Below are positions 1-64,000 of a stretch of DNA of 64,000 nt, piece after piece. Position numbers and translations under genes: made by a program. The DNA lies in NCBI GenBank assembly GCA_016490735.1, contig JAEMWC010000248.1, forward strand, positions 138,501 to 202,500, read 5' to 3'. The first letter of the stretch is position 1, and each line of letters opens with the position of its first letter. The notes below the pieces were generated by a model that ran no database searches, had not been told where the DNA came from, and saw nothing but the letters and a program-made list of their open reading frames with translations. The DNA is from Pachyseris speciosa. Taxonomy: Eukaryota > Cnidaria > Anthozoa > Scleractinia > Pachyseridae.

Positions 1-1036
1 AGAATGCTGTCCTTAGAAGGCAAAACCGAGTTTTATAAAAGGCAGATTTAAAATTTTAACAAAAAGAAAACAAGAGTATTGCAGATTTTATGCTAAAAAC
101 CATAAAGAAAAGCTTAAGCTTATCAAAATATTGCCGAATGAAAATCGACATAGAGAAAGCAACTTGCAAATACCACGAACAATATTCAAACCAGTTCTGT
201 GCAAAAGTGATTTAACCACAAGCTATTATTTCAAGAGAGCATATCAAACTTACAAGCTCAATGCCTTTGATGAATCCTTTAGGCTCCTTGAGTATCTCGA
301 TGTTAGGTTTTGCGTTCATTTTGAAACGGTTTGCCGCCAGCGATCAACGACGTACTATCCTACTTCACCTGCCCTTTCGCTTCCGCGCGCGCCTTGTAAG
401 CTTAGCAGCCCGGCCGCTGTTTCACCATGACTCATGTCTTTATTTGGAAGTCACCCGCGGGAAGCTGCCACAAAATCCCGTGCGTTTACAACAAATTGAA
501 ATTATTGGGTTTATTTTATTCAATCTGGTAGGCAGAAACCGGAGGGCCCGGCCCGTGAAGTCTGTCCCGCGCTACGCGATATCTCTAATCCACGCACTTC
601 GTGCACGTGTTCACGAAGGAACCCTTGCCATCTTTTCCCCATTCTTGCATTAAAAGACCGGAAGGTTACCGCAGTCAGAAGCTTTGACATATGGTGGTCT
701 GTGTCACGCAAAAATTATATTTTACTTTTTCTCCACACAGTTTCTCGGCTTTACCTGCTAGGTTCATGAATATTCATGTTTTATAGCTCATCGCTCTAGG
801 ACCCTCAATTGACGAAGGACGTGCGAGCAAAATGTTATATTCCTTTATCAAGATCCGGCAGTTCTTTGAAACCCTCAGATACTCATGATATTTGTAATGT
901 TATCAGCTTCAGGGCTCCTCTCAGCATTTATTGTATTCACGTGTTGATTTAACGGTAAACAAAGAGATTCACTCATCTCTTAATGTCTCCACACTCTTTC
1001 TCATTAGCTGGCTTCACATAATGGAATCGATCATCG
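1..1036. other. No gene recognised
   Basis: I see no recognisable protein, RNA gene or terminal repeat here. About 340-660 is more GC-rich than its surroundings and has short open frames on both strands, none resembling a known family. A minus-strand ATG near 645 in good context opens about 40 codons but has no obvious splice donor, so I do not call it an exon. Confidence 0.4.
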
Positions 1037-1041
1037 GTTAT

Positions 1042-1119
1042 CGCAATCTCGTTCCCAGAGCCCACGTTCCCCTTATTCAGCGGAGCGGGGAACGAGAGAC
1101 TCTGGGATAATCCATTTCA
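1042..1119 (+). repeat. Left terminal inverted repeat
   Basis: A 78-bp terminal repeat starting CGCAATCTCG and ending CCATTTCA, matched in reverse complement by 4735-4812. The repeat is itself partly palindromic: TCCCAGAG pairs with CTCTGGGA and CGTTCCCC pairs with GGGGAACG, so each end could fold into a hairpin, as expected for a structured transposase binding site. Confidence 0.93.
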
Positions 1120-1235
1120 TCGTGACAGGATTCTTGTCATCGGCTCAACTGCGCAGGCTTGAACTCATTTGGGAAATGGCTGCCGAACCGCAAATCTCAG
1201 AAGCTATATTCCGCGAAGCTATTAGGTTTTCTTTG

Positions 1236-1690
1236 GGAAAACTCGGACAGCCAGAGCAGGAATTAAAACAGGAGCACCTTGAAGCCATAAAGGCAATCAG
1301 TGTGGACAAAAAGGATGTCTCAGCAGTGTTGATTTACCAATGTTTGATTTCCTTCGCGATCGTAAAGGAGAACTTCATACTAGTACGTATAAGCAAAAAG
1401 ACTGGCTGTGTGGTAACCGTGGTTTCCCCGTTAAACGCGTTAATGAAGGACCAAATTAAAAAAACTGGAACGTTTTCTTAATGTTTGTGTGATACAAAGA
1501 GTCGCGATAGAGGATGGAGAAAGTAAGGTTTCTTTACCTAAAAATGCACGAAAATGCAGTTGTTCGGGCACCCAGAGGTGTTCGTGGATAACAGGAATGT
1601 GGCTAAAATGTTAAAGGAAAGGCATTTTCAAGAAAGTGTCCGAGCAATTGTTATTGATGGGGCTCATTTAGTTCTGCAGTGGTATGTATA
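1236..1690 (+). pseudogene. RecQ-like helicase, N-terminal part (broken)
   Basis: The frame at 1236-1460 reads as a RecQ-type superfamily 2 helicase start (EAIKAISVD, then SPLNALMKDQI), but the Walker A stretch expected between AVL and IYQCL is deleted. A second block at about 1563-1682 continues the fold (FGHPEVFVDNRNVAKML, then AIVIDGAHLVLQW); the Walker B box DEAH has become DGAH. The blocks are in different frames with a stop between them. A splice-donor-like GTATGT follows the second block. Such helicases unwind DNA using ATP; this copy cannot bind ATP normally. It is a transposon passenger, not the host RecQ gene. Confidence 0.82.
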
Positions 1691-2150
1691 AAAATACTCG
1701 TGCTGTTTTTCTGATCGATGTTGATACTTTGGCAATAATATTGTAATTTAAAATAAAGAGTAACTTCAAACTTGATTCAGTTGTATTCGACCTCTGCCAT
1801 ATTTTTACGAAGTAATCATAATCTTACTGCTTTGCGTTTGGTCGCTTCTTAAATATTCTGATAGTTGCTGTGTATGTTTTAGTAAGACCACTTAAAAAGT
1901 TAAATGAGGGAAAGCTGCATTAGGTACAATAAATATTTAATCATCGGTTTCCTTCCATTTTACCAAGATAGACATTCAGAGATGATAATAAATTAAGTTT
2001 TCTTTTTGGGAGTGGGGATTGGGTGCACTAAAATTATTTTCTTAACATAGAGAGAAAAATGTATTCACTTTTTTAGCTATTACTGTATCTTGTTGGCTAA
2101 GAAGCTCATATTTACCTGACTTCTATCACTGGTTAATAGATTAACACCTC

Positions 2151-2490
2151 ATGAGGGGCATGAATCAAAACTTTTTTGTTCAAGGTCCACGTTCAGGCCA
2201 GCTGAATAACATTCGACAAATTGTCCATATTGGAGTTCCTTACACAATGGAGGAATACTGCCAAGAAATGGGTAAACCTGGTAGAGATGGTCATCCAGCC
2301 AAGGCGATATTTACTTCAATTAATATGACATATCAAAATCAAGACAAAAAACATGGCAGATGTGATGAGAAACTATGTGCAATCAAGGCAATGTAAAAGG
2401 AAATTAATACTAAGTTACTTTGACCACAAAGTTCCCGCTATCCCAGGGCCTGCATACATCTGCTGTGATTTTCAGTCTTGTCTGCACTTG
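2151..2490 (+). pseudogene. RecQ-like helicase, C-terminal part (broken)
   Basis: The frame from about 2190 reads NNIRQIVHIGVPYTMEEYCQ and then GKPGRDGHPAKA, which is helicase motif VI (normally GRAGRDG) of a RecQ protein. After a frame change, about 2356-2490 reads CKRKLILSYFDH and later CCDFQ, matching the cysteine-containing zinc-binding region that follows the RecQ helicase core. Order and strand agree with the N-terminal fragment 460 bp upstream, and the gap could include a former intron. Frame breaks and changed motif residues make it a pseudogene. Confidence 0.8.
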
Positions 2491-3234
2491 TGATGATTGC
2501 CAGCTTGTAAGAGCTGTAGATGACCTGTACTTTATGGAGACTATTTCCAGTGATCAGGTTGGTGATACAGTATATCCAACAATCCAATGGGTGATGAGGC
2601 CTCCTTCAAAGTTAATGTTCAGGCAGAAATTAAAAGTGACCTTTATACCGGCTTAAACTAGGTAGGGGTACAGTTGGCAGGGTGGTCCTCACAAGTGGTT
2701 TTGCAATTTCTCTCACTGATTCAGTCTTGAAACACAAGAATTAAAATCTTCTGAAAAAGTGGAAGACATTGTTCCTATAAATATAGTTGTGAGCTCACTC
2801 AAACATTTTTTGATATTATCCAGTAGCATATAGCATGCATGAAAGAGCTAAACTTAGGGTTGCTCAATATTATGATTGAGTTAAAGGTTTAATGATGTAG
2901 CCAAAACTTGATAGAGGGCAAAGTCACACAGAAATAGTTTTAAGCCTAATTTAGTACTGATGAACTAACCCCATAATAATATTGCAGGGAAATATGGCTT
3001 TAAACTAAAAAGAACCCTGCAAGAAATACTAAATAAATTTGGAAATATTAACACAGGTTAGATTCTTGTAAATAAAGAAACCAGTTTTCTTCCCAACCTT
3101 TCCAAGTTTGCCCTGTAATGAAAATGATAATTATCAACAAATACAAACAAATTTATATGAAATATTGTAACAGTCCCCAACTAATCATGTTCATGTTAAC
3201 ACTTCAGCTTGGTCCTAAATACTGTTCTAGCCTG
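2491..3234. other. Transposon interior without recognised gene
   Basis: This part of the RecQ/ZAD element holds AT-rich sequence. A 78-codon open frame at 2420-2656 runs on from the helicase zinc region but matches nothing I recognise. Confidence 0.4.
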
Positions 3235-3640
3235 GATACACTGAATACCGTGCCATAAACTAATCCATCTCATCATCTAAACTGTCCTCTTCTTCCTCAT
3301 CATCACTTCCATCCTAATCATTATCACAACCAGAGTCTTTACAGTTTGAATAATGGATTTGTTGCTGGTTGGTTCTTGTGTCAGGTTGACCATGTGTGTG
3401 AAGGAAGTGCATCAAGCTGATCTAACAGCCTCTACGAGATAGACAACAAACTATTAAGAGTCCTTCCTGGTTGATGTTCAAATGGCTTTTGCCCTCTGAC
3501 CACCTTTATCATCTCTTTGATGTAATCAGAGGTACATGTTGTACATGCATGTGTATGGCTAGTTGACTCAGGGACAATGTTACTTTGTCTGCCATAATGC
3601 TTAGCTACCTCTTTTAACAAGAAATTTGAGGACGATGATC
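3235..3640 (-). pseudogene. Possible C-terminal part of transposon-encoded minus-strand gene
   Basis: On the minus strand, an open stretch at 3432-3620 (with THACTTCTSDYIKEMI) is followed after a break by a strongly acidic run (SDDEEEEDSLDDEMD, about 3250-3300) ending in a stop. Acidic tails of this kind are common at protein C-termini. Its position downstream of the ZAD-like domain on the same strand inside the same element suggests one decayed gene. No catalytic motif is visible. Confidence 0.35.
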
Positions 3641-4439
3641 ATTGCACCACTTTAAGAGTTTTAGAAGCCGTGTGTCCTTGTCACTTGTCTTCAGTCATCT
3701 CACCATCATTTGTACTGCTGCATTTTATACCCTCAGCAAATGGGTATTTGCCAAACAACAACATATTAAGATTAGTTTAGTTTATTTAATTTATCTATGA
3801 AATAATATTACAGAAATATGCACTGCCCGCAGTTAGCAAAGGCTAGTCAGGGCGAGCAGTGTTAAATACGTATATTGTAAAATAAATAAAAGATTTACAG
3901 AGCAAGAGATTCAAAATTCTAGACAATTTATAAATACATCAAAACATTTAAGATATGGCAAGAGAACAGAACAAAATAAAATAACACAACAGGCAAGAAT
4001 GAGGTATTGCATGACCTTTACTACATTTTTTCAATTATAATATTACTCCTACAATAAAAAACACGATCGGATTGTACAATGACTGGCAGATCAGAGATCA
4101 TGATCGACCCAACCAACCTCACTATTACGAAGACCAGCCTTGCTAGAATTACTACATTCTGACTTTGTTGAACAATCGGAGCCCTCTGCAGCCAATTCGG
4201 TAGAGTTCTTGGTCGCTGTTCCTGAAGGGTTTCACAAGCCTTTTCTTTGGGGTAAATAGGAGTAAATCATCTGCAGGCTCTTCTGAACATCAGGAACTGA
4301 TGATCCATGTTGGTTCACATCATTCCGTTAACCGCGTTTGACCACCCGTGACTCCACTACCGATGGACTTTCTGTTGCTTTTTTACCTCTCTTAAATCTC
4401 AAAGAGGCCTTCTTGCTTTTCCCGAGACTTCAGACACAG
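3641..4439. other. Transposon interior, degenerate
   Basis: About 3770-3870 holds a short segment resembling a retroelement 3' tail (CACTGCCCGCAGTTAGCAAA region). The rest is a broken continuation of the minus-strand gene, with no frame I can follow. Confidence 0.35.
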
Positions 4440-4640
4440 ACTCCTTAATTCCGAAAATTGATTCACACGGCCATAACAATTTCTACAAATTTTCCTAGGA
4501 AATCCATCGCCGTCGAAGGTATTTAGCCCCGTGATTTCTTCCAAAGGGTTTTAGAAGCCTTTCATTTTGTGCCTTTTCTCCAAACAAGTCAATTGGATTG
4601 TTCTTAACCTCTAAATTGCAGCATCTACAAAGATGAATAA
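4440..4640 (-). pseudogene. ZAD-like zinc-finger domain of transposon protein (frameshifted)
   Basis: Reading the minus strand from about 4625, one frame gives RCCNLEVKNNPIDLFGEKA; after a frameshift the next gives TFDGDGFPRKICRNCYGRV and SELRSLCLKSREKQEGLF. The CC...LF...DG.P..IC..C layout fits a ZAD-like domain, a treble-clef zinc module found at the N-terminus of many DNA-binding proteins and some transposon proteins. It lies about 95 bp inside the right TIR, where the start of a transposon gene would be expected. The frameshift makes it a pseudogene. Confidence 0.6.
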
Positions 4641-4734
4641 TGACTTGACGATACCTTCCCTGACTTCTAAGTCCGCCATTTTAAGCTTTGAAACTTCTGC
4701 TCATGCTCAGTTTTCAGCCAATCAAAAAATTAGC

Positions 4735-4812
4735 TGAAATGGATTATCCCAGAGTCTCTCGTTCCCCGCTCCGCTGAATAAGGGGAACGTGGGCTCTGGG
4801 AACGAGATTGCG
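4735..4812 (-). repeat. Right terminal inverted repeat
   Basis: Reverse complement of 1042-1119, with no mismatch that I can find. It is followed directly by GTTAT, the same five bases that precede the left end. Confidence 0.93.
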
Positions 4813-4817
4813 GTTAT

Positions 4818-6300
4818 CGAACAAACGAATCGTACGCGGTTGCGCGAAAGTTTTGCGAAACTCCCCGCAGGCTAAAAACTGAGTGGAATTTTAATCTACC
4901 GAAAGAAACATAATTCGTGTAGGGGAGTATAATGCAATTTTCGGAATTTTTTGAGGAGCTGTGATTCTTGTGTTTAAACCTGATAGCCCACAAGAACATG
5001 AAGTCAGCACACAAGTATTTTCAAAGCGCGAGAAATCTGCACCACTAATTTCAACGGAAAATTTGGACTTTTCAAAGCCATTAACGTGAGCACCAACAGG
5101 TGGAGTAAACTACACTTAATTTCTCGTTGCAGTATCACTGCTTGATCAAACATATAGGTCATGAATACAGGAAATGAGTACCAAATATAAAATGCCTTGA
5201 TATTTAACCAAATTCTCCCAATTTGTACCATAATGGATATGGGGAGGGAGCAAGGAGAAAATGCATGTTGATATCAGAGCCTATAGAGCGAAGAAAGAGC
5301 AAAAGGGGCAACCAAATGGCAGTCTCAACCCTTGTAAAGAGGGGTGAATTGTAACGTAATCTTATATGATACGATCTCCTTTGAAATCAGAAGAGTGTTT
5401 TATTGCAGCGACAAATTTTAACTGAAGCTTGGGTTCAATATCAGAATGTTAGGAATACCAATTTTCCATACGACAGTAAAATAATTGAGATACGGGTCCT
5501 CTAGAAAGCCGCATCAGAGTAATATATGGACGTATGAGGTCCAGCATAAGCTGTCAGTATACTTATACCAAGAAAATATCTGAATCGCATATACTTGGGT
5601 CAGGATGCACAAGAGTACAGACGCAACGTTATACTATACGGGATCATTAAATAGACAGTCATTTTCGTCTAGGATCAATCTATTTATCCGCTCACGCTAT
5701 GTGATCACTCTCGTACCATTTGTTATTCCACGCAATTTAAGTTTTAGGCTCGTAACACGAAAAAACGTCTCGCATTCCCTTGAAAGTCGTCCAGAAATTT
5801 TTCGACTTAAGCACAAGTTTCTGTTGGTTCCCCTTCATCTTGGCACAAACACATGTATTACTTGGCCAAAAGATAATCAGCTGAAGATAAGAACTTCTCA
5901 GACCCAGATTACTGAGAAAGTCGCTAAGCCGGAGCTGACACTTGGAGCTTTCCCTTCAGCACACTCATTCAACATATTTTTTTAGTATTGTGATATTATT
6001 TGGTGGAATGCGGGATCTCTGTTACCTAGATAGACTATAAAAACTCCCGCCAGAAAATAGGTTCTCAAATAATTCTCTAAAGGAACGCGATGACACATTT
6101 GGAGATCCCTTAAATTTCTGGTCATACACGGATACATGCCAGGTATCATGCCCCTAACTGAAAACTCTTCAGTTTGCAGTTGTATCAGGGATCATGTGCA
6201 ATTTTAAGCTGATCTCAAGACTTTTTCCCACTTAACAGCATTCATCAACAGTGCGCAGTGAGGCACAATTAACTGCACAGCACTAGTTAAATAAAAACAA
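4818..6300. other. No gene recognised
   Basis: Open frames up to 126 codons occur (for example 5605-5985, plus strand) but show no family resemblance, no flanking splice signals and no compositional sign of coding. Confidence 0.4.
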
Positions 6301-6309
6301 AAATAAAAA

Positions 6310-6540
6310 TAAACGTTTATAACTCGTTCTCGTTTCAAGCAATCAAAAATCCCTACGCCCATTTCACAAAGCTATGTTGTGGGATATTTGCGAATTTTTT
6401 GGTGATTTTTAATTTGAGTATACGGGAAATACTGGAAATATTTTTTTTATATTTAACGAAGGCTTAAAATTGGAATTTGAAGTTGAAAATTAGTAGGTAA
6501 ACACCATTAGTAATATTGTCCAGATCGATATGAAATTAGT
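6310..6540 (+). repeat. Dispersed repeat, copy 1
   Basis: This stretch resembles 9480-9700 in order: both contain TTTCAAGCAATCAAAAATCC, then a T/G-rich region, then TTTAACGAAGG, GGAATTTGAA and a short AT-rich end. The copies differ by substitutions and small indels. Family unknown; no coding capacity. Confidence 0.6.
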
Positions 6541-6558
6541 ACTGATCATATCACTTAC

Positions 6559-6614
6559 CTCGTTCCCAGAGCTTCTCCTTTAGAATTTGAGAGTGCAAAA
6601 ACTCTGGGAACGAG
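6559..6614. repeat. 56-bp foldback with the RecQ-transposon end motif
   Basis: CTCGTTCCCAGAG at the left and its exact reverse complement CTCTGGGAACGAG at the right enclose about 30 bp. The arm is the same 13-bp motif found near the outer ends of the 1037-4817 transposon, so this is probably a very small relative of that element. The right flank starts GTTAT, as it does for the large element. Confidence 0.7.
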
Positions 6615-6713
6615 GTTATCACTTGCACGCAGTCGAATCATGCACCGAGATTTTCCCCTCTGAAAAAGACTTCATAAGAGGCCAGTAATTCCATTTAATC
6701 TATACAGCACCAC

Positions 6714-6970
6714 AAATAAAACTGGTTACAGTTCTCTGTTGTAAATAAGTAACTGAGAAATATTGCCAGCTATACACAATTCTAAAAAAACCGGATCACT
6801 TGATAATGAAATTCCAGGGTTTTGATTGGCGTAGAGGCGTAGAGGCCAAATAAAACTGGTTACAGTTCTCTGTTGTAAATAAGTAACTGAGAAATATTGC
6901 CAGCTATACACAATTCTAAAAAAACCGGATCACTTGATAATGAAATTCCAGGGTTTTGATTGGCGTAGAG
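6714..6970 (+). repeat. Tandem duplication, 134-bp unit
   Basis: The unit at 6714-6847 is repeated at 6848 to about 6970 with no difference that I can see, joined at a short GGCGTAGAGG overlap. The perfect match implies a recent event. It is non-coding. Confidence 0.9.
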
Positions 6971-8635
6971 GCCAGAAGATATCATCTACATGCGAGCTGT
7001 TGCCAGTGAATCGTTCGTTTTTGGTCACTTTTGCAAAATTATCAAAATCTGACATTATTTAAAACTGTTTTTTTATATATTAAAAAATATATATATTCCA
7101 ATCGCGCTTGTTGGACGTAAGATCATGATAATCAACTCGTCTCTACGTCCCTTCTAGAAGGGACGCTTTCATGGTACCAGCTGGTTATTTGTTCAAAGTG
7201 TGACTGAAGATTCGAAAACCAGCATATCGTGAGTGCGGATAAATCTAGTTGGTTAGGGTTGGCTACTTGGGCAGATTAGTAGAGATTTTTAGGTGGAATG
7301 AGACACTTTTCCAAAGCCGAAAAAATTAGTCTCTCATCCACTCGTTTTACAGTCAGCAGGGGCAGGAGCCCAGGAGCAAATCCATGTTGCGGTCAGAACA
7401 GAGAGTGGAGCTCCGGATCAGACGTACACGCCCCTAACCACTCGTCGGATTAAAGCGACAACAGCTCGCATGCGGTAAATTGAATTAAAAGAGAAAGTTA
7501 ATTACACATAAATATCTGTTCGCACGTGTTGCACAAGGACCCTGTTGAGTTAGGAAGCAAACGAGACTGAATTTTTGTGTGGGTGCTTGAAGCAACACGT
7601 ACTCCTTTATCACGATCAACTGATAAATTTGCGCCAACACGATTTTAGCAAAATGTCTCTTTATAGTGGAAGTTACATGGCTACAGCTAATGCTTCCTTT
7701 CAATGCGCGGCACTGCAAAATTTATGGGCGCATAATGATTCCGTACGTGAAACGAAGACGGGAAACAGACGGAAGTGTAAGGATGTCGATGCGTTTCGGA
7801 CTTTGTACCGTATACGTGTGTTTTCTGAATCCTGACATAAATGTATACTGTCCGGATATTTTATTTGCATACCCTGAAATGTACGGATACATATGCAGGG
7901 CTGTATACGTCCTTATATCACCCTAGCTGTGTATTACTTTGCGGAATGATAAAGTACGACATTAGGGCCCTCATAGCAATCATCTTGTGCAATGCCATAA
8001 TAAATATGGAGGATGTTCAAATGGACAATAAAAGCAATTATATCATTACACCTAGTAGTGACAATTACAGGCGATCTTGATTTACAATAGGGAAATCTAT
8101 AAGGCGACATTACGACCCTGAAGGCAGAAACGCAACTACACGGCCATGTCATAAAAATTGATTTCCTTCTCTTAGGTTAGCAGTTCATCGACTTACAACA
8201 CTAACGAGCGTTTCGATGAGTAAATAAGAAACCTTGACTGCGTGGCATATTGCAGTATTTTCTTTCTGAAGAAGAGCTCTCAGCTAGGTTTTATAAAGTT
8301 TACCGTTGTCTTTATATCAAGACAAAGACATTCAGTACATTTAGAAACACTTTTTCATTGCCTTGGGACCCCTAGATAGCGCAATGTCTCTCTGTTAAAC
8401 AGTTACCAAGGATATGAATTGACAACTGTTTATTTAAGGTGCACAGTGTTACTGTTAGCGCACTATTCTCATTACAGTTCAAAATTGCGTTCAAATTGCG
8501 AGGAAGCAGTACCTCTGGCATTATACAAAACCCCCGTTTGTCACAAAGAGGTAGATTTGAAATGATTTCTAGGAACGAAAAGAAACGAATATACTTATTT
8601 TATGGCGCGTTTTCCAAGACACAATCACTAATGTA
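6971..8635. other. No gene recognised
   Basis: Overlapping open frames around 7575-8080 on both strands carry no recognisable domain. The one distinct small feature is a 20-bp perfect palindrome at 7146-7165. Confidence 0.4.
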
Positions 8636-8955
8636 GTCTCCTTCGCAGCCGTTATTAGGGTCGTCACGTAACGCTCCTCCCCACTAACGGCTGCTCACTC
8701 GAACTCTGCATTCCTTTCCCTCCGTTACCGAGAACCAATAAAATGAAAGTAATTCTTGGCAGCTACGCCAATCATATTTCTCGTTATATTTGCCGCCAAA
8801 AACACAACAAGACGAGGACAAGGACCAGGTTTCTAGAAAATGGAAGCCTGCTCCTTATAGGTCAGTTTGAGGGAAAGGAATGCAGAGCTCGAGTGAGCAG
8901 CCGTTAGTGGTGAGGAGCGTTGCGTGACGAGCCAAATAACGGCTACGAAGGAGAC
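8636..8955. mobile_element. 320-bp MITE with long TIRs, TA target site
   Basis: The left arm (from 8636, GTCTCCTTCG, about 85 bp) is closely matched in reverse complement by the right arm ending CGAAGGAGAC at 8955. TA lies directly outside both ends (8634-8635 and 8956-8957), the target duplication typical of Tc1/mariner-type transposition. No coding sequence lies between the arms, so it is non-autonomous. Confidence 0.88.
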
Positions 8956-9158
8956 TATCACTGATGTTGCAGTCCATTTTCTATGATTTTTCTATATGGC
9001 TTGAGACAACTGCAAATAGTTTCAATGCACATAACATGTTCTGTGGTTGCTATTTTTTTTCTAATTCCTTATATATAAATGACTAATCCGCCTAGATTAG
9101 CCAGTGCTATTTTCGGATCAGTCACGTTTGTAAATGTGTTTTTGAAATCTTAATTAAA

Positions 9159-9193
9159 TATCATCATATCATCATCATATCATCATATCATAC
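9159..9193 (+). repeat. ATCAT microsatellite
   Basis: Short tandem run of ATCATC/ATATC units. Confidence 0.85.
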
Positions 9194-10746
9194 ATCTTTG
9201 GATTCATCCAAACTACACGGCGGTGCCCCTTTAACAGGAATCCAATTAATTTCGGTTAAGCAATAATAACTTTTCTGGGCGAGGTTCCCTAAATAGGGTG
9301 TATAGTACTTTCTAGAAAAATGACATCCTGGATGGTACACTTCAGCATACAATGCTGCGGGCGTCTTCTACTACCTGGATTAATTACTCCACCTCTCCTT
9401 TAATTAAGTGCACTGGTGTCTTAAGGCGGGAGTTAACCTAAACATCGTTTTTTAGCCGCTTAACATGGATTTCACGTTGATGCCTCGTTCGTGTTTCAAG
9501 CAATCAAAAATCCCTCTGCTCATCTTATTTTGTGAAATATTGGGTGATTTGGGGGTATATTTGGGAAGAAATAATTTTTCTCAAAAGGTTAGTTAAATTT
9601 TGGAAAATATGAAGTATTGAAGATTTAACGAAGGTTTGAAAAAGGAATTTGAAATTAGAAATTAGTGTACGGACACCAAACAGTTCCCCAGTAACCTGCT
9701 GTAACCTGCAGGACCTTTGTGAGGTGGCAACTAACTGGAAGTGTTTCAAACCATTTTAACTTCATAAGAATCCCTTGTTCAAACTCCTTAAAATTATACA
9801 CAAATTCACGTTTACTCCCACCTTAAAAACACCAATATACGCATTTCTATGGTTTTGGAGACGTAAGGATCAGGAAGCACATCAACTGACCCTTCGAAAC
9901 ACTCACATTCTGAGTGGTAAGCGGACACCTCTACTCGATTCCAAGGGAGTTTCCAGAGTGTCCTGTTACTGGATGCCGGACTATTTCTGACCTAGCGGCT
10001 TATCTCGTGGCAAATAAGCCGTTTTTAAATAGCCTCGCCCATAGACATCCTGACAATAATTGGAACTCACGGAAAGCGTGCTGTTTAAAGATCTATTTTT
10101 GGAATTTGTTTTAAAATCGTAAAACAAAACGTGCACATTGATCGCTAGAGAGCGAGCTTGAGAAAGTCAGCTTTTAGTACCTCCCCTTTGCTTCCCGGAC
10201 CTATCCCAGGGTCAATGTTTGCTTAACAAGATCTGTTTAAGGGCCTGACGTCCCTGTGTAGTTTGTTGGCCTTTTGAAAATAGGCCGCATATGATTTTTT
10301 TTTTTACCGAAACGCGGAACTTGCAAAACGAGCGGAAGACAAAGGGAAAAACTTCACTAGGGAAGTTAGCAAATGCTAGTTGTGCTTTGCTTCCGGCCTT
10401 GTGGTGTTCCTGACTTTCAAGACGTGCTGTTTATCATGTTCAAAGAAGGTGACTAAATCCCTTTGGAACCGTCAAAGATGCTTTTAAAGGTGAAGTGGAT
10501 CTAAGTTTTGAGTCCGTGGATGAAATCCTACACTTCGGATTGAGCATTCAAATGAAAGCTATTTCCACCCGTGGGTGTTGTTTATAATGCTTCTTAACGT
10601 GGCACAATTGTGTCTGAGGATGAAATCCGAAAGTGTGACAATTCAAATGAAAGTTTCAGTACTTTTCTGTGGCACAGGTTTTTAAAAACGTTGAAGGTTT
10701 TTTAAGAACGCCTGATCGCAGGTTATGTAGGTTACGGAACGTCCTA
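9194..10746. other. No gene; second copy of dispersed repeat at 9480-9700
   Basis: About 9480-9700 repeats the 6310-6540 sequence. The remainder, including open frames at 9775-10114, shows nothing I can name. Confidence 0.4.
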
Positions 10747-10752
10747 ATACAT

Positions 10753-11198
10753 CAGGGGCACCAACGAGCTAAATCAACCAAAAGCTGTAGAAAGGCATTT
10801 TTAAGTGCCTTATGGTGTTTGAAGTCTGTTTAAAGGGATGTTTTTATAAGCTAGAAAAAGTTCATCTTTTCGGATTCCCTAGCTGAAATTTCAATTGCCC
10901 GAAAATGTTAGGGAACAAAATCTTCCTATGAGAAAATGCAAGCTGAAATGAACTTTCCACGAACTTCCTAGAGAACTATTTTCTTTCCGAAAATGCTAGC
11001 TGACGTTTTTGATTGCCAAAAACAGCCCTCATGACCTTTCCGAAAACCTCAGGGGCTAATATTTCCCAATTTCGAATCTTTTAGGCCACGTTTTAGTCAC
11101 GAAAATCCGAGTGCACTCTTTAATAGACACCGAAAGCGCAAGGCGAACTACCCTCTACCGAACAGATGTCTACCGAAACTTGTCGTTGGGTGCCCCTG
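10753..11198. mobile_element. 446-bp non-autonomous transposon with CAGGGGCACC ends
   Basis: The left end CAGGGGCACCAACGA and the right end TCGTTGGGTGCCCCTG are inverted repeats of about 15 bp with one extra base. ATACAT flanks both sides (10747-10752 and 11199-11204), a 6-bp target duplication. The interior has repeated CCGAAAA/CGAAAAT words but no gene. The superfamily cannot be settled from the ends alone. Confidence 0.83.
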
Positions 11199-11204
11199 AT
11201 ACAT

Positions 11205-12510
11205 TACTGGGTGTTTAGTGTCTGCTGAAGAAAGGAAACCGGCAGAAAAGCAATTGCAAGTGTTTGCAATCCTCTAAAAAGGTGGTTGGTTCAAACATGT
11301 ACACTTCACTGTAATAAACAACATATATTGTGCCCTTTATCAGTTCAACTGATCGTTTAACAATTTTTTCAGTTGGATCATGGAGATACTGTAAAAAAAC
11401 TCACGTATCGCATGATCTTCAGATGGTCTGATTACGTAATGAGTGCGCTAATTTTCTGATATCGATATAAGTATCGATATGCATAATCTTCTCACTATTC
11501 TACCTTATTTCTAACGCTAATAGTTAGAGAATTTACCTGAAAACCAAGACTTTGGTGTTCATTTCGCTTTTCTCGTGACCTGTTTGTTTTGATCACATAG
11601 TGATATTGCATGTAAGAAGAAATTAGATTTCGGTCACTGCCAGGGCTCTGATACAAGCGTTAAAGCTGAGCTTGTACTACGCTCAAAAGGAAAGATTGCG
11701 TTCGCAGTTCTAGATACTGACAGCTTTACATCTACAAATGGAAGAAATCACATGGTTTGCATTCAAAACATTTCAAGAGAACTATCCTGCACTATTTTAT
11801 GGCGATTTTTCTAAGACATAATGGCAAAAACTTGAAATAGTTGAACTTTTTCAAGTAAGAATCCATTTCCTCCCCGCCATCTGTGGCCATGTTTCAATGC
11901 ACATATTAGGTACATGTAAGAAACTGCAATAAATAAATAAATTATTAAATAAATAAAGGTCACAATGTAGCAAATACACTTTGGGGTTTATCCAAATTAC
12001 GTGACAATGAATCTTGATAGTTGATGCAGTTGTTTGTCTCTCTTCCTCACAAACAAAGAGGTCACGTCCTCAGCAGCTTACAAAACGTCACGTTTAGTGC
12101 TACGTGATGCAAACAACATGAGGCTGTCTGCAAATTCCAGACACGCGTGAGCCGAACAAATGGGATGTCGCAAACCACCGCACGCACCGTTTCAAATCAG
12201 CCTCGTTCCGTGCTTCTTGTCGCGCGTCGCAGAATGCAATGTTTTTGGAAGCGAAAAAACGTTTATCTTGTTTGAAATTTCTTGGCCGAGACAGTGTTCA
12301 TGAGCAACCATGTCCCTTTCCTGGGGATGGCGACAGCGCAAGCCTTAAGATCACCAAATATGGAATTCATTCGTTTCAGCAGGGATGTCAGAGTGGTGTG
12401 AGACAACTGCGCAAAAGTTACGGAGACGAGAACAGAACTGACAGATTAAAACAACATACATCGATCGCAACGCGACCTGACCGAGTTTAGTCTTTGTAAA
12501 AAAAAAAATA
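11205..12510. other. No gene recognised
   Basis: Two TATCGATA boxes occur at about 11461-11482. An 83-codon open frame at 12239-12490 resembles no family and has no splice context. Confidence 0.4.
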
Positions 12511-12514
12511 AATA

Positions 12515-12515
12515 A

Positions 12516-12548
<33 letters not shown>
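12515..12548 (+). repeat. AAT microsatellite
   Basis: Run of about ten AAT/TAA units next to a poly-A tract. Confidence 0.9.
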
Positions 12549-12549
<1 letters not shown>

Positions 12550-12879
12550 TAAAAACAGATCAATAGTCCTTGACAAACAAGAACTTTGTTCCTGTTTTTG
12601 AACTTTGGAGCGTTGTTGTTGTTGTTTTTTTTTTTTATTTTCTTTCCGTTCTGCACCACTTAAGTTATGATAGGGACGAGAGGGGAGGCAACGTGGCGTC
12701 TCACGTACGAAGTCAGTGGATGTCTCGACCACACAGACACCAAACAGGAGTATAGTTTTTCCAGTATAACGAGGTACACAGTGCTTTTATTCTTTCGTCT
12801 ATGGGAAGAGAATAGGCTATTGTTTTAACCTCAAAAGGTATAGATTTCATATCTTACTGTCTGAAATTTGGTGGTTAGT

Positions 12880-13150
12880 AAAAGATCGAAAACAGGCATT
12901 TTGCGCCCCACGTGGCTACCCCTCTTGGGGAGTCAACCGCACTATATCTCTCCCCACCCACCCACGGTCAGTACCTCTCCTCAAGACGAGATTAGGGACT
13001 TTAAGCATCGACAACGCGAACGGCAACGGGGACGTGAGACTTCTGAGGGAAAACCCAAATGTCGTATTGCGCATGTCTGGCGCGAAATATTTTGACGTTC
13101 TGCTTCGGGCCGACGTGAGAAAGCTTAGTTTGGCGTTGAGTGAAAACGTG
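12880..13150. repeat. GGGACTTTAAGCATCGAC-family repeat
   Basis: TAGGGACTTTAAGCATCGAC followed by a CG-rich ACGGCAACG-like run occurs here on the plus strand. The same words occur on the minus strand near 13,900-14,000, and related TTAAGC...CGACGACGGCAACG words occur near 20,500, 42,650, 44,730 and 45,010. This is a short inverted-repeat element family with conserved ends and variable interiors. Confidence 0.5.
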
Positions 13151-13810
13151 AGTAGCATTTCACATATTTTAGCTCTATTTTTGCCCCCAAATTGATAATT
13201 TTAATATGGATTGATGCCTTAAGATACCAAGGAATTGAATCATTGAGTTGTTGCCTGATTTTCTTCCCAAACTATAAGCTTAAAAAATTTCATCAGTCGG
13301 CTGTTTCAAAACAAAAAGCTAGCGCCGATGCCTCCGAAATTAGAAATGATTTGCGAGTCTCACACTGTTTATCGACAGTTCTCTCTAACATTACTATTTC
13401 GCATTCGAAATAAGACATACTAGAGCTGTTTAATTTACACTAAACCTGGCCGAGAAAAAGAACTAGTCATCAGTGTTGCTCAAACTAACGTCCAAAATTC
13501 TCTATCATATCGTAGTTTTCAGTTCAAATTCCTAGATGTAAAGATATGGAAATTGACATGCATGCTCGTACTGCTAAAGCGTTTCTCGCAAATCCCGGCC
13601 TTCGATGCAGAACATTTCAATTGAGTTCATATTAATCTAGTCGCTACTTCTAGGTAATATATTGGTGAATTTTTTATTATTATTTTATTTTATTACATTA
13701 CCTCGGCTAAAGATGTGATATCTAATCTCCGATAAACACTTGTCGTTCTCCAGCACTGATTTGTTGACGTATTCAGTTTGCACAACAGTAAAAAATCTAC
13801 ATCGGTCATA
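13151..13810. other. No gene recognised
   Basis: AT-rich sequence with short open frames only, and a short T/A run near 13,675. Confidence 0.4.
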
Positions 13811-13879
13811 TCATCATTAAAATGGCTGAACGCGAAGGAATATTTCGAGAGAAGTTGGCGTCTTCGGCGGCTGCTTAAC

Positions 13880-14005
13880 TGCTTCCAATTTCACTCCACA
13901 ACCGCGTCCTCTCCCCAGTATTTTCTCGGTTTTTCCGTCGCCGTTGCCGTTCCGTCGTCGATGCTTAAAGTCCCTATTACGGCATTTTTTGCAACCGCTC
14001 GCCAT
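13880..14005 (-). repeat. GGGACTTTAAGCATCGAC-family repeat, inverted copy
   Basis: On the minus strand this reads GGGACTTTAAGCATCGACGA then GGAACGGCAACGGCGACGG. It may pair with the 12,880-13,150 segment as the other end of a larger element, but the intervening sequence shows no transposon gene. Confidence 0.5.
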
Positions 14006-14434
14006 TGAAATTTGGCCAATTTTGATGTGCCTTACAACACTTTTTGTGCCAAAATAATTTCTCGGGTTTTCTGTTTTCTCAGTGCTGTTTCAACCCAGTT
14101 CGTTTAACACTCAAGGGAGGTTGAAAACGCTCTACGCGATCCTTAGCTTGACACGGGATGATTACGAGGGTTTTAGAATCGATATGTACACAAGGTCAAC
14201 TTATTAACCTCCAGGGATTTCCTTATTTGAACTGGGGAAGCCTAAAAATAGCGCTGCCGGTGTGGTTTATTTGTCGCTGGCTACGTGATCTGATATGATA
14301 AGAGCGTGCTAGCGGCACAAAAGAGCTTTAGACGCAACTGACTACTAAGTGTGCATCTACTCTACACGCAAGTAAAACAAGCATCACCGACGCACGGAGC
14401 ACTATTCTAAAGAAAACCACTACAATACTACACA

Positions 14435-14803
14435 ATGAGCGATTATGCCTGCGAATTTGGTGGCATCGACTTGAAATCAACAACAGCTCGCCAAACGCCG
14501 ACTTTGGACCGTGATTTACACATCCGACGGTTCCAGCGCGAAGACACTCGCCGTATCCACAATTTATTCTTGGAGGAAACGCGATGCTTGCTATGGCCGA
14601 TGTTTGTGCAGACTGTTCGTAGTCCACCGGCTGTCATTTTACATGTGCTGTCCGTTGCTGCTGGAGTACTGCTCGCGCGATCTTGCATTTTTGCTCTGTT
14701 TGGCGCGATTGTGGCTGTCTGTGGAATTTTTCTGTATATTTACCGTTGGTTTTATCAGTATCTGACCAGTTCATTGAAAGGCGATTTGGCCAATATTACA
14801 CAG
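14435..14803 (+). CDS. NAT8-like gene, exon 1
   Basis: Begins at an ATG preceded by ACACA and encodes residues 1-123: a hydrophilic N-terminus, then the hydrophobic hairpin (ILHVLSVAAGVLLARSCIFA and the following segment). It ends ACACAG before the donor GTAAGT at 14804. No TATA box stands out in the 200 bp upstream. Confidence 0.85.
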
Positions 14804-17800
14804 GTAAGTCATTGCCATTAATGATTATTCAGATGATCATAACGGGGGTAGTTAAATAGACGCCGCGCCCACAAAAAGCTACAAAACCCGTCAAAATGCA
14901 CGGAGAACCCAACATAACGCAGTTATACGGAAACTGATGCAACGCAACCTTACAAATGCAGATTCAAGACTTAAAAAAACACGAAAGTTTTTTAAATGCC
15001 TTTCCATTGATACCCCATGGTTTCTTCAAATATCTGGACCAAAACTAACAAAATTAAATTAAAATTTGCGGCTTCCTGAAGAGCAGTACGAAATGGTAGA
15101 CAGCCCAATGCTGAATGCAGTTGTGACCAAACTGCCAAGATGCAGTTGACAATGCACATGCCCGATCAACTAAAGAAACCAGCGAAATACAGTTATGGAA
15201 AAAAAAAATGCAAAAGAATGTTAAAGAAACAACCAGGTCAAACTTTAATCAAAAACACTTTTTGGCGCAAATTAAAGCAGTTTTTAATTGAGAATACATA
15301 TTTTCACACCCATGTCTTCTGATACTTCTAACGGCCCAAGTTAGGGCGTTTTCGTTTACAAATCATACCAGGTCCGTTTCTTTTCGGGTTCTCTTCTTAC
15401 GTAAAAAAAAAAAAACATTAAAAGCGGAAAAAGTACACGACAGAATCAATGCAATGAAAAGTTGGTTTCGTAATTGTTTATTTTGTTCAGAACCACAAAC
15501 CACGCCACCAACAAGGAATCTTATCAAAACAAATTTCAAATTTTTGAACGTCTTCCACCAAAACCGCAAAACCAATTTAATCAAATAAATAACTTGAATT
15601 TTTGAGAACTCGCAAAAATGTTCCAAATATTCACTCCCCAGTTCAGCTTAAAAACAATCTTCGAATTTCTGGAAGTTTGTTCCTCACCCGTCATCACAGC
15701 TAGAGCTCCATTAAGGACTTTGATCGCGTATTTGAAAACGAATTTTTGCTTGTAGTTTTGCACTGTTATCAAACTATGAATCAATTTGATTGCTTTGTAC
15801 TACTCTGACGTAGGGATCAAAGATTTTCTTGCATTTTCCGAAGTAGATTCAATAACACACATAATGCACATTTTTGCCTTTAGCGAAAACATTCAGTGAT
15901 CTTTGCATCTTTGGCAAAGTTTCAATATCACACAAACGACGAAGTTTTATTAGAATTACAATCGATTCCTCATCTTAGACCTCCTCCAAAGCTGTGTCTT
16001 TTGCCAAGCATTGTATTTGGATTATCCTGAACGGAAAAAATGTGATTAACCTTTCAATGAGTCAATGAATAATTTTTTTATATTGGCAAATGGTTACTTT
16101 CAAACTGCAAACGTAAATCTGTGGATAAGGTATCCTTAAATCTATGCGTCCTGCCATTCAAATGAAGGCAAAAGAGCCGCATTTTTTCGTAACTCGGTTT
16201 GTTGACTTCAGTACTCTGCCATTAAAAATTAGAAAAAAAATTAAGTTCAATTTGGAGTTAAGCCCGGTTAAGTTGAAAGTTCAATTTAGGAATTAAAATT
16301 TGTAAAGGCATCAAACATAGTTGTGCTTTCATACCAAATGAATTGTAGAGGGTCAAAGAGAAACATTAGGGAACTCGATGAGCCATAACTAATTCATCTC
16401 GAAGCGAAAGAAAACAAATAAATTAATAAGGGCAAATAAAACTTGCTAAAACGACAACCTTCCTCTTAGCTGGCTTTCTATCTAGGCTTGCCTTTACATT
16501 CTTAACGTGCTTGATTTGCGTGCACTGTCTTAACCTGCGAAGATTCTGGAAATACTTCACTCTACATTCCTCCAGGAACAATTTGAAAACGCCAAGATTT
16601 GAAAAGCAAGTTAATGTACTGAAATTGTCTCGGTGACCAGACAGATTTTATTGAACACAGAACGAGGCCGATTGAAGGTCTTTCCCGCGAATATTTCGTG
16701 AGCTCGCACTCATTCGGTTGAGGTGGATAACTTCCGTTTTCGTAGCACGGGTTTCCTGACAATGTGGATGCTGTCTTTAAAGATAACATTGCAACCGTTA
16801 GGACCTTGGAATAACATTGAGTGAAGTCTCACCAAGACCTACCACCATGCTAATTGAAAAGTGGATTTAAAAAAATATTTTTCGCCTCCCAGCAAACGGA
16901 CCCTGAACCTTGAAAACACATGAGCGACTCTGGCCACGTGCAGAGAAGAGGTGAAACACGTGCTTTTGAGTGTAACGGCGAGAGGATAAGCACTGATATC
17001 ACATGTAACTAACTAATAATAGATAGCAACATAAACGGTTTTGCTCCAAAGGGGTTTATCACTTAAGTTTGACCGATACTAGTTGTTGATATCGATCCGA
17101 TACTAGTTTGATATATATCGATATTTGGCATTTTTCTGTATCGATTTCATTACAGCATTGTGACGTAATCGCAGGGACATCACCCCGCTCACGGTGAATA
17201 ACCTACATTCCAACAAAATAGCGTGCAGAACGCGAAAGCTGCTGGAATTTGACAATCAAATACATAAACAGGAGTAAAGATTGGTTTTGCACAGTAGCTT
17301 ATACTTGTTTAGGTTATACAAACTACTTTTTTCGAGTGTTCTTGTGTGCAGTATCGAAAGGCAACAAAAGAACCGATATTTCATGCGAATATCGATATCT
17401 TCTTGAGAATCGATTATTGATATCGAATGACGATATCGGCATTCCCTCAGACCACGCGCTGACACTTGGGTGGTGCCATCCTTGGTTTCAGTCCTCTATT
17501 CACAGCTTTTCAAAGCGCGTTGAAAATCGCATTATCTCCACCAGAAAACTGTCCATCCAGCATCATGGGGATTGATCGGCTCAAATTTCGCTATGAGAAT
17601 ATTAGCGGAATGGAGCAGTACCGAAACAAAGGAACCTTTATGTTCAACAGTCTTGTTTACATCCCTCAATAGTGGACGATTTTTCCGACTCTAGTATAAC
17701 TGCCTTTCTGTAAGGAACATTTCAGCAACGTCACTGCACTGTACGGTAAAGTACTGCTTTGTGGCTCTTATAGGATTATAATAATCCACAGACTCAACAG

Positions 17801-18436
17801 ACAGACAGACTCGACCTCGCATATTGCCCAAGAATGTACTGCTTTCATTTCAATTATTCTGATTAAAGGTTAAAGATCGCCAACTCAAAAAAAGCGTTGG
17901 GCCAACCCTGTGTGGCATAAAATCGTTTCGCAGCAAATAATTTTCCAAGCGATTTTATTTGAGTGATCAAACTTTACGATTTCTTCCAGCTTCGGCTGAA
18001 TGCCCAGTGCGGGCGTTACGTAACAAGGTGCTTCGTTGTAAAAGCCCAGAGTTATGGTTTGCTTTGATTTCGTCATCGACATATCTGTTATTCACCACCT
18101 TGTTCTTTCTTCCTTTGATTTCAGTGCTACCTCTCCAATGCAAAGTCTAATTTCCTTGTGGCAGAATTCGACAGCTCGATCGTGGGTTTTATCGCTGTCG
18201 ATCAAAAATCTGAAACTGTAGCTTCCGTGAAGAGAATGTCCGTGGACACTTGTTTTCGCGGGAAAAGAAAATTCATTGCGGCAAGACTTTTGCAAGAGGC
18301 GTTCAAGTTTTGTAGGGAGTGCGGTTACAATGAAATGGCGGTGGAATTCCCTGGAACATCCGAGACAAAGATCCATAGAATACAACGCAACGAGATAAAG
18401 AACAGACAAGACTTCTTTGTTGCACGACAAGGTTGA
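14435..18436 (+). CDS. NAT8-like membrane N-acetyltransferase, two-exon gene
   Basis: Exons 14435-14803 and 18125-18436 join in phase 0 to give 226 residues, the usual length of the NAT8/camello family. These are GNAT enzymes on ER/Golgi membranes that transfer acetyl from acetyl-CoA to cysteine conjugates or lysines. Residues about 29-38 (HIRRFQREDT) start the family fold. Residues about 66-105 form the hydrophobic hairpin that anchors these proteins, and the second exon holds the GNAT core (FLVAEFDSSIVGFIAVDQ, then KRMSVDTCFRGKRKF). The acetyl-CoA loop, usually RGxGxA-like, reads RGKRKFIAA with apparently extra residues, and the usual LYEKxGF segment near the end is absent. It may be a divergent enzyme or one losing activity. 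The intron is 3.3 kb. Confidence 0.85.
14804..18124 (+). other. NAT8-like gene, intron
   Basis: Runs from GTAAGT to a pyrimidine-rich tract ending TTTGATTTCAG. The most distinct content is a cluster of ATCGAT/GATATC words at 17,060-17,450. Short open frames inside (for example 15363-15784 and 16562-16789, minus strand) resemble nothing I know. Confidence 0.7.
17060..17450. repeat. Cluster of ATCGAT/GATATC palindromic words
   Basis: GATATCGATC, ATATATCGATAT and TATCGATTTC near 17,085-17,150 are mirrored by GAATATCGATATC, GAATCGATTATTGATATCG and CGATATCGGC near 17,375-17,440. The two clusters lie about 250 bp apart in roughly inverted order, so they could be the decayed ends of an inverted-repeat element or a group of DREF/BEAF-type binding words. 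Confidence 0.45.
18125..18436 (+). CDS. NAT8-like gene, exon 2
   Basis: Follows the acceptor TTTCAG and encodes residues 124-226 with a TGA stop at 18434-18436. CYLSNAKSNFLVAEFD is typical of the start of the NAT8 catalytic half. The last 25 residues do not follow the family, which may reflect an old frameshift near 18,370 or lineage divergence. Confidence 0.83.
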   Translation, partial: CYLSNAKSNFLVAEFDSSIVGFIAVDQKSETVASVKRMSVDTCFRGKRKFIAARLLQEAFKFCRECGYNEMAVEFPGTSETKIHRIQRNEIKNRQDFFVARQG

Positions 18437-19300
18437 AAAAAGGTCAGTAAGCACTTATGACGTCATGTCGCGCGAGTATCGTGACGTTCCTGAGATCTCG
18501 CGTGTCTCTTTCATGCTTTTCCCAGGCCCCCAGACAAGGCTCTTGTCTATGTGTTACATGACTCAATTGTCAGACTGTGCAGACTGTAGAGTCTGGACGT
18601 TAGACCCTTGCTATAGACAGTCGTGGATTGTTTTAGACACTTCGAGGTCAATAGTTTAATTTCCTAATGGCCACTGTAACACTGATTCGATAATAATTGC
18701 ATAGAATTTCAGCGCAGAGAGAGCCAATAGAGACCGAGAAAGAGCTTCACACTTTAATTAATATCAGTTCTTCAAGAAACATTATGCATGCCAAAACGTG
18801 AACAACATGCCAAGCGTGAGAAATCTATTCTCAGTCAAACGCGGCAAGACAAAAATCGTGAGCCGAGGGCGGGAAAGGCTGCACTCCACGTGAAACCCCA
18901 CTCCAAGCCGTGCTTAGTGCACGAAAACGTGTTTTGCCAAGTGCGGGTGAAATACACAAACAGTGCTGAACGATAGAAAAAAACGCTTACACATGCGTGC
19001 AAGTTTAGTTAGGTTGATTCCTATTGGAACTCTGGTTGGTCTTAAAAAGAGAGCGCTTTTGATCTCTCTGTTGATAGAAGTTCGTGGAGTATAATAAGCT
19101 TTATTTATAAGTCTGACAAGAGAAAAGGCAGCCAGTATTTCAAATAACAGAGTTCAAACTTTGGAAATTAAATAAAGAAAAGAAAAAGAATTCTCGCATT
19201 ACATAGGATAGCTAAGCGCAATTCAATTAAATGAAAAAGTTAGTAATTGTATACAGGCGTCATTTTCTTTGTGCAGAAAACAACAAGGAAACATAGCCAC
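18437..19300. other. Downstream of the NAT8-like gene; no gene recognised
   Basis: Presumed 3' flank. Short open frames (18417-18659, 18788-18976) have no family resemblance. TTTATT/AATAAA-like words occur from about 19,090 to 19,340. Confidence 0.4.
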
Positions 19301-19482
19301 TGGAAGGATATAATATAACTGTATTTGTGTAAATAAATCAATTGAAACTTGGTTCATTGATTTCTCTGTGTGAATAACTATGCCCATTCCAGTATCTTTG
19401 TAATATGGGCCAACTTTATTCGCAGAAATCTCTTGAGTGTGGACATGAATTTTGAAGTATCCAATAACCTTTTATTTTTGGG

Positions 19483-19700
19483 AGGGGGGAGGGGTGCGGG
19501 GTGACAGGGGCCCCAAATCCCCCACCTCCCGTACCTTTTTCCTACGAGCTCCGGAACTGTTTTGCGTTGCCTCCACCCCCGATAAATTACTTCTCTCCCG
19601 CCTCCCGCCCTTTTGAGACTCCTGCCTCCAGCTCTCAGTGAGCCCTCCCCTCTCCTGTAGCCCGTACCCCTCCCGCCCGCCTGTCCCCCTCCACCTTTCA
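19483..19700 (+). repeat. C-rich, strand-skewed tract (copy A)
   Basis: After a short G-run at 19,480-19,510, the plus strand is strongly pyrimidine-rich with many CCCTCC, CCCGTACC and CTCCCGCC words to about 19,700. The counterpart in copy C is at 50,988-51,225. It is non-coding and could adopt unusual DNA structure on supercoiling. Confidence 0.7.
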
Positions 19701-19799
19701 AGGATGTTTACTACGAAAAAGCGTTTGTAGGCGTTCGAGTTTAAATACAGGCCTCAAACTCAAGTGACAATTATCAAGTTAAACGGCGGTTTGGCTGAC

Positions 19800-20525
19800 T
19801 CCCGTCAATAGGCTTAATGAGCAAACCAATCGCTCTGCTCGTGCGTTTTCCATTATGGCACATTTCTTTGCCGTTCTCTGCAACACAACACGTGAAATGA
19901 CCAAACTTTGTTTTCTCCAGAGAGCGCATGACGGCAAATGTTCCTTTCTTTTCCCTTACTTTGACGTCATTCTTCGCTGCCGACCGGTTACTGGCAGGTG
20001 ATAGAGCACCGGACTACCGTGCGGGGGGTCCCGGGTTCATATCCCGGCCGCACCAACACTTAAGGTCTTTAAATAATCGAGGACCAAGCGCTGCTAATGA
20101 CATCTACAAACGGTTAGACTTTCTAGTCTTCTCGGATAAGGACGATAAACCGTAGGTCCCGTCTCACAGTACTTTCACTTAATCCGACACTGTGGAACGT
20201 AAAAGAACCACTAGGGACGTAACAAAACTCTGGCTGTGACCACCTCTAGTGTCTCTCGTAATTCGATATTCATTAAATTGTAAACTGCACAAGCAGTCTG
20301 TCCCCACCCCCAATCCCGGCCAATGTTGTAAATTATCCCTGAAAAGCTCCGATGGGGAGAACATAATTAAGTACGGCAACGGCATTTAGTTCCTGAAAAA
20401 ATCGCCATAATTTTCCAAGTTAAACAAATTGGAATAATAACGAAAGATTTACAAAAATAAGAAGTTATAATTTGAAATGACGTTTTTGTTCCTGTCACCG
20501 TCGCCATTGCTTAAGCTCAAACTCT
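19800..20525. mobile_element. Inverted-repeat element with nested SINE (copy A)
   Basis: The flanks (about 19,800-19,970 and 20,395-20,525) resemble, in order, the element at 44,721-45,044: CGTGAAATGACCAAA, TTTTCTC...GAGCGCATG, ACTTTGACGTC, TTTCCAAGTTA.ACAAATTGGAAT, then GTCGCCATTGCTTAAGCTC. The SINE at about 19,975-20,395 interrupts it. The same nesting is present at 51,690-52,375, so both insertions came before the duplication. Confidence 0.65.
19975..20395 (+). repeat. tRNA-derived SINE (copy A)
   Basis: The head looks like a tRNA gene: an A-box-like TGGCAGGTGATAGAGCACC and a B-box GGGTTCATATCCC, ending CCGCACCAAC. A body follows with GATAAGGACGATAAACCGTA and GGAACGTAAAAGAACC, a central region I recognise from SINEs of several marine invertebrates. 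It would be transcribed by RNA polymerase III; mobility depends on a partner LINE. Confidence 0.8.
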
Positions 20526-22081
20526 GTCGACGGGAGTCAGCAAAACCGCTGTCCAACTTGATAAACGCCACTTGAGTCTTTCGAAGACAAAACAAAGAGA
20601 AACTCACCGTTTGAGGTCTTTATATTGAAACAAATCACATTACGATGCAGTTCCTGGTGCTGCGGTCTGTTTTATCACTCATCTCACAGTTGTGTTAAGG
20701 CTACTAAACAATGCTTAACAAACTTGTCCCCGCAAAGCCTTCCAGTTGTTCACCAAAAACCAACAGTCGAGTGGGGTGTATGCCCTCATGCTTTTACAGG
20801 GCATAAACGACCAAGTACCTGAGGAGTAAGTAAGATCCCCCTCCCCCCCACCCCCACCCCCCGAAATCGCTCTATCGTATAATAACGATATATCAGTATT
20901 GCTTGTACCAAGTACCTGCATTACATACTCCAATAACATCAGACTTTGTAACTTTCTACAATGTTCTAACATTTTTTTTTTCTGCAAAGCAGCCTCATTC
21001 AATTTTTTGCCTTATTTCAGTCTATATATTCACAAAGATATGCAAACCAGCAATATTCATACAAATATGCACGCAGTTTATAGAGTGTTACACTCTTGAA
21101 GCTTATACACTTCTTGTATGGGTAATAGCATGGTTTGAAGTGATATTTGGTTTAAATACCACGAGTGATATTTCAAAACTGTTATACATAATTGGGACAA
21201 TTTTGGAATATGACGAGTGGTATTTATGCCAAATGTCACGCACAAATCATTCTATTTTTTTGTTTAGAAGGCTACTACCTGAGAAATTTATGCAATGTCA
21301 TCTTTTTATTTCGTCCAGTTGTTTCGCTGCATAATAGAGGAAATTCCTTTTGAAATTCTTGCTTTTGGTGCAACTGGTCCGAACATTAGCCAAGTCGGAG
21401 TACATTTTTTTAAGTGTTTTTCTTTGAGTTCTTGAATCTATTAAAATTGAAAATCTGGAAACTTTCCGCCATTTTTTTTAATTGTAACTGTCATGTAAGT
21501 ATGTCAATTTAAGCTGAAAAACCTGTTCTCTCAGCCAATCAAATTGCAGAAATTCTCAGGTAGTAGTATAAGGCTTAAAATACCTTCATGTAAGCCAGTT
21601 ATGTGTTCCATATCAGTTGCGCCTCCAAAGTGAAAAATAGCGCGTACTGTTTGTGTGGTTGAACACGACTGAAACGCCACGAACAAAATAAGCTACAGCA
21701 GACTACTATTGTACATAAGTACTAAAAAACGTACTAAAATACGTATCTACCTAAAACTTTGATCCTTGTTTTGCTAGACTGTCTGTGTCATTACTTTATG
21801 TTGCAAAAAAATATAAAATAAAATATTTCAACTGTCACCGAGTGAAATTTCCAAGCGGTGAAGAAAACAATTATTGTCTCGCTTCCTAATCCAAATACCC
21901 CAGCCGGTCTACTCCCCATCTTACACTTTGCTGGAGGTGTTGCAGTTACGACTATGAAACAATTAAAATAGTGGTAACATGCATGAAAGTGTTTTACATT
22001 TAACAACACGTTTCAACTCAAGGTTTGTGGATGCGAAAGTTACTTCATAAACCACGAATTTTCCAACCAGCAGACTGAAAA

Positions 22082-22340
22082 GCTGAGTTAATCCCCCATA
22101 AAGGTCCTATCTCCATAGTAATCCCTCTAAAGTTACTTTTAGATGTCCTCCAAGATCCGTTGTTCTCAAGAGGGTTTTTACCAATTGCGTAGCAGCTGTC
22201 AACACTGGTAAAAATGGGGACATATGATTGGCTATCACTCAAACCTCTTGGGAAAACCGCACCTTGGAGGACATCTAAAAATACGCTGGGGATAGTGATT
22301 ACGATGCGGATAGTGCCTATATGGGGAATTAAATCTCTTA
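22082..22340. repeat. Foldback element (copy A)
   Basis: Arms of about 65 bp (left: AATCCCCCATAAAGGTCCTA, GTAATCCCTCTAAAGTTA; right: their inverse ending CCTATATGGGGAATTAA) surround about 110 bp. The equivalent in copy C is at 53,990-54,230, where the arms match each other better. Non-coding. Confidence 0.7.
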
Positions 22341-22769
22341 TCTTTATCCTCTCTTGCTTCAACATATTCCAGGCCCGACAGGCAGTGTATTTGAAGAACT
22401 AAGGTGTGTACGTGTGCTACATTGTTTTTAACTACTAAACTCTTATTCTACGATAAGCAAAGGCAAAGCAGAATTAGTTTAAATCTTTAGAAATCAAAAA
22501 CAAACACCGTACAGAAACAGGGTTGCCACTTAACGGGATAAAAAAACCGGAAAATTTTCCCTTACCAACCACGAATTTTCAGACCATTCTGCAAAAAAGC
22601 TTTGTGGGTGAAGCCAGCGATGACATATAAAATATCAATACTGGCAAGCCACAGTAAATTTCCCTGACTCTAACTCTGTATTTCAAGACAACAAATCCCG
22701 TGTCCTTGAAAAAAGTTCTTTTTCTCTGACTTTTCCCGATCATAGCAACCCAGTTTAAGTTCCATGCGA

Positions 22770-23228
22770 TTATTCCTCATTAACCCATTTCTCCAGAACG
22801 TCGGCGACATCCATTCTGTTAAAATCCTCTTCCTTCAACAGCTCAATCAGCCGTCCAACAGTTGCATCAGGGCGAGATGACCATGTCTCCAAAATGGTAT
22901 CAGTGGGGTTTCGTAGCTGCCCAACGAAGTTGATCTCATCTCTGTCCAATCCAGTTTTCTCTGCCAGCATTCGGAAGTCGTCAAATCGAAGAATTCGCTT
23001 GACACTCAACATCACACAGACGCGGGAGTACACTTGCAGAGGTATGTATTTCACCTTCGCAGAAAGCCGACGTTGCTGAGTGCTGGTGTGTGTCTTGCGA
23101 GCCACAAACTCCTCGACTTCACTGACGATTGCTTGAAAGGTACCCTGAACTTCTATGACAAGCACGACCAACACGACAGTGAACAAGGCATACCACATCG
23201 GTGGTGTCAACAGTTGATAGGCTGTATT
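22770..23228 (-). CDS. SLC6/Death gene copy A, exon 6 (last helix and Death domain)
   Basis: After the acceptor CACCTTAG the exon reads NTAYQLLTPP, a membrane helix (WYALFTVVLVVLVIEV), a basic linker with a THTSTQQRRLSAKVK stretch, then the Death domain (residues about 303-389) and the stop TAA at 22770-22772. The conserved Death-domain tryptophan is at about residue 357 (ILETW). The MyD88-like reading rests on IPLQVYSRV, DDFRMLAEKTGL, NPTD and RPDATVGRLIELL in that order. No clear AATAAA was found directly downstream. Confidence 0.9.
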   Translation of the reverse strand, partial: NTAYQLLTPPMWYALFTVVLVVLVIEVQGTFQAIVSEVEEFVARKTHTSTQQRRLSAKVKYIPLQVYSRVCVMLSVKRILRFDDFRMLAEKTGLDRDEINFVGQLRNPTDTILETWSSRPDATVGRLIELLKEEDFNRMDVADVLEKWVNEE

Positions 23229-26200
23229 CTAAGGTGTGAAACAAAAAGTGTTAGCATAGCGGAAAGAAGGGGAGAGACATAACAGACGAGAGAAGAAATA
23301 TTAAATTTGACATTTTCACCTTACGATCTTTGTTGGAGGCAAATTCAGTGATGAAAGTAGCCCCCCCCTCCCTTCCCGGGAGGGGGGGGGTTCAAAAACA
23401 ATTAGTACGAGGAGGCTCCGCCAGGAGGTCCGACCCCTTACCCTTTTATATACCATTTTTGACAGAAAAGGTACCCCTTTCGTATACCTTCCGTTGCCAA
23501 ATGGTACCCCTTTCGTATACCTAAACAGGAAGTCTTGCTGTCATTTTCATGTAGCGAAGTGCACACGTCATTGGGGGCATCTGGAAAAGTTATGACTGGA
23601 AACATTTTCAGGCCTCTGAGGTATTATTTTACCGTCGTTATGTTGATGAAAATGATGCGCTATTATTTTTCAACTATATAAACTCTAGGCACCTCAATAT
23701 TAGGTTCACTATGGAAAAAGAAATAGATCATAAAATACCTTTCTTAGATGTTCTTATCAACAACGACAGCAGTAATTTTCCTGTTACTAGTGTTAACCGC
23801 TAGAAAACCTTCACGGGTCTATTGACTAATTACTTTAGTTTTACAAACTGGGTCTCATTTGCACTCTTTTTGATAGAGCTTACAAGATCAGCAACACTTG
23901 GTTCAGTTTTCACGAAGACATTACAAAACATACTAAAATCCTCCAAAAGGATCTTTTACCAGCCCATCCGAGTTTTTGTGTGCGGGCAGTCTCTGGGCCT
24001 TAGCCAGACACAAATTGCCACAGAGGCAATGGGTACAAAAAGTACCCATGTATAACGAGAGAGAGAAACATCCAGACATGCTTCGCCCCCGCGAAACTAC
24101 ATACCCTGCTTACTTTTTCGTAAGACACGCACACAAGGAGGGAAAAATATAACTTAACCCTTTCAACATCGAGAGGGACTGTATAGATTTTACTCTGGCT
24201 AACGCCAGATGATTTTACTCCTCAATAGGAGGCCCTTGGTGGTGAAAGGGTTAAATTCAAACTTTTTACCGAGGCAAGTGCCTCGGTTCGCCTCATGCTA
24301 GCTACGGCTCTGGCTGTAATGGCTGCTACGTCGGCGAAACCACTCAGATTTTTCCACACGTGTGCAATTGAGCACCTTGTCAGTGATAGGGCCTCTCATA
24401 TTTACACAATTCTCAGCAATGCCGCACTTTACGTTCTAATAGTTGTTTTAGTATGTTAGATCACGCTTCCACCATCTTCCAACTTAAGATCAAAGAAGCT
24501 ATTCATATTCAATGAGGCAACCAACATTAAATCATCAACTTTATCACGTTAATTTAAAACTTTCTTTGTAACGGGCATACATTGTCATGTTTCCTTTTGT
24601 TGTGATATCTAATTAGCAATCCTTACACTACAAATTTTATCATGTTTTCTTATGTTTTTTATTCTAGTAGTTATTTATAATCTTATTTAGTCAGGTAGTT
24701 AGATTTAATTAAATAGTGTAAAACCTGAAGGAAATATCGTGGTTAAATAAAGATTTTACCTTTACCTTACCCTACAAATTCAACTTTGTACTTTGTGTAA
24801 TTTAAACTGAAGATGACAGAAGAACTGTCAAAGCATGTTTTTAAAATAAAAAACGTCGTGCATTTTCTTAAAGTCGTTGGCAATGCTTTTACTTCTCTTG
24901 TTCAGATTACAGCATCATAAAAAAAATCTTTTTGAAGACAAAGAGAAAGAATTTCTCTCTTGATGGCACAAGCAATCTTAGGTGCTTTCTCACGGTAAAT
25001 GGGCGTAGATGTAGGGAAATCGTTATCAAATTAAAATTGTGAACAGAAGGCAAAAATGCTGCTTGCACTTCTATTTTACCAGAGTATCGTCTGGAAAAAG
25101 GTAATCAGAAGTTATCCTGGTTTTGTTTGTGACTAGACTAGTAGTCCCTTGTTATTTTATTATTTTGGGGGGGAGGGGGGGAGGAGAGAGAAGATAAGTG
25201 ACCGAAACACTCAAGTGCAAGTCTACAATGCACTAAAACTTTTGTTAATCATGGGATTAATAAAATTTCAATCGAAGAAAAATGTGGTGGGGCTATAGCC
25301 CTACCAGCCCCACCCCCCACCTCACGGTTCCTGTAGCCTAATAACCCAAAAAGTAACTATTCACACAGTATACTATATTCTTTTTCTTTTTTTTCTCTTG
25401 AGCCTGCCTCAAATAGCTACTAAGCTACCTGTGGGCTCAAACGTTTTGAAATATTTATGTACTATAAATTAATAAAGTTGTTGTTGTTGTTGTTGTCCAG
25501 TATGGATACCTGTGTGGTAAGGATGCCTGTCACATCTGCCATGAAGCTATCAGTATGACACACCATCATTCCAGCAACAAGCAAAGTGTAACAGTTGATG
25601 ATCAACAGCACAGAAACACAGTACGACACTTGACTGTCACGAGGTGGGTGGGTGATGCACACGGTCAAAATTCCCACATTCATCATCAGAATCAGAAACA
25701 TGTCAGGAAGGGATGCATTCTTCATTAACTCCCACTGAAATAAATCCACAAATTAACAACCATTACTCAAGCTAATTACCCGGGCCAAAGGCACCAAGGA
25801 AACGATTCGGCTCTGGGACCGAAGCTCCCGGTAATTACCGGGTCCGTTAAGCTGTTTTGTTTCCACTTCAAATGGGAGTTTCAAATTTTTTGAAAATTAC
25901 ACAGTAAAGTTATCAGCTAAAGAAACAAAATGAACTTTATTAGAGGTCAGAACACATCCTACTTTTCTTGAGATTTTGATTTCAAGATATGGTTTCGGGC
26001 CCATTAAGTTACCGGCACTTTCGAGAAACTGGTCCCCGCTCTTTTTATCTTTCTTTTTTTCTTTTTTTCAATACTTCGTCTTTGTGTCGCGAATTTCCCA
26101 GCTCACATGTTTAACTCGCACCACTGAACACAGAAGGGTTTAAAAGAAGATCAGTTATCTTCACATGTTTCTCACGCGACATGAGTGACCTTCCGTGCAG

Positions 26201-29200
26201 TTGAGTAACCTTCATTGCAAAACTGCACGGAACGTCGAATGATGTTTTCAAAGTAAACCTTCGGTTCTTTTTCATTTTTTTCTGCAAGAGATGCTTGATG
26301 AGTAATCTCGGAGATTTCTCTGATAACATCTAAAATCCTAAACTATTCGATAAGTGTTATCTTTCTCAAACGTTGAACAGAAATTAAATACCCATCAATG
26401 TGAACAATGTGATTAGTCATTTTAGAGTAAATAACCAATTTTCACCTCATTAGCTATGCTGAGGTTACGTTGTGTCGTGGTCATTGTCACTGCCTCTGAT
26501 GTCTAGTAGGGGCAACTTTGAAGTTTTTTTTTTCTTTTGCCTTTTTCTGCTTTATTTTCTTAGAAGTATTACTATTGCTATCAATAGTTCAGCTTGTTAA
26601 AGAGATAAAAAATGTGCTAAGTGCATTGTTGAGTTATATAAGCATGCTGGAATTTTTATGAACATGAGAGAACTGCCTAGAGAAGCACAAGCCACAGCCA
26701 AGTGCTTCTTGCACTTCTCGAGTGTTCTTAAAAATTCCCAAGTGCTTATACAACTCAACAATATAAGACAAACAAGTTTTTATATTTCGTTTACAAATTT
26801 TAAATGCTCCAGAGATTTGCACAAGCTTTCAGACAAGGAGAAATTGATAAAATGTGGCGACACTCCAACTTTTCTTTTATGTTCAAAATAATGTCAAATG
26901 TGGATTGAATCACATTTTTTTGTTTTTTACTTTATTTTCTTTATAACATGTCCAAAGGTTTGCATGAGCACACACTTGTGACATAGCCAGTGTGCATTTT
27001 AATTCCACAATACATGCCCATGATGTAGGGTATGAAGTTGAGAAATAATGTACTCGATTCCACCAATCATAGCGCACATAATTCAGGATTTAAAATTAGC
27101 GCTCGCCCACTCACCAATGCGAGTGTCAAACCTGTCAGGCGCGTGGATTACTCGCCCAGTTTGGCAAGTGGAATTTTCATATTGAAGGAAATAACTGTAA
27201 CTGATTGTTTTTGACAAAATATAATCTAAACCTAAACATAACAGTATTTTTCACATTCTGAAAGTTTTAGAAACATGACACATACACACAAACTGATTTC
27301 TGGGTTGGTAAATATATGAAATGGCTTCTGTTCAAGTAACACTTACATAAAGTACCTAATCGTAGTGATGGCACTGGTCAAAGGGGCAGTATAATATTGA
27401 TCAAGGTTCCAGGTAAGATTTTAAGGCAAGGTGTCAACAAGGAATTCCATCTGGTCAAATTTCCAGTGCTCCCACCAAACCATTATAAATTTTCTATTAA
27501 TTTGTTGGGTCATGTAGCTGACCTTGTGGGGTTTTACACCTGAGACCCCCCTCTTATCTCAGACACTGATTGATTGTAAGTAAAAAATCTGGAAAGCAAG
27601 GGAGATTTTGATCTGTTTACCAATGGGATACAAAAAATAATGGCCGCATATTCTTCAATAGTTCATGGAAAACATTCTGTGTTTTTTGTTCCCCTGAAGC
27701 CATGATGAAAATGAATACCAATTTGAAAACGTTGGGCTGATGTTTTCAAGTTCTCCCCTCAGCATCTCAGATGAACTTCGTAATAACTAGGTGTGGCTCA
27801 TTTTTCTATTAAAATTTACTTGATTTTACCACACTGCTGATCCAGGAACAATTCAAGAATAAAAAAAAAACAATGAAAATGTACTTAATAAATATTTGGT
27901 CAAAATATCAAGGATAATTCACATGATAGTCTGCCCCTATTAACAAACTGCTCTACTGAGACAAAGATCTGATGGCTACAGTGGCGACCACAGCTCATGT
28001 TGCAAAGAAGTTTACTCACAAAGTAAGACCCAGACCTATTTTTAGGGGGTAAACTTTAAAATTAGCAAGACACAAATTTCGCTTCATTGGCACTTTAATG
28101 CCTTAATACCGCGCGAGTATTGTGCAAAAGCAATGGAAACGAAATTTGACGAATTTCGTTCTTTGTTTTTGCGAACTTTTCGTGTGATATTTCAAGCGAA
28201 AAGTATCATTCACAGCAAGCAAACAATCACTAGATACAAACGAAAATTTGCTCAAAATATCGCTAAGTGCCATGAAATTTCGATCAAACTATCGCAGAGT
28301 GCCGTGAAATTTCGCTTGAACTATTGTGGAGTGCTGCAAAATATCGTTATCACTCAAACAATAGGACTCCCGAAATATTGTCAAAAAATCACTCCAAATG
28401 AAATTTCGCTAATTATCATCGAATTTCATTTGCATTACTTTTGCACAATACTGTAAGTCAGAAGGAGTCTCTGAGATCTCTGAGGCATTATTGTCAGTAT
28501 GTGACACTTGATATAGGTTTGAGATTTACTTACATATGGAGTGACGTCTGCATTTACACAAATTCCTGTTACACAGACAACTCCACCAAACACCAACAAC
28601 ACCTGTAGAAAAAATGAGAAACAGATAATACATTTTATAAAACACTCAAAACAACAACTTTTATGTATGTTGTCATTTTAGGAGTGTAGCTTAAAAATTG
28701 TCAAACCAGTTTAATTGAAGGGCTGAGAGCATAACCGACCCAAATGACTTTTATGGTTTTTTTCTTTTTTTGGTCCAAATCAGCTGAATGTTTGCACGTG
28801 GCCTTTGATTCAATAGAACAAAATTGCCCCATATTTTTTTTGAATATTTTCCACTCTTTTTCAAGAAAAAGCGTATACAAAAAAAGGCCCTAAAAGTCAT
28901 TTGGGTCGGTTATGCTCTCAGCCCTTCAATTTTTATTTTCTATGGTCAAGGTTGATCTTGCAGAAAAAAAGGTGCTTGGCTATTTTTAAAAAATGAACTC
29001 AGGGTCTGATAAAACTAACACTTTTGACAAAACTTGTCCCTGGGCAAGAGACACGATAAAATCACTTGCCCAGCAGGATGAGCCGCTTGTCCCAAATCAT
29101 GTTGTTGGAAATCTAGCAATTGATTTGGTCATTCCTCATCACACACGCAGTGTAATTCACACTTTCAGCATGGCCGTAAAGGGGATTCTTTCTAAACCTT

Positions 29201-32200
29201 TTGCTTCCTGTTGCCAATGAACTGCATTGACAATTTGCTGAAGACTTCCAAACCCAAATGAAACTGTCCAAAGATGTTCCCTCGACCACGACTTCCAGTC
29301 CCTCAAGTGCAAACTGAAACTCCACTCAAACTTGACATTAGACGCCCTTAATTGGAACATTTTTAAGAGAAATTAATTGAATTTTTGTTGTTAATATTTT
29401 AAAAAACTAGTCATCCAGATTTGTGAGTCAGGCGTGAGGAATTGTCCTCAATGCATGAGATGGATGTCTTTGATCCACAGGCACGAGACTCGTGCATAAT
29501 GCATGAGAGTTGGCAGATACACACTTGAGCTCAGCATGTGAACAGCCCGGGTGGGGGGAGGGGGGGTCTTCTTGTCATTTTCATGATATGTAGTGTTCAA
29601 TAAATTTAGGTGGTATGGTACCCTAGACAACATATGGAAATCACAGGCTTTTAACTAAAAGTGAGTTGGGGGATGGGGGGGGGGGGGGGGGGTTGGGGGG
29701 TATTATTTAACTCTTATTTTCCCCAAGATTTTGATGGAGGACTGGGTATTGTTATGCATGTATCTTGTCACATGACAGCTGGTCACCTGGCTATACTCCG
29801 CTCATTTGAACTCACTCTCTGGTCAGCCAAATCATTTGCTGAATTTACCTTGGAATGTGTCAAAATTGCCCTAAATTACTGTGTTTTGAGTCATTTGCTG
29901 GTGCCAGAGCTCATCATCAAGGGCTGAGAAGGCTTAAACCTTGCCAATTCCAAAGAAACCACTTATTGGCACTGCAAATGCAACAAACTTTGTTCGAATG
30001 ATTGCTTCAATCTGCTGACAGTTTGTTGTTTGGGGCCTAAAAGCAGATGTGCCTTGTCTCACCAGGCTACAATCTTCACTGGTGGAAGTTTCATTAAATG
30101 CTGAGGGTGCTCAAACAACTTTTGGTGCAGGATTGAAGCCTGGTCTGAGGCTTAAAAGAAAATGGTCAATTGTTTTGGAGGAACCTCTCCCACTCAAAGA
30201 TATGTGGAACCTCCCAGGATGCAACGGGGACAGATTCTTGCTGTTTGGCTGCTTGGTTGCTGATAAAAAGGGAGCTGAGAGAGCTCTTGTTTGCCTTTTC
30301 CCCCCAAACTTCCTCTTTCATTTGGAAGCAGAAGAACTGTTTTGTAATGTTTACTCTATGAATAAAGGATTCAGTTGAAAAAAAGATTTGTTGAGACTGC
30401 TCAGTTGCGAGGTAAGATTTTTCATTTCATTCTTGTACTTATATAGTTTTGAGCTGATATACTGTTTACATCCCATCTCTATGCTATTGCTTTGCTGGAG
30501 AAGAGCACTGTCATGCCTGTTTGATTTTTCCCCCTTTGCTTCATGTGTAAAAAAACACTTTTGCACTGATAAAGATGGCAAAACCTGACCACAGCAATTG
30601 TTTTCCTGACCCTATGCAGGTTTGAAATTTGAAACTGGCACGGAATTTGTCGATGGTAACAATTGTTTACTTTCCATGATTTTACTTTTACAATCTTTTT
30701 AGGGATCAAATTTGAAGTAGACAAACCTTCTATGCAATGAGCCAGAATAAAGCCAATCTGTTGAATTGTTCTTTCATAAAATTTGAAAGATTGAAGGTAG
30801 GTATAGGCAGAAAACACCCATTTCTGGCAAAATGAAACTTTGAAGATTTTTCTCTCTCCAAATAACAAGAGTCAGCTCACAAGTTTAGGTTCATTATTAT
30901 CATAGATCAATACAATGAGAATCTGTAAAACGTTGTTTCTTAATTTGCCTCACTGACCAAAGTATTTTTGATTGTTTGTTGTTACCGAGAAAGCACTATT
31001 GAAGACATCTGACAAAAGCCTGTTCTGTTACCATGGCAACAAAAGACTCATACATCATTGTGTTTGTCATCATTTGTGGCAACGAGTTGCATGATGATGG
31101 TTTCTCCTTCATGAGTTTGATTTTGGAGAAAAAAGTAGTCTGGGGTACCATAACACCTTAAAACAGTACAGTCATAAGGTATGTTTGTTCGGAATATTTA
31201 AATGAAAGGCCCTTTTAACTTCCTACAGGGTTTTCATTACAAAATGGAGTAGCAAGAGAATGGTGTGAAGTACAGCAGGAGAATTTCCTTAAAGAGCAAA
31301 CGTCGTTCCCCTCTAGGGGGGTGTGGGGGCATGCTCCCCTAGGAAATTTTGGATTTGTAAACCCTCTGAGATGCCATTTCCTGGTACAGGGGTGTATCTG
31401 ACAGCAAATTTTATGGATACCTTAAAATGGTTTCAAAATGTTGTTTTGTTCTTTGAATTAACAAGCAAGTAAAGCAGGGCTATTAACAGCCTCTGACACA
31501 AGCAAAAAAATGCCTCTGAAGCAGAGGTGATATGGATGGAACTTTCCCAACTTAAGGAAGATGAAAACGAGCTTCTTCATGAGTCAGAATATGAAGGATT
31601 TGAAAGCAGCCAAAGGCCACCAGAAAGGAAATGATACCAAGCACTCATCTCTATTATTTCTCAACAAAAAATCAGCTACTGACATTAAGCGCATCCGCAA
31701 AACTGTGGAACAAGAGTTCCTGAAGGCTCTAACTCACTTTCATTATCATGAAACTGGTCGTTTAAGATCGGAAATCAAACATGGAAAGAGACCGAATTTC
31801 TAACCAAAACACAAACAGTGATATCATGAGAGCTTAAAAACCTGTTTGTAACATAATATCATCCATCAGTGACAAACTTAAAAGAAATCCTCATGAGCAA
31901 ATGGCATTTTATAGAAAAACAACTGATGCTCAGAGAAATATTTAAGGAACCGCCACTAACACTGGTTCATACTAGAGGTGGCGTTCCCTGAAAGATACAC
32001 TCGTTAGAGCAAACAAACAGCTTTCAAAGGATAAAAACATGTGTGTGGGAGTTGCGCAGACCTTTCTAGCCCCTTTCTTTTATCACTGTAGCTGGAGAAT
32101 TCTACGTAGTAGCCGGGGAATTCTCCGATCTCCAATGCTTAATGAACACCCTGAGGGTGCCATAGCAGTACAGTCATAAGGTATGTGTGTTTGGAATATT

Positions 32201-35200
32201 TTAATGTAAGGCCCTTAGCTTTTAACTACCTAAATGACAGATTTCCCTACCCTTTCATATACTTTAACTTGTGAAATTGAAGAGGCTAGTGGAAAACCCT
32301 CCTAAGTGACTATTTAAGTCAAAAGATTTTTCGTCAAAAGTGCCTGATTTTTTGCATAAGACCTTCAATTTACTTATTTATTTATATTTATATTTTACTT
32401 ATTTAAATTGGCGAAAAAAACAGCAAGACATTGTTAATTAAGTAAATTGAAGGCCATATGCAAAAAATCAGGCACTATTGACGAAAAAAAATTTTGACCT
32501 AAATAGTCACTTAGGAGGGTTTTCCACTAGCCTCTTCAATTGCTACCATTTCATGTACCTGAAACATGGAAAAGGTACCCCTTTTGTGTGGAGCCTCCCC
32601 ATATAGGCCATGTAGGCCATGTAGGGTGAGTCAAAATACAAACAATGAGTAAAAATACTCCATGATACTACACGCCAAAACATCTAATAAGAGATTTATT
32701 ATCCAACTTCTATTGCAAACAAAGAATTTATAGAACGAAAGAAAAAACTTTTTTTCAGGAAAGTGCGATAGGTTTTGCATGACATGTATGCTTTTCTGCA
32801 GTACAAATATCCAAATGTACAATATCATGGAATATTTGTACTTGTCTTGTGCATTTTCTGTATAAAAAAAACTAACAGAGTTGCATAATAACTAGTTCTG
32901 ATTAGACACATACCTTTCCAATTGACTTTAGACCAGTGACCACATGATGAATGGAGGAACAAATTTTATCCCAAACCAAGCAAGGGAAATAAGTCGACAG
33001 ACTAGCTGGTTCCACATCATGCCAGTGCTGTGTAATCCAATCCTTTATTAGCCTTATAAATTTCAGGAAGATAATTAATGATCTTCCAGTAACCACCAGA
33101 AGGAAGGCATATATAATGTGGTAGCAACCTGTTGATACATATGTAAATATCAAAGTAAGTAAAACTGAAGGTCTGCCAAAACATATTCAATTTCCAGCTG
33201 TTTTGTGAGCCTGCCTTCCTTGCTCCACACCACATGTTGGGTGGAGGATGATACCGGACTCCCAAAATGGCTGAAAATTGAGCCTAATACAATGCCTGCA
33301 AAAAACAACTAAATTATAATAAACTAAATTAATAAAAATTAATTTAAGTTTATCATAAAAAATATAAGTTAACAAAACTTTTATACTCATCCATATGTAT
33401 ATATTCAGTCACATAATTAAAGCTTGGTAGAAGTAAGTCTAATATAAGCACCTGATGTAAAGAATGTATAGAAAGAGATTCCTACACTTATACTGTATAT
33501 GTAGATACTGTAAGTAAACTGAGTTATAAATCATGCCAGATTTCAGTCTTTGTTTTTTTTTTTTCCGTGCAGCAAAATGCACAAAACAATTAAGTTGCGG
33601 TGTTTTGATTGGGCAATGCACAATAGAAGGCACGTGGTGGTGTTTCATCATAGCCCAAAGTGGTAAGTATTGCACCATCAAGAGCCTTGAGCTGCGTGAC
33701 TCATCAATCTCTTTCTGTTCTGCCTTTGTGGTGGACTGACTTGCTTGGATTACTGAGGAAGTTGCGATATCTTTGTAAAGTTGTAAAGACTTTAATCCAG
33801 TAGAGTTTGTCTGCATGAAAAGGTTTGCTGAATTTAAGACAAGGTTGGAAGCCTCGCACGTGCTGTGAGTATTGACTCGAATTGGAACATTGTGACAGTT
33901 CTATCTATAGAAAATTGCAAATTTGCATAAAGTTGTTTTGATGTAATTTGATCTGGAAGATAACACAACTCGATCGCTGTGACAGTTTTATATTTAGAGA
34001 CAAGTTTGCGAATTCTTGGTTTTCACATGACATCACGAAAACAACAAATTAAACAAATAGATTTTTTACCGTCATCAGGTAAATGACATTTTAAGGATAT
34101 ATCTGCTGACCTGTTTTCAGCCATGTAACACGCTTTATTTTGAAAATAGAGCAGTTTGAATTACGTGTTTTTTTTACAAAATGCGACATTTGGATTGCCT
34201 CTGAGAAACATGTCACATATACGGAAACGATTCACCTTGTATTTTCAAGTTCTGAATAACCAATATGTTGAGAGAAGTGTCTATGTGAATGTTTTCAAGC
34301 TTGGCAGAGAGATGAAATGTTTTCAGAGAGACAAAGTAAACTCCAGATGTTGCCACTTAATTTAAAGGTAAACAACGACAGCTGACAACAAATATGGATG
34401 GCAACTCTCAAAATACTTTAATGCGCTTTGCTCGTACATGAACAAAAAGGCCTTGTGCAAACCCAAAAGCAAACCATTAGCCGGATAGTTTTGAGAATCA
34501 GAAAGCGTGCATCTGACTTCTGCATCACAAAGGTATCCCTAGTAAATGCTCATAGAGCATTTTGTTTATTAATAACCAGTAGCACAAAATAGTAGGTACA
34601 AATTGTATAATGAAAAGCCAAAGCCAGGGGCAAATAAACAAACAAAATGCCTAATTAAAACAGATAGAAGAGGTAGGTACAAGGTGAATATGTTGTAGGT
34701 AAAAATTAAGTTCAGGTAATAAAATTTTAACCTAATTATGTTGAATCTCAATTTCCTTTGTCTCCTAAAATAGCCAAAAAGTTAAAAGCCTTGGAGTACT
34801 GTTGCACAGAGGGTCATAAGTCATAACAGAGACTCAGCAGAGTTTTGTATTTGTCATCATTATCACATTGCATTAAGCTTAAATTTAACATCTTTCTTTC
34901 CTTATTACTATAGAACTTTCATCAACTTTGCTGATACAAGCATAATGCGCAGGATGCATAACAATCATGAACCTTCATGTACGATGTGGACTACATACTG
35001 AGAAAACCAGTACTAGAATCGAAATCTGCCAACAATAGTGGAGAAGCATTCCCTTCTGGCCTCAATGAGCTTAGCATTTTAAATTAATCAGATGTCCAGT
35101 GGAATTATTCACAGATTGAAATAAAAAAAATAAAATGTTTTAGTGTCAACTCAATCTTAAGAGTTTGCATCTCTGTGAAGGTACAGGAATATATTTTACA

Positions 35201-35214
35201 GAAACATAATAATG

Positions 35215-35269
<55 letters not shown>

Positions 35270-37553
35270 CTAACACATGTAAAAAAAGAACTTGGGCAAT
35301 ATTAATACAGTTTAATACAGTTTACAGTGAGCGAATAATCTAATTGTTTTAGTATAAATCTACTAGTCATTCAAAACTAGACAAGTAAATTATCTAAATC
35401 CTCCCGCCATTTTGTTGACAACCGCTACTCACTATCACAGGACAGCTAGTAGCGTGGCCAATCAGAGAATGCCATTCGTGATAGAAAGCTAGTAGATTTA
35501 TACTAAAAAGCGTTATAGTCCATCTTCTATTATCTTGACCTCATGCTTGGCCAAGAACCCATAGCACATAGTCTCCAGTTAAACAAATGGTTGCAATAAG
35601 CTATCACAAAAAGATAAAGAGCTTTCGAAATGGAAAACACAACTTCATGCAAGCCCAGATTAGCTTAGTTTAGTTTGTTTTTTGCACTATTTACAAACAT
35701 TTCTACATTAAAGTACATTAAATGGGTAGAGATATGGCCAGCAGCTAAATTACACACCTGATAAAAAGCAAATGTGTGCAGTGATCAAAGTGGCTTAGGT
35801 GTTTGAGTTGGTCACTGCCATGGACAATTAATTGGCATGAACATGTACATAGATATTTAAAGAACAAAGTAATTTTAATGTTATAATTTCGATGTACAGT
35901 ATGGACTCATTCAATCATGAACTGGGAGTTAAAAATGAAACAGAACTTTCAACTCTTCATCTTTGTTAACTCATGTGGCGATAGTTGCTTACTTGATTCG
36001 TCACGATGTGCAAAATGAAATCAATCAATTCCAATGTACTCACTACTACACAAGGGCATAACTCATCTCCGAATGACTTCTCCACTGCATTGGTAATTCA
36101 ATGTGGCAAACGTGATAGGAAAGTTTAGTTACTTTAGAATATGCTCATAGGGCTATTGGATGATTGACAGATTTTTTCCATTCGGCGTTCACTGGGAGCT
36201 GAAAAGCGGCAAGTGTAGCTTGCTTGTGCGAGTAAAATGAGTCGCTACGAAAAAGCTCATTCTAACATCCTGAAGCCGAAAAACCGATAAAAGCGTTGTT
36301 TGAGAAGCCCTTTCGCCATAACTTTAGCCTAAATGAATTTTTTTAAGTAAGATGAATGCGAAACATGCGACTTCAAATCTACAGCCACGCGAGGTATCAC
36401 CATGAGACCTCACGGAGCAGATCACTCGTGAATAGTCGGCAGTGCTTTGGATGGTATCCTGCAGAAAAATCTAACCACTAAATAATACAAATTTGTGTCA
36501 ACAAATAACGCTTTTCTTTTCTATTAATGAAACGAGAGATGCTCATTTAAGCTTAAGCTTTATAATATTGTCCGGCTACAACATGAAGACAAAATGAAAT
36601 GACTGTTCCATACAACGGCCTCAACTGCTTAACAAACTAACCTTTTCGCCAATCACTTAAGTCCTGTACTGCACTCAAACCTCACTACTAGTCAGAACGG
36701 TTGCTAATACCTGGGAAATAAAGGTATTTAACCCAACCATCCTTACCATAATCCTTTCCATAACTGCCGGAGGCCGGCGGCCGCGTTTTTGCTGCGTTCT
36801 CGGAGGCCTCGGACCCGTTGCGCACGATTGGCTCAACCCTCCTCGTTGACCAATAGGAGAGCGAGTCTTTACTTTACAGAGTTTTCCCTCTCGCGCGTTG
36901 GGATGTGTACGCACGGAGAGGAAAACAACAACATTGCATGAAAATCAGCTGGAACATTGACCCCAATCCAACGTAGTACTGAGTCAATTTAACTTAAGCT
37001 TATGCGAGTTAACTTAAGTAAAGTGAGCATTTCACAGGTGATTTTACATTTGAATACTCGCGAACCCTCAATAAAATTATTTGTTGTCACCCCATCAAAA
37101 TCAAATGATTCTTCTCACCTTTGCTATAGTCTTCCTCAACTTCTTGTGTTAGGTATGGAAGTCTCCATACATTACACAGGCCGACGGTAAAGCCGATCGC
37201 GACAAACTTGAGCAGTGAGAAAAGAAAATCGAATTTAGCAACCCTTCCTTGGTCATTTCCAGCCTGGAGGATCTCGATGTGATCGTGAGCTCCCCACAAT
37301 AAACCCCACAAGTACCCTGTACAAAACGAGAAACACGAAATAAGTATATCTCAAAGCCTCATCAAGGGTGGACTCATCTTCGAACCGGTATTTTCATCGA
37401 TAAACTTTCATGTAGGTGTGCTCGATAGACTTGCCAACCAGGACTTGTCTGTAGTGCAGAAAAGCGCATTGTTAAACTTCATGCTGCATTTGTAGCTACT
37501 GTTGAGTGCCTCCTGTGAGCGGGTTTAAAACGCTTACTTAATGCTGATGCCAT
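22770..37553 (-). CDS. SLC6-like membrane protein with C-terminal MyD88-type Death domain (copy A), six exons
   Basis: Exons on the minus strand: 37538-37553, 37119-37316, 32914-33128, 28534-28602, 25510-25734 and 22770-23228. Every donor and acceptor is canonical and every phase agrees, giving 393 residues. Residues 36-61 are an SLC6 first transmembrane helix (AIGFTVGLCNVWRLPYL; family form GLGNVWRFPYL). Residues 72-96 fit SLC6 helix 2, and 144-193 fit helices 9-10 (ADVTPYWELMKNAS). Hydrophobic stretches at 203-225 and 253-268 would be the last two helices. Helices 3-8 are missing. Residues about 303-389 are a Death domain closest to MyD88 (NPTDTILETW, RPDATVGRLIELL). SLC6 proteins transport amino acids and transmitters; this one lacks most of the substrate core, so signalling is more likely than transport. 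Function is inferred. Confidence 0.85.
23356..23570 (+). repeat. Fragment of ACCCCTTTCGTATACC repeat family (copy A)
   Basis: Starts with a C-run/G-run palindrome (CCCCCCTCCC...GGGAGGGGGGG), then GGAGGCTCCGCC, CCGACCCCTTACCCTTTTAT and two ACCCCTTTCGTATACC words. Related pieces are at 32,220-32,620, 55,205-55,625 and 61,826-61,960. The family appears to have G/C-run termini and no coding capacity. Confidence 0.65.
23600..24750 (+). pseudogene. Penelope-like retroelement remnant with GIY-YIG end (in intron 5, antisense)
   Basis: Around 23,680-24,000 the plus strand reads NSRHLNIRFTMEKEIDHKIP, FLDVLINNDSS, KTFTGLLTNYFSFTN and, after breaks, SKRIFYQP, a reverse transcriptase segment of Penelope-like type. 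Around 24,270-24,590 it reads SGCNGCYVGETTQ, then DHASTIFQLKIKEAIHIQ, the GIY-YIG-type endonuclease end these elements carry. Stops and frameshifts make it dead. Copy C keeps only a short related piece (55,640-55,835). Confidence 0.75.
24751..25389. other. Intron 5 sequence, no feature beyond G-rich run
   Basis: A short G-run lies at about 25,167-25,185. Nothing else recognised. Confidence 0.4.
25390..25497 (+). repeat. Retroelement 3' tail ending in (GTT)n beside exon 5 donor
   Basis: GCCTGCCTC...GGGCTCAAACG, AATAAAGTTGTTGTTG and a GTT run look like the 3' end of a retroelement inserted in plus orientation. The run stops about 10 bp from the exon 5 splice donor at 25509. Copy C has the same tail, partly duplicated (about 55,858-55,938). 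Confidence 0.6.
25510..25734 (-). CDS. SLC6/Death gene copy A, exon 5
   Basis: Acceptor TTATTTCAG, then WELMKNASLP and two hydrophobic segments (MFLILMMNVGILTVCI and SYCVSVLLIINCYTLLVAG), ending GILTTQ before the donor GTATCC. It is 225 bp, phase 0 to phase 0, residues 167-241. The first segment fits SLC6 helix 10 and the second helix 11, but the family match weakens here. Confidence 0.9.
25735..28113. other. Intron 4 sequence of copy A, no other feature
   Basis: Collinear with 56,176-57,820 and 59,697-60,641 of copy C. Open frames such as 26111-26329 and 26658-26891 are not supported by any family or splice signal. Confidence 0.5.
28114..28453. mobile_element. MITE with CAGTATTGTGCAAAAG ends (copy A)
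   Basis: The left end (AGTATTGTGCAAAAGCAATG) and right end (CATTACTTTTGCACAATACTG) are inverted repeats. In copy C the ends are more complete (60,642-60,976) and flanked by TA, a Tc1/mariner signature. The interior has repeated CGAAATTTCG-like words. Presence in both copies dates it before the duplication. Confidence 0.75.
28534..28602 (-). CDS. SLC6/Death gene copy A, exon 4
   Basis: A 69-bp exon between the acceptor TTTTTTCTACAG and the donor GTAAGT, phase 0 to phase 0. It encodes residues 144-166, a hydrophobic helix followed by NADVTPY, matching the end of SLC6 helix 9 and the following turn. The copy C exon is 15 bp shorter in frame. Confidence 0.85.
29544..29695 (+). repeat. Poly-G tracts
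   Basis: GGGTGGGGGGAGGGGGGG at about 29,551 and a near-pure run of about 28 G with one A around 29,668-29,700. Copy C has only GGGGTGGGTGAG at the second site, so the run expanded in copy A or shrank in C. Confidence 0.8.
31862..32030 (+). pseudogene. Penelope-like reverse transcriptase C-terminal fragment
   Basis: Reads PSVTNLKEILMSKWHFIEKQ and LMLREIFKEPPL before a frame break, matching the end of the reverse transcriptase at 42,939-43,806 (NLKNILMSKWHLIENQPMLR). A short dead fragment. Confidence 0.8.
32279..32537. mobile_element. 259-bp foldback element nested in repeat debris
   Basis: The arms of about 100 bp are near-perfect inverted copies (GAAGAGGCTAGTGGAAAACC outermost). AATT flanks both sides; because AATT is palindromic it could be target duplication or part of the arm. 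It lies within an ACCCCTTTCG-family fragment whose uninterrupted form can be seen at about 55,500-55,560. Non-coding. Confidence 0.85.
32914..33128 (-). CDS. SLC6/Death gene copy A, exon 3
   Basis: Acceptor ATCAACAG, 215 bp, donor GTATGT after ATTGGAAAG. It completes codon 72 (G) and encodes through residue 143. CYHIIYAFLLVVTGRSLIIF aligns with SLC6 helix 2 after the usual GG.AF; the second half (SIHHVVTGLKSIGK) fits the stretch just before SLC6 helix 9. The normal helices 3-8 would fall inside this exon and are absent. Confidence 0.88.
33331..35212. other. Intron 2 sequence, no other gene
   Basis: Beyond the end of the duplication. A minus-strand frame at 33439-33816 and a plus-strand frame at 34156-34365 have no recognised domain. 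Retroelement-like AT-rich tails occur but cannot be assigned. Confidence 0.4.
35213..35269 (+). repeat. AAT microsatellite
   Basis: About 18 AAT/TAA units. Confidence 0.95.
35347..35508. mobile_element. 162-bp MITE
   Basis: TTTTAGTATAAATCTACTAG at the left end is repeated exactly inverted at the right end (CTAGTAGATTTATACTAAAA). No clear target duplication and no coding content. Confidence 0.8.
36390..37130. repeat. Segment duplicated at 45,900-46,785 (copy A side)
   Basis: From ACCTCACGGAGCAGATCACT through the GC-rich CCGGCGGCCGCGTTTTTGCT block, the AACATTGACCCCAATCCA block and the exon 2 donor region, this matches 45,900-46,785 in order and orientation. It links the 3' edge of exon 2 and part of intron 2 to a third, partial copy of the gene region. 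Confidence 0.9.
37119..37316 (-). CDS. SLC6/Death gene copy A, exon 2 (SLC6 helix 1)
   Basis: Acceptor TTTTGTACAG, 198 bp, donor GTGAGA. Residues 7-71 contain a charged lead-in and then the SLC6 signature GFTVGLCNVWRLPYL. The asparagine of GLGN, which helps bind sodium in SLC6 proteins, is kept; the neighbouring glycine is C and the F of WRFPY is L. Confidence 0.88.
37538..37553 (-). CDS. SLC6/Death gene copy A, exon 1 (start)
   Basis: A 16-bp coding part, ATG GCA TCA GCA TTA A, before the donor GTAAGC. The ATG context (GAAACTATGG) is favourable and the phase (one base) matches exon 2 exactly, giving MASALR. The 5' untranslated part probably extends upstream toward 37,650. The small size is the main reason for caution. 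Confidence 0.7.
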
Positions 37554-37881
37554 AGTTTCTTCTTTGCTTTGTATGATTAGGGTTGTGAAACTTATCCTTC
37601 GCGGTTGATCAGACGGCATGCAACTTCAAAATTCAAAATACTACCGCATTGTCGGTGAACAGTGGAGGACGGGGAGCGCGCGGCCTATATATAGTAACAG
37701 CAGACAATTAAAATGGAGCGATTTGATTGGCTCAACATTTCATAGTTGCCTGAACGTAAGAAACCCTGACGAAATCCAGATTTTGCATGAAAACACAAAA
37801 TGGTTTCTCATAGGTGAAATCGCATTCGAGAACACTGATTGGCCGAAACGGATCTCGCTCGTTGGTGAGGAAACTTGAAAT
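37554..37881. promoter_or_regulatory. Probable bidirectional promoter region
   Basis: Between the SLC6/Death start (minus) and the RecQ-like start (plus). CTATATATAG, a palindromic TATA-like box, is at 37685-37694, about 130 bp from one ATG and 190 bp from the other. ATTGG (CCAAT box) occurs at 37726-37730 and 37838-37842. A TATA-like box readable on both strands suits divergent transcription. Confidence 0.45.
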
Positions 37882-38085
37882 ATGGCGGGCGGAATGTCCG
37901 AGGACACTCCGCCATATTTCGTTCCATATTTCGTTCCGGCGGAAGCCACACGAACTAAACTAGAGTTTAACGCAGCTAGAAATGAGGTTTGCGAGACTTT
38001 TGGATTACAGAAATTCCACGAAGAGCAACAAAACGCCATAGCTTTGTTTTTTGATGGAAAGACTGTCCGTGACTGTCCGACATGA
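37882..38085 (+). pseudogene. RecQ-like helicase N-terminal fragment
   Basis: Encodes 67 residues from MAGGMSEDTPPYFVPYFVPA; residues about 40-60 read FGLQKFHEEQQNAIALFFDG, the Q-motif region before the Walker A site of RecQ-type helicases of transposon origin. The frame ends soon after, before the ATP-binding loop. It could be a dead fragment, or a first exon whose donor I cannot identify. A hairpin (ATATGGCGG ... CCGCCATAT, 37,880-37,918) covers its start. Confidence 0.65.
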
Positions 38086-38322
38086 AATTTAAGGCGATGC
38101 CAGCTAGTGATCGCATCGCTTCTTTGGAAGAAACCGTGTACTATTTTCATAGTATCACCTCTGACAGCGAGTCATGTAGCAGCTCTCGTAAGATGCGTTC
38201 TGATTGGCTGAGAGCCTTTTTCTCCAATTTTGTTTTCCCTCAAGACAAATTTATTGAATTGCTAATGAAGTACGGTCTTTTAGAAAATAAATCACATTAA
38301 GTAATTAGTAATCAAAGGCTTT
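38086..38322. other. No gene recognised
   Basis: A 72-codon open frame at 38082-38300 has no family match. An ATTGGCTGAGAGCC word near 38,201 resembles the promoter-side ATTGGCTCAAC word at 37,726. Confidence 0.35.
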
Positions 38323-38686
38323 AGAGAGACAGAGACAGACAGAAAGGCAGACAGACAGACAGACAGACAGAGAGATTGACTGAGAGAGGGATAGAGAAAG
38401 AAACAGAGAGAGATATACTAACAGACAAGGATAAAAAACAAAGGAAGAGTGAGACTAACAGAGATTGATTAGATTAGACTAACAGAGATTGATATAGAAA
38501 CAGACAGACAGAGAGATAGACTAACAGAGATGGATAGAGAGACAAACTGACAAGGATTAGATTAGATATAGATTTACTTTTGTTTGAATGCAGTAATATA
38601 CTTTATAGAGCCAGACAGACAGGACAGAGATAGAGAAATTGAGAGAGACAGACAGACAGACAGAGAGAGACAGACAGAGAGACAGA

Positions 38687-38720
<34 letters not shown>

Positions 38721-38789
38721 CAGAGAGACAGAGAGAGAGACAGAGAGACAGAGAGAGAGAGACAGAGAGAGAGAGAGACAGAGAGAGAC

Positions 38790-38830
<41 letters not shown>

Positions 38831-38922
38831 CAGAGAGAGAGACAGAGAGAGAGAGAGACAGAGAAAGAGAGAGAGAGAGACAGAGACAGAGAGAGAGAGA
38901 CAGAAAGAGAGAGAGACAGAGT
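38323..38922 (+). repeat. GACA/GAGA microsatellite region
   Basis: GACAGACA, GAGACAGAGA and GATTGATTAGATTAGACTAACAGA blocks fill 38,323-38,580 loosely and 38,608-38,922 densely. Long open frames across it (Arg/Glu/Asp-rich one way, Ser/Leu-rich the other) follow from a repeat without stops, not from a gene. Confidence 0.95.
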
Positions 38923-38929
38923 AAGTATT

Positions 38930-39921
38930 CAGGGTATCAAGATCTAGAGTATCCAGGGTGTCAAGAGTATCCAGGGTATCAAGAGTATCCAGGGTATCAA
39001 GAGTATCCAGGGTATCGAGGGTATCAAGGGTATCAAGAGTATCAAGGGTATCGAGAGTACCCAGGGTATCAAGAGTATCAAGGGTATCGAGGGTGTCAAG
39101 AGTATCCAAGGTATCAAGAGTATCCAGGGTATCAAGAGTACCAAGGGTATTCAGGGGATCAAGAGTATCCAGGGTATCAAGAGTATCCAGGGTATCAAGA
39201 GTATCAAGGGTATCCAGGGTATCAAGGGTATCCAGGGTATCAAGAGTATCCAGGGTATCAAGGGAATCCAGGGTATCAAGAGTATCCAGGGTATCAAGGG
39301 TATCAAGAATATCAAGGGTATCAAGAGTATCAAGAGTATCCAGGGTATCAAGGGTATCAAGAGTATCAAGGGTATCCAGGGTATCAAGGGTATCCAGGGT
39401 ATCAAGAGTATCAAGGGTGTCAAGAGTATCAAGGGTATCAAGAGTATCAAGGGTATCCAGGGTATCAAGAGTATCCAGGGTATTAAGAGTATCAAGAGTA
39501 TCCAGGGTATCAAGAGTATCAAGGGTATCAAGAGTATCAAGGGTATCAAGAGTATCAAGGTATCCAGGGTATCAAGAGTATCAAGGGTATCAAGAGTATC
39601 AAGGGTATCCAGGGTATCAAGAGTATCAAGGGTATCCAGGGTATCAAGAGTATCAAGGGTGTCAAGAGTATCAAGGGTATCCAGGGTATCAAGAGTATCA
39701 AGGGTGTCCAGGGTATCAAGAGTATCCAGGGTATCAAGAGTATCAAGGGTATCCAGGGTATCAAGAGTATCAAGGGTATCCAGGGTATCAAGAGTATCAA
39801 GGGTATCCAGGGTATCAAGAGTATCAAGGGTATCAAGAGTATCAAGGGTATCCAGGGTATCAAGAGTATCCAGGGTATCAAGAATATCCAGCCTATCAAG
39901 AGTATCCAGGGTATCAAGGAC
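38930..39921 (+). repeat. 9-bp minisatellite, about 110 units
   Basis: Tandem units of the form G(G/A)GTATC(A/C)A. Two positions alternate (G or A at position 2, A or C at position 8), giving four unit types arranged in irregular runs. Because no unit has a stop in several frames, long open frames arise on both strands: GYQ/EYP-type and RVS repeats on plus, LDT and LIP repeats on minus. I treat all of them as artefacts of the repeat. Confidence 0.97.
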
Positions 39922-40773
39922 GTAACCAGAACGTGGCGGATGCAACCAAAGAAATAACTACAATACACTTCTATTTACGCCAAAACTACAATCTTAGGTG
40001 ATGAAGTAATGTCATTAAGAAATCACAACTAATCCTTACCTGATACAGTTGTAAAACAATGATTGGCTATAATGGAATTCACCGTTTTGCAACATTTATT
40101 ACTTTCAAAAGCTATACAGGTGGATAACAGTTTCTATCAGGTGGATAACGGTTTCTAACAGGTTGAGTCACAGCTTGAGTGCTCATTACAGTTATGATCT
40201 TTACAGAACAATAATGCTTAAGGTAATTCCCCTGAAAAGGATATACTATTAAGATTTTTTTTTAGACTTGGCACAATTGATAGTCATGCATAGGATATTG
40301 AAAAAATGCAATAAAAAGATGGAGTCACCGTGCTTGTTTTCGCCCTGGATACTCGTTGTTCTAAGTGTTTTTATGGAGTTGTGCGAGAAATGTTCGAAGC
40401 ATGAGCAACTGAGGAAAGCTGTTATTATGTAGCAAAAACTATGAATAGCAGTGAAAATCTAGAGCCTAATTATTTTTCTGGGCTATATTCTTTTAGTATT
40501 GTGATTTCAAATTGCAAGATCTTGCAAATAATATAAGGAAATTGGACCACTTCGTCATCATCTCAAACTCCTTCCTGGCTCCAAACGCAGAGTTTCACTC
40601 CATTTATATATAAATAATGCAACTTCTACTATTAAACTTTTTTTCTCCTTAAATTTTGGTTTTCGTGTGCCTATTACGAGTACATTACACCAATAAAAAA
40701 GGGGGGTCACCTTGCCCGTTTCTTTACAACACGACGACAAAGGGAAAATTTCAGCTGAAGAAGTTCAATTTTA
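39922..40773. other. No gene recognised
   Basis: A short tandem CAGGTGGATAACRGTTTCTA repeat is at about 40,118-40,160. Otherwise featureless AT-rich sequence. Confidence 0.45.
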
Positions 40774-41460
40774 GGGCCATTTATACGGGAGGAAATAAGA
40801 CGCGTCTTATCTAAGACGCGACTTAAATAGGACGCGAACTGTACCGTTTATACGTTCGCGTCCTACATAAGACGCGAAGATCTCGTATAAATGGTTCGCG
40901 TCTTATTTTTGATACAGCCTCGCTTACCCGCCAAGATGGAACGCTGTAGCAAGAAACAAAAGCGTGCTGTCCTGTTATTTCTCAGAGATTTTTTTTCTTA
41001 TGAAGACCACGCCGTAACATACAAAGAAATCAACAGAAATCCGAGAGGAGTCGGAAGAAAGCGATATACGGATTGGTGCGACTGATGGCAGGTTAAAGAA
41101 GGAAGGTGCTGAATTCACTTTTGGCTCTCCCGGCCATCTTTTGCAAAGCTTTGCATCCAATTACGCTATCTAATCATAAGACAAGCTCATGTTTCTGTTG
41201 TTTTTATGCAAGCGCACTTGCAGTTCACGTCTTATTTAGGACGCGAAACCATTTATACGAGGAAGTTCACGTCTTAATTAAGACGCGGACAAAATAAGAA
41301 CAGCTGAAAACCCTGTTCTACGATAAGACGCGTCTTATGTAAGACGCGACTTAAATAAGACGCGAACGCTTATTTTGTACCATTTATACGATCAGTTCGC
41401 GTCTTATTTAAGTCGCGTCTTACATAAGACGCGTCTTATTTTCTCCCGTATAAATGGCCC
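40774..41460. mobile_element. 687-bp inverted-repeat transposon rich in AAGACGCG, TA target site
   Basis: The ends GGGCCATTTATACGGGAG and CTCCCGTATAAATGGCCC are exact inverted repeats flanked by TA (40772-40773 and 41461-41462). The arms continue inward with repeated AAGACGCG/CGCGTCTTA words. A 64-codon plus frame (40891-41085, with MERCSKKQKRAVLLFLRDFF) has no recognised domain. A smaller relative sits at 60,134-60,357. Confidence 0.88.
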
Positions 41461-42640
41461 TAATGTCAAGGCACATTCGCAATGTTTTTAGTGTACGCGC
41501 GCATGAGCGCGCGCTAAATGACGCCATGAACTATGCGCAATGCAATTGAGAGGAACAGGTTGAACTAAAACGGATTATTGAACTAAAGACTAAATATTTT
41601 CCAAGTTGGCTATTATATTTTAATCAGCGAAAGCAAAATAAACGAAATAACAATTAATACTCTCATCACAATCCTCTCATCACATAACATAAATTTTTAC
41701 ATTTACGCAAAACTTCGAAGCGTAGTTGTATAAAGGGCATATTTTAGCTCAGAAAAATTTTTTTTGTGCCTGCACGTTTAGACAGAAAAGAGGACGAAGA
41801 GGTTTTAGGCTATTGTTAAAAGGAATTATTCGTTTCATTTAAAATAAATAAGTTGTTGTTTTATAATGATGTCATAAATATCACTGTGTCTGATTACTAA
41901 GCTCACACAATTATTCTGTCTTACATCATTCATCATTCTTCTCTCGTGATAGTCCGAAAGATAAGCGTAGAATTGTTCAGATTGGTGATACCAGTACCAG
42001 ATTTCATATACCTGATCTTTTTTGGGTAGGTAATGATATAATATTAGAACTTTGGATCCTAACCTGTTCACCATTAATTGGCTAATGGAAAATTCCCAAA
42101 TATTTTCTATAATAAACCACAGGGTACCCAATGCGTAAAACAAAAAATGAAAAGGTTTATTAATAAGTGAGTCGTTTGACCTATATTCTCCTGTGGATTT
42201 TTAGCGGTAACATTTTTATGACATAGTCTCACGAAACGCTCCATGAAATAACCAGTTTCTAGCTTACAAAATGTTCCTTGGGAGGTTTTGTTCACTCCTG
42301 GTAAGAATTTCCACTGCATGTACACAGCACAGTGCAGGGAAGGTTTGCGTTGGTGGACTTGCAGAGTCCCCGACATGCAGGCTTGCAACCACGTCTGATG
42401 AGCTAATTGCACAGTTTTGATGCTTCAGGTAGGGTTGTCCAGGTCGGTATCCACCTGTCTGAAGATAGATGCCATCCCCACTGTGCTGCACCTGGAAGTT
42501 CCTGCATAAGATGTAGTGTGCGCCCCCAGACATGACCTGATTGAAATACTGCCCTTTAAAATGTTGTTTCAGGTCCGCTTGGGTTGGCGGGACACTCTCG
42601 ATACTTCTGGTGCCTTGAGAAAACATGGACTGCCGCGTCT
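41461..42640 (-). other. Unrecognised minus-strand open frames
   Basis: Frames at 41835-42143 (VLILYHYLPKKDQVYEIWYW region), 42107-42412 and 42264-42626 (SVPPTQADLKQHFKGQYFNQ region) are longer than most noise here and overlap. I recognise no domain, find no convincing splice chain, and the right side is cut by an inverted-repeat element. They may be remnants of a transposon gene. Confidence 0.25.
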
Positions 42641-42645
42641 TGTTG

Positions 42646-42875
42646 ACATCATTAGGGAGTTTAAGAAACGAGGACGCGACGGCAACGAAAACGTCATTTC
42701 AAAATATACCTTCTCTTTATTAAAGCACTTTCGCAATTATTCCAATTTGTTCCTCTTGTAAAATGTCGGCAAACTATCCAGGAAGTAATTTTCTATGACC
42801 GACGTTAAAGTAAAGGAAAAGAAAGAAAAATTTGCCATCATGGCTCGCGTTCTCGACAACAACGTGAAATGAGGT
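42646..42875. repeat. TTAAG...ACGGCAACGAAAACG-family element
   Basis: Starts TTAGGGAGTTTAAGAAACGA with CGACGGCAACGAAAACGTCA and ends near TCTCGACAACAACGTGAAAT. This is the same word order as in the elements at 44,721-45,044 and 19,800-20,525, shortened. Confidence 0.55.
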
Positions 42876-42938
42876 TAAAGGGGGTTGACAGGCTAAACAC
42901 GACTCCTGCTGTTTCGTGATGTAATAGGTCTTTGACCT

Positions 42939-43806
42939 TTAGAGTTTCGCTCTGACAAGTATGTCTTTTAGAGATTTCCCTCTCCTGTAGGAGATGAGAG
43001 GTGGTTCTCTGTATATTTCTCTCAGCATTGGTTGATTTTCAATTAAATGCCACTTGCTCATTAAAATATTTTTAAGGTTACGCACTGATGGGTTGTACTG
43101 TGTGACAAAAGGCATTAATCCGTTTTGAACTTTTCGCGGTTTTTGTTGAAGAGCCGACTTTCTATCTGTAAAATTGACTTCTGCGAGGACTTTGTTTACC
43201 AGATTATCTGGATAGCCTCGGACACGCAAGCGTAATCTGAAATTTTTAATGCTTTCTTCAAATGTTGCTTTTGAAGAGGTGTTTCTAAGAAGCCTAAGGG
43301 CTTCGCCTTTGATAAATCGTTTTTTCACGCCTGGAGCGTGACAGGAAGAGAAATGCGTGTATTGGAATGTCTCAGTCGGTTTAAAGTGCGTGCGGATGTC
43401 AAAGATTGAATCTTTGTAGAATCTTTCGCCTTTAAAGATAGTGGTGTCTAGGAAGTTTATTTTCTCTTCTGATATTTCAGCCGTGACTTTTATGGTCGGA
43501 TGGTGCCTGTTTGCTTCTAATATAAATTGGTCTATTTCCTCTCTTTTTGTGTCCCACAGGGAGAACACGTCATCGATGTACCTTTTCCACTCGAGGGGTT
43601 TTATCTTGCTTTTATTGATAATTTCTGTTTCTACCGCGGACATAAAGATGTTGGCAAAAGCAACTGCTACTTTTGTTCCCATTGCGGTACCCTGAGTTTG
43701 GAGATAGTTTCTTCCATTGAACTGGAAGGAGTTCTCCTGTAGTATCAGTCTAAGGCCTGGGACCTGAGGTACAACGTACGAGTCAACATCGTACCGGACT
43801 CCTTTG
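42939..43806 (-). pseudogene. Penelope-like reverse transcriptase (5'-truncated, no endonuclease)
   Basis: An uninterrupted frame contains LRLILQENSFQFNGRNYLQ, GTAMGTKVAVAFANIFM and the catalytic RYIDDVFSLW, then FLDTTIFKGERF and a thumb region ending SLKDILVRAKL and a stop. This is the reverse transcriptase of a Penelope-like retroelement, which copies RNA into DNA at chromosome breaks. The palm N-terminal part with the first catalytic aspartate and the C-terminal GIY-YIG endonuclease are missing, so it cannot move on its own. The frame continues to 43928, but that upstream part does not look like the family. The open frame suggests a fairly recent insertion. Confidence 0.88.
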
Positions 43807-43928
43807 ATAAATCTACTAATCAGGAGAGCTGACAAAAGATCAATACGCTGTTTGATTTTGGTTCCAATAACGATCACAATTATTATCCAAGCAAAACTAT
43901 CACAACAAATAAAGGCTTCTCTCGACAA

Positions 43929-44049
43929 GAACTTATATATAAACGCCTGTCACCTACAAACGAATCGCGTGCTTGCGAGAGGTTTACTGAGACGTTGTGG
44001 TTATCGCGTGGTGAACGACCCTCGTGACTCCCCAGGAGCAATCTGATTG
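43929..44049. other. Short unassigned stretch
   Basis: Nothing recognised between the retroelement and the helicase fragment. Confidence 0.35.
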
Positions 44050-44250
44050 GTTTGCTACCCTCGATACCTTTCGCACGTCGTCCACCAATCACAGAAGACT
44101 TTACGAGAGCTGCTACAGACAGCGCTCATGGAAGATCAGGTCCAGTATTTGAATGATCTGGGATTGAAAACGATCGCGCTAACCAAAGATTGGGAGGACG
44201 ATATCATCGAACGAGTCATGACTGGTGAATATTCACAAGTGTATGGGTAA
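44050..44250 (+). pseudogene. RecQ-like helicase fragment
   Basis: Reads LLQTALMEDQVQYLNDLGLK, then RVMTGEYSQVYG and a stop. This matches the region between helicase motif Ia (L..LM.DQ) and the SPE box of transposon-type RecQ proteins. It has no Walker A or DEAH part. It is on the same strand as the 37.9-kb fragment and may come from the same or a related element. Confidence 0.75.
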
Positions 44251-44720
44251 TGAAACAGTAATGAAGGGAAGTGCAGATTGTTCAAATTTACGCTTTTTGA
44301 TAGCGGTTCCTGCGGCTGGAAAACAAGGCCAACTTTCTCCAAACTCGCTACGTAATTATTTCTAATTAATTTGTCTTCCAACAAATTTAAGCTGATAGTA
44401 AGCTTATGGAAACGAAGAATTTGTGAGAGCGACGTTTACATCAAAGATGGTTTTCTTGCTTTTGACCAAAAATCGCTCGTAATCCTTTTCATTACGCGGC
44501 CTTTGACCTTTGTCTTTAACGCCGGTGTAAACATACGCACTTCCGCAGAAAATTTTATTTGTTTACATAACTTGCTTGAATTACTGTGCCGTCACATAAC
44601 ACGATTCGTGCCAGATTTTCGCAGACGTTCCCTCCTCCCGTTTTTCCTCGGGGGGTGGGTACGGCTACACGTAGGCTAAACACTTGATTGATTGATTAAA
44701 AACCTTTCTTTGTGTTTGCA
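44251..44720. other. No gene recognised
   Basis: A 102-codon plus frame (44371-44679) without family resemblance. Confidence 0.35.
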
Positions 44721-45044
44721 CCAACGACGAAGCAAACGGTAACGAGAACGTCACAGAGTTTAATGAGCAAAAACAATGGCTTTGCACGCGTGTTTTACAT
44801 TTTGGTACATTTCTTTGCAGTCTTCAGCAAAACAACAACGTGAAATGACCAAGTTTAAGTTTTCTCAAGAACGTGAGCCCTCGACAGCAAATTTTCTTTC
44901 TTTCTTTTTTTTTTTTAACTTTGACGCCGTTCGAAAAATAAATTTAGCCCCTGGTGAATCGCCAGTATTTTCCAAGTTAGACAAATTGGAATGAAATGAC
45001 GTTTTCGTTGCCGTTGCCGTCGTCGTTGCTTAAGCTCCCTAATT
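44721..45044. mobile_element. Inverted-repeat element (uninterrupted family member)
   Basis: The left side has ACGACGAAGCAAACGGTAAC and GAGAACGTCA; the right side has TGACGTTTTCGTTGCCGTTG and GTCGTCGTTGCTTAAGCTCC, roughly inverted. The interior matches the flanks of the SINE-containing elements at 19,800 and 51,690, so this shows their state before the SINE inserted. Confidence 0.6.
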
Positions 45045-45123
45045 TTCTACGACGTTTGCCGATTGCAACCATGAAACCTTTGTTTATATGGCGAAGTTTT
45101 GTTCCAAATCATTGTCTCGTCAT

Positions 45124-45720
45124 TTATCGTGGCATTCGTATGCGTTCGAGAAAAGCTACGAGGGTCCAAGGGTTGCTGACTGCTGATGAGAATGTTTCTT
45201 TTCGCAAAGGTTGGTCTTCTGAATTTGGGTGTTGAGTGTTAGTTGAAGGGGTATCATTTCTCTCCTGGGTAGCGGATGAATCATTGCTTGTTTTAGTTTC
45301 ATTTTGGACAAGGTGGTTCTGTTCTTCTGTGCGTTGTTTCTTTGGTGGTGAAGGATGTTTGGATTCTTTGCGCAATTCTTTCTTTCTTTTGAGAGAACTT
45401 TTTGTTTTGGATGTCTTGACTGACACTCCATCAACAGGGATTTGCACTTTAAAGTGTTTTTGTATCACGGATGCAAATTCTCCAACTCTGTTGTGAAACC
45501 TTTTTTTTCTTGGGGCGCCCAGGTAGTGACAGGGTAATTTCCAGAAGATGATTTGAGTTGTTTCTTGCAGATTGTTTGTTAATCAACGTTTGTATTTGTA
45601 AGGAGTGTCCCTTTTCGTCAATTATTTGAAAGGTTGTGAACTTATTTAGTGACATTTCAAGGGAACTGTTGAGTTCTTTGAGGGCACTTACATCTTCACA
45701 TCGTCATTGTTGTATGTCAA
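45124..45720 (-). pseudogene. Degenerate Lys/Ser-rich transposon-type gene fragment
   Basis: Minus-strand frames 45449-45655 (MSLNKFTTFQIIDEKGHSLQ, then LSLPGRPKKKK) and 45124-45468 (HFKVQIPVDGVSVKTSKTKS, then basic PPKKQRTEE) are in neighbouring frames and probably one decayed gene with a frameshift near 45,460. The basic tail resembles C-termini of MULE-type transposon proteins, but I see no catalytic residues. Confidence 0.35.
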
Positions 45721-45899
45721 TGATGTTACCCCTTTAAGCTTCTCCCTACATGTTACTGCCTCTTGCCTGATTTGACTTTCAGTGCCTTTGACTTTTTGGT
45801 TTGGGACGCCTGCTTTGCCATCTTGCTGATTTCCTGGTACGTCTTGACCTATAGTAATCGTATTCGAACCACTCGTATGATTTAAACTCGTTTAGTATT

Positions 45900-46785
45900 C
45901 GTATCACCACGAAACCTCACGGAGCAGATCACTCGTGAATAGTCGGCAGTGCTTTGGATGGTATTCTGCAGAAAAATCTAACCAATAAATCATGCAAATT
46001 TGTGTCAACAAATAACGTTTTTCTTTTGTATTAACAGCGCGAGAGATGCTCGTTTAAGCTTTACAATATTTCATTGTGCGCCTAGAACATGAAGACTATG
46101 AACTGACTGTTCCATGAAACGACCTCAAGAAACACTAATTGACAAACTAACCTTTTCGCCAATCAGTTAAGTCCTGTACTGCACTTAAACCTCATTACTA
46201 GTCAGAACGGTTCCTAATACCTGGGAAAAACCATAACTACCGGAAGCCGGCGGCCGCGTTTTTGCTGCGTTCTCGGTGGCCTGGGATCCGTTCAAGAATT
46301 GTTGCGCACGATTGGCTTACATCCCTCCTTGTTGACCAATAGGGCAACTTGTCATACTTATCAAGACAAGACAATACAAGTTTATTATATTTTTCCAAAG
46401 AGCACATCGATAAAAGAACTGACACCGCAGGTTGCGAAAGCTAATCGAGGCGGGCCAGAAGAAAGACAACTAAACGAAATCTCGCAGGCTCAATTCAAGA
46501 GAAAAAGAAGCATATTACAGAAGAAGCTGAAGAAAAACTACCGGATACCTTCCTTTTCCTTATAAAGTATGACGGAAAACAATAACATTGACCCCAATCC
46601 AGCGTAGTACAGAGTTAATTTAACTTAAGCTTATGTGAGTTAACATCCAGATCCAGGCTTAACTAAAGTAAGCATTTTACATTTGATTTTACATTTGAAT
46701 ACTCGCGAACCCTCAATAAAATTATTTTTCATCACCCAAAATCAAATGATTCTTCTCACCTTTTATCATATAGTCTTCTTCAAAC
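45900..46785. repeat. Third, partial copy of SLC6/Death gene region (copy B)
   Basis: Matches 36,390-37,130 in order. The right edge (46,760-46,784, minus strand) preserves the last codons of exon 2 (GAAGACTAT) and its donor GTGAGAAG, then homology stops within the exon. An insert at about 46,350-46,560 interrupts it. No other exon of this copy is visible. Confidence 0.88.
46350..46560 (-). repeat. LINE 3'-end remnant inside copy B
   Basis: GCTAATCGAGGCGGGCCAG here matches GCTAATCGAGGCGGACCAG in the LINE 3' tail at about 57,893. It is absent from the corresponding place in copy A (about 36,850), so it inserted after the B duplication. Confidence 0.6.
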
Positions 46786-47246
46786 TGGGTTGAAGTTAGC
46801 TGCCAATTCGCTGCGCGTTTTGGTGGTGTCGCATCTTGCGTATTTCTAACGGCTGAATCAGGCCGTTGGGTTGGTAACGCTTGTTAATTGAACAATGGAT
46901 GATATTTTCGACCTTTGCAATCAATCTAAAAAATAACAACTGGATTTTGAGCAAGTTCCAGCTATGCGCTCTGGCTGGCAGTTTTGAGTTTTCCCGCAAA
47001 GCGTTTCATTAAGTGTGTACCAGAAGTGGTTGCGTCAACGAAGACGAGACTGACGTTTCTGGGAGCATAAAAATGCAAAGACTTCGCATGCATAACAATA
47101 AAACAACTGCAAAGACAGAAAGAGAATTCCAATCAGCTCCAAGCAGCCGATCTGTTGACGATAAAGCGCGATAGATAACAAAGTACAGACGTAATTACAG
47201 TTAATGTGAGGTCCACAAAGCTACGTAACTTCTTTATAAAACTTAC
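46786..47246. other. No gene recognised
   Basis: A 67-codon minus frame at 46796-46999 is unrecognised. Confidence 0.35.
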
Positions 47247-47395
47247 CAGAGCAACTCAGCAAATACTTCTACATCGCTAGACTGATCAGGCTTGTTCTTT
47301 CTCTCGATCGAGTTCTGTAGCCTTCGGGCTTCTTCGTCATCCCCGGAGCCCTGGTGATAAATTTTCGTGTTGGGTAAAGTCGGCAGCCACACCAA
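47247..47395 (-). CDS. Possible isolated exon of unknown gene
   Basis: The minus strand has a pyrimidine-rich acceptor (TTTATTTCTTTCTCAAAGAG), an open frame reading LVWLPTLPNTKIYHQGSGDD, EEARRLQNSIERKNKPDQSS and DVEVFAELLW, and a strong donor (CTG|GTAAGT). Composition and signals look like a real internal exon, ending in phase 2. I do not recognise the family and cannot find partner exons; phase rules out simple joining to copy A exon 2. The acceptor could also be two bases further upstream (47,397). Confidence 0.4.
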
Positions 47396-48480
47396 CTCTT
47401 TGAGAAAGAAATAAAACCGATACAAAAACTCAGCAAGCCAAAGTCAATCAGACTGTACACACTGGTGTGTCATTAGGCAGACAAAGACAACTATGAGGGC
47501 ACACAAAGGCAGCTCGCTTTCTAATCACCTGTTTTGTTAATTTACCGGCAATGGCACGAATGGTGTTTGCTAAAAGGTTTTCATATCTAATTAACAAGAC
47601 AGAAAGCAATTCGTGACTTTGGATCGAACAGTTATCAGCGCTTAACATTTTGCGCCGAAGGATCAATTCCGCCGCGCTCGTAATCAGATCGAAGCCTAAC
47701 TCTTACAACCTTTTAATTTAAGCGCTTAGGAATAGCGTGGTGGAAAATGTTTTCTATAAATTTAGACCGTGAATTTGGCTCCGGGACGGAAAATGTTTAT
47801 AACTTTTGATTTATTAAATTGAACCTATCGAGCCTATACAAATGGTAATCCCGCAACCGACTGACTTAAGCCGGATAACCACCCAACGATTTCAAGCCCT
47901 TGAAAAATTGACTCAGCTGAACTCCAAATTTGCTGAAAATAATCAAGCCTTTGGACTATTTTAATAGAGCTAATTTCAACAGTGAGCGCGCATGACCTGG
48001 AGTCATGAGTATAAAATGAGAAAACTTTGCCGTAGATAAAAGAACTGCATGTGGAGTATATTGAGCTCAAAACTTGGAAAAATAAGCCCTTGAATTCGGC
48101 TAGTGGACAAAAATTTGAAATTTCCAGTAAATTAGTTTGTTTTTCCTTTAACAAAAATAGAATAGTATCATCGCTATTTGTCCTTCTACAGAAGATTTCA
48201 ATAAAGCGTGCTTTGTTAAAAAAGGATGAGTACATTAACAATAGTGAATGATATGTTATCTAACGTTTCTTATAGTTAATTAGCCAATTAAGTAATCAAT
48301 TAATTAGACCGCTCGTATCTTCTAGGGTGATAAGGTGTCATCTCCCGAGAGAAGTGACAGTGAGCATTCCGCAGAGGATTTTACAGTTCTAAACGTTCAC
48401 CGACGAAACCTTTCTCTCACCTGGCACTGCAAGCACGGCGTCTACTTACAGTGACAATGGTGCACCTGCAACTACAAATG
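47396..48480. other. No gene recognised
   Basis: A 135-codon minus frame (47834-48241) lacks any family resemblance. Confidence 0.35.
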
Positions 48481-48489
48481 AGCCCCGCG

Positions 48490-49980
48490 AAAAGCTAAGG
48501 GAGTTTCTGCTGTCATGCAAACTTGAACCACTAGAGAAGCCATGGCTCAGCTAGAGTGACTCGAGTGAGAAAACAAGGCAGCGCCAAAGAGCCACTAAAA
48601 TAGAGTCGGCCGTTTTGTAAACGGTTTCCTCCGAGAATGGTGGCAGTCTGTGGCAAAGTTTGAACTCGTCATCGGCTATAAGTAAGGTGCTCGGTGTCGA
48701 CCAACTACCACATTCAGACCACCTGTATTTGAAGGCTTTAGCAGAGGCCTACCACAATGCTGCCAGCTGGGATACTCGTGCCATTGAAGTCCCTAACGTT
48801 ATTCGTTTGATGATATCACAGGGAGTGGTACAGCAATACAAGCAATACTGCGCTAAGAACAACGTCAAGCCATTGAGTGATACGACTATGCTGTGGGTAC
48901 TCTCTAAAAATAAAAATAATTAACATTTCTATAGCGCAAATTAACATGTACATATGATCAAATGCGCATTACAAACTATGTGAGCAGAAACAAATAATTC
49001 AAATAAACATAACATGGTATGAATCCCAACTGGCCGGAGGTAAACCAGTTGGCTGAGTGCAGTGCATCTGTTAGAAAGCGGTCTTTGTAGGGCTTAGACT
49101 ATTTTGCAGCAGAGGGTACTCGGCATTTGACGACCTAACCCTTCTTATCCGCCGAATTGCTGTACTTGGTGCAGGCAAAGAGTGGCAGGAGAGAGTTACA
49201 GAAGCTTTCAAAGTGGACAAATTGTATCTTAAAGAAGATTACAAGGTACTCAATGATTATTTCAAGTAGTTACGTTGTTTGTAATACGAATTTACCTTTA
49301 TCGAGGGTAAAAAACGGCTTCTTACTCTATGTTGTTGCGTTTGCTGAATAACTTGAATGTTAATTTCAATTAAGGTTATTAGTTTCGAAAGAGACTGTTG
49401 TGCTAGAATTTGCCCTTTGCTTCGAAGAGCTGATGCTTGCAACGTCAGCCTTTCAAAATTTCCATTTTGAAATATCAGTAGTTCAAATATTATAATAGCG
49501 TTCTCGTTAGTCTGTAAGTCCTCACTTGTCGTTCGGTAGTAGCGAATATCACTGTTTCAACTTTTACTTTTAACATGTGAAATTTGCTTTTTCTTTTTCT
49601 CACAGGTTACATTAGCAACTCCTGCAAAGTAGCGGACCACTGTGTAGTATATGCTCTCAGCGATGGTAGCGAAGCACAGTTGCAGCAATCTTGTGATCAC
49701 GACAATACGGACTAATGTGACAGATGCGAAGACTTTCGTGGGATACTTACAGAGATCGAACGTGTTCCGAACGCTACAAAATTGGCATCAGATGATGACA
49801 AAGATGAAGCAGTCTTCATGTTCCAGACAGAAAAAACTGCGATCCAGTCCTGGAAATCTCACATCTTAAGGTCGACTAACCAAGATCAGGCTCGTTTGGA
49901 CGCTTTGGATGAACTTGACGAGAGAACCATCTTGATTGTCAATGACCGTGGGCCATGAAATTCCTACCACGGAGATACAG
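48490..49980 (+). pseudogene. Multi-exon transposon-derived gene, degenerate
   Basis: Plus-strand blocks in order: about 48,490-48,900 (EKLREFLLSC, WLS, GGSLWQSL, then EVPNVIRLMISQGVVQQYKQ); about 49,060-49,247 (DLTLLIRRIAVLGAGKEWQE, then LYLKEDYK) ending at a GTACTC donor; and, after a TTTCTCACAG acceptor at about 49,605, YALSDGSEAQLQQSCDHDNT, CDRCEDF, AIQSWKSHILRSTNQDQARL and, with a frameshift, WAMKFLPRRYRESQADW. I recognise this as a long gene repeated many times in coral genomes and associated with DNA transposons; its biochemical role is not known to me. Stops and frameshifts mark a pseudogene. Confidence 0.65.
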
Positions 49981-49989
49981 AGAGTCTCA

Positions 49990-50597
49990 AGCAGACTGGT
50001 GTATTTGTATATGGTGGATATAAAGCATTCCACCATAGACTACCGCATGAGCTTTCAGACACAATTGCAATCAAGCACGATTCGGGACACAGTCTGCAAG
50101 TAAAAGATTTACTAATGGTTGCACGTTTTGACACGAAACGCGGCAAAAATTCAATCTGTTGCCCGTAGAGGTCCGATATTGTGGAACGCTATCATTCGTA
50201 ATATACAAGACTTTGCGGACAAGAGCTACAAGTGTCTGGAAAAGACACTTCGATCTTGTGACCTTTTTCAAGAACTAACATTCAGGGAGACTTCTGTATC
50301 GACTGCAAATTCTAGAAGTAAAGATTTTAGCTATTTCATACCGATTTTGAGGGTCATTTTAGCATGCGTGCATGCTAACAATTTGAAACAGTTTAAAACA
50401 ATTTGATATTCACTGTTTGATGTAAATAGTTCTTAGTCAGAGTCTTAACAATTAACTAACAATTAATTTTTAGATGAACGATTTTAGTATGTATATAGTT
50501 TGTATAATGTTCATTTTAATTTTTAGATGTTTTTTTTATTTTATTCGCACAACCCCACAAACTGTTAAGCTTTAATTTTTATCGTGCTAAAATAAAG
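49990..50597 (+). pseudogene. LINE ORF2 C-terminal remnant and 3' region
   Basis: About 50,030-50,260 reads MSFQTQLQSST-like sequence, then AAKIQSVARRGPILWNAIIR, the conserved end of CR1/Jockey-type LINE ORF2 (RG..LWN..P). It is followed by AT-rich 3' sequence. Confidence 0.5.
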
Positions 50598-50655
50598 GCT
50601 GTCTGTCTGCCTGTCTCTCTGTCCGTCTGCCTGTCCGTCTGTCTGTCTGTCTGTT
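50598..50655 (+). repeat. GTCT microsatellite
   Basis: Run of GTCTGTCTGCCT-type units, typical of a LINE 3' end. Confidence 0.9.
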
Positions 50656-50987
50656 CGCCAAACGTGGGATTTCATGCAATGGCACATCTCCGTTGTGTAT
50701 CGTCGCATGGGTGGTGTGCTCCAGTGGCAGGGCTTCATTCACATTATTCAGTCGTGCAAAACAGTCGTTGGTATCGTGCAAGATGTACTTAGGACCATCA
50801 CTGAAGTTAGAGAAGGATAATACAACTGTATTTGTGTAAATAGATCCATTGAAACTTGGTTAATTGATTTCTCTGTTTGAATAACTATGCCCATTCCAGT
50901 ATCTTTGTAATATGGGCCAACTATATCCACAGTTATCTCTTGAGTGTGAATATGAATTTTAAATTTTGAGGTGTCCAATAACCCTTT

Positions 50988-51225
50988 TAGGGGGAGGGAG
51001 GGGGGTGGGGGTGACAGGTGCTCAAAATACCCCGCCTCCCGTACCTTTTTCCTCCGAGCTCCGGCACTTTTTTGCGTTGCACCCCTCCCCCCGATAAATT
51101 ACTTCTTTCCCGCCTCCCAGCCTTTTGAGACTCCTGCTTCCAGCTCTCAGTGAGCTCTCCCCTCCCCTCCCCTCCCCTGCAACCCGTACCCCTCCCCCCG
51201 CCTGTTCCCCTCCACCTTTGAGGAG
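50988..51225 (+). repeat. C-rich, strand-skewed tract (copy C)
   Basis: Counterpart of 19,483-19,700, with an added CTCCCCTCCCCTCCCCT run near 51,158. Confidence 0.7.
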
Positions 51226-51399
51226 GTTTACTCAGAAAAAGCGTTTATAGGACTTGATGGGCAAGTGAGCAGCCCCCCTTCCTTCACACAACAGGCGTTC
51301 GAGTTTAAATACAGGTCTCAAACTCAAGTGACAATAATTATCAAGTTGGACGGCGGTTTGGCTGACTCCCGTCAATAGGCTTAAGCCGCTGTTACAAGT

Positions 51400-51670
51400 T
51401 GAAACTTTTAGCTGAAACTTGTGCGCAGCGGCGATGAGAGACCGAGCGAGACCAGTTTCACGAAGTGGTGTTAGACGGTGAAACTCTTGTTTTTATCACC
51501 ATTGCGATCGTTGCAGAAGTAGAAAGCGGTTCTACTTTTCGTGAAACTTGTCTCGCAACGGAAGTTCGAAAAAGTTTCGGGAAACCGACCATGTTACACG
51601 GTGCAACGCCTGCTGAAACTTGTTTCGCAGCGCCGTTGCACACAAGCTTCAGCTAAGTTTCAACGTGTAA
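51400..51670. repeat. AGTTTC/GAAACT-rich insert specific to copy C
   Basis: GTTGAAACTTTTAGCTGAAAC near 51,396 and GTTTCAACGTGTAACGGTGG near 51,657 are roughly inverted, and the interior repeats GAAACTTGT words. Copy A goes directly from GTCAATAGGCTTAA to GAGCAAACCAATCG, so this is a small inverted-repeat insertion after duplication. Confidence 0.55.
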
Positions 51671-51689
51671 CGGTGGCTTTAATGTGCAA

Positions 51690-52375
51690 AAACAATCGCT
51701 CTGCCCGTGCGTTTTCCATTTTGCCGTTCTCTGCGACACAATATGTGAAATGACGAAATTTTGTTTTCTCCAGAGAGCGCATGACGGCAAATGTTTCTTT
51801 CTTTTCCCTTACTTTGACGTCATTCTTAGCCGCCGACCGGTTACTGGCAGTTGATAGAGCACCGGACTACCGTGCGGGAGGTCGCGGGTTCAAACCCCGG
51901 CCGGACCAACACTTAGGGTCTTTAGATAATCGAGGAGAAAGCGCTGCTAATGACATCTACAATCGGTTAGACTTTCTAGTCTTCTTGGATAAGGACGATA
52001 AACCGTAGGTCCCGTCCCACAGTACTTTCACTTAATCCGACACTGTGGAACGTAAAAGAACCACTAGGGACGTAACAAAACTCTGGCTGTGACCACCCCA
52101 GTGTCTGTCCTATTTCGATATTCACATTACGGGGGCACTCATTAGTTACTTCATTAAATTGTAAACTGCACAAGCATTCTGGTAAAGCCCCCCGGCCAGT
52201 GTTGTAACTTATCCCTGAAAAGCCCCGATGGTGAGAGGATAATTAACTACGGCAACGGCATTTAGTTCCTGAACAAATCGCCATTATTTTCCAAGTTAAA
52301 CAAATTGGAATAATCACGAAAGAGTTACAGAAATAAGAAGTTATAATTTGTTTGTTCCCGTCATCGTCGCCATTG
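51690..52375. mobile_element. Inverted-repeat element with nested SINE (copy C)
   Basis: Same arrangement as 19,800-20,525. Confidence 0.65.
51828..52280 (+). repeat. tRNA-derived SINE (copy C)
   Basis: Better preserved than copy A: A-box-like TGGCAGTTGATAGAGCACC and B-box GGGTTCAAACCCC, then the GATAAGGACGATAAACCGTA body. Confidence 0.82.
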
Positions 52376-53989
52376 CTTAAGCTCACTAATCACGTGGCTC
52401 AAACTCTGTCGACGGGAGTCAGCCAAACCCCTGTCTAACTTGATAATCGTCACTTGAGGTTTTCGAAGATTAAACAAAGAGAAACTCACCTTTTGAGGTC
52501 TTTATTTACCAACAAATCACATTAGAATGCAGTTCCTGGTGCTGTGGTCTGTTTTATCACTCATCTCACAGTTGTGTTAAGGCTACTAAACAATGCTTAA
52601 CAAACCTGTCCCTGCAAAGCCCTCCAGTTGTTCACCAAAACCAACAGTCAGGTGGGCTGTACGCTCTCATGCTCTTACGGGGCAAAAACGACAAAGTAAC
52701 TGAGGAGTAAGTAAGATCCCCCCCTCCTTCCCGCAATCGCTCTATCATATAATAACGATATGAGTATTGCTTGTACCAAGTACCTGCATTACATACTCCA
52801 ATAAGATCAAACTTTGTAACTTTCTATAATGTTCTATCATATATTATTTCTGGAAAGCAGTCTCATTCATTTTTTTTCTGCCTTCTTTTAGTCTCTATAT
52901 ATCTACAAAGACATGCAAACCAGCAACATTAATACAAAATAATATGCACGCAGTTTTATAGAGTGTTACACTCTTGAAGCTTATACCCTTCTTGTATGGG
53001 TAATAGCATGGTTTGAAGTGATATTTGGTATAAATACCACGAGCGATATTTAAAAACTGTTATACGTAATTGGGACAATTTTGGAATATGACGAGTGGTA
53101 TTTATGCCAAATGTCACGCACAAATCATTCTATTTTTTGTTTCTAAGGCTACCACCTGAGAAATTTATGTAATGTCATCTTTTTATTTCGTCCAGTTGTT
53201 TCGCTACATAGCAGAGGAAATTGCTTTTGAAATTCTTGCTTTACGTGGAACTGGTCCGAACATTAGCCAAGTTGATGTACTTTGTTTTTCGTTAGTTTTA
53301 TTAAATTTGAAAATCTGGAAACTTTCCGCCACTTTTTCATAACTCGCTCAGAGACGTGATTTCGGTTACCATAGAAACTGTAATATTCACACGTAGGTAT
53401 TTCAATTTAAGCAGAAGTACCTCTTCTCTCAGCCAATCAAATTACAGAAATTCTCAGGTAATAGTATAAAGCTTAAAATACCTTCATGGAAGGCAATTTT
53501 GTGTTCCACTTCAGTTGCGCCTCCAAAGTGAAAAATAGGGCGTACTGTTTGTGTAGTGGAACACGACTCAAACGCCACGAACAAAATAAGCTAGAAAAGA
53601 CTACTATTGTACAAAAGTACTATTAAATGTTCTAAAATACGTATCTACCTAAAATTTTGATCATGGTTTTGCTAGACTGTCTGTGTCATTACTTCGTATT
53701 GGAAAAAATATGTATCAAATATTTCAACTGTCGCTGAGTGAAATTTCCAAGCGGTGAAGAAAACAATTCTCCTGCTTCCTCATCCAAATACCCCAACCGG
53801 TCTACTCCCCAACTTAGACGTTACTGGAGGTGTTACAATTATGACTATGAAACAATTAAAATAGTTGTAACATGCATGAAAGTGTTTTCCATTTAACAAC
53901 GCGTTTAATTTCAACTCAGTGAAGGTTTGTGGATGCCAAAGTTACTTCATAATCCACGAAATTTCCAACCAGCAGACCGAAAAGCTAAA

Positions 53990-54230
53990 TTAATCCGCCA
54001 TAAAGGTCCTATCCCCATCGTAATCCCTCTAAAGTTATTTTTAGATGTCCTCAAGACGGTTTTACCAATTGCGTGGAAGCTGTTAACACTGGTAAAAATG
54101 GGGACATATGACTGGCTATCACTCAACCCTCTTGGGAAAACCGCATCTTGGAGGACACCTAACAATAACTTTAGAGGGATTACGATGCGGATAGTGCCTA
54201 TATGGGGGATTAATTCTCTTATCTTTATCG
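53990..54230. repeat. Foldback element (copy C)
   Basis: Arms share CGTAATCCCTCTAAAGTTAT and its inverse, ending in ATCCGCCATA/TATGGGGGAT. Equivalent of 22,082-22,340. Confidence 0.75.
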
Positions 54231-54622
54231 TCTCTTGCTTAAGCATATTCCAGGCCCGACACACAGTGTATTTGAAGAACTAAGGTGTGTATGTGTAATA
54301 CATTGTTTTTAACTACTAAACTCTTATTCTACGATGAGTAAAGCCAAAGCAGAATTAGTTTAAATCTTTAGTAATGAAAAACAAACCCGTAAACAAACAG
54401 GGTTGCCACTTAACGGGATAAAAAAAGCGGAAACTTTTCCCTTACCAACCACATATTTTCAGACCATTCTACAAAACAGCTTTGCGGTTAAAGCCAGCGA
54501 TGAAATATAAAACAGCAATACTGGGAAGCCACAGTAAATGACAACAAATCCCGTAACCTTGAAAAAAGTTCTTTTTCTCTGACTTTTCCCGATCATAGCA
54601 GCCCTGTTTAAGTTCCACGCGA

Positions 54623-55081
54623 TTATTCCTCATTAACCCAATTCTCCAGAACCTCGGCGACATCCATTCCGTTAAAATCCTCTTCCTTCAACAGCTCAAT
54701 CAGGCGTCCAACAGTTGCATCAGGGCGAGATGACCATGTCACCAAAATGGTATCAGTGGGGTTTGGTAGCTGCCCAACGTAGTTGATCTCATCTCTGTCC
54801 AATCCGGTTTTCTCTGCAAGCATTCGGAAGTCGTCAAATCGAAGAATTCGCCTGACATTCAACATCACACAGACACGGGAGTACACTTGCAGAGGTATGC
54901 ATTTCACCTTCGCAGAAAGCCGACGTTGCTGGGTGCTGGTGTGTGTCCTGCGAGCCACAAACTCCTCGACTCCACTGACGATTGCTTGAAAGGTACCCTT
55001 GACGTCTACGACAAGCACGGCCAACACGACGATGAACAAGGCATACCTCATTTGTGGTGTCAACAGTTGATAGGCTGTATT
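54623..55081 (-). CDS. SLC6/Death gene copy C, exon 6
   Basis: Acceptor CACCGTAG, the same 459-bp length as copy A including the stop. The helix reads MRYALFIVVLAVLVVDV and the Death domain is intact. Confidence 0.9.
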   Translation of the reverse strand, partial: NTAYQLLTPQMRYALFIVVLAVLVVDVKGTFQAIVSGVEEFVARRTHTSTQQRRLSAKVKCIPLQVYSRVCVMLNVRRILRFDDFRMLAEKTGLDRDEINYVGQLPNPTDTILVTWSSRPDATVGRLIELLKEEDFNGMDVAEVLENWVNEE

Positions 55082-58000
55082 CTACGGTGTGAAACAGAAA
55101 GTATTAGCATAGCGGAAAGAAGGGGAGAGGCATAACAGACGCAAGAAGAAATATTAAATTTGACATTTCACCTTAAGATCTTGGTTCGAGGCAAATTCAG
55201 TGACGAAAGTAGCCCGGGAGGGAGGGGGGAGGGGTACTAAAAAAATAATTAGTACGGGGTGGCTCCGCTCCGAGGTCCGACCCCTTACCCTTTTATATAC
55301 CATTTTTGACAGAAAAGGTATCCCCTTCGTATACCTTCGATTGTCAAATGGTACCCCTTTCGTATACCCAAGACAGGAAGTCGTCTTGTCATGTTCATGT
55401 AGCGTTCAATAAATTAAAACAGTACAGTCGTAAGGTATGTGTGTTCGAAATATTTTAATGAAAATAAACACCTAAATGACAGATTTCCCTACCCTTTCAA
55501 ATACTTCGACCCGTGAAATCCCTACCCTTTCATATACCTAAAGGTGAAAAAGGTACCCCTTTCGGGCAGAGCCTCCCCATAAAGGCCATTATAGGGAGTA
55601 GCCCCCCCCCCCAGGGGGGGGTGAAAACGTAAAAACTTCATTGGAGGCTGGGTTTCACTTGCACTGGGTTTCATTTGCACTCTTGTTGAGAAGAGCTTAC
55701 AAGATCAAAAACACTTGGTTCGGTTTTCACGATGACACCAAGAAACGTACTGAGATCCTTCAAAAGAATATTTTACCAGCCCATCTAGTTGAAGGGCTTA
55801 TTAATCTTTACCTTACATTTACCCGTAATAACTGAAATCCCCCAGCTTGCGTCTACACTACATTAATAAAGTTGTTGTTGTGAATTGTCCACCAGTATAG
55901 AGTAATATTTGTACCACATTAATAAAGTTGTTGTTGTCCAGTATGGATACCTGTGTGGTAAGGATGCCTGTCACATATGCCATGAAGTTATCAGTATGAC
56001 ATACCATCATTCCAGCAAAAAGCAAGGTGTAACAGTTGATGATCAACAGCACAGAAACACAGTACAACACTTGACTGCCAAGAGGTGGGTGGGTGATGCA
56101 CACCATCAAAATGCCCACGTTCATCATCAGAATCAGAAACATGTCAGGAAGGGATGCATTCTTCATTAACTCCCACTGAAATAAATTCACAAATTAACAA
56201 CCATTACTCAAGCTAATTACTTAAACCGTTTTGTTTCCACTCCAAATTGGAGTTTCAAAAGTTTTGAAAATTATACAGTCAAGTTATCAGCTAAAGAAAC
56301 AAAATGAACTTCGTTAGAGGTCAGAACACATTCTATTTTTCTTGAGATTTTGATTTCAAAATATGGTTTCGGACCCATTAAGTTACCGGCACTTTCGAGA
56401 AACCAGTCGCCGCTCTTTTTATTTTTCTTATTTTGAATTCTATTTTTCTTCTTTGTGTCGCGAATTTCCCAGCTCACATATTTAACATGCACCACTGAAC
56501 ACAGAAGGGTTTAAAAGAAGATCAGTCATCTTCACGTGTTTCTCATGTGACATGTTAGACCTTCCGTGCAGTTAAGTGACTTTCATTGCAAAACTGCACA
56601 GAACATCGAATGCTGTTTTCAAAGCAAACCTTTGGTTCTTTTTCATTTTTTTCTGCAAGAGATGCTTGATGAGTAATTTTGGAGATTTCTCTGACCAAAT
56701 CTCAAATCCTAAACTGTTCAATAAGTGTTTTCTTTCTCAAATGTTGAGCAGAAATTAAATATCGATAAAAACAATGTGATTAGTCATTTTGGAATAACTT
56801 ATTTTCACCGCATTAACTATGCTGAGGTTACGTTGTGTAATGGTTATTGTCACCGCCTCTGATGCTCAGTAGGGGCAACTTTCGTGTAGTTTTTTTCCTT
56901 TTGCCTTTTTCTGCTCTGTTTTTAGAAGTATTATTATTGTTATCAGTGGTTCAACAGTAAAGCAGTTCAGCAATTTCAAAGGGATATTCAGTACAAACAA
57001 ACAGACTCCAACATCATGATAAACACAATGCGTCTGAAAAAAGACAGACTTCTCTTTTCTTTTGTTTCCCGCCAAATTAAGGATACACCCTGTACTTTTA
57101 CAGGCCCAAGTTTAGGTTAATTGTAGCCTCTTTTTCAAAATGTTGTAGGAAGGCATGGCTACCACACCATATTTTACTAAAGAAATAAAAAATATGCTGA
57201 GTGCATTGTTGAGTTACATAAGCATGCTGGAATTTTTATGAAAATGAGAGAAGTACCCAGAGAAGCAGAAGCCACAGGCGAGTTCTTCTTGCACTTCTTG
57301 AGTGTTAAAAATTCACAAGTGCTTGTATTACTCAACAATATACAAGGAACAAGTTTTTTATTTCTTTTACAAATTTGAAATGTCCCAGAGATTTGCACAA
57401 ACTGTCATACTTGGACAAACTGATGAAATGTGACGACACTCCAACCCCCAATTTTGCTTTTATGTTCAAAATAACGTCAAATATGGATTGAATCACATAT
57501 TTTTCAATGTTTTTACTCTATTTTCTTTATAATGTCCAGAGGTTTGCGTGAGCACACACTTGTGACATGGCCGGTGTGCATTATAATTCTACAATACACG
57601 CACATGGTGTAGGGCATTAAGTTGAGAAATAATGTACTCGGTTTGACCAATCGCTGCACACATAAATGAGGGTTTAAAATTAGAGCTCACCCACTCACCA
57701 ATGTGAGTGTCAAACCCATCAGGTGAGTGGAAATGGTAGATTACTTGCCCATTTGGCGAGTGAAATTTTCGTATTGAAGGAAATAACTGTAACTGATTGT
57801 TTTTGACAAAATATAATCTAAACCTAGTTTCAAGTTTCAAGTTTATACAAGTCGATAATTCCTAGTGGACTGAGCCGCAAATAGCCTTACAGCTAATCGA
57901 GGCGGACCAGTCCTTAAATATTACTATTATAAATATAAACATTATTATTAATATTATTACTGATTCGTCTTACGATTACATTAAACAGAATCAAAAATCG

Positions 58001-58361
58001 CTTAACAACATGTAAACATTACGGTCTAGAATGAAATTAATTTTGTCCATTAGTAGCAATTGAGTGATGACGGTCATTAATGCAAGTGCGGCCACAACAC
58101 TACTAGAACAGAGACCTGAAAAAAATTCAGGCTCTGAGCGGGATTCGAACCCACGACGTCTGCGATGCCAGTGCAAAAAGCCACATGAGAGCGGTCATAT
58201 GCGGGTTAGCCCTTTATATGTGGACGTTATACTTGGCCCAAGTATAGTAAAGAATGAAATTAATTTTGTCCATTAATAGCAATTGAGTGATGACGGTCAT
58301 TAATGCAAGTGTGGCCGCAACACTACTAGAACAGAGACCTGAAAAAAATTCAGGCTCTGAG

Positions 58362-58405
<44 letters not shown>

Positions 58406-61400
58406 CCCAACTGAGCTATCAAAGCCACATGAGAGCTAGGTAGAATGTAAAGAGGAAAACTAGACTAAAACTTGACTTCAGTTGGAAATTTAACTTTTCA
58501 TCATGTTAATTAAGGTATCTGTCTCGACATATGAGTTTTCAGATTCTAGTATTTCAATTAGTTTTGTTCTAATAGTTTTTTAAAAGAGTTATTGGATAAG
58601 TTTTTTAGTCTAGTTGGTATCCCATTCCAGATTTTAACACCAACACGTGAAAAGGCCTTACTTTGAACATTAAGTGCGGATTGTTTAGTGAAAAAATGCT
58701 CAGATGTTGATGAGCGTGTGCTGAAAGAATGAACACTGGCAATTTTAGAGAATAAATTTGAAATATTAGTCGGTGCAGAATTAGTACTGATATTGTACAT
58801 TAAATGAGCAATTTTCTCATAATATAGGAATTGGAGCGGTTGAAGTTTTCCTTTCAAGAAGAGGGGTATTGCATGCTCCCTTCGTTGAGCAAAGTGAATA
58901 AGACAGAGTGCACGTTTTTGAAGGATAAGGACCTTATTTAACAGGGTCTTAGATGCATTTCCCCAAGAAGTTAGTCCATACATTATATAAGGAGTAATGA
59001 GAGTCTTATAAATATCAAGAAGGGTTCGATTAGGAACAATATGTCTTAATTTTGCAATTAAACCAACAGTTTTGCTTAGGTTTGTTTAGGTTTGTTTACA
59101 GCAGCACTCGCTTCTGATCTGCACACGATGAGCGACATCAATGTCATTAAGTGTAATTCCTTTGACACCCAGACAAGAGAATAAATGGAGACATAGTTTT
59201 GCTGTGTCTTCAGATGATTCAGATTCGTTAACTTGTGGGTAGCCAATGATTTTTAGCTTGTACTGGTAGCTGTACTGTTGTAATGCTTCCACAGCATCAG
59301 ATATCTCCTTGACTTTCACAGAAAGGTTTGACAAATCTTTACCAAGTTTGGATATTTTTCCCTGGATAGCAGATTGAGAAACCTGCATGTCATCGTATTT
59401 GTCACTAAGAAACTGTAGACTGTTTTCAAGTTCATGACTCGGTGAAGGTGACGAAGGACCGCCATCTTGTCTTGTTCCGGCCGTTATCTCTTTCTTCTCC
59501 AACAACTCTTTCAGCTCCTTGAAATCTTTGGTTAGGGTCTCAAGCTTACATTTTAAGTCATCGTTTTCCTTTGTAAGTGACTGGATATTAGTTTTTGTCA
59601 TTGTTGAATGTTTCTTAAAGTGAAATTTAGCTAAATACGGAGCTCGGAAATTTCATGCGTACTACCTGAAGCTCTCAGGCTCTCAGGCTCAATCAACCTA
59701 AACATACCAGTAATTGTCACATTCTGAATTCGAAAGCTTTACACACAAACTGCACATTAACACACAAACTGATTTCTGGCTTGGTAAATATATAAAATGG
59801 CTTCCGTTCAAGTAATTATACTTACAAAAAGTACCTAATCGTAGTGATGGTACTGGTCAAAGGGGCAGTATAATTGATTGTAAGTAAAAATCTGGAAAGC
59901 AGAGGAGATTTCAACTTGTTTACCAATGGGAAACAAATAACAATGGCCAAATTTTCTTCATTAGCTCACGGAAAACATTCTGTGTTTTTGGTTATGTGTA
60001 GCCAAAACGAAAAAATTATGCTAACTTGAAAACATTGGGCCGATGTTTTCAAGACCTCCACTTGGATTCTCAGATGAACTTCATAACAACTTAGTGTAGC
60101 TCATTTTTTTGTTTTGAAATTTACTTGATATTAGGGCTGTTTATACGAGAGAAAATAAGCCGCGGATTACTCTGGCCACGGCTTACATAAGACGCGAACA
60201 CCCCGTATAGATGGTACAAAATCTATGTTCACAGCTTTCTCAAGCTGTGGCTTATTGTGGTCTAGGAGTTTTTACTCGTATAAATGGTTCCTTTCGCGTC
60301 TTATGTAAGCCGCGGCCAGAGTAAGCCGCGGCTTATTTTCTCTCGTATAAAGAGCCCTAGTATCTCACAGGTGACCCAGGAGCAATTTAAGAATGAAAAA
60401 TCATTGAAAATTTATTTAATAAATATTTGGTCAAAATATCAGGGATAATTCCCATGATAGTCTGCCCTTTAATAAACCACACTGCTGAGACAAAGATCTG
60501 ATGGCTACAATGGCAACCACAGCTCACATGTTGCAAAGAAGTTTACTCACAAAGTAAGACCCAGACCCATTTTTAGGGGTAAACGGTAAAAGTATCGAGA
60601 AGAAAATTTCACTTCCTGGCACTTTAATTGCCCTTACTAATACAGTATTGTGCAAAAGTAATGGAAACAAAATTTGACAAATTTTGTTCTTTGTTCTTGT
60701 GAACTTTTTTTCGCGTTAAATTTCAAGTGAAAAATCATTTACAGCAAGCAAAAAATCACTGGATACAAAAGAAAATTTGCTCTTGCTAAGTGCCACGAAA
60801 TTTCGATCGAACTATTGCAGAGTGCTGTTAAATATCGTTGTTGCACAAATGATAGGACTTCCGAAATATTGTCCAAAAAATTGCTCCAAAACAAAATTTT
60901 TCTAATTATCACTGAATATTCATGAATATTCACGAAATTCGTCGAGTTACATTTGCATTACTTTTGCACAATACTGTAAGCCAAAAGGAGCTTCTGAGAT
61001 CTCCGAGGCATTGTCAGTATGTGACACTTGATATACGTTTGAGATGTTAACTTACATATGGAGTGACAACTTCAGTTACACAGGCAACTCCTCCAAACAC
61101 CAATAACACCTGTATAAAAAAAATGAGAAAGAGGTGAAACATTTAAAACAACAACTTTTAAATATGTTTGGTTTAAGGAGTGAGGCTTAAAAATTTTCTA
61201 ACCAGTTTGACTTTTATTTCCTATTGTCAAGGTTGATTTTGGAGAAAAAGGTGCTTGGTTATGTAAATGAACTCAGGGTCTTACAAAATTAATATTTTTG
61301 ACAAAACTTGTTCCTGGGTAAGAGACATGATAAATCACTTACCCAGCAGGATGAGCTACTGGTCCCAAATCACGTTGTTGGAAATGTAGCAAGTGATTTG

Positions 61401-62972
61401 GTCATTCCTCATCACACAGGCAGTGTGATTCACACTTTAAGCATGGGTGTAAAGGGGATTCTTTCTAAACCGTGTGCTTCCTGTTGCTAATGAACTGTGT
61501 TGATGATCCGCTGAAGAGTTCCGAAACCAAAGTAACGTACACCTGTAACTGTCCAAAGATGTGCCCTGGACAACAACTTCCAGTCCCTCAGGTGCAAACT
61601 GAAACTCCACTCAAACTTGACATTAAGCCCCCTTAACTGGAACATTTTCAAGGGAAATTTATTGAATTTGTTGTTAATATTAAAAAAAAAACAAGTCATC
61701 CAGATTTCAGTCAGGTGTGATAAACTGGTCTCGATGCATGAGATTGATGTCTTTGATCCACAGGCATGAGACTCGTGCACAATGCCAAAGAGTTGGCAGG
61801 TACACACTTGAGCTCAGAATGTGGGGTACTAAAAAAAATTTAATACAGGGAGGCTCCACCCCGAGGTCTGACCCCTTACCCTTTTATATACCATTTTCAA
61901 CAGAAAAGGTATCCCTTTCGTATACCTAAAACAGGAAGTCTTCTTGTCATTTTCATGATGTGTTGTGTTCAATAAATTAAGTTGGTATGGTACCCTAAAA
62001 ATGTATGGAAATCATAGGCTTTTTGCTAAGAGTGAGTTAAGGGGTGGGTGAGTGTTAAAACTCTTATTTTCCACATGATTTTGATGCAGGACTGACAGCT
62101 GGTCACATGGCTATACTCGGCTCATTTAAACTCACTCTCTGGTCAGCCAAATCATTTGCAGAATTTACCTTGGAATGTGTCGGCGTGTTTGCTTTAGCCC
62201 ATCAATTCAGCTTTTATTTGATAAACACAAAATAAAAAAAACCTGACAGCATAATTTAGTGTTGTTTTCAAAACACACTTAAATAATTTTTAGTTGCTAT
62301 ACAAATTTAATAATTGTTTGGCCAAGCTGCTGGGGGAGCCGGTGAGGGTCATTTGTCTTAAATTCAAATTTGATAAGAACGTTATGATCGACCACCTCAG
62401 ACGATATCCTATGCCAATCGGGATGTGGTGATGAATGTGAAAATTTGCGGCATGACTTTAGGTCGTTATGAGCAAGCTGCTTACAAGTTTTTTCACATTG
62501 ATCTTCGAAATTACCTGGCCTTCATTTGCCCAAGGCTTGATGGCGAGAGACGTGTGGAAGTGGGAGAAAATGAGAAAAAGAGAAAGAATATATGAGATCA
62601 AATAGCGTGTGTGATGTCATGCAGTTCGGATTGTCTGCCTGTGTTACAAATATCCAAATGTACAATATCCCAGAATATTTGTACGTGTCTTGTGCGTTTT
62701 CTGTATAAAAACTAACAAAGTTGGATAATTTATTACGGTAACTAGTTCTGATTATAAACATACCTTTCCAATTGACTTCAGACCAGTGATCACATGATGA
62801 ATGGAGGAACAAATTTTATCCCTAACCAAGTAAGGAAAGTAAGTCGACAGACTGGCTGGTTCCACATCCTGCCAGTGCTGTGTAATCCGATCCTTTTTCA
62901 GCCTTAGTTTGAGGAAGATATTTAATGATCTTCCAGTAATCACCAGAAAGAAGGCATATATAATGTGGTAAC
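54623..62972 (-). CDS. SLC6/Death gene, copy C (exons 3-6, 5' part outside window)
   Basis: Exons 62764-62972, 61056-61109, 55951-56175 and 54623-55081, all with canonical splice sites and the same phases as copy A. Differences from A are substitutions (about 7 of 75 residues in exon 5, about 18 of 152 in exon 6) and three in-frame losses (two single codons in exon 3 and five codons in exon 4). The Death-domain motifs are kept, including the tryptophan of ILVTW and RPDATVGRLIELL. No stop or frameshift is seen, which argues for a working paralogue. Exons 1-2 would be expected about 4 kb upstream, past the window edge, so completeness is unknown. Confidence 0.85.
55205..55625 (+). repeat. ACCCCTTTCGTATACC-family element (copy C)
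   Basis: Fuller copy of the family: GGAGGGGGGAGGGG start, GTGGCTCCGCTCC, CCGACCCCTTACCCTTTTAT, TACCCTTTCATATACC, AAGGTACCCCTTTCGGGC, then GGCCATTATAGGGAGTAG and a C/G-run end (CCCCCCCCCCAGGGGGGG). Confidence 0.7.
55640..55835 (+). pseudogene. Penelope-like retroelement fragment (copy C)
   Basis: Reads WVSFALLLRRAYKIKNTWFG and EILQKNILPAHLVEGLINLY, the segment downstream of the SFTNWVSFALF site in copy A. It keeps one open frame where copy A is broken, but it is only 64 codons. Confidence 0.7.
55951..56175 (-). CDS. SLC6/Death gene copy C, exon 5
   Basis: Acceptor TTATTTCAG, donor GTATCC, 225 bp as in copy A. Changes include GILM for GILT and TDNFMAY for TDSFMAD. Confidence 0.9.
56176..57820. 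other. Intron 4 sequence of copy C
   Basis: Aligns with 25,735-27,230 of copy A. No additional gene seen. Confidence 0.5.
58031..58256 (-). repeat. tRNA-derived SINE-like unit 1 (A box deleted)
   Basis: Minus strand carries the B-box GGGTTCGAATCCCGC and the CAGAGCCTGAATTTTTTTCA tail, but the A-box part present in unit 2 is replaced by a short AAAAA. The shared body runs to ACAAAATTAAT. Confidence 0.75.
58257..58440 (-). repeat. tRNA-derived SINE-like unit 2 with near-complete tRNA fold
   Basis: Minus strand reads a full tRNA-like head: GGCTTTG acceptor strand, TAGCTCAGTTGGGAGAGC (A box and D arm), GGGTTCGAATCCC (B box) and CAGAGCC, which pairs with the start. The T stem has weak pairs and position 33 is not T, so I read it as a SINE head, not a functional tRNA. 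It repeats unit 1 in tandem. Confidence 0.75.
58558..59078 (-). pseudogene. LINE ORF2 C-terminal part
   Basis: Reads SKTVGLIAKLRHIVPNRTLL, YGLTSWGNASKTLLNK, LQKRALCLIHFAQRREHAIP and GVKIWNGIPTRLKNLS, the end of the reverse transcriptase and C-terminal region of CR1/Jockey-type LINEs. No stop appears before the natural end. The catalytic reverse transcriptase motifs lie in the deleted part. Confidence 0.85.
59086..59601 (-). CDS. LINE ORF1-like protein (truncated)
   Basis: 171 residues: a coiled coil at about 1-40 (SLTKENDDLKCKLETLTKDF), a second coiled region at about 60-110 (LGKDLSNLSVKVKEISDAVE), then YKLKIIGYPQ and LFSCLGVKGITLNDIDVAHR, matching the RNA-binding fold of LINE ORF1 proteins. 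ORF1 proteins trimerise and coat LINE RNA. The end is replaced by a junction sequence (ECCCKQT), so the C-terminal domain is missing. Confidence 0.75.
   Translation of the reverse strand: MTKTNIQSLTKENDDLKCKLETLTKDFKELKELLEKKEITAGTRQDGGPSSPSPSHELENSLQFLSDKYDDMQVSQSAIQGKISKLGKDLSNLSVKVKEISDAVEALQQYSYQYKLKIIGYPQVNESESSEDTAKLCLHLFSCLGVKGITLNDIDVAHRVQIRSECCCKQT
60134..60357. mobile_element. 224-bp inverted-repeat element, copy C only, TA target site
   Basis: The ends GGGCTGTTTATACGAGAGAA and TTCTCTCGTATAAAGAGCCC with TA on both sides match the 40,774-41,460 family. The arms carry AAGCCGCGG in place of AAGACGCG words. The matching place in copy A (about 27,825) is empty. Confidence 0.88.
60642..60976. 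mobile_element. 335-bp MITE with CAGTATTGTGCAAAAG ends (copy C)
   Basis: CAGTATTGTGCAAAAGTAAT and its inverse at the right end, with TA at 60640-60641 and 60977-60978. Tc1/mariner-like and non-coding. Confidence 0.85.
61056..61109 (-). CDS. SLC6/Death gene copy C, exon 4
   Basis: 54 bp between CAG and GTAAGT, encoding VLLVFGGVACVTEVVTPY, five residues shorter than copy A in frame. Confidence 0.8.
61826..61960 (+). repeat. ACCCCTTTCG-family fragment
   Basis: GGAGGCTCCACCCCGAGGTC, GACCCCTTACCCTTTTATAT and TATCCCTTTCGTATACC. Not present at the matching place in copy A, where a short G-run occurs (about 29,544). Confidence 0.65.
62176..62642. other. Copy C-specific stretch in intron 3
   Basis: Occupies the place of the 2.9-kb A-specific segment. 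No gene or terminal repeat recognised. Confidence 0.4.
62764..62972 (-). CDS. SLC6/Death gene copy C, exon 3
   Basis: Acceptor ATCAACAG, donor GTATGT, 209 bp against 215 in copy A (two codons lost in frame). Encodes YHIIYAFFLVITGRSLNIFL and ends GLKSIGK. Confidence 0.86.
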
Positions 62973-63065
62973 CTGTTGATACATGTACATACCAAAATAA
63001 GTAAAACTGAAGGTCTGCTAAAACATATACAATGCCTGCAATAAACACCTAAATTACAGCGGTTA

Positions 63066-64000
63066 TTATATTGCCGTGAACACCTAAAATATGTCTGGAA
63101 TGTTAATTGTGTTGTAACCAATCACAGGCGAGATCTTCAAACCACAGAAACCACAGGCAATGAACGGTCACGGAACAAATTATTTTCGTTTTGTTTAACA
63201 TGTTTAAGGATACAAGCTGTCTTATTAGGAATTTAAAACACCACTGCTCCCCAAGATCAGTGCTGAGGACCGCATTCAGCACATCGTTCGATTTTAGAAA
63301 GAAAAATTTAGAAGCCAACGCGACGCGACGACGACCGGCTTTCCATGTAACGACATAATGAACAATCATGTATTCTTAGAAAAATAAATTTTCAGATATG
63401 CATTCAACAATATAAAGCCGTTGGGTTGCAACATGCGAGTTTACGGACATTTACGGAGATTCCTTTGGTAAGAAGAACTGCGATCGGAGATAATCATGTT
63501 TTTTTTTCTTTTGCACGCAAAATGTGCTAATAATCGCATCCAAAGGGGACTTAAAATCTTCTTGGCTAAATCCCCCATAACTAGTTTCCTACAGCATGTA
63601 ATCCCCCTGATATCAAATACATAAATGCCTTCAGAGAAAAAGCAAAATTATATTTTGGAAGGAATACCGAAAATTGGGCTGTTTACTTTGCGCGATGTGT
63701 CAATCATTCCATAGATGTTGAATTTGGTCGGTGGTTTTCCAGTTTGCGATCTTGCGATCAAGGAACTTCTGCCGGCACAGTAGTTCGAAGGTTTAATCGT
63801 TAGCGCACGTAAATCCAATCCCCTTGTTCTACAAAAAAATATTAGCGAGGATTATGTTATCAGAAACGAGAACATCGACAAGAACAACTCTCGAATTTCA
63901 ACTTTATTATTAGCTACCAAAAAAAGAATAATAAATTATCAAAATAGTAAATCTCCCTGACCTAACAAAAAAGTGTTAACGCTTGCTGCAATAGCCGCGA
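63066..64000. other. No gene recognised
   Basis: Past the end of the duplication. Exons 1-2 of copy C are not here. A minus frame at 63103-63369 is unrecognised. Confidence 0.45.

Follow-up and report, generated by a model that had tools for sequence, protein, structure and literature searches.

Members of the SLC6 family of sodium:neurotransmitter symporters (PF00209) have binding sites built from transmembrane helices (TM) 1, 3, 6 and 8, and p75NTR and UNC5 are single-pass membrane proteins with ectodomains and a cytosolic Death domain. In MyD88, the Death domain is followed by a TIR domain. According to the accessible part of one source, MyD88 recruits IRAK through Death domains (PMC9897584). 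One SLC6 protein with a role in immune signalling is SNF-12 of C. elegans, which takes part in epidermal innate immunity and is believed to be needed for STA-2 activation; the accessible portion of that account does not mention a fused Death domain (PMC7043892). Tandem duplication is pervasive among coral immune genes, as stated in the accessible section of PMC10236652, and the genome of Acropora digitifera is reported to hold Death domains in other combinations, including with NACHT/NB-ARC, the SLC6 and Death pair being absent from the accessible part of that account (PMC4083563). A thin literature search, with most subscription papers outside its reach, found no description of this pairing.

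Within the window, by which we mean the whole 64,000-nucleotide stretch of Pachyseris speciosa DNA that was analysed, six minus-strand exons (Table 1) join into an open reading frame of 393 residues, hereafter copy 1, with GT..AG at all five junctions and phases 1, 1, 0, 0 and 0. The preliminary description had proposed this model as a cut-down SLC6 transporter fused to a Death domain, and its coordinates proved exact, its phases match and it recurs in other copies. Pfam profiles run on the joined protein recognise both parts: a Death match at residues 324-390 (E 3.9e-9) and a match to SNF, the SLC6 profile, at residues 33-90 (profile positions 7-55 of 524, E 8.3e-6), the latter limited to TM1-TM2. 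The whole of copy 1 scores 25.2 bits with SNF, below the 27-bit cut-off, and its first 143 residues score 28.7 bits (E 7.4e-7), above it; whole copies 1, 2, 4 and 7 reach 20.7-26.7 bits, all under the cut-off, and the Death profile gives 32.6-40.2 bits in these four copies, above its cut-off of 22.6. Beyond Death and SNF, Pfam gives no domain above cut-off in copy 1, including no TIR (sought to E 10), kinase or caspase domain, and NCBIfam returned no matches above cut-off. The protein shares with SLC6 the TM1 signature, the TM2 region, similarity over TM7-TM8 and three exon borders with their phases, and differs in that TM3-TM4 and TM9-TM12 were not found and a Death domain has been added, the latter also setting it apart from SNF-12 as described.

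Table 1. Positions, in the window, of the exons of copies 1 and 2 and of an internal splice-site candidate.
Feature	Position	Strand	Remarks
Copy 1 exon 1	37538..37553	-	Start codon, MASAL, 16 nt, phase 1
Copy 1 exon 2	37119..37316	-	SLC6 TM1 (GFTVGLCNVWRLPYL)
Copy 1 exon 3	32914..33128	-	SLC6 TM2 region; TM3-TM4 apparently deleted; finishes at SLC6 exon end ..G-K
Copy 1 exon 4	28534..28602	-	Probable shortened counterpart of the SLC6 TM5 exon, judged by exon borders and phases rather than by sequence similarity
Copy 1 exon 5	25510..25734	-	SLC6 TM6-TM7 counterpart
Copy 1 exon 6	22770..23228	-	SLC6 TM8 counterpart, then Death domain and stop
Internal CAG ahead of GGTACC in exon 6	23145..23147	-	Possible alternative acceptor, at start of last stretch of P0001
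Copy 2 exon 3	62764..62972	-	
Copy 2 exon 4	61056..61109	-	In frame, 15 nt shorter than in copy 1
Copy 2 exon 5	55951..56175	-	
Copy 2 exon 6	54623..55081	-	TM8 counterpart and Death domain; exons 1-2 of copy 2 lie past the window end

Judged by sequence comparison, the membrane part is SLC6-derived. Helices 1 and 2 had been recognised as such in the preliminary description, and this part stands; it had missed that exons 4-6 look SLC6-derived too. The nearest solved SLC6 structure is B0AT1/SIT1, and against human B0AT1 the TM1 segment scores 72 compared with a shuffle mean of 30, rising to 93 with exon 3 joined, while neither exon 3 alone nor exons 4-6 alone beat their shuffles. In SLC6 loci of the same genome, with borders read off the sequence without annotation, a phase 1 intron ends before GAFLIPY or a similar motif (its donor side seen only in L004), a phase 0 intron follows ..GK and another phase 0 intron follows F.P(K/E/Q). 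These were found in L002, L003, L004, L006 and L008, about four independent genes since L002 and L003 are nearly identical. The window borders between exons 2 and 3, 3 and 4, and 4 and 5 agree with these introns in place and phase, that is, all three that can be compared; in the SLC6 gene on contig C30 (L001/L007) the GK site is not interrupted by an intron, and the border between exons 5 and 6 lies about 10 residues from that of the single SLC6 gene of this genome with which it was compared. The exon borders are independent support for the SLC6 origin.

Exons 5-6 also align with TM7-TM8 of the C30 gene; the scores, 61-77 in six of six copies, were reached by none of 2000 locally shuffled sequences and, in copy 3 only, by one of 2000 fully shuffled ones. 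This test is not blind, because the C30 segment had been picked by BLAST (E 0.002). From the borders and this alignment therefore follows the order TM1, TM2, (TM3-TM4 lost), probable TM5, TM6-TM7, TM8 and Death domain, and the six hydrophobic stretches in a Kyte-Doolittle scan fit this arrangement. Exons 4-6 had been considered as an unrelated four-helix module, as they gave no Pfam SNF match, no PDB match and no score above the B0AT1 shuffles, and this idea was overturned by the alignment and borders at the SLC6 loci of the same genome. A by-eye assignment of exons 4-5 to TM11 was dropped.

TM3, TM4 and TM9-TM12 were not found by the searches made, so that the protein departs from the 12-helix LeuT-type fold, and with their apparent loss normal transport is very unlikely. 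In TM1, Gly is replaced by Ser in copies 2, 3 and 5. A B0AT1 probe found no hidden SLC6 exons in the window introns, a strongly diverged exon being able to escape such a probe. A transporter that still works, with a Death domain added and the other helices merely overlooked, would suit the well-preserved TM1 motif, yet this reading is highly improbable, given that tblastn of the window with B0AT1 returned TM1 alone at E <0.1, that the remaining helices are also absent from the outside homologue P0001 described below, and that copies 4 and 6 have Tyr in place of the TM1 Asn.

The gene belongs to a tandem array. The regions of copies 1 and 2 align in 12 blastn blocks, 74-92% alike, introns included and with some off-diagonal repeats; the duplicated unit continues well downstream of the stop, 20619-23968 matching 52501-55785 in one block, 83% alike. 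Seven copies with a common exon order lie on one strand in C248:8501-342500, the part of the contig around the window, of which 15,000 bases are N. Exon 1 with its GTAAGC donor does not differ among copies 1-6 and is similar in copy 7, and the other six copies fetched repeat exons 2-6 of copy 1 with order and strand unchanged, so the gene model is not a product of chance. In a whole-genome exon search (94 rows, 13 on contigs other than C248), the array spans 686 kb of C248, from 161273 to 847073, with every match on the minus strand; exon 6, holding the last helix and the Death domain, occurs at 17 places on this contig and at an 18th in two pieces. The C248 rows number 20 for exon 2, 18 for exon 3, 7 for exon 4, 17 for exon 5 and 17 for exon 6 plus the one copy as two rows, and equal scores among some rows may reflect assembly duplicates of haplotypes. 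A longer exon 2, like the N-terminus of P0001, is present at C248 508070-508327, 372900-373139 and 846930-847163, and the N-terminus therefore varies within the array.

A diverged gene on contig C1074, also on the minus strand, carries TM1 at 56.2 kb, exon 5 at 51.0 kb and TM8-Death at 49.3 kb in that order, all open, with 34 of 74 residues identical in exon 5 and 74 of 148 in exon 6. The pairing of a cut-down SLC6 part with a Death domain, as first described, is thus borne out by the seven copies read, by this second locus and by P0001. The introns are long, as would be expected if two unrelated genes had been wrongly joined, but that explanation is nearly refuted: the exon series is common to seven copies, three of its exons recur at the C1074 locus and P0001 spans both domains.

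P0001 was the only one of 7177 candidates at E <=0.001 in a first protein search. It is a protein of 257 residues from a 1102-base contig of source 'lgn', which we take to be Logan, and both its Death score (43.2 bits) and its SNF score (29.7 bits) exceed the cut-offs. TM1 and TM2 are followed by ..SIGK, directly by GTSQVIVS.. and then by the Death domain, the remaining SLC6 helices being absent, and the C1074 exon gives a 61% match to residues 6-83 of P0001. The joint corresponds to the end of exon 3 in the window and the internal exon-6 site, which reads CAG/GGT in copies 1, 5 and 7 and AAG in copy 2, with no AG in copies 3 and 4; the SLC6 exon of L005 begins at FGMMEAV inside TM8, where P0001 joins. 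The most plausible reading of this contig is a spliced transcript, since its 1102 bases hold exons that are spread over about 14 kb in the coral window; the alternative would be a retrocopy. Its AlphaFold model has a mean pLDDT of 52.6 and is usable in the Death domain only.

By sequence, the kin of the Death domain comprise 142 proteins at E 10. All 120 listed have PF00531, with 37-70% identity over the Death-domain stretch, and among these 120 only P0001 also has PF00209. Two of the listed kin are named, P0104 from Oculina patagonica and P0115 from Acropora millepora, both stony corals, and P0115, which has a Death domain, is annotated at only 111 residues. Twelve listed relatives besides P0001 score 35-48 against the part of exon 6 just upstream of the Death domain, values given without a chance control, and 10 of the 12 have an HGTLQAPF-like stretch in place of the QGTFQAIV of exon 6. 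Eleven of the 120 listed proteins contain two Death domains (P0012, P0015, P0037, P0038, P0059, P0060, P0064, P0069, P0070, P0081 and P0098). Across the whole genome, Pfam Death gives at least 149 exon-level matches.

The preliminary description had placed this Death domain closest to MyD88, which holds by sequence among solved structures; by fold, MyD88 ties with p75NTR and IRAK4, and the nearest kin by sequence form a large family with two named members, both from corals. At E 0.01, the only PDB matches of a profile of 72 relatives (70 from the search and two window exons) were MyD88 (8.4e-9) and UNC5B (1.3e-6). The model of exon 6 is a confident six-helix bundle, the Death fold, with a mean pLDDT of 84.9, for which Foldseek placed MyD88 on top at E 5.5e-3, no match reaching E 0.001, and VIA-align scores tie (p75NTR 13.5, IRAK4 13.4, MyD88 13.4, Pelle 12.8). 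Structural alignment with MyD88 yields 32% identity across 94 residues. The coral protein differs from MyD88 in having membrane helices and no TIR domain found; in place of the single pass and ectodomain of p75NTR and UNC5, it has several transporter-derived helices.

In six of the seven copies read, every frame and splice site is intact, and exon lengths differ by threes. Copy 6 is damaged, having lost the exon-6 acceptor and 27 Death-domain residues, and has a Trp codon in place of the stop at the exon-6 acceptor of the other copies; it was excluded from the selection count. Over the 15 pairs of the six remaining copies, pN/pS is 0.61 (bootstrap 0.46-0.85, relatedness and gene conversion ignored) and falls to 0.36 (0.19-0.79) in exon 3. 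For the other regions compared, namely exon 2, exons 4-5, the helix encoded by exon 6 and the Death domain, the interval reaches 1; the Death domain alone gives 0.87 (0.45-2.8) among array copies, indistinguishable from neutral. Against C1074, the ratios are 0.41 for the Death domain, 0.52 for exon 6 and 0.77 for exon 5, and the comparison of copies 1 and 2 alone gives dN/dS values of 0.44 in exon 5 and 0.68 in exon 6. The array might be decaying, most copies being pseudogenes on their way to loss, as the state of copy 6, the missing transporter core and the intervals touching 1 would suggest; the frames and splice sites kept in six of seven copies, the length differences in threes and the C1074 exons that stay open despite their divergence speak against this, and we regard it as quite unlikely.

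The reading that we place first, with roughly even confidence, is that of a tandemly multiplied stony-coral family in which transport-dead SLC6 remnants and a cytosolic Death domain serve as a receptor or scaffold platform. An SLC6 gene would have lost the TM3-TM4 hairpin and TM9-TM12, in whichever order, and kept TM1, TM2 and TM5-TM8, TM8 then being followed by a Death domain from the coral-expanded family. Without the TM3-TM4 pair the helix count stays even, and by SLC6 topology the Death domain should then be cytosolic; it would likewise be cytosolic in the two-helix form represented by P0001. Most likely, the membrane part would anchor and cluster the protein, perhaps under the control of something outside, and the clustered Death domains would recruit MyD88/IRAK/Pelle-class adaptors or kinases that carry Death domains, in a receptor or scaffold role in innate defence or the control of cell death.

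The Death domain might instead act as a membrane decoy that soaks up MyD88/IRAK-type partners and dampens signalling, its variable copies tuning tolerance, for example of algal symbionts. Such a decoy, which we think possible and on balance unlikely, would agree with a protein without TIR, kinase or caspase domain, with the 111-residue relative P0115 in Acropora millepora, and with the variability of 14 of the 67 Death-domain positions (324-390) among six copies. A link from the membrane to Toll/IL-1R-type signalling, as originally suggested, is one option, with a decoy or another Death-domain pathway equally open. A more specific form of the receptor platform, in which the dead transporter became a source of fast-diversifying, multi-copy membrane immune receptors with MyD88/IRAK-like assembly that bypasses the TIR step, in six-helix and exon-skipped two-helix forms of preserved topology, is tentative and, taken as a whole, rather doubtful. 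Together, the array and the fusion suggest, at the level of sequence, a novel type of signalling protein bound to the membrane. If this is true, signalling proteins would have a further origin, in a transporter scaffold without transport, wired to a Death domain and multiplied. The array is a defined, testable candidate family for coral sensing of microbes, symbionts and damage.

The window holds further features. A long 9-nt minisatellite (38925-40000) is open in several frames and therefore produces spurious long ORFs. A reverse-transcriptase-like ORF of 336 residues lies at 42942-43949 on the minus strand (RVT_1, E 4.5e-4, below cut-off), and ORFs at 58561-59652 resemble by eye part of another non-LTR element, with no supporting Pfam match. 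On the plus strand, an exon at 18119-18436 resembles GNAT acetyltransferases (Acetyltransf_7, E 7.1e-7, above cut-off), and a tRNA-Ala (GGC) gene occupies 58352-58426 on the minus strand.
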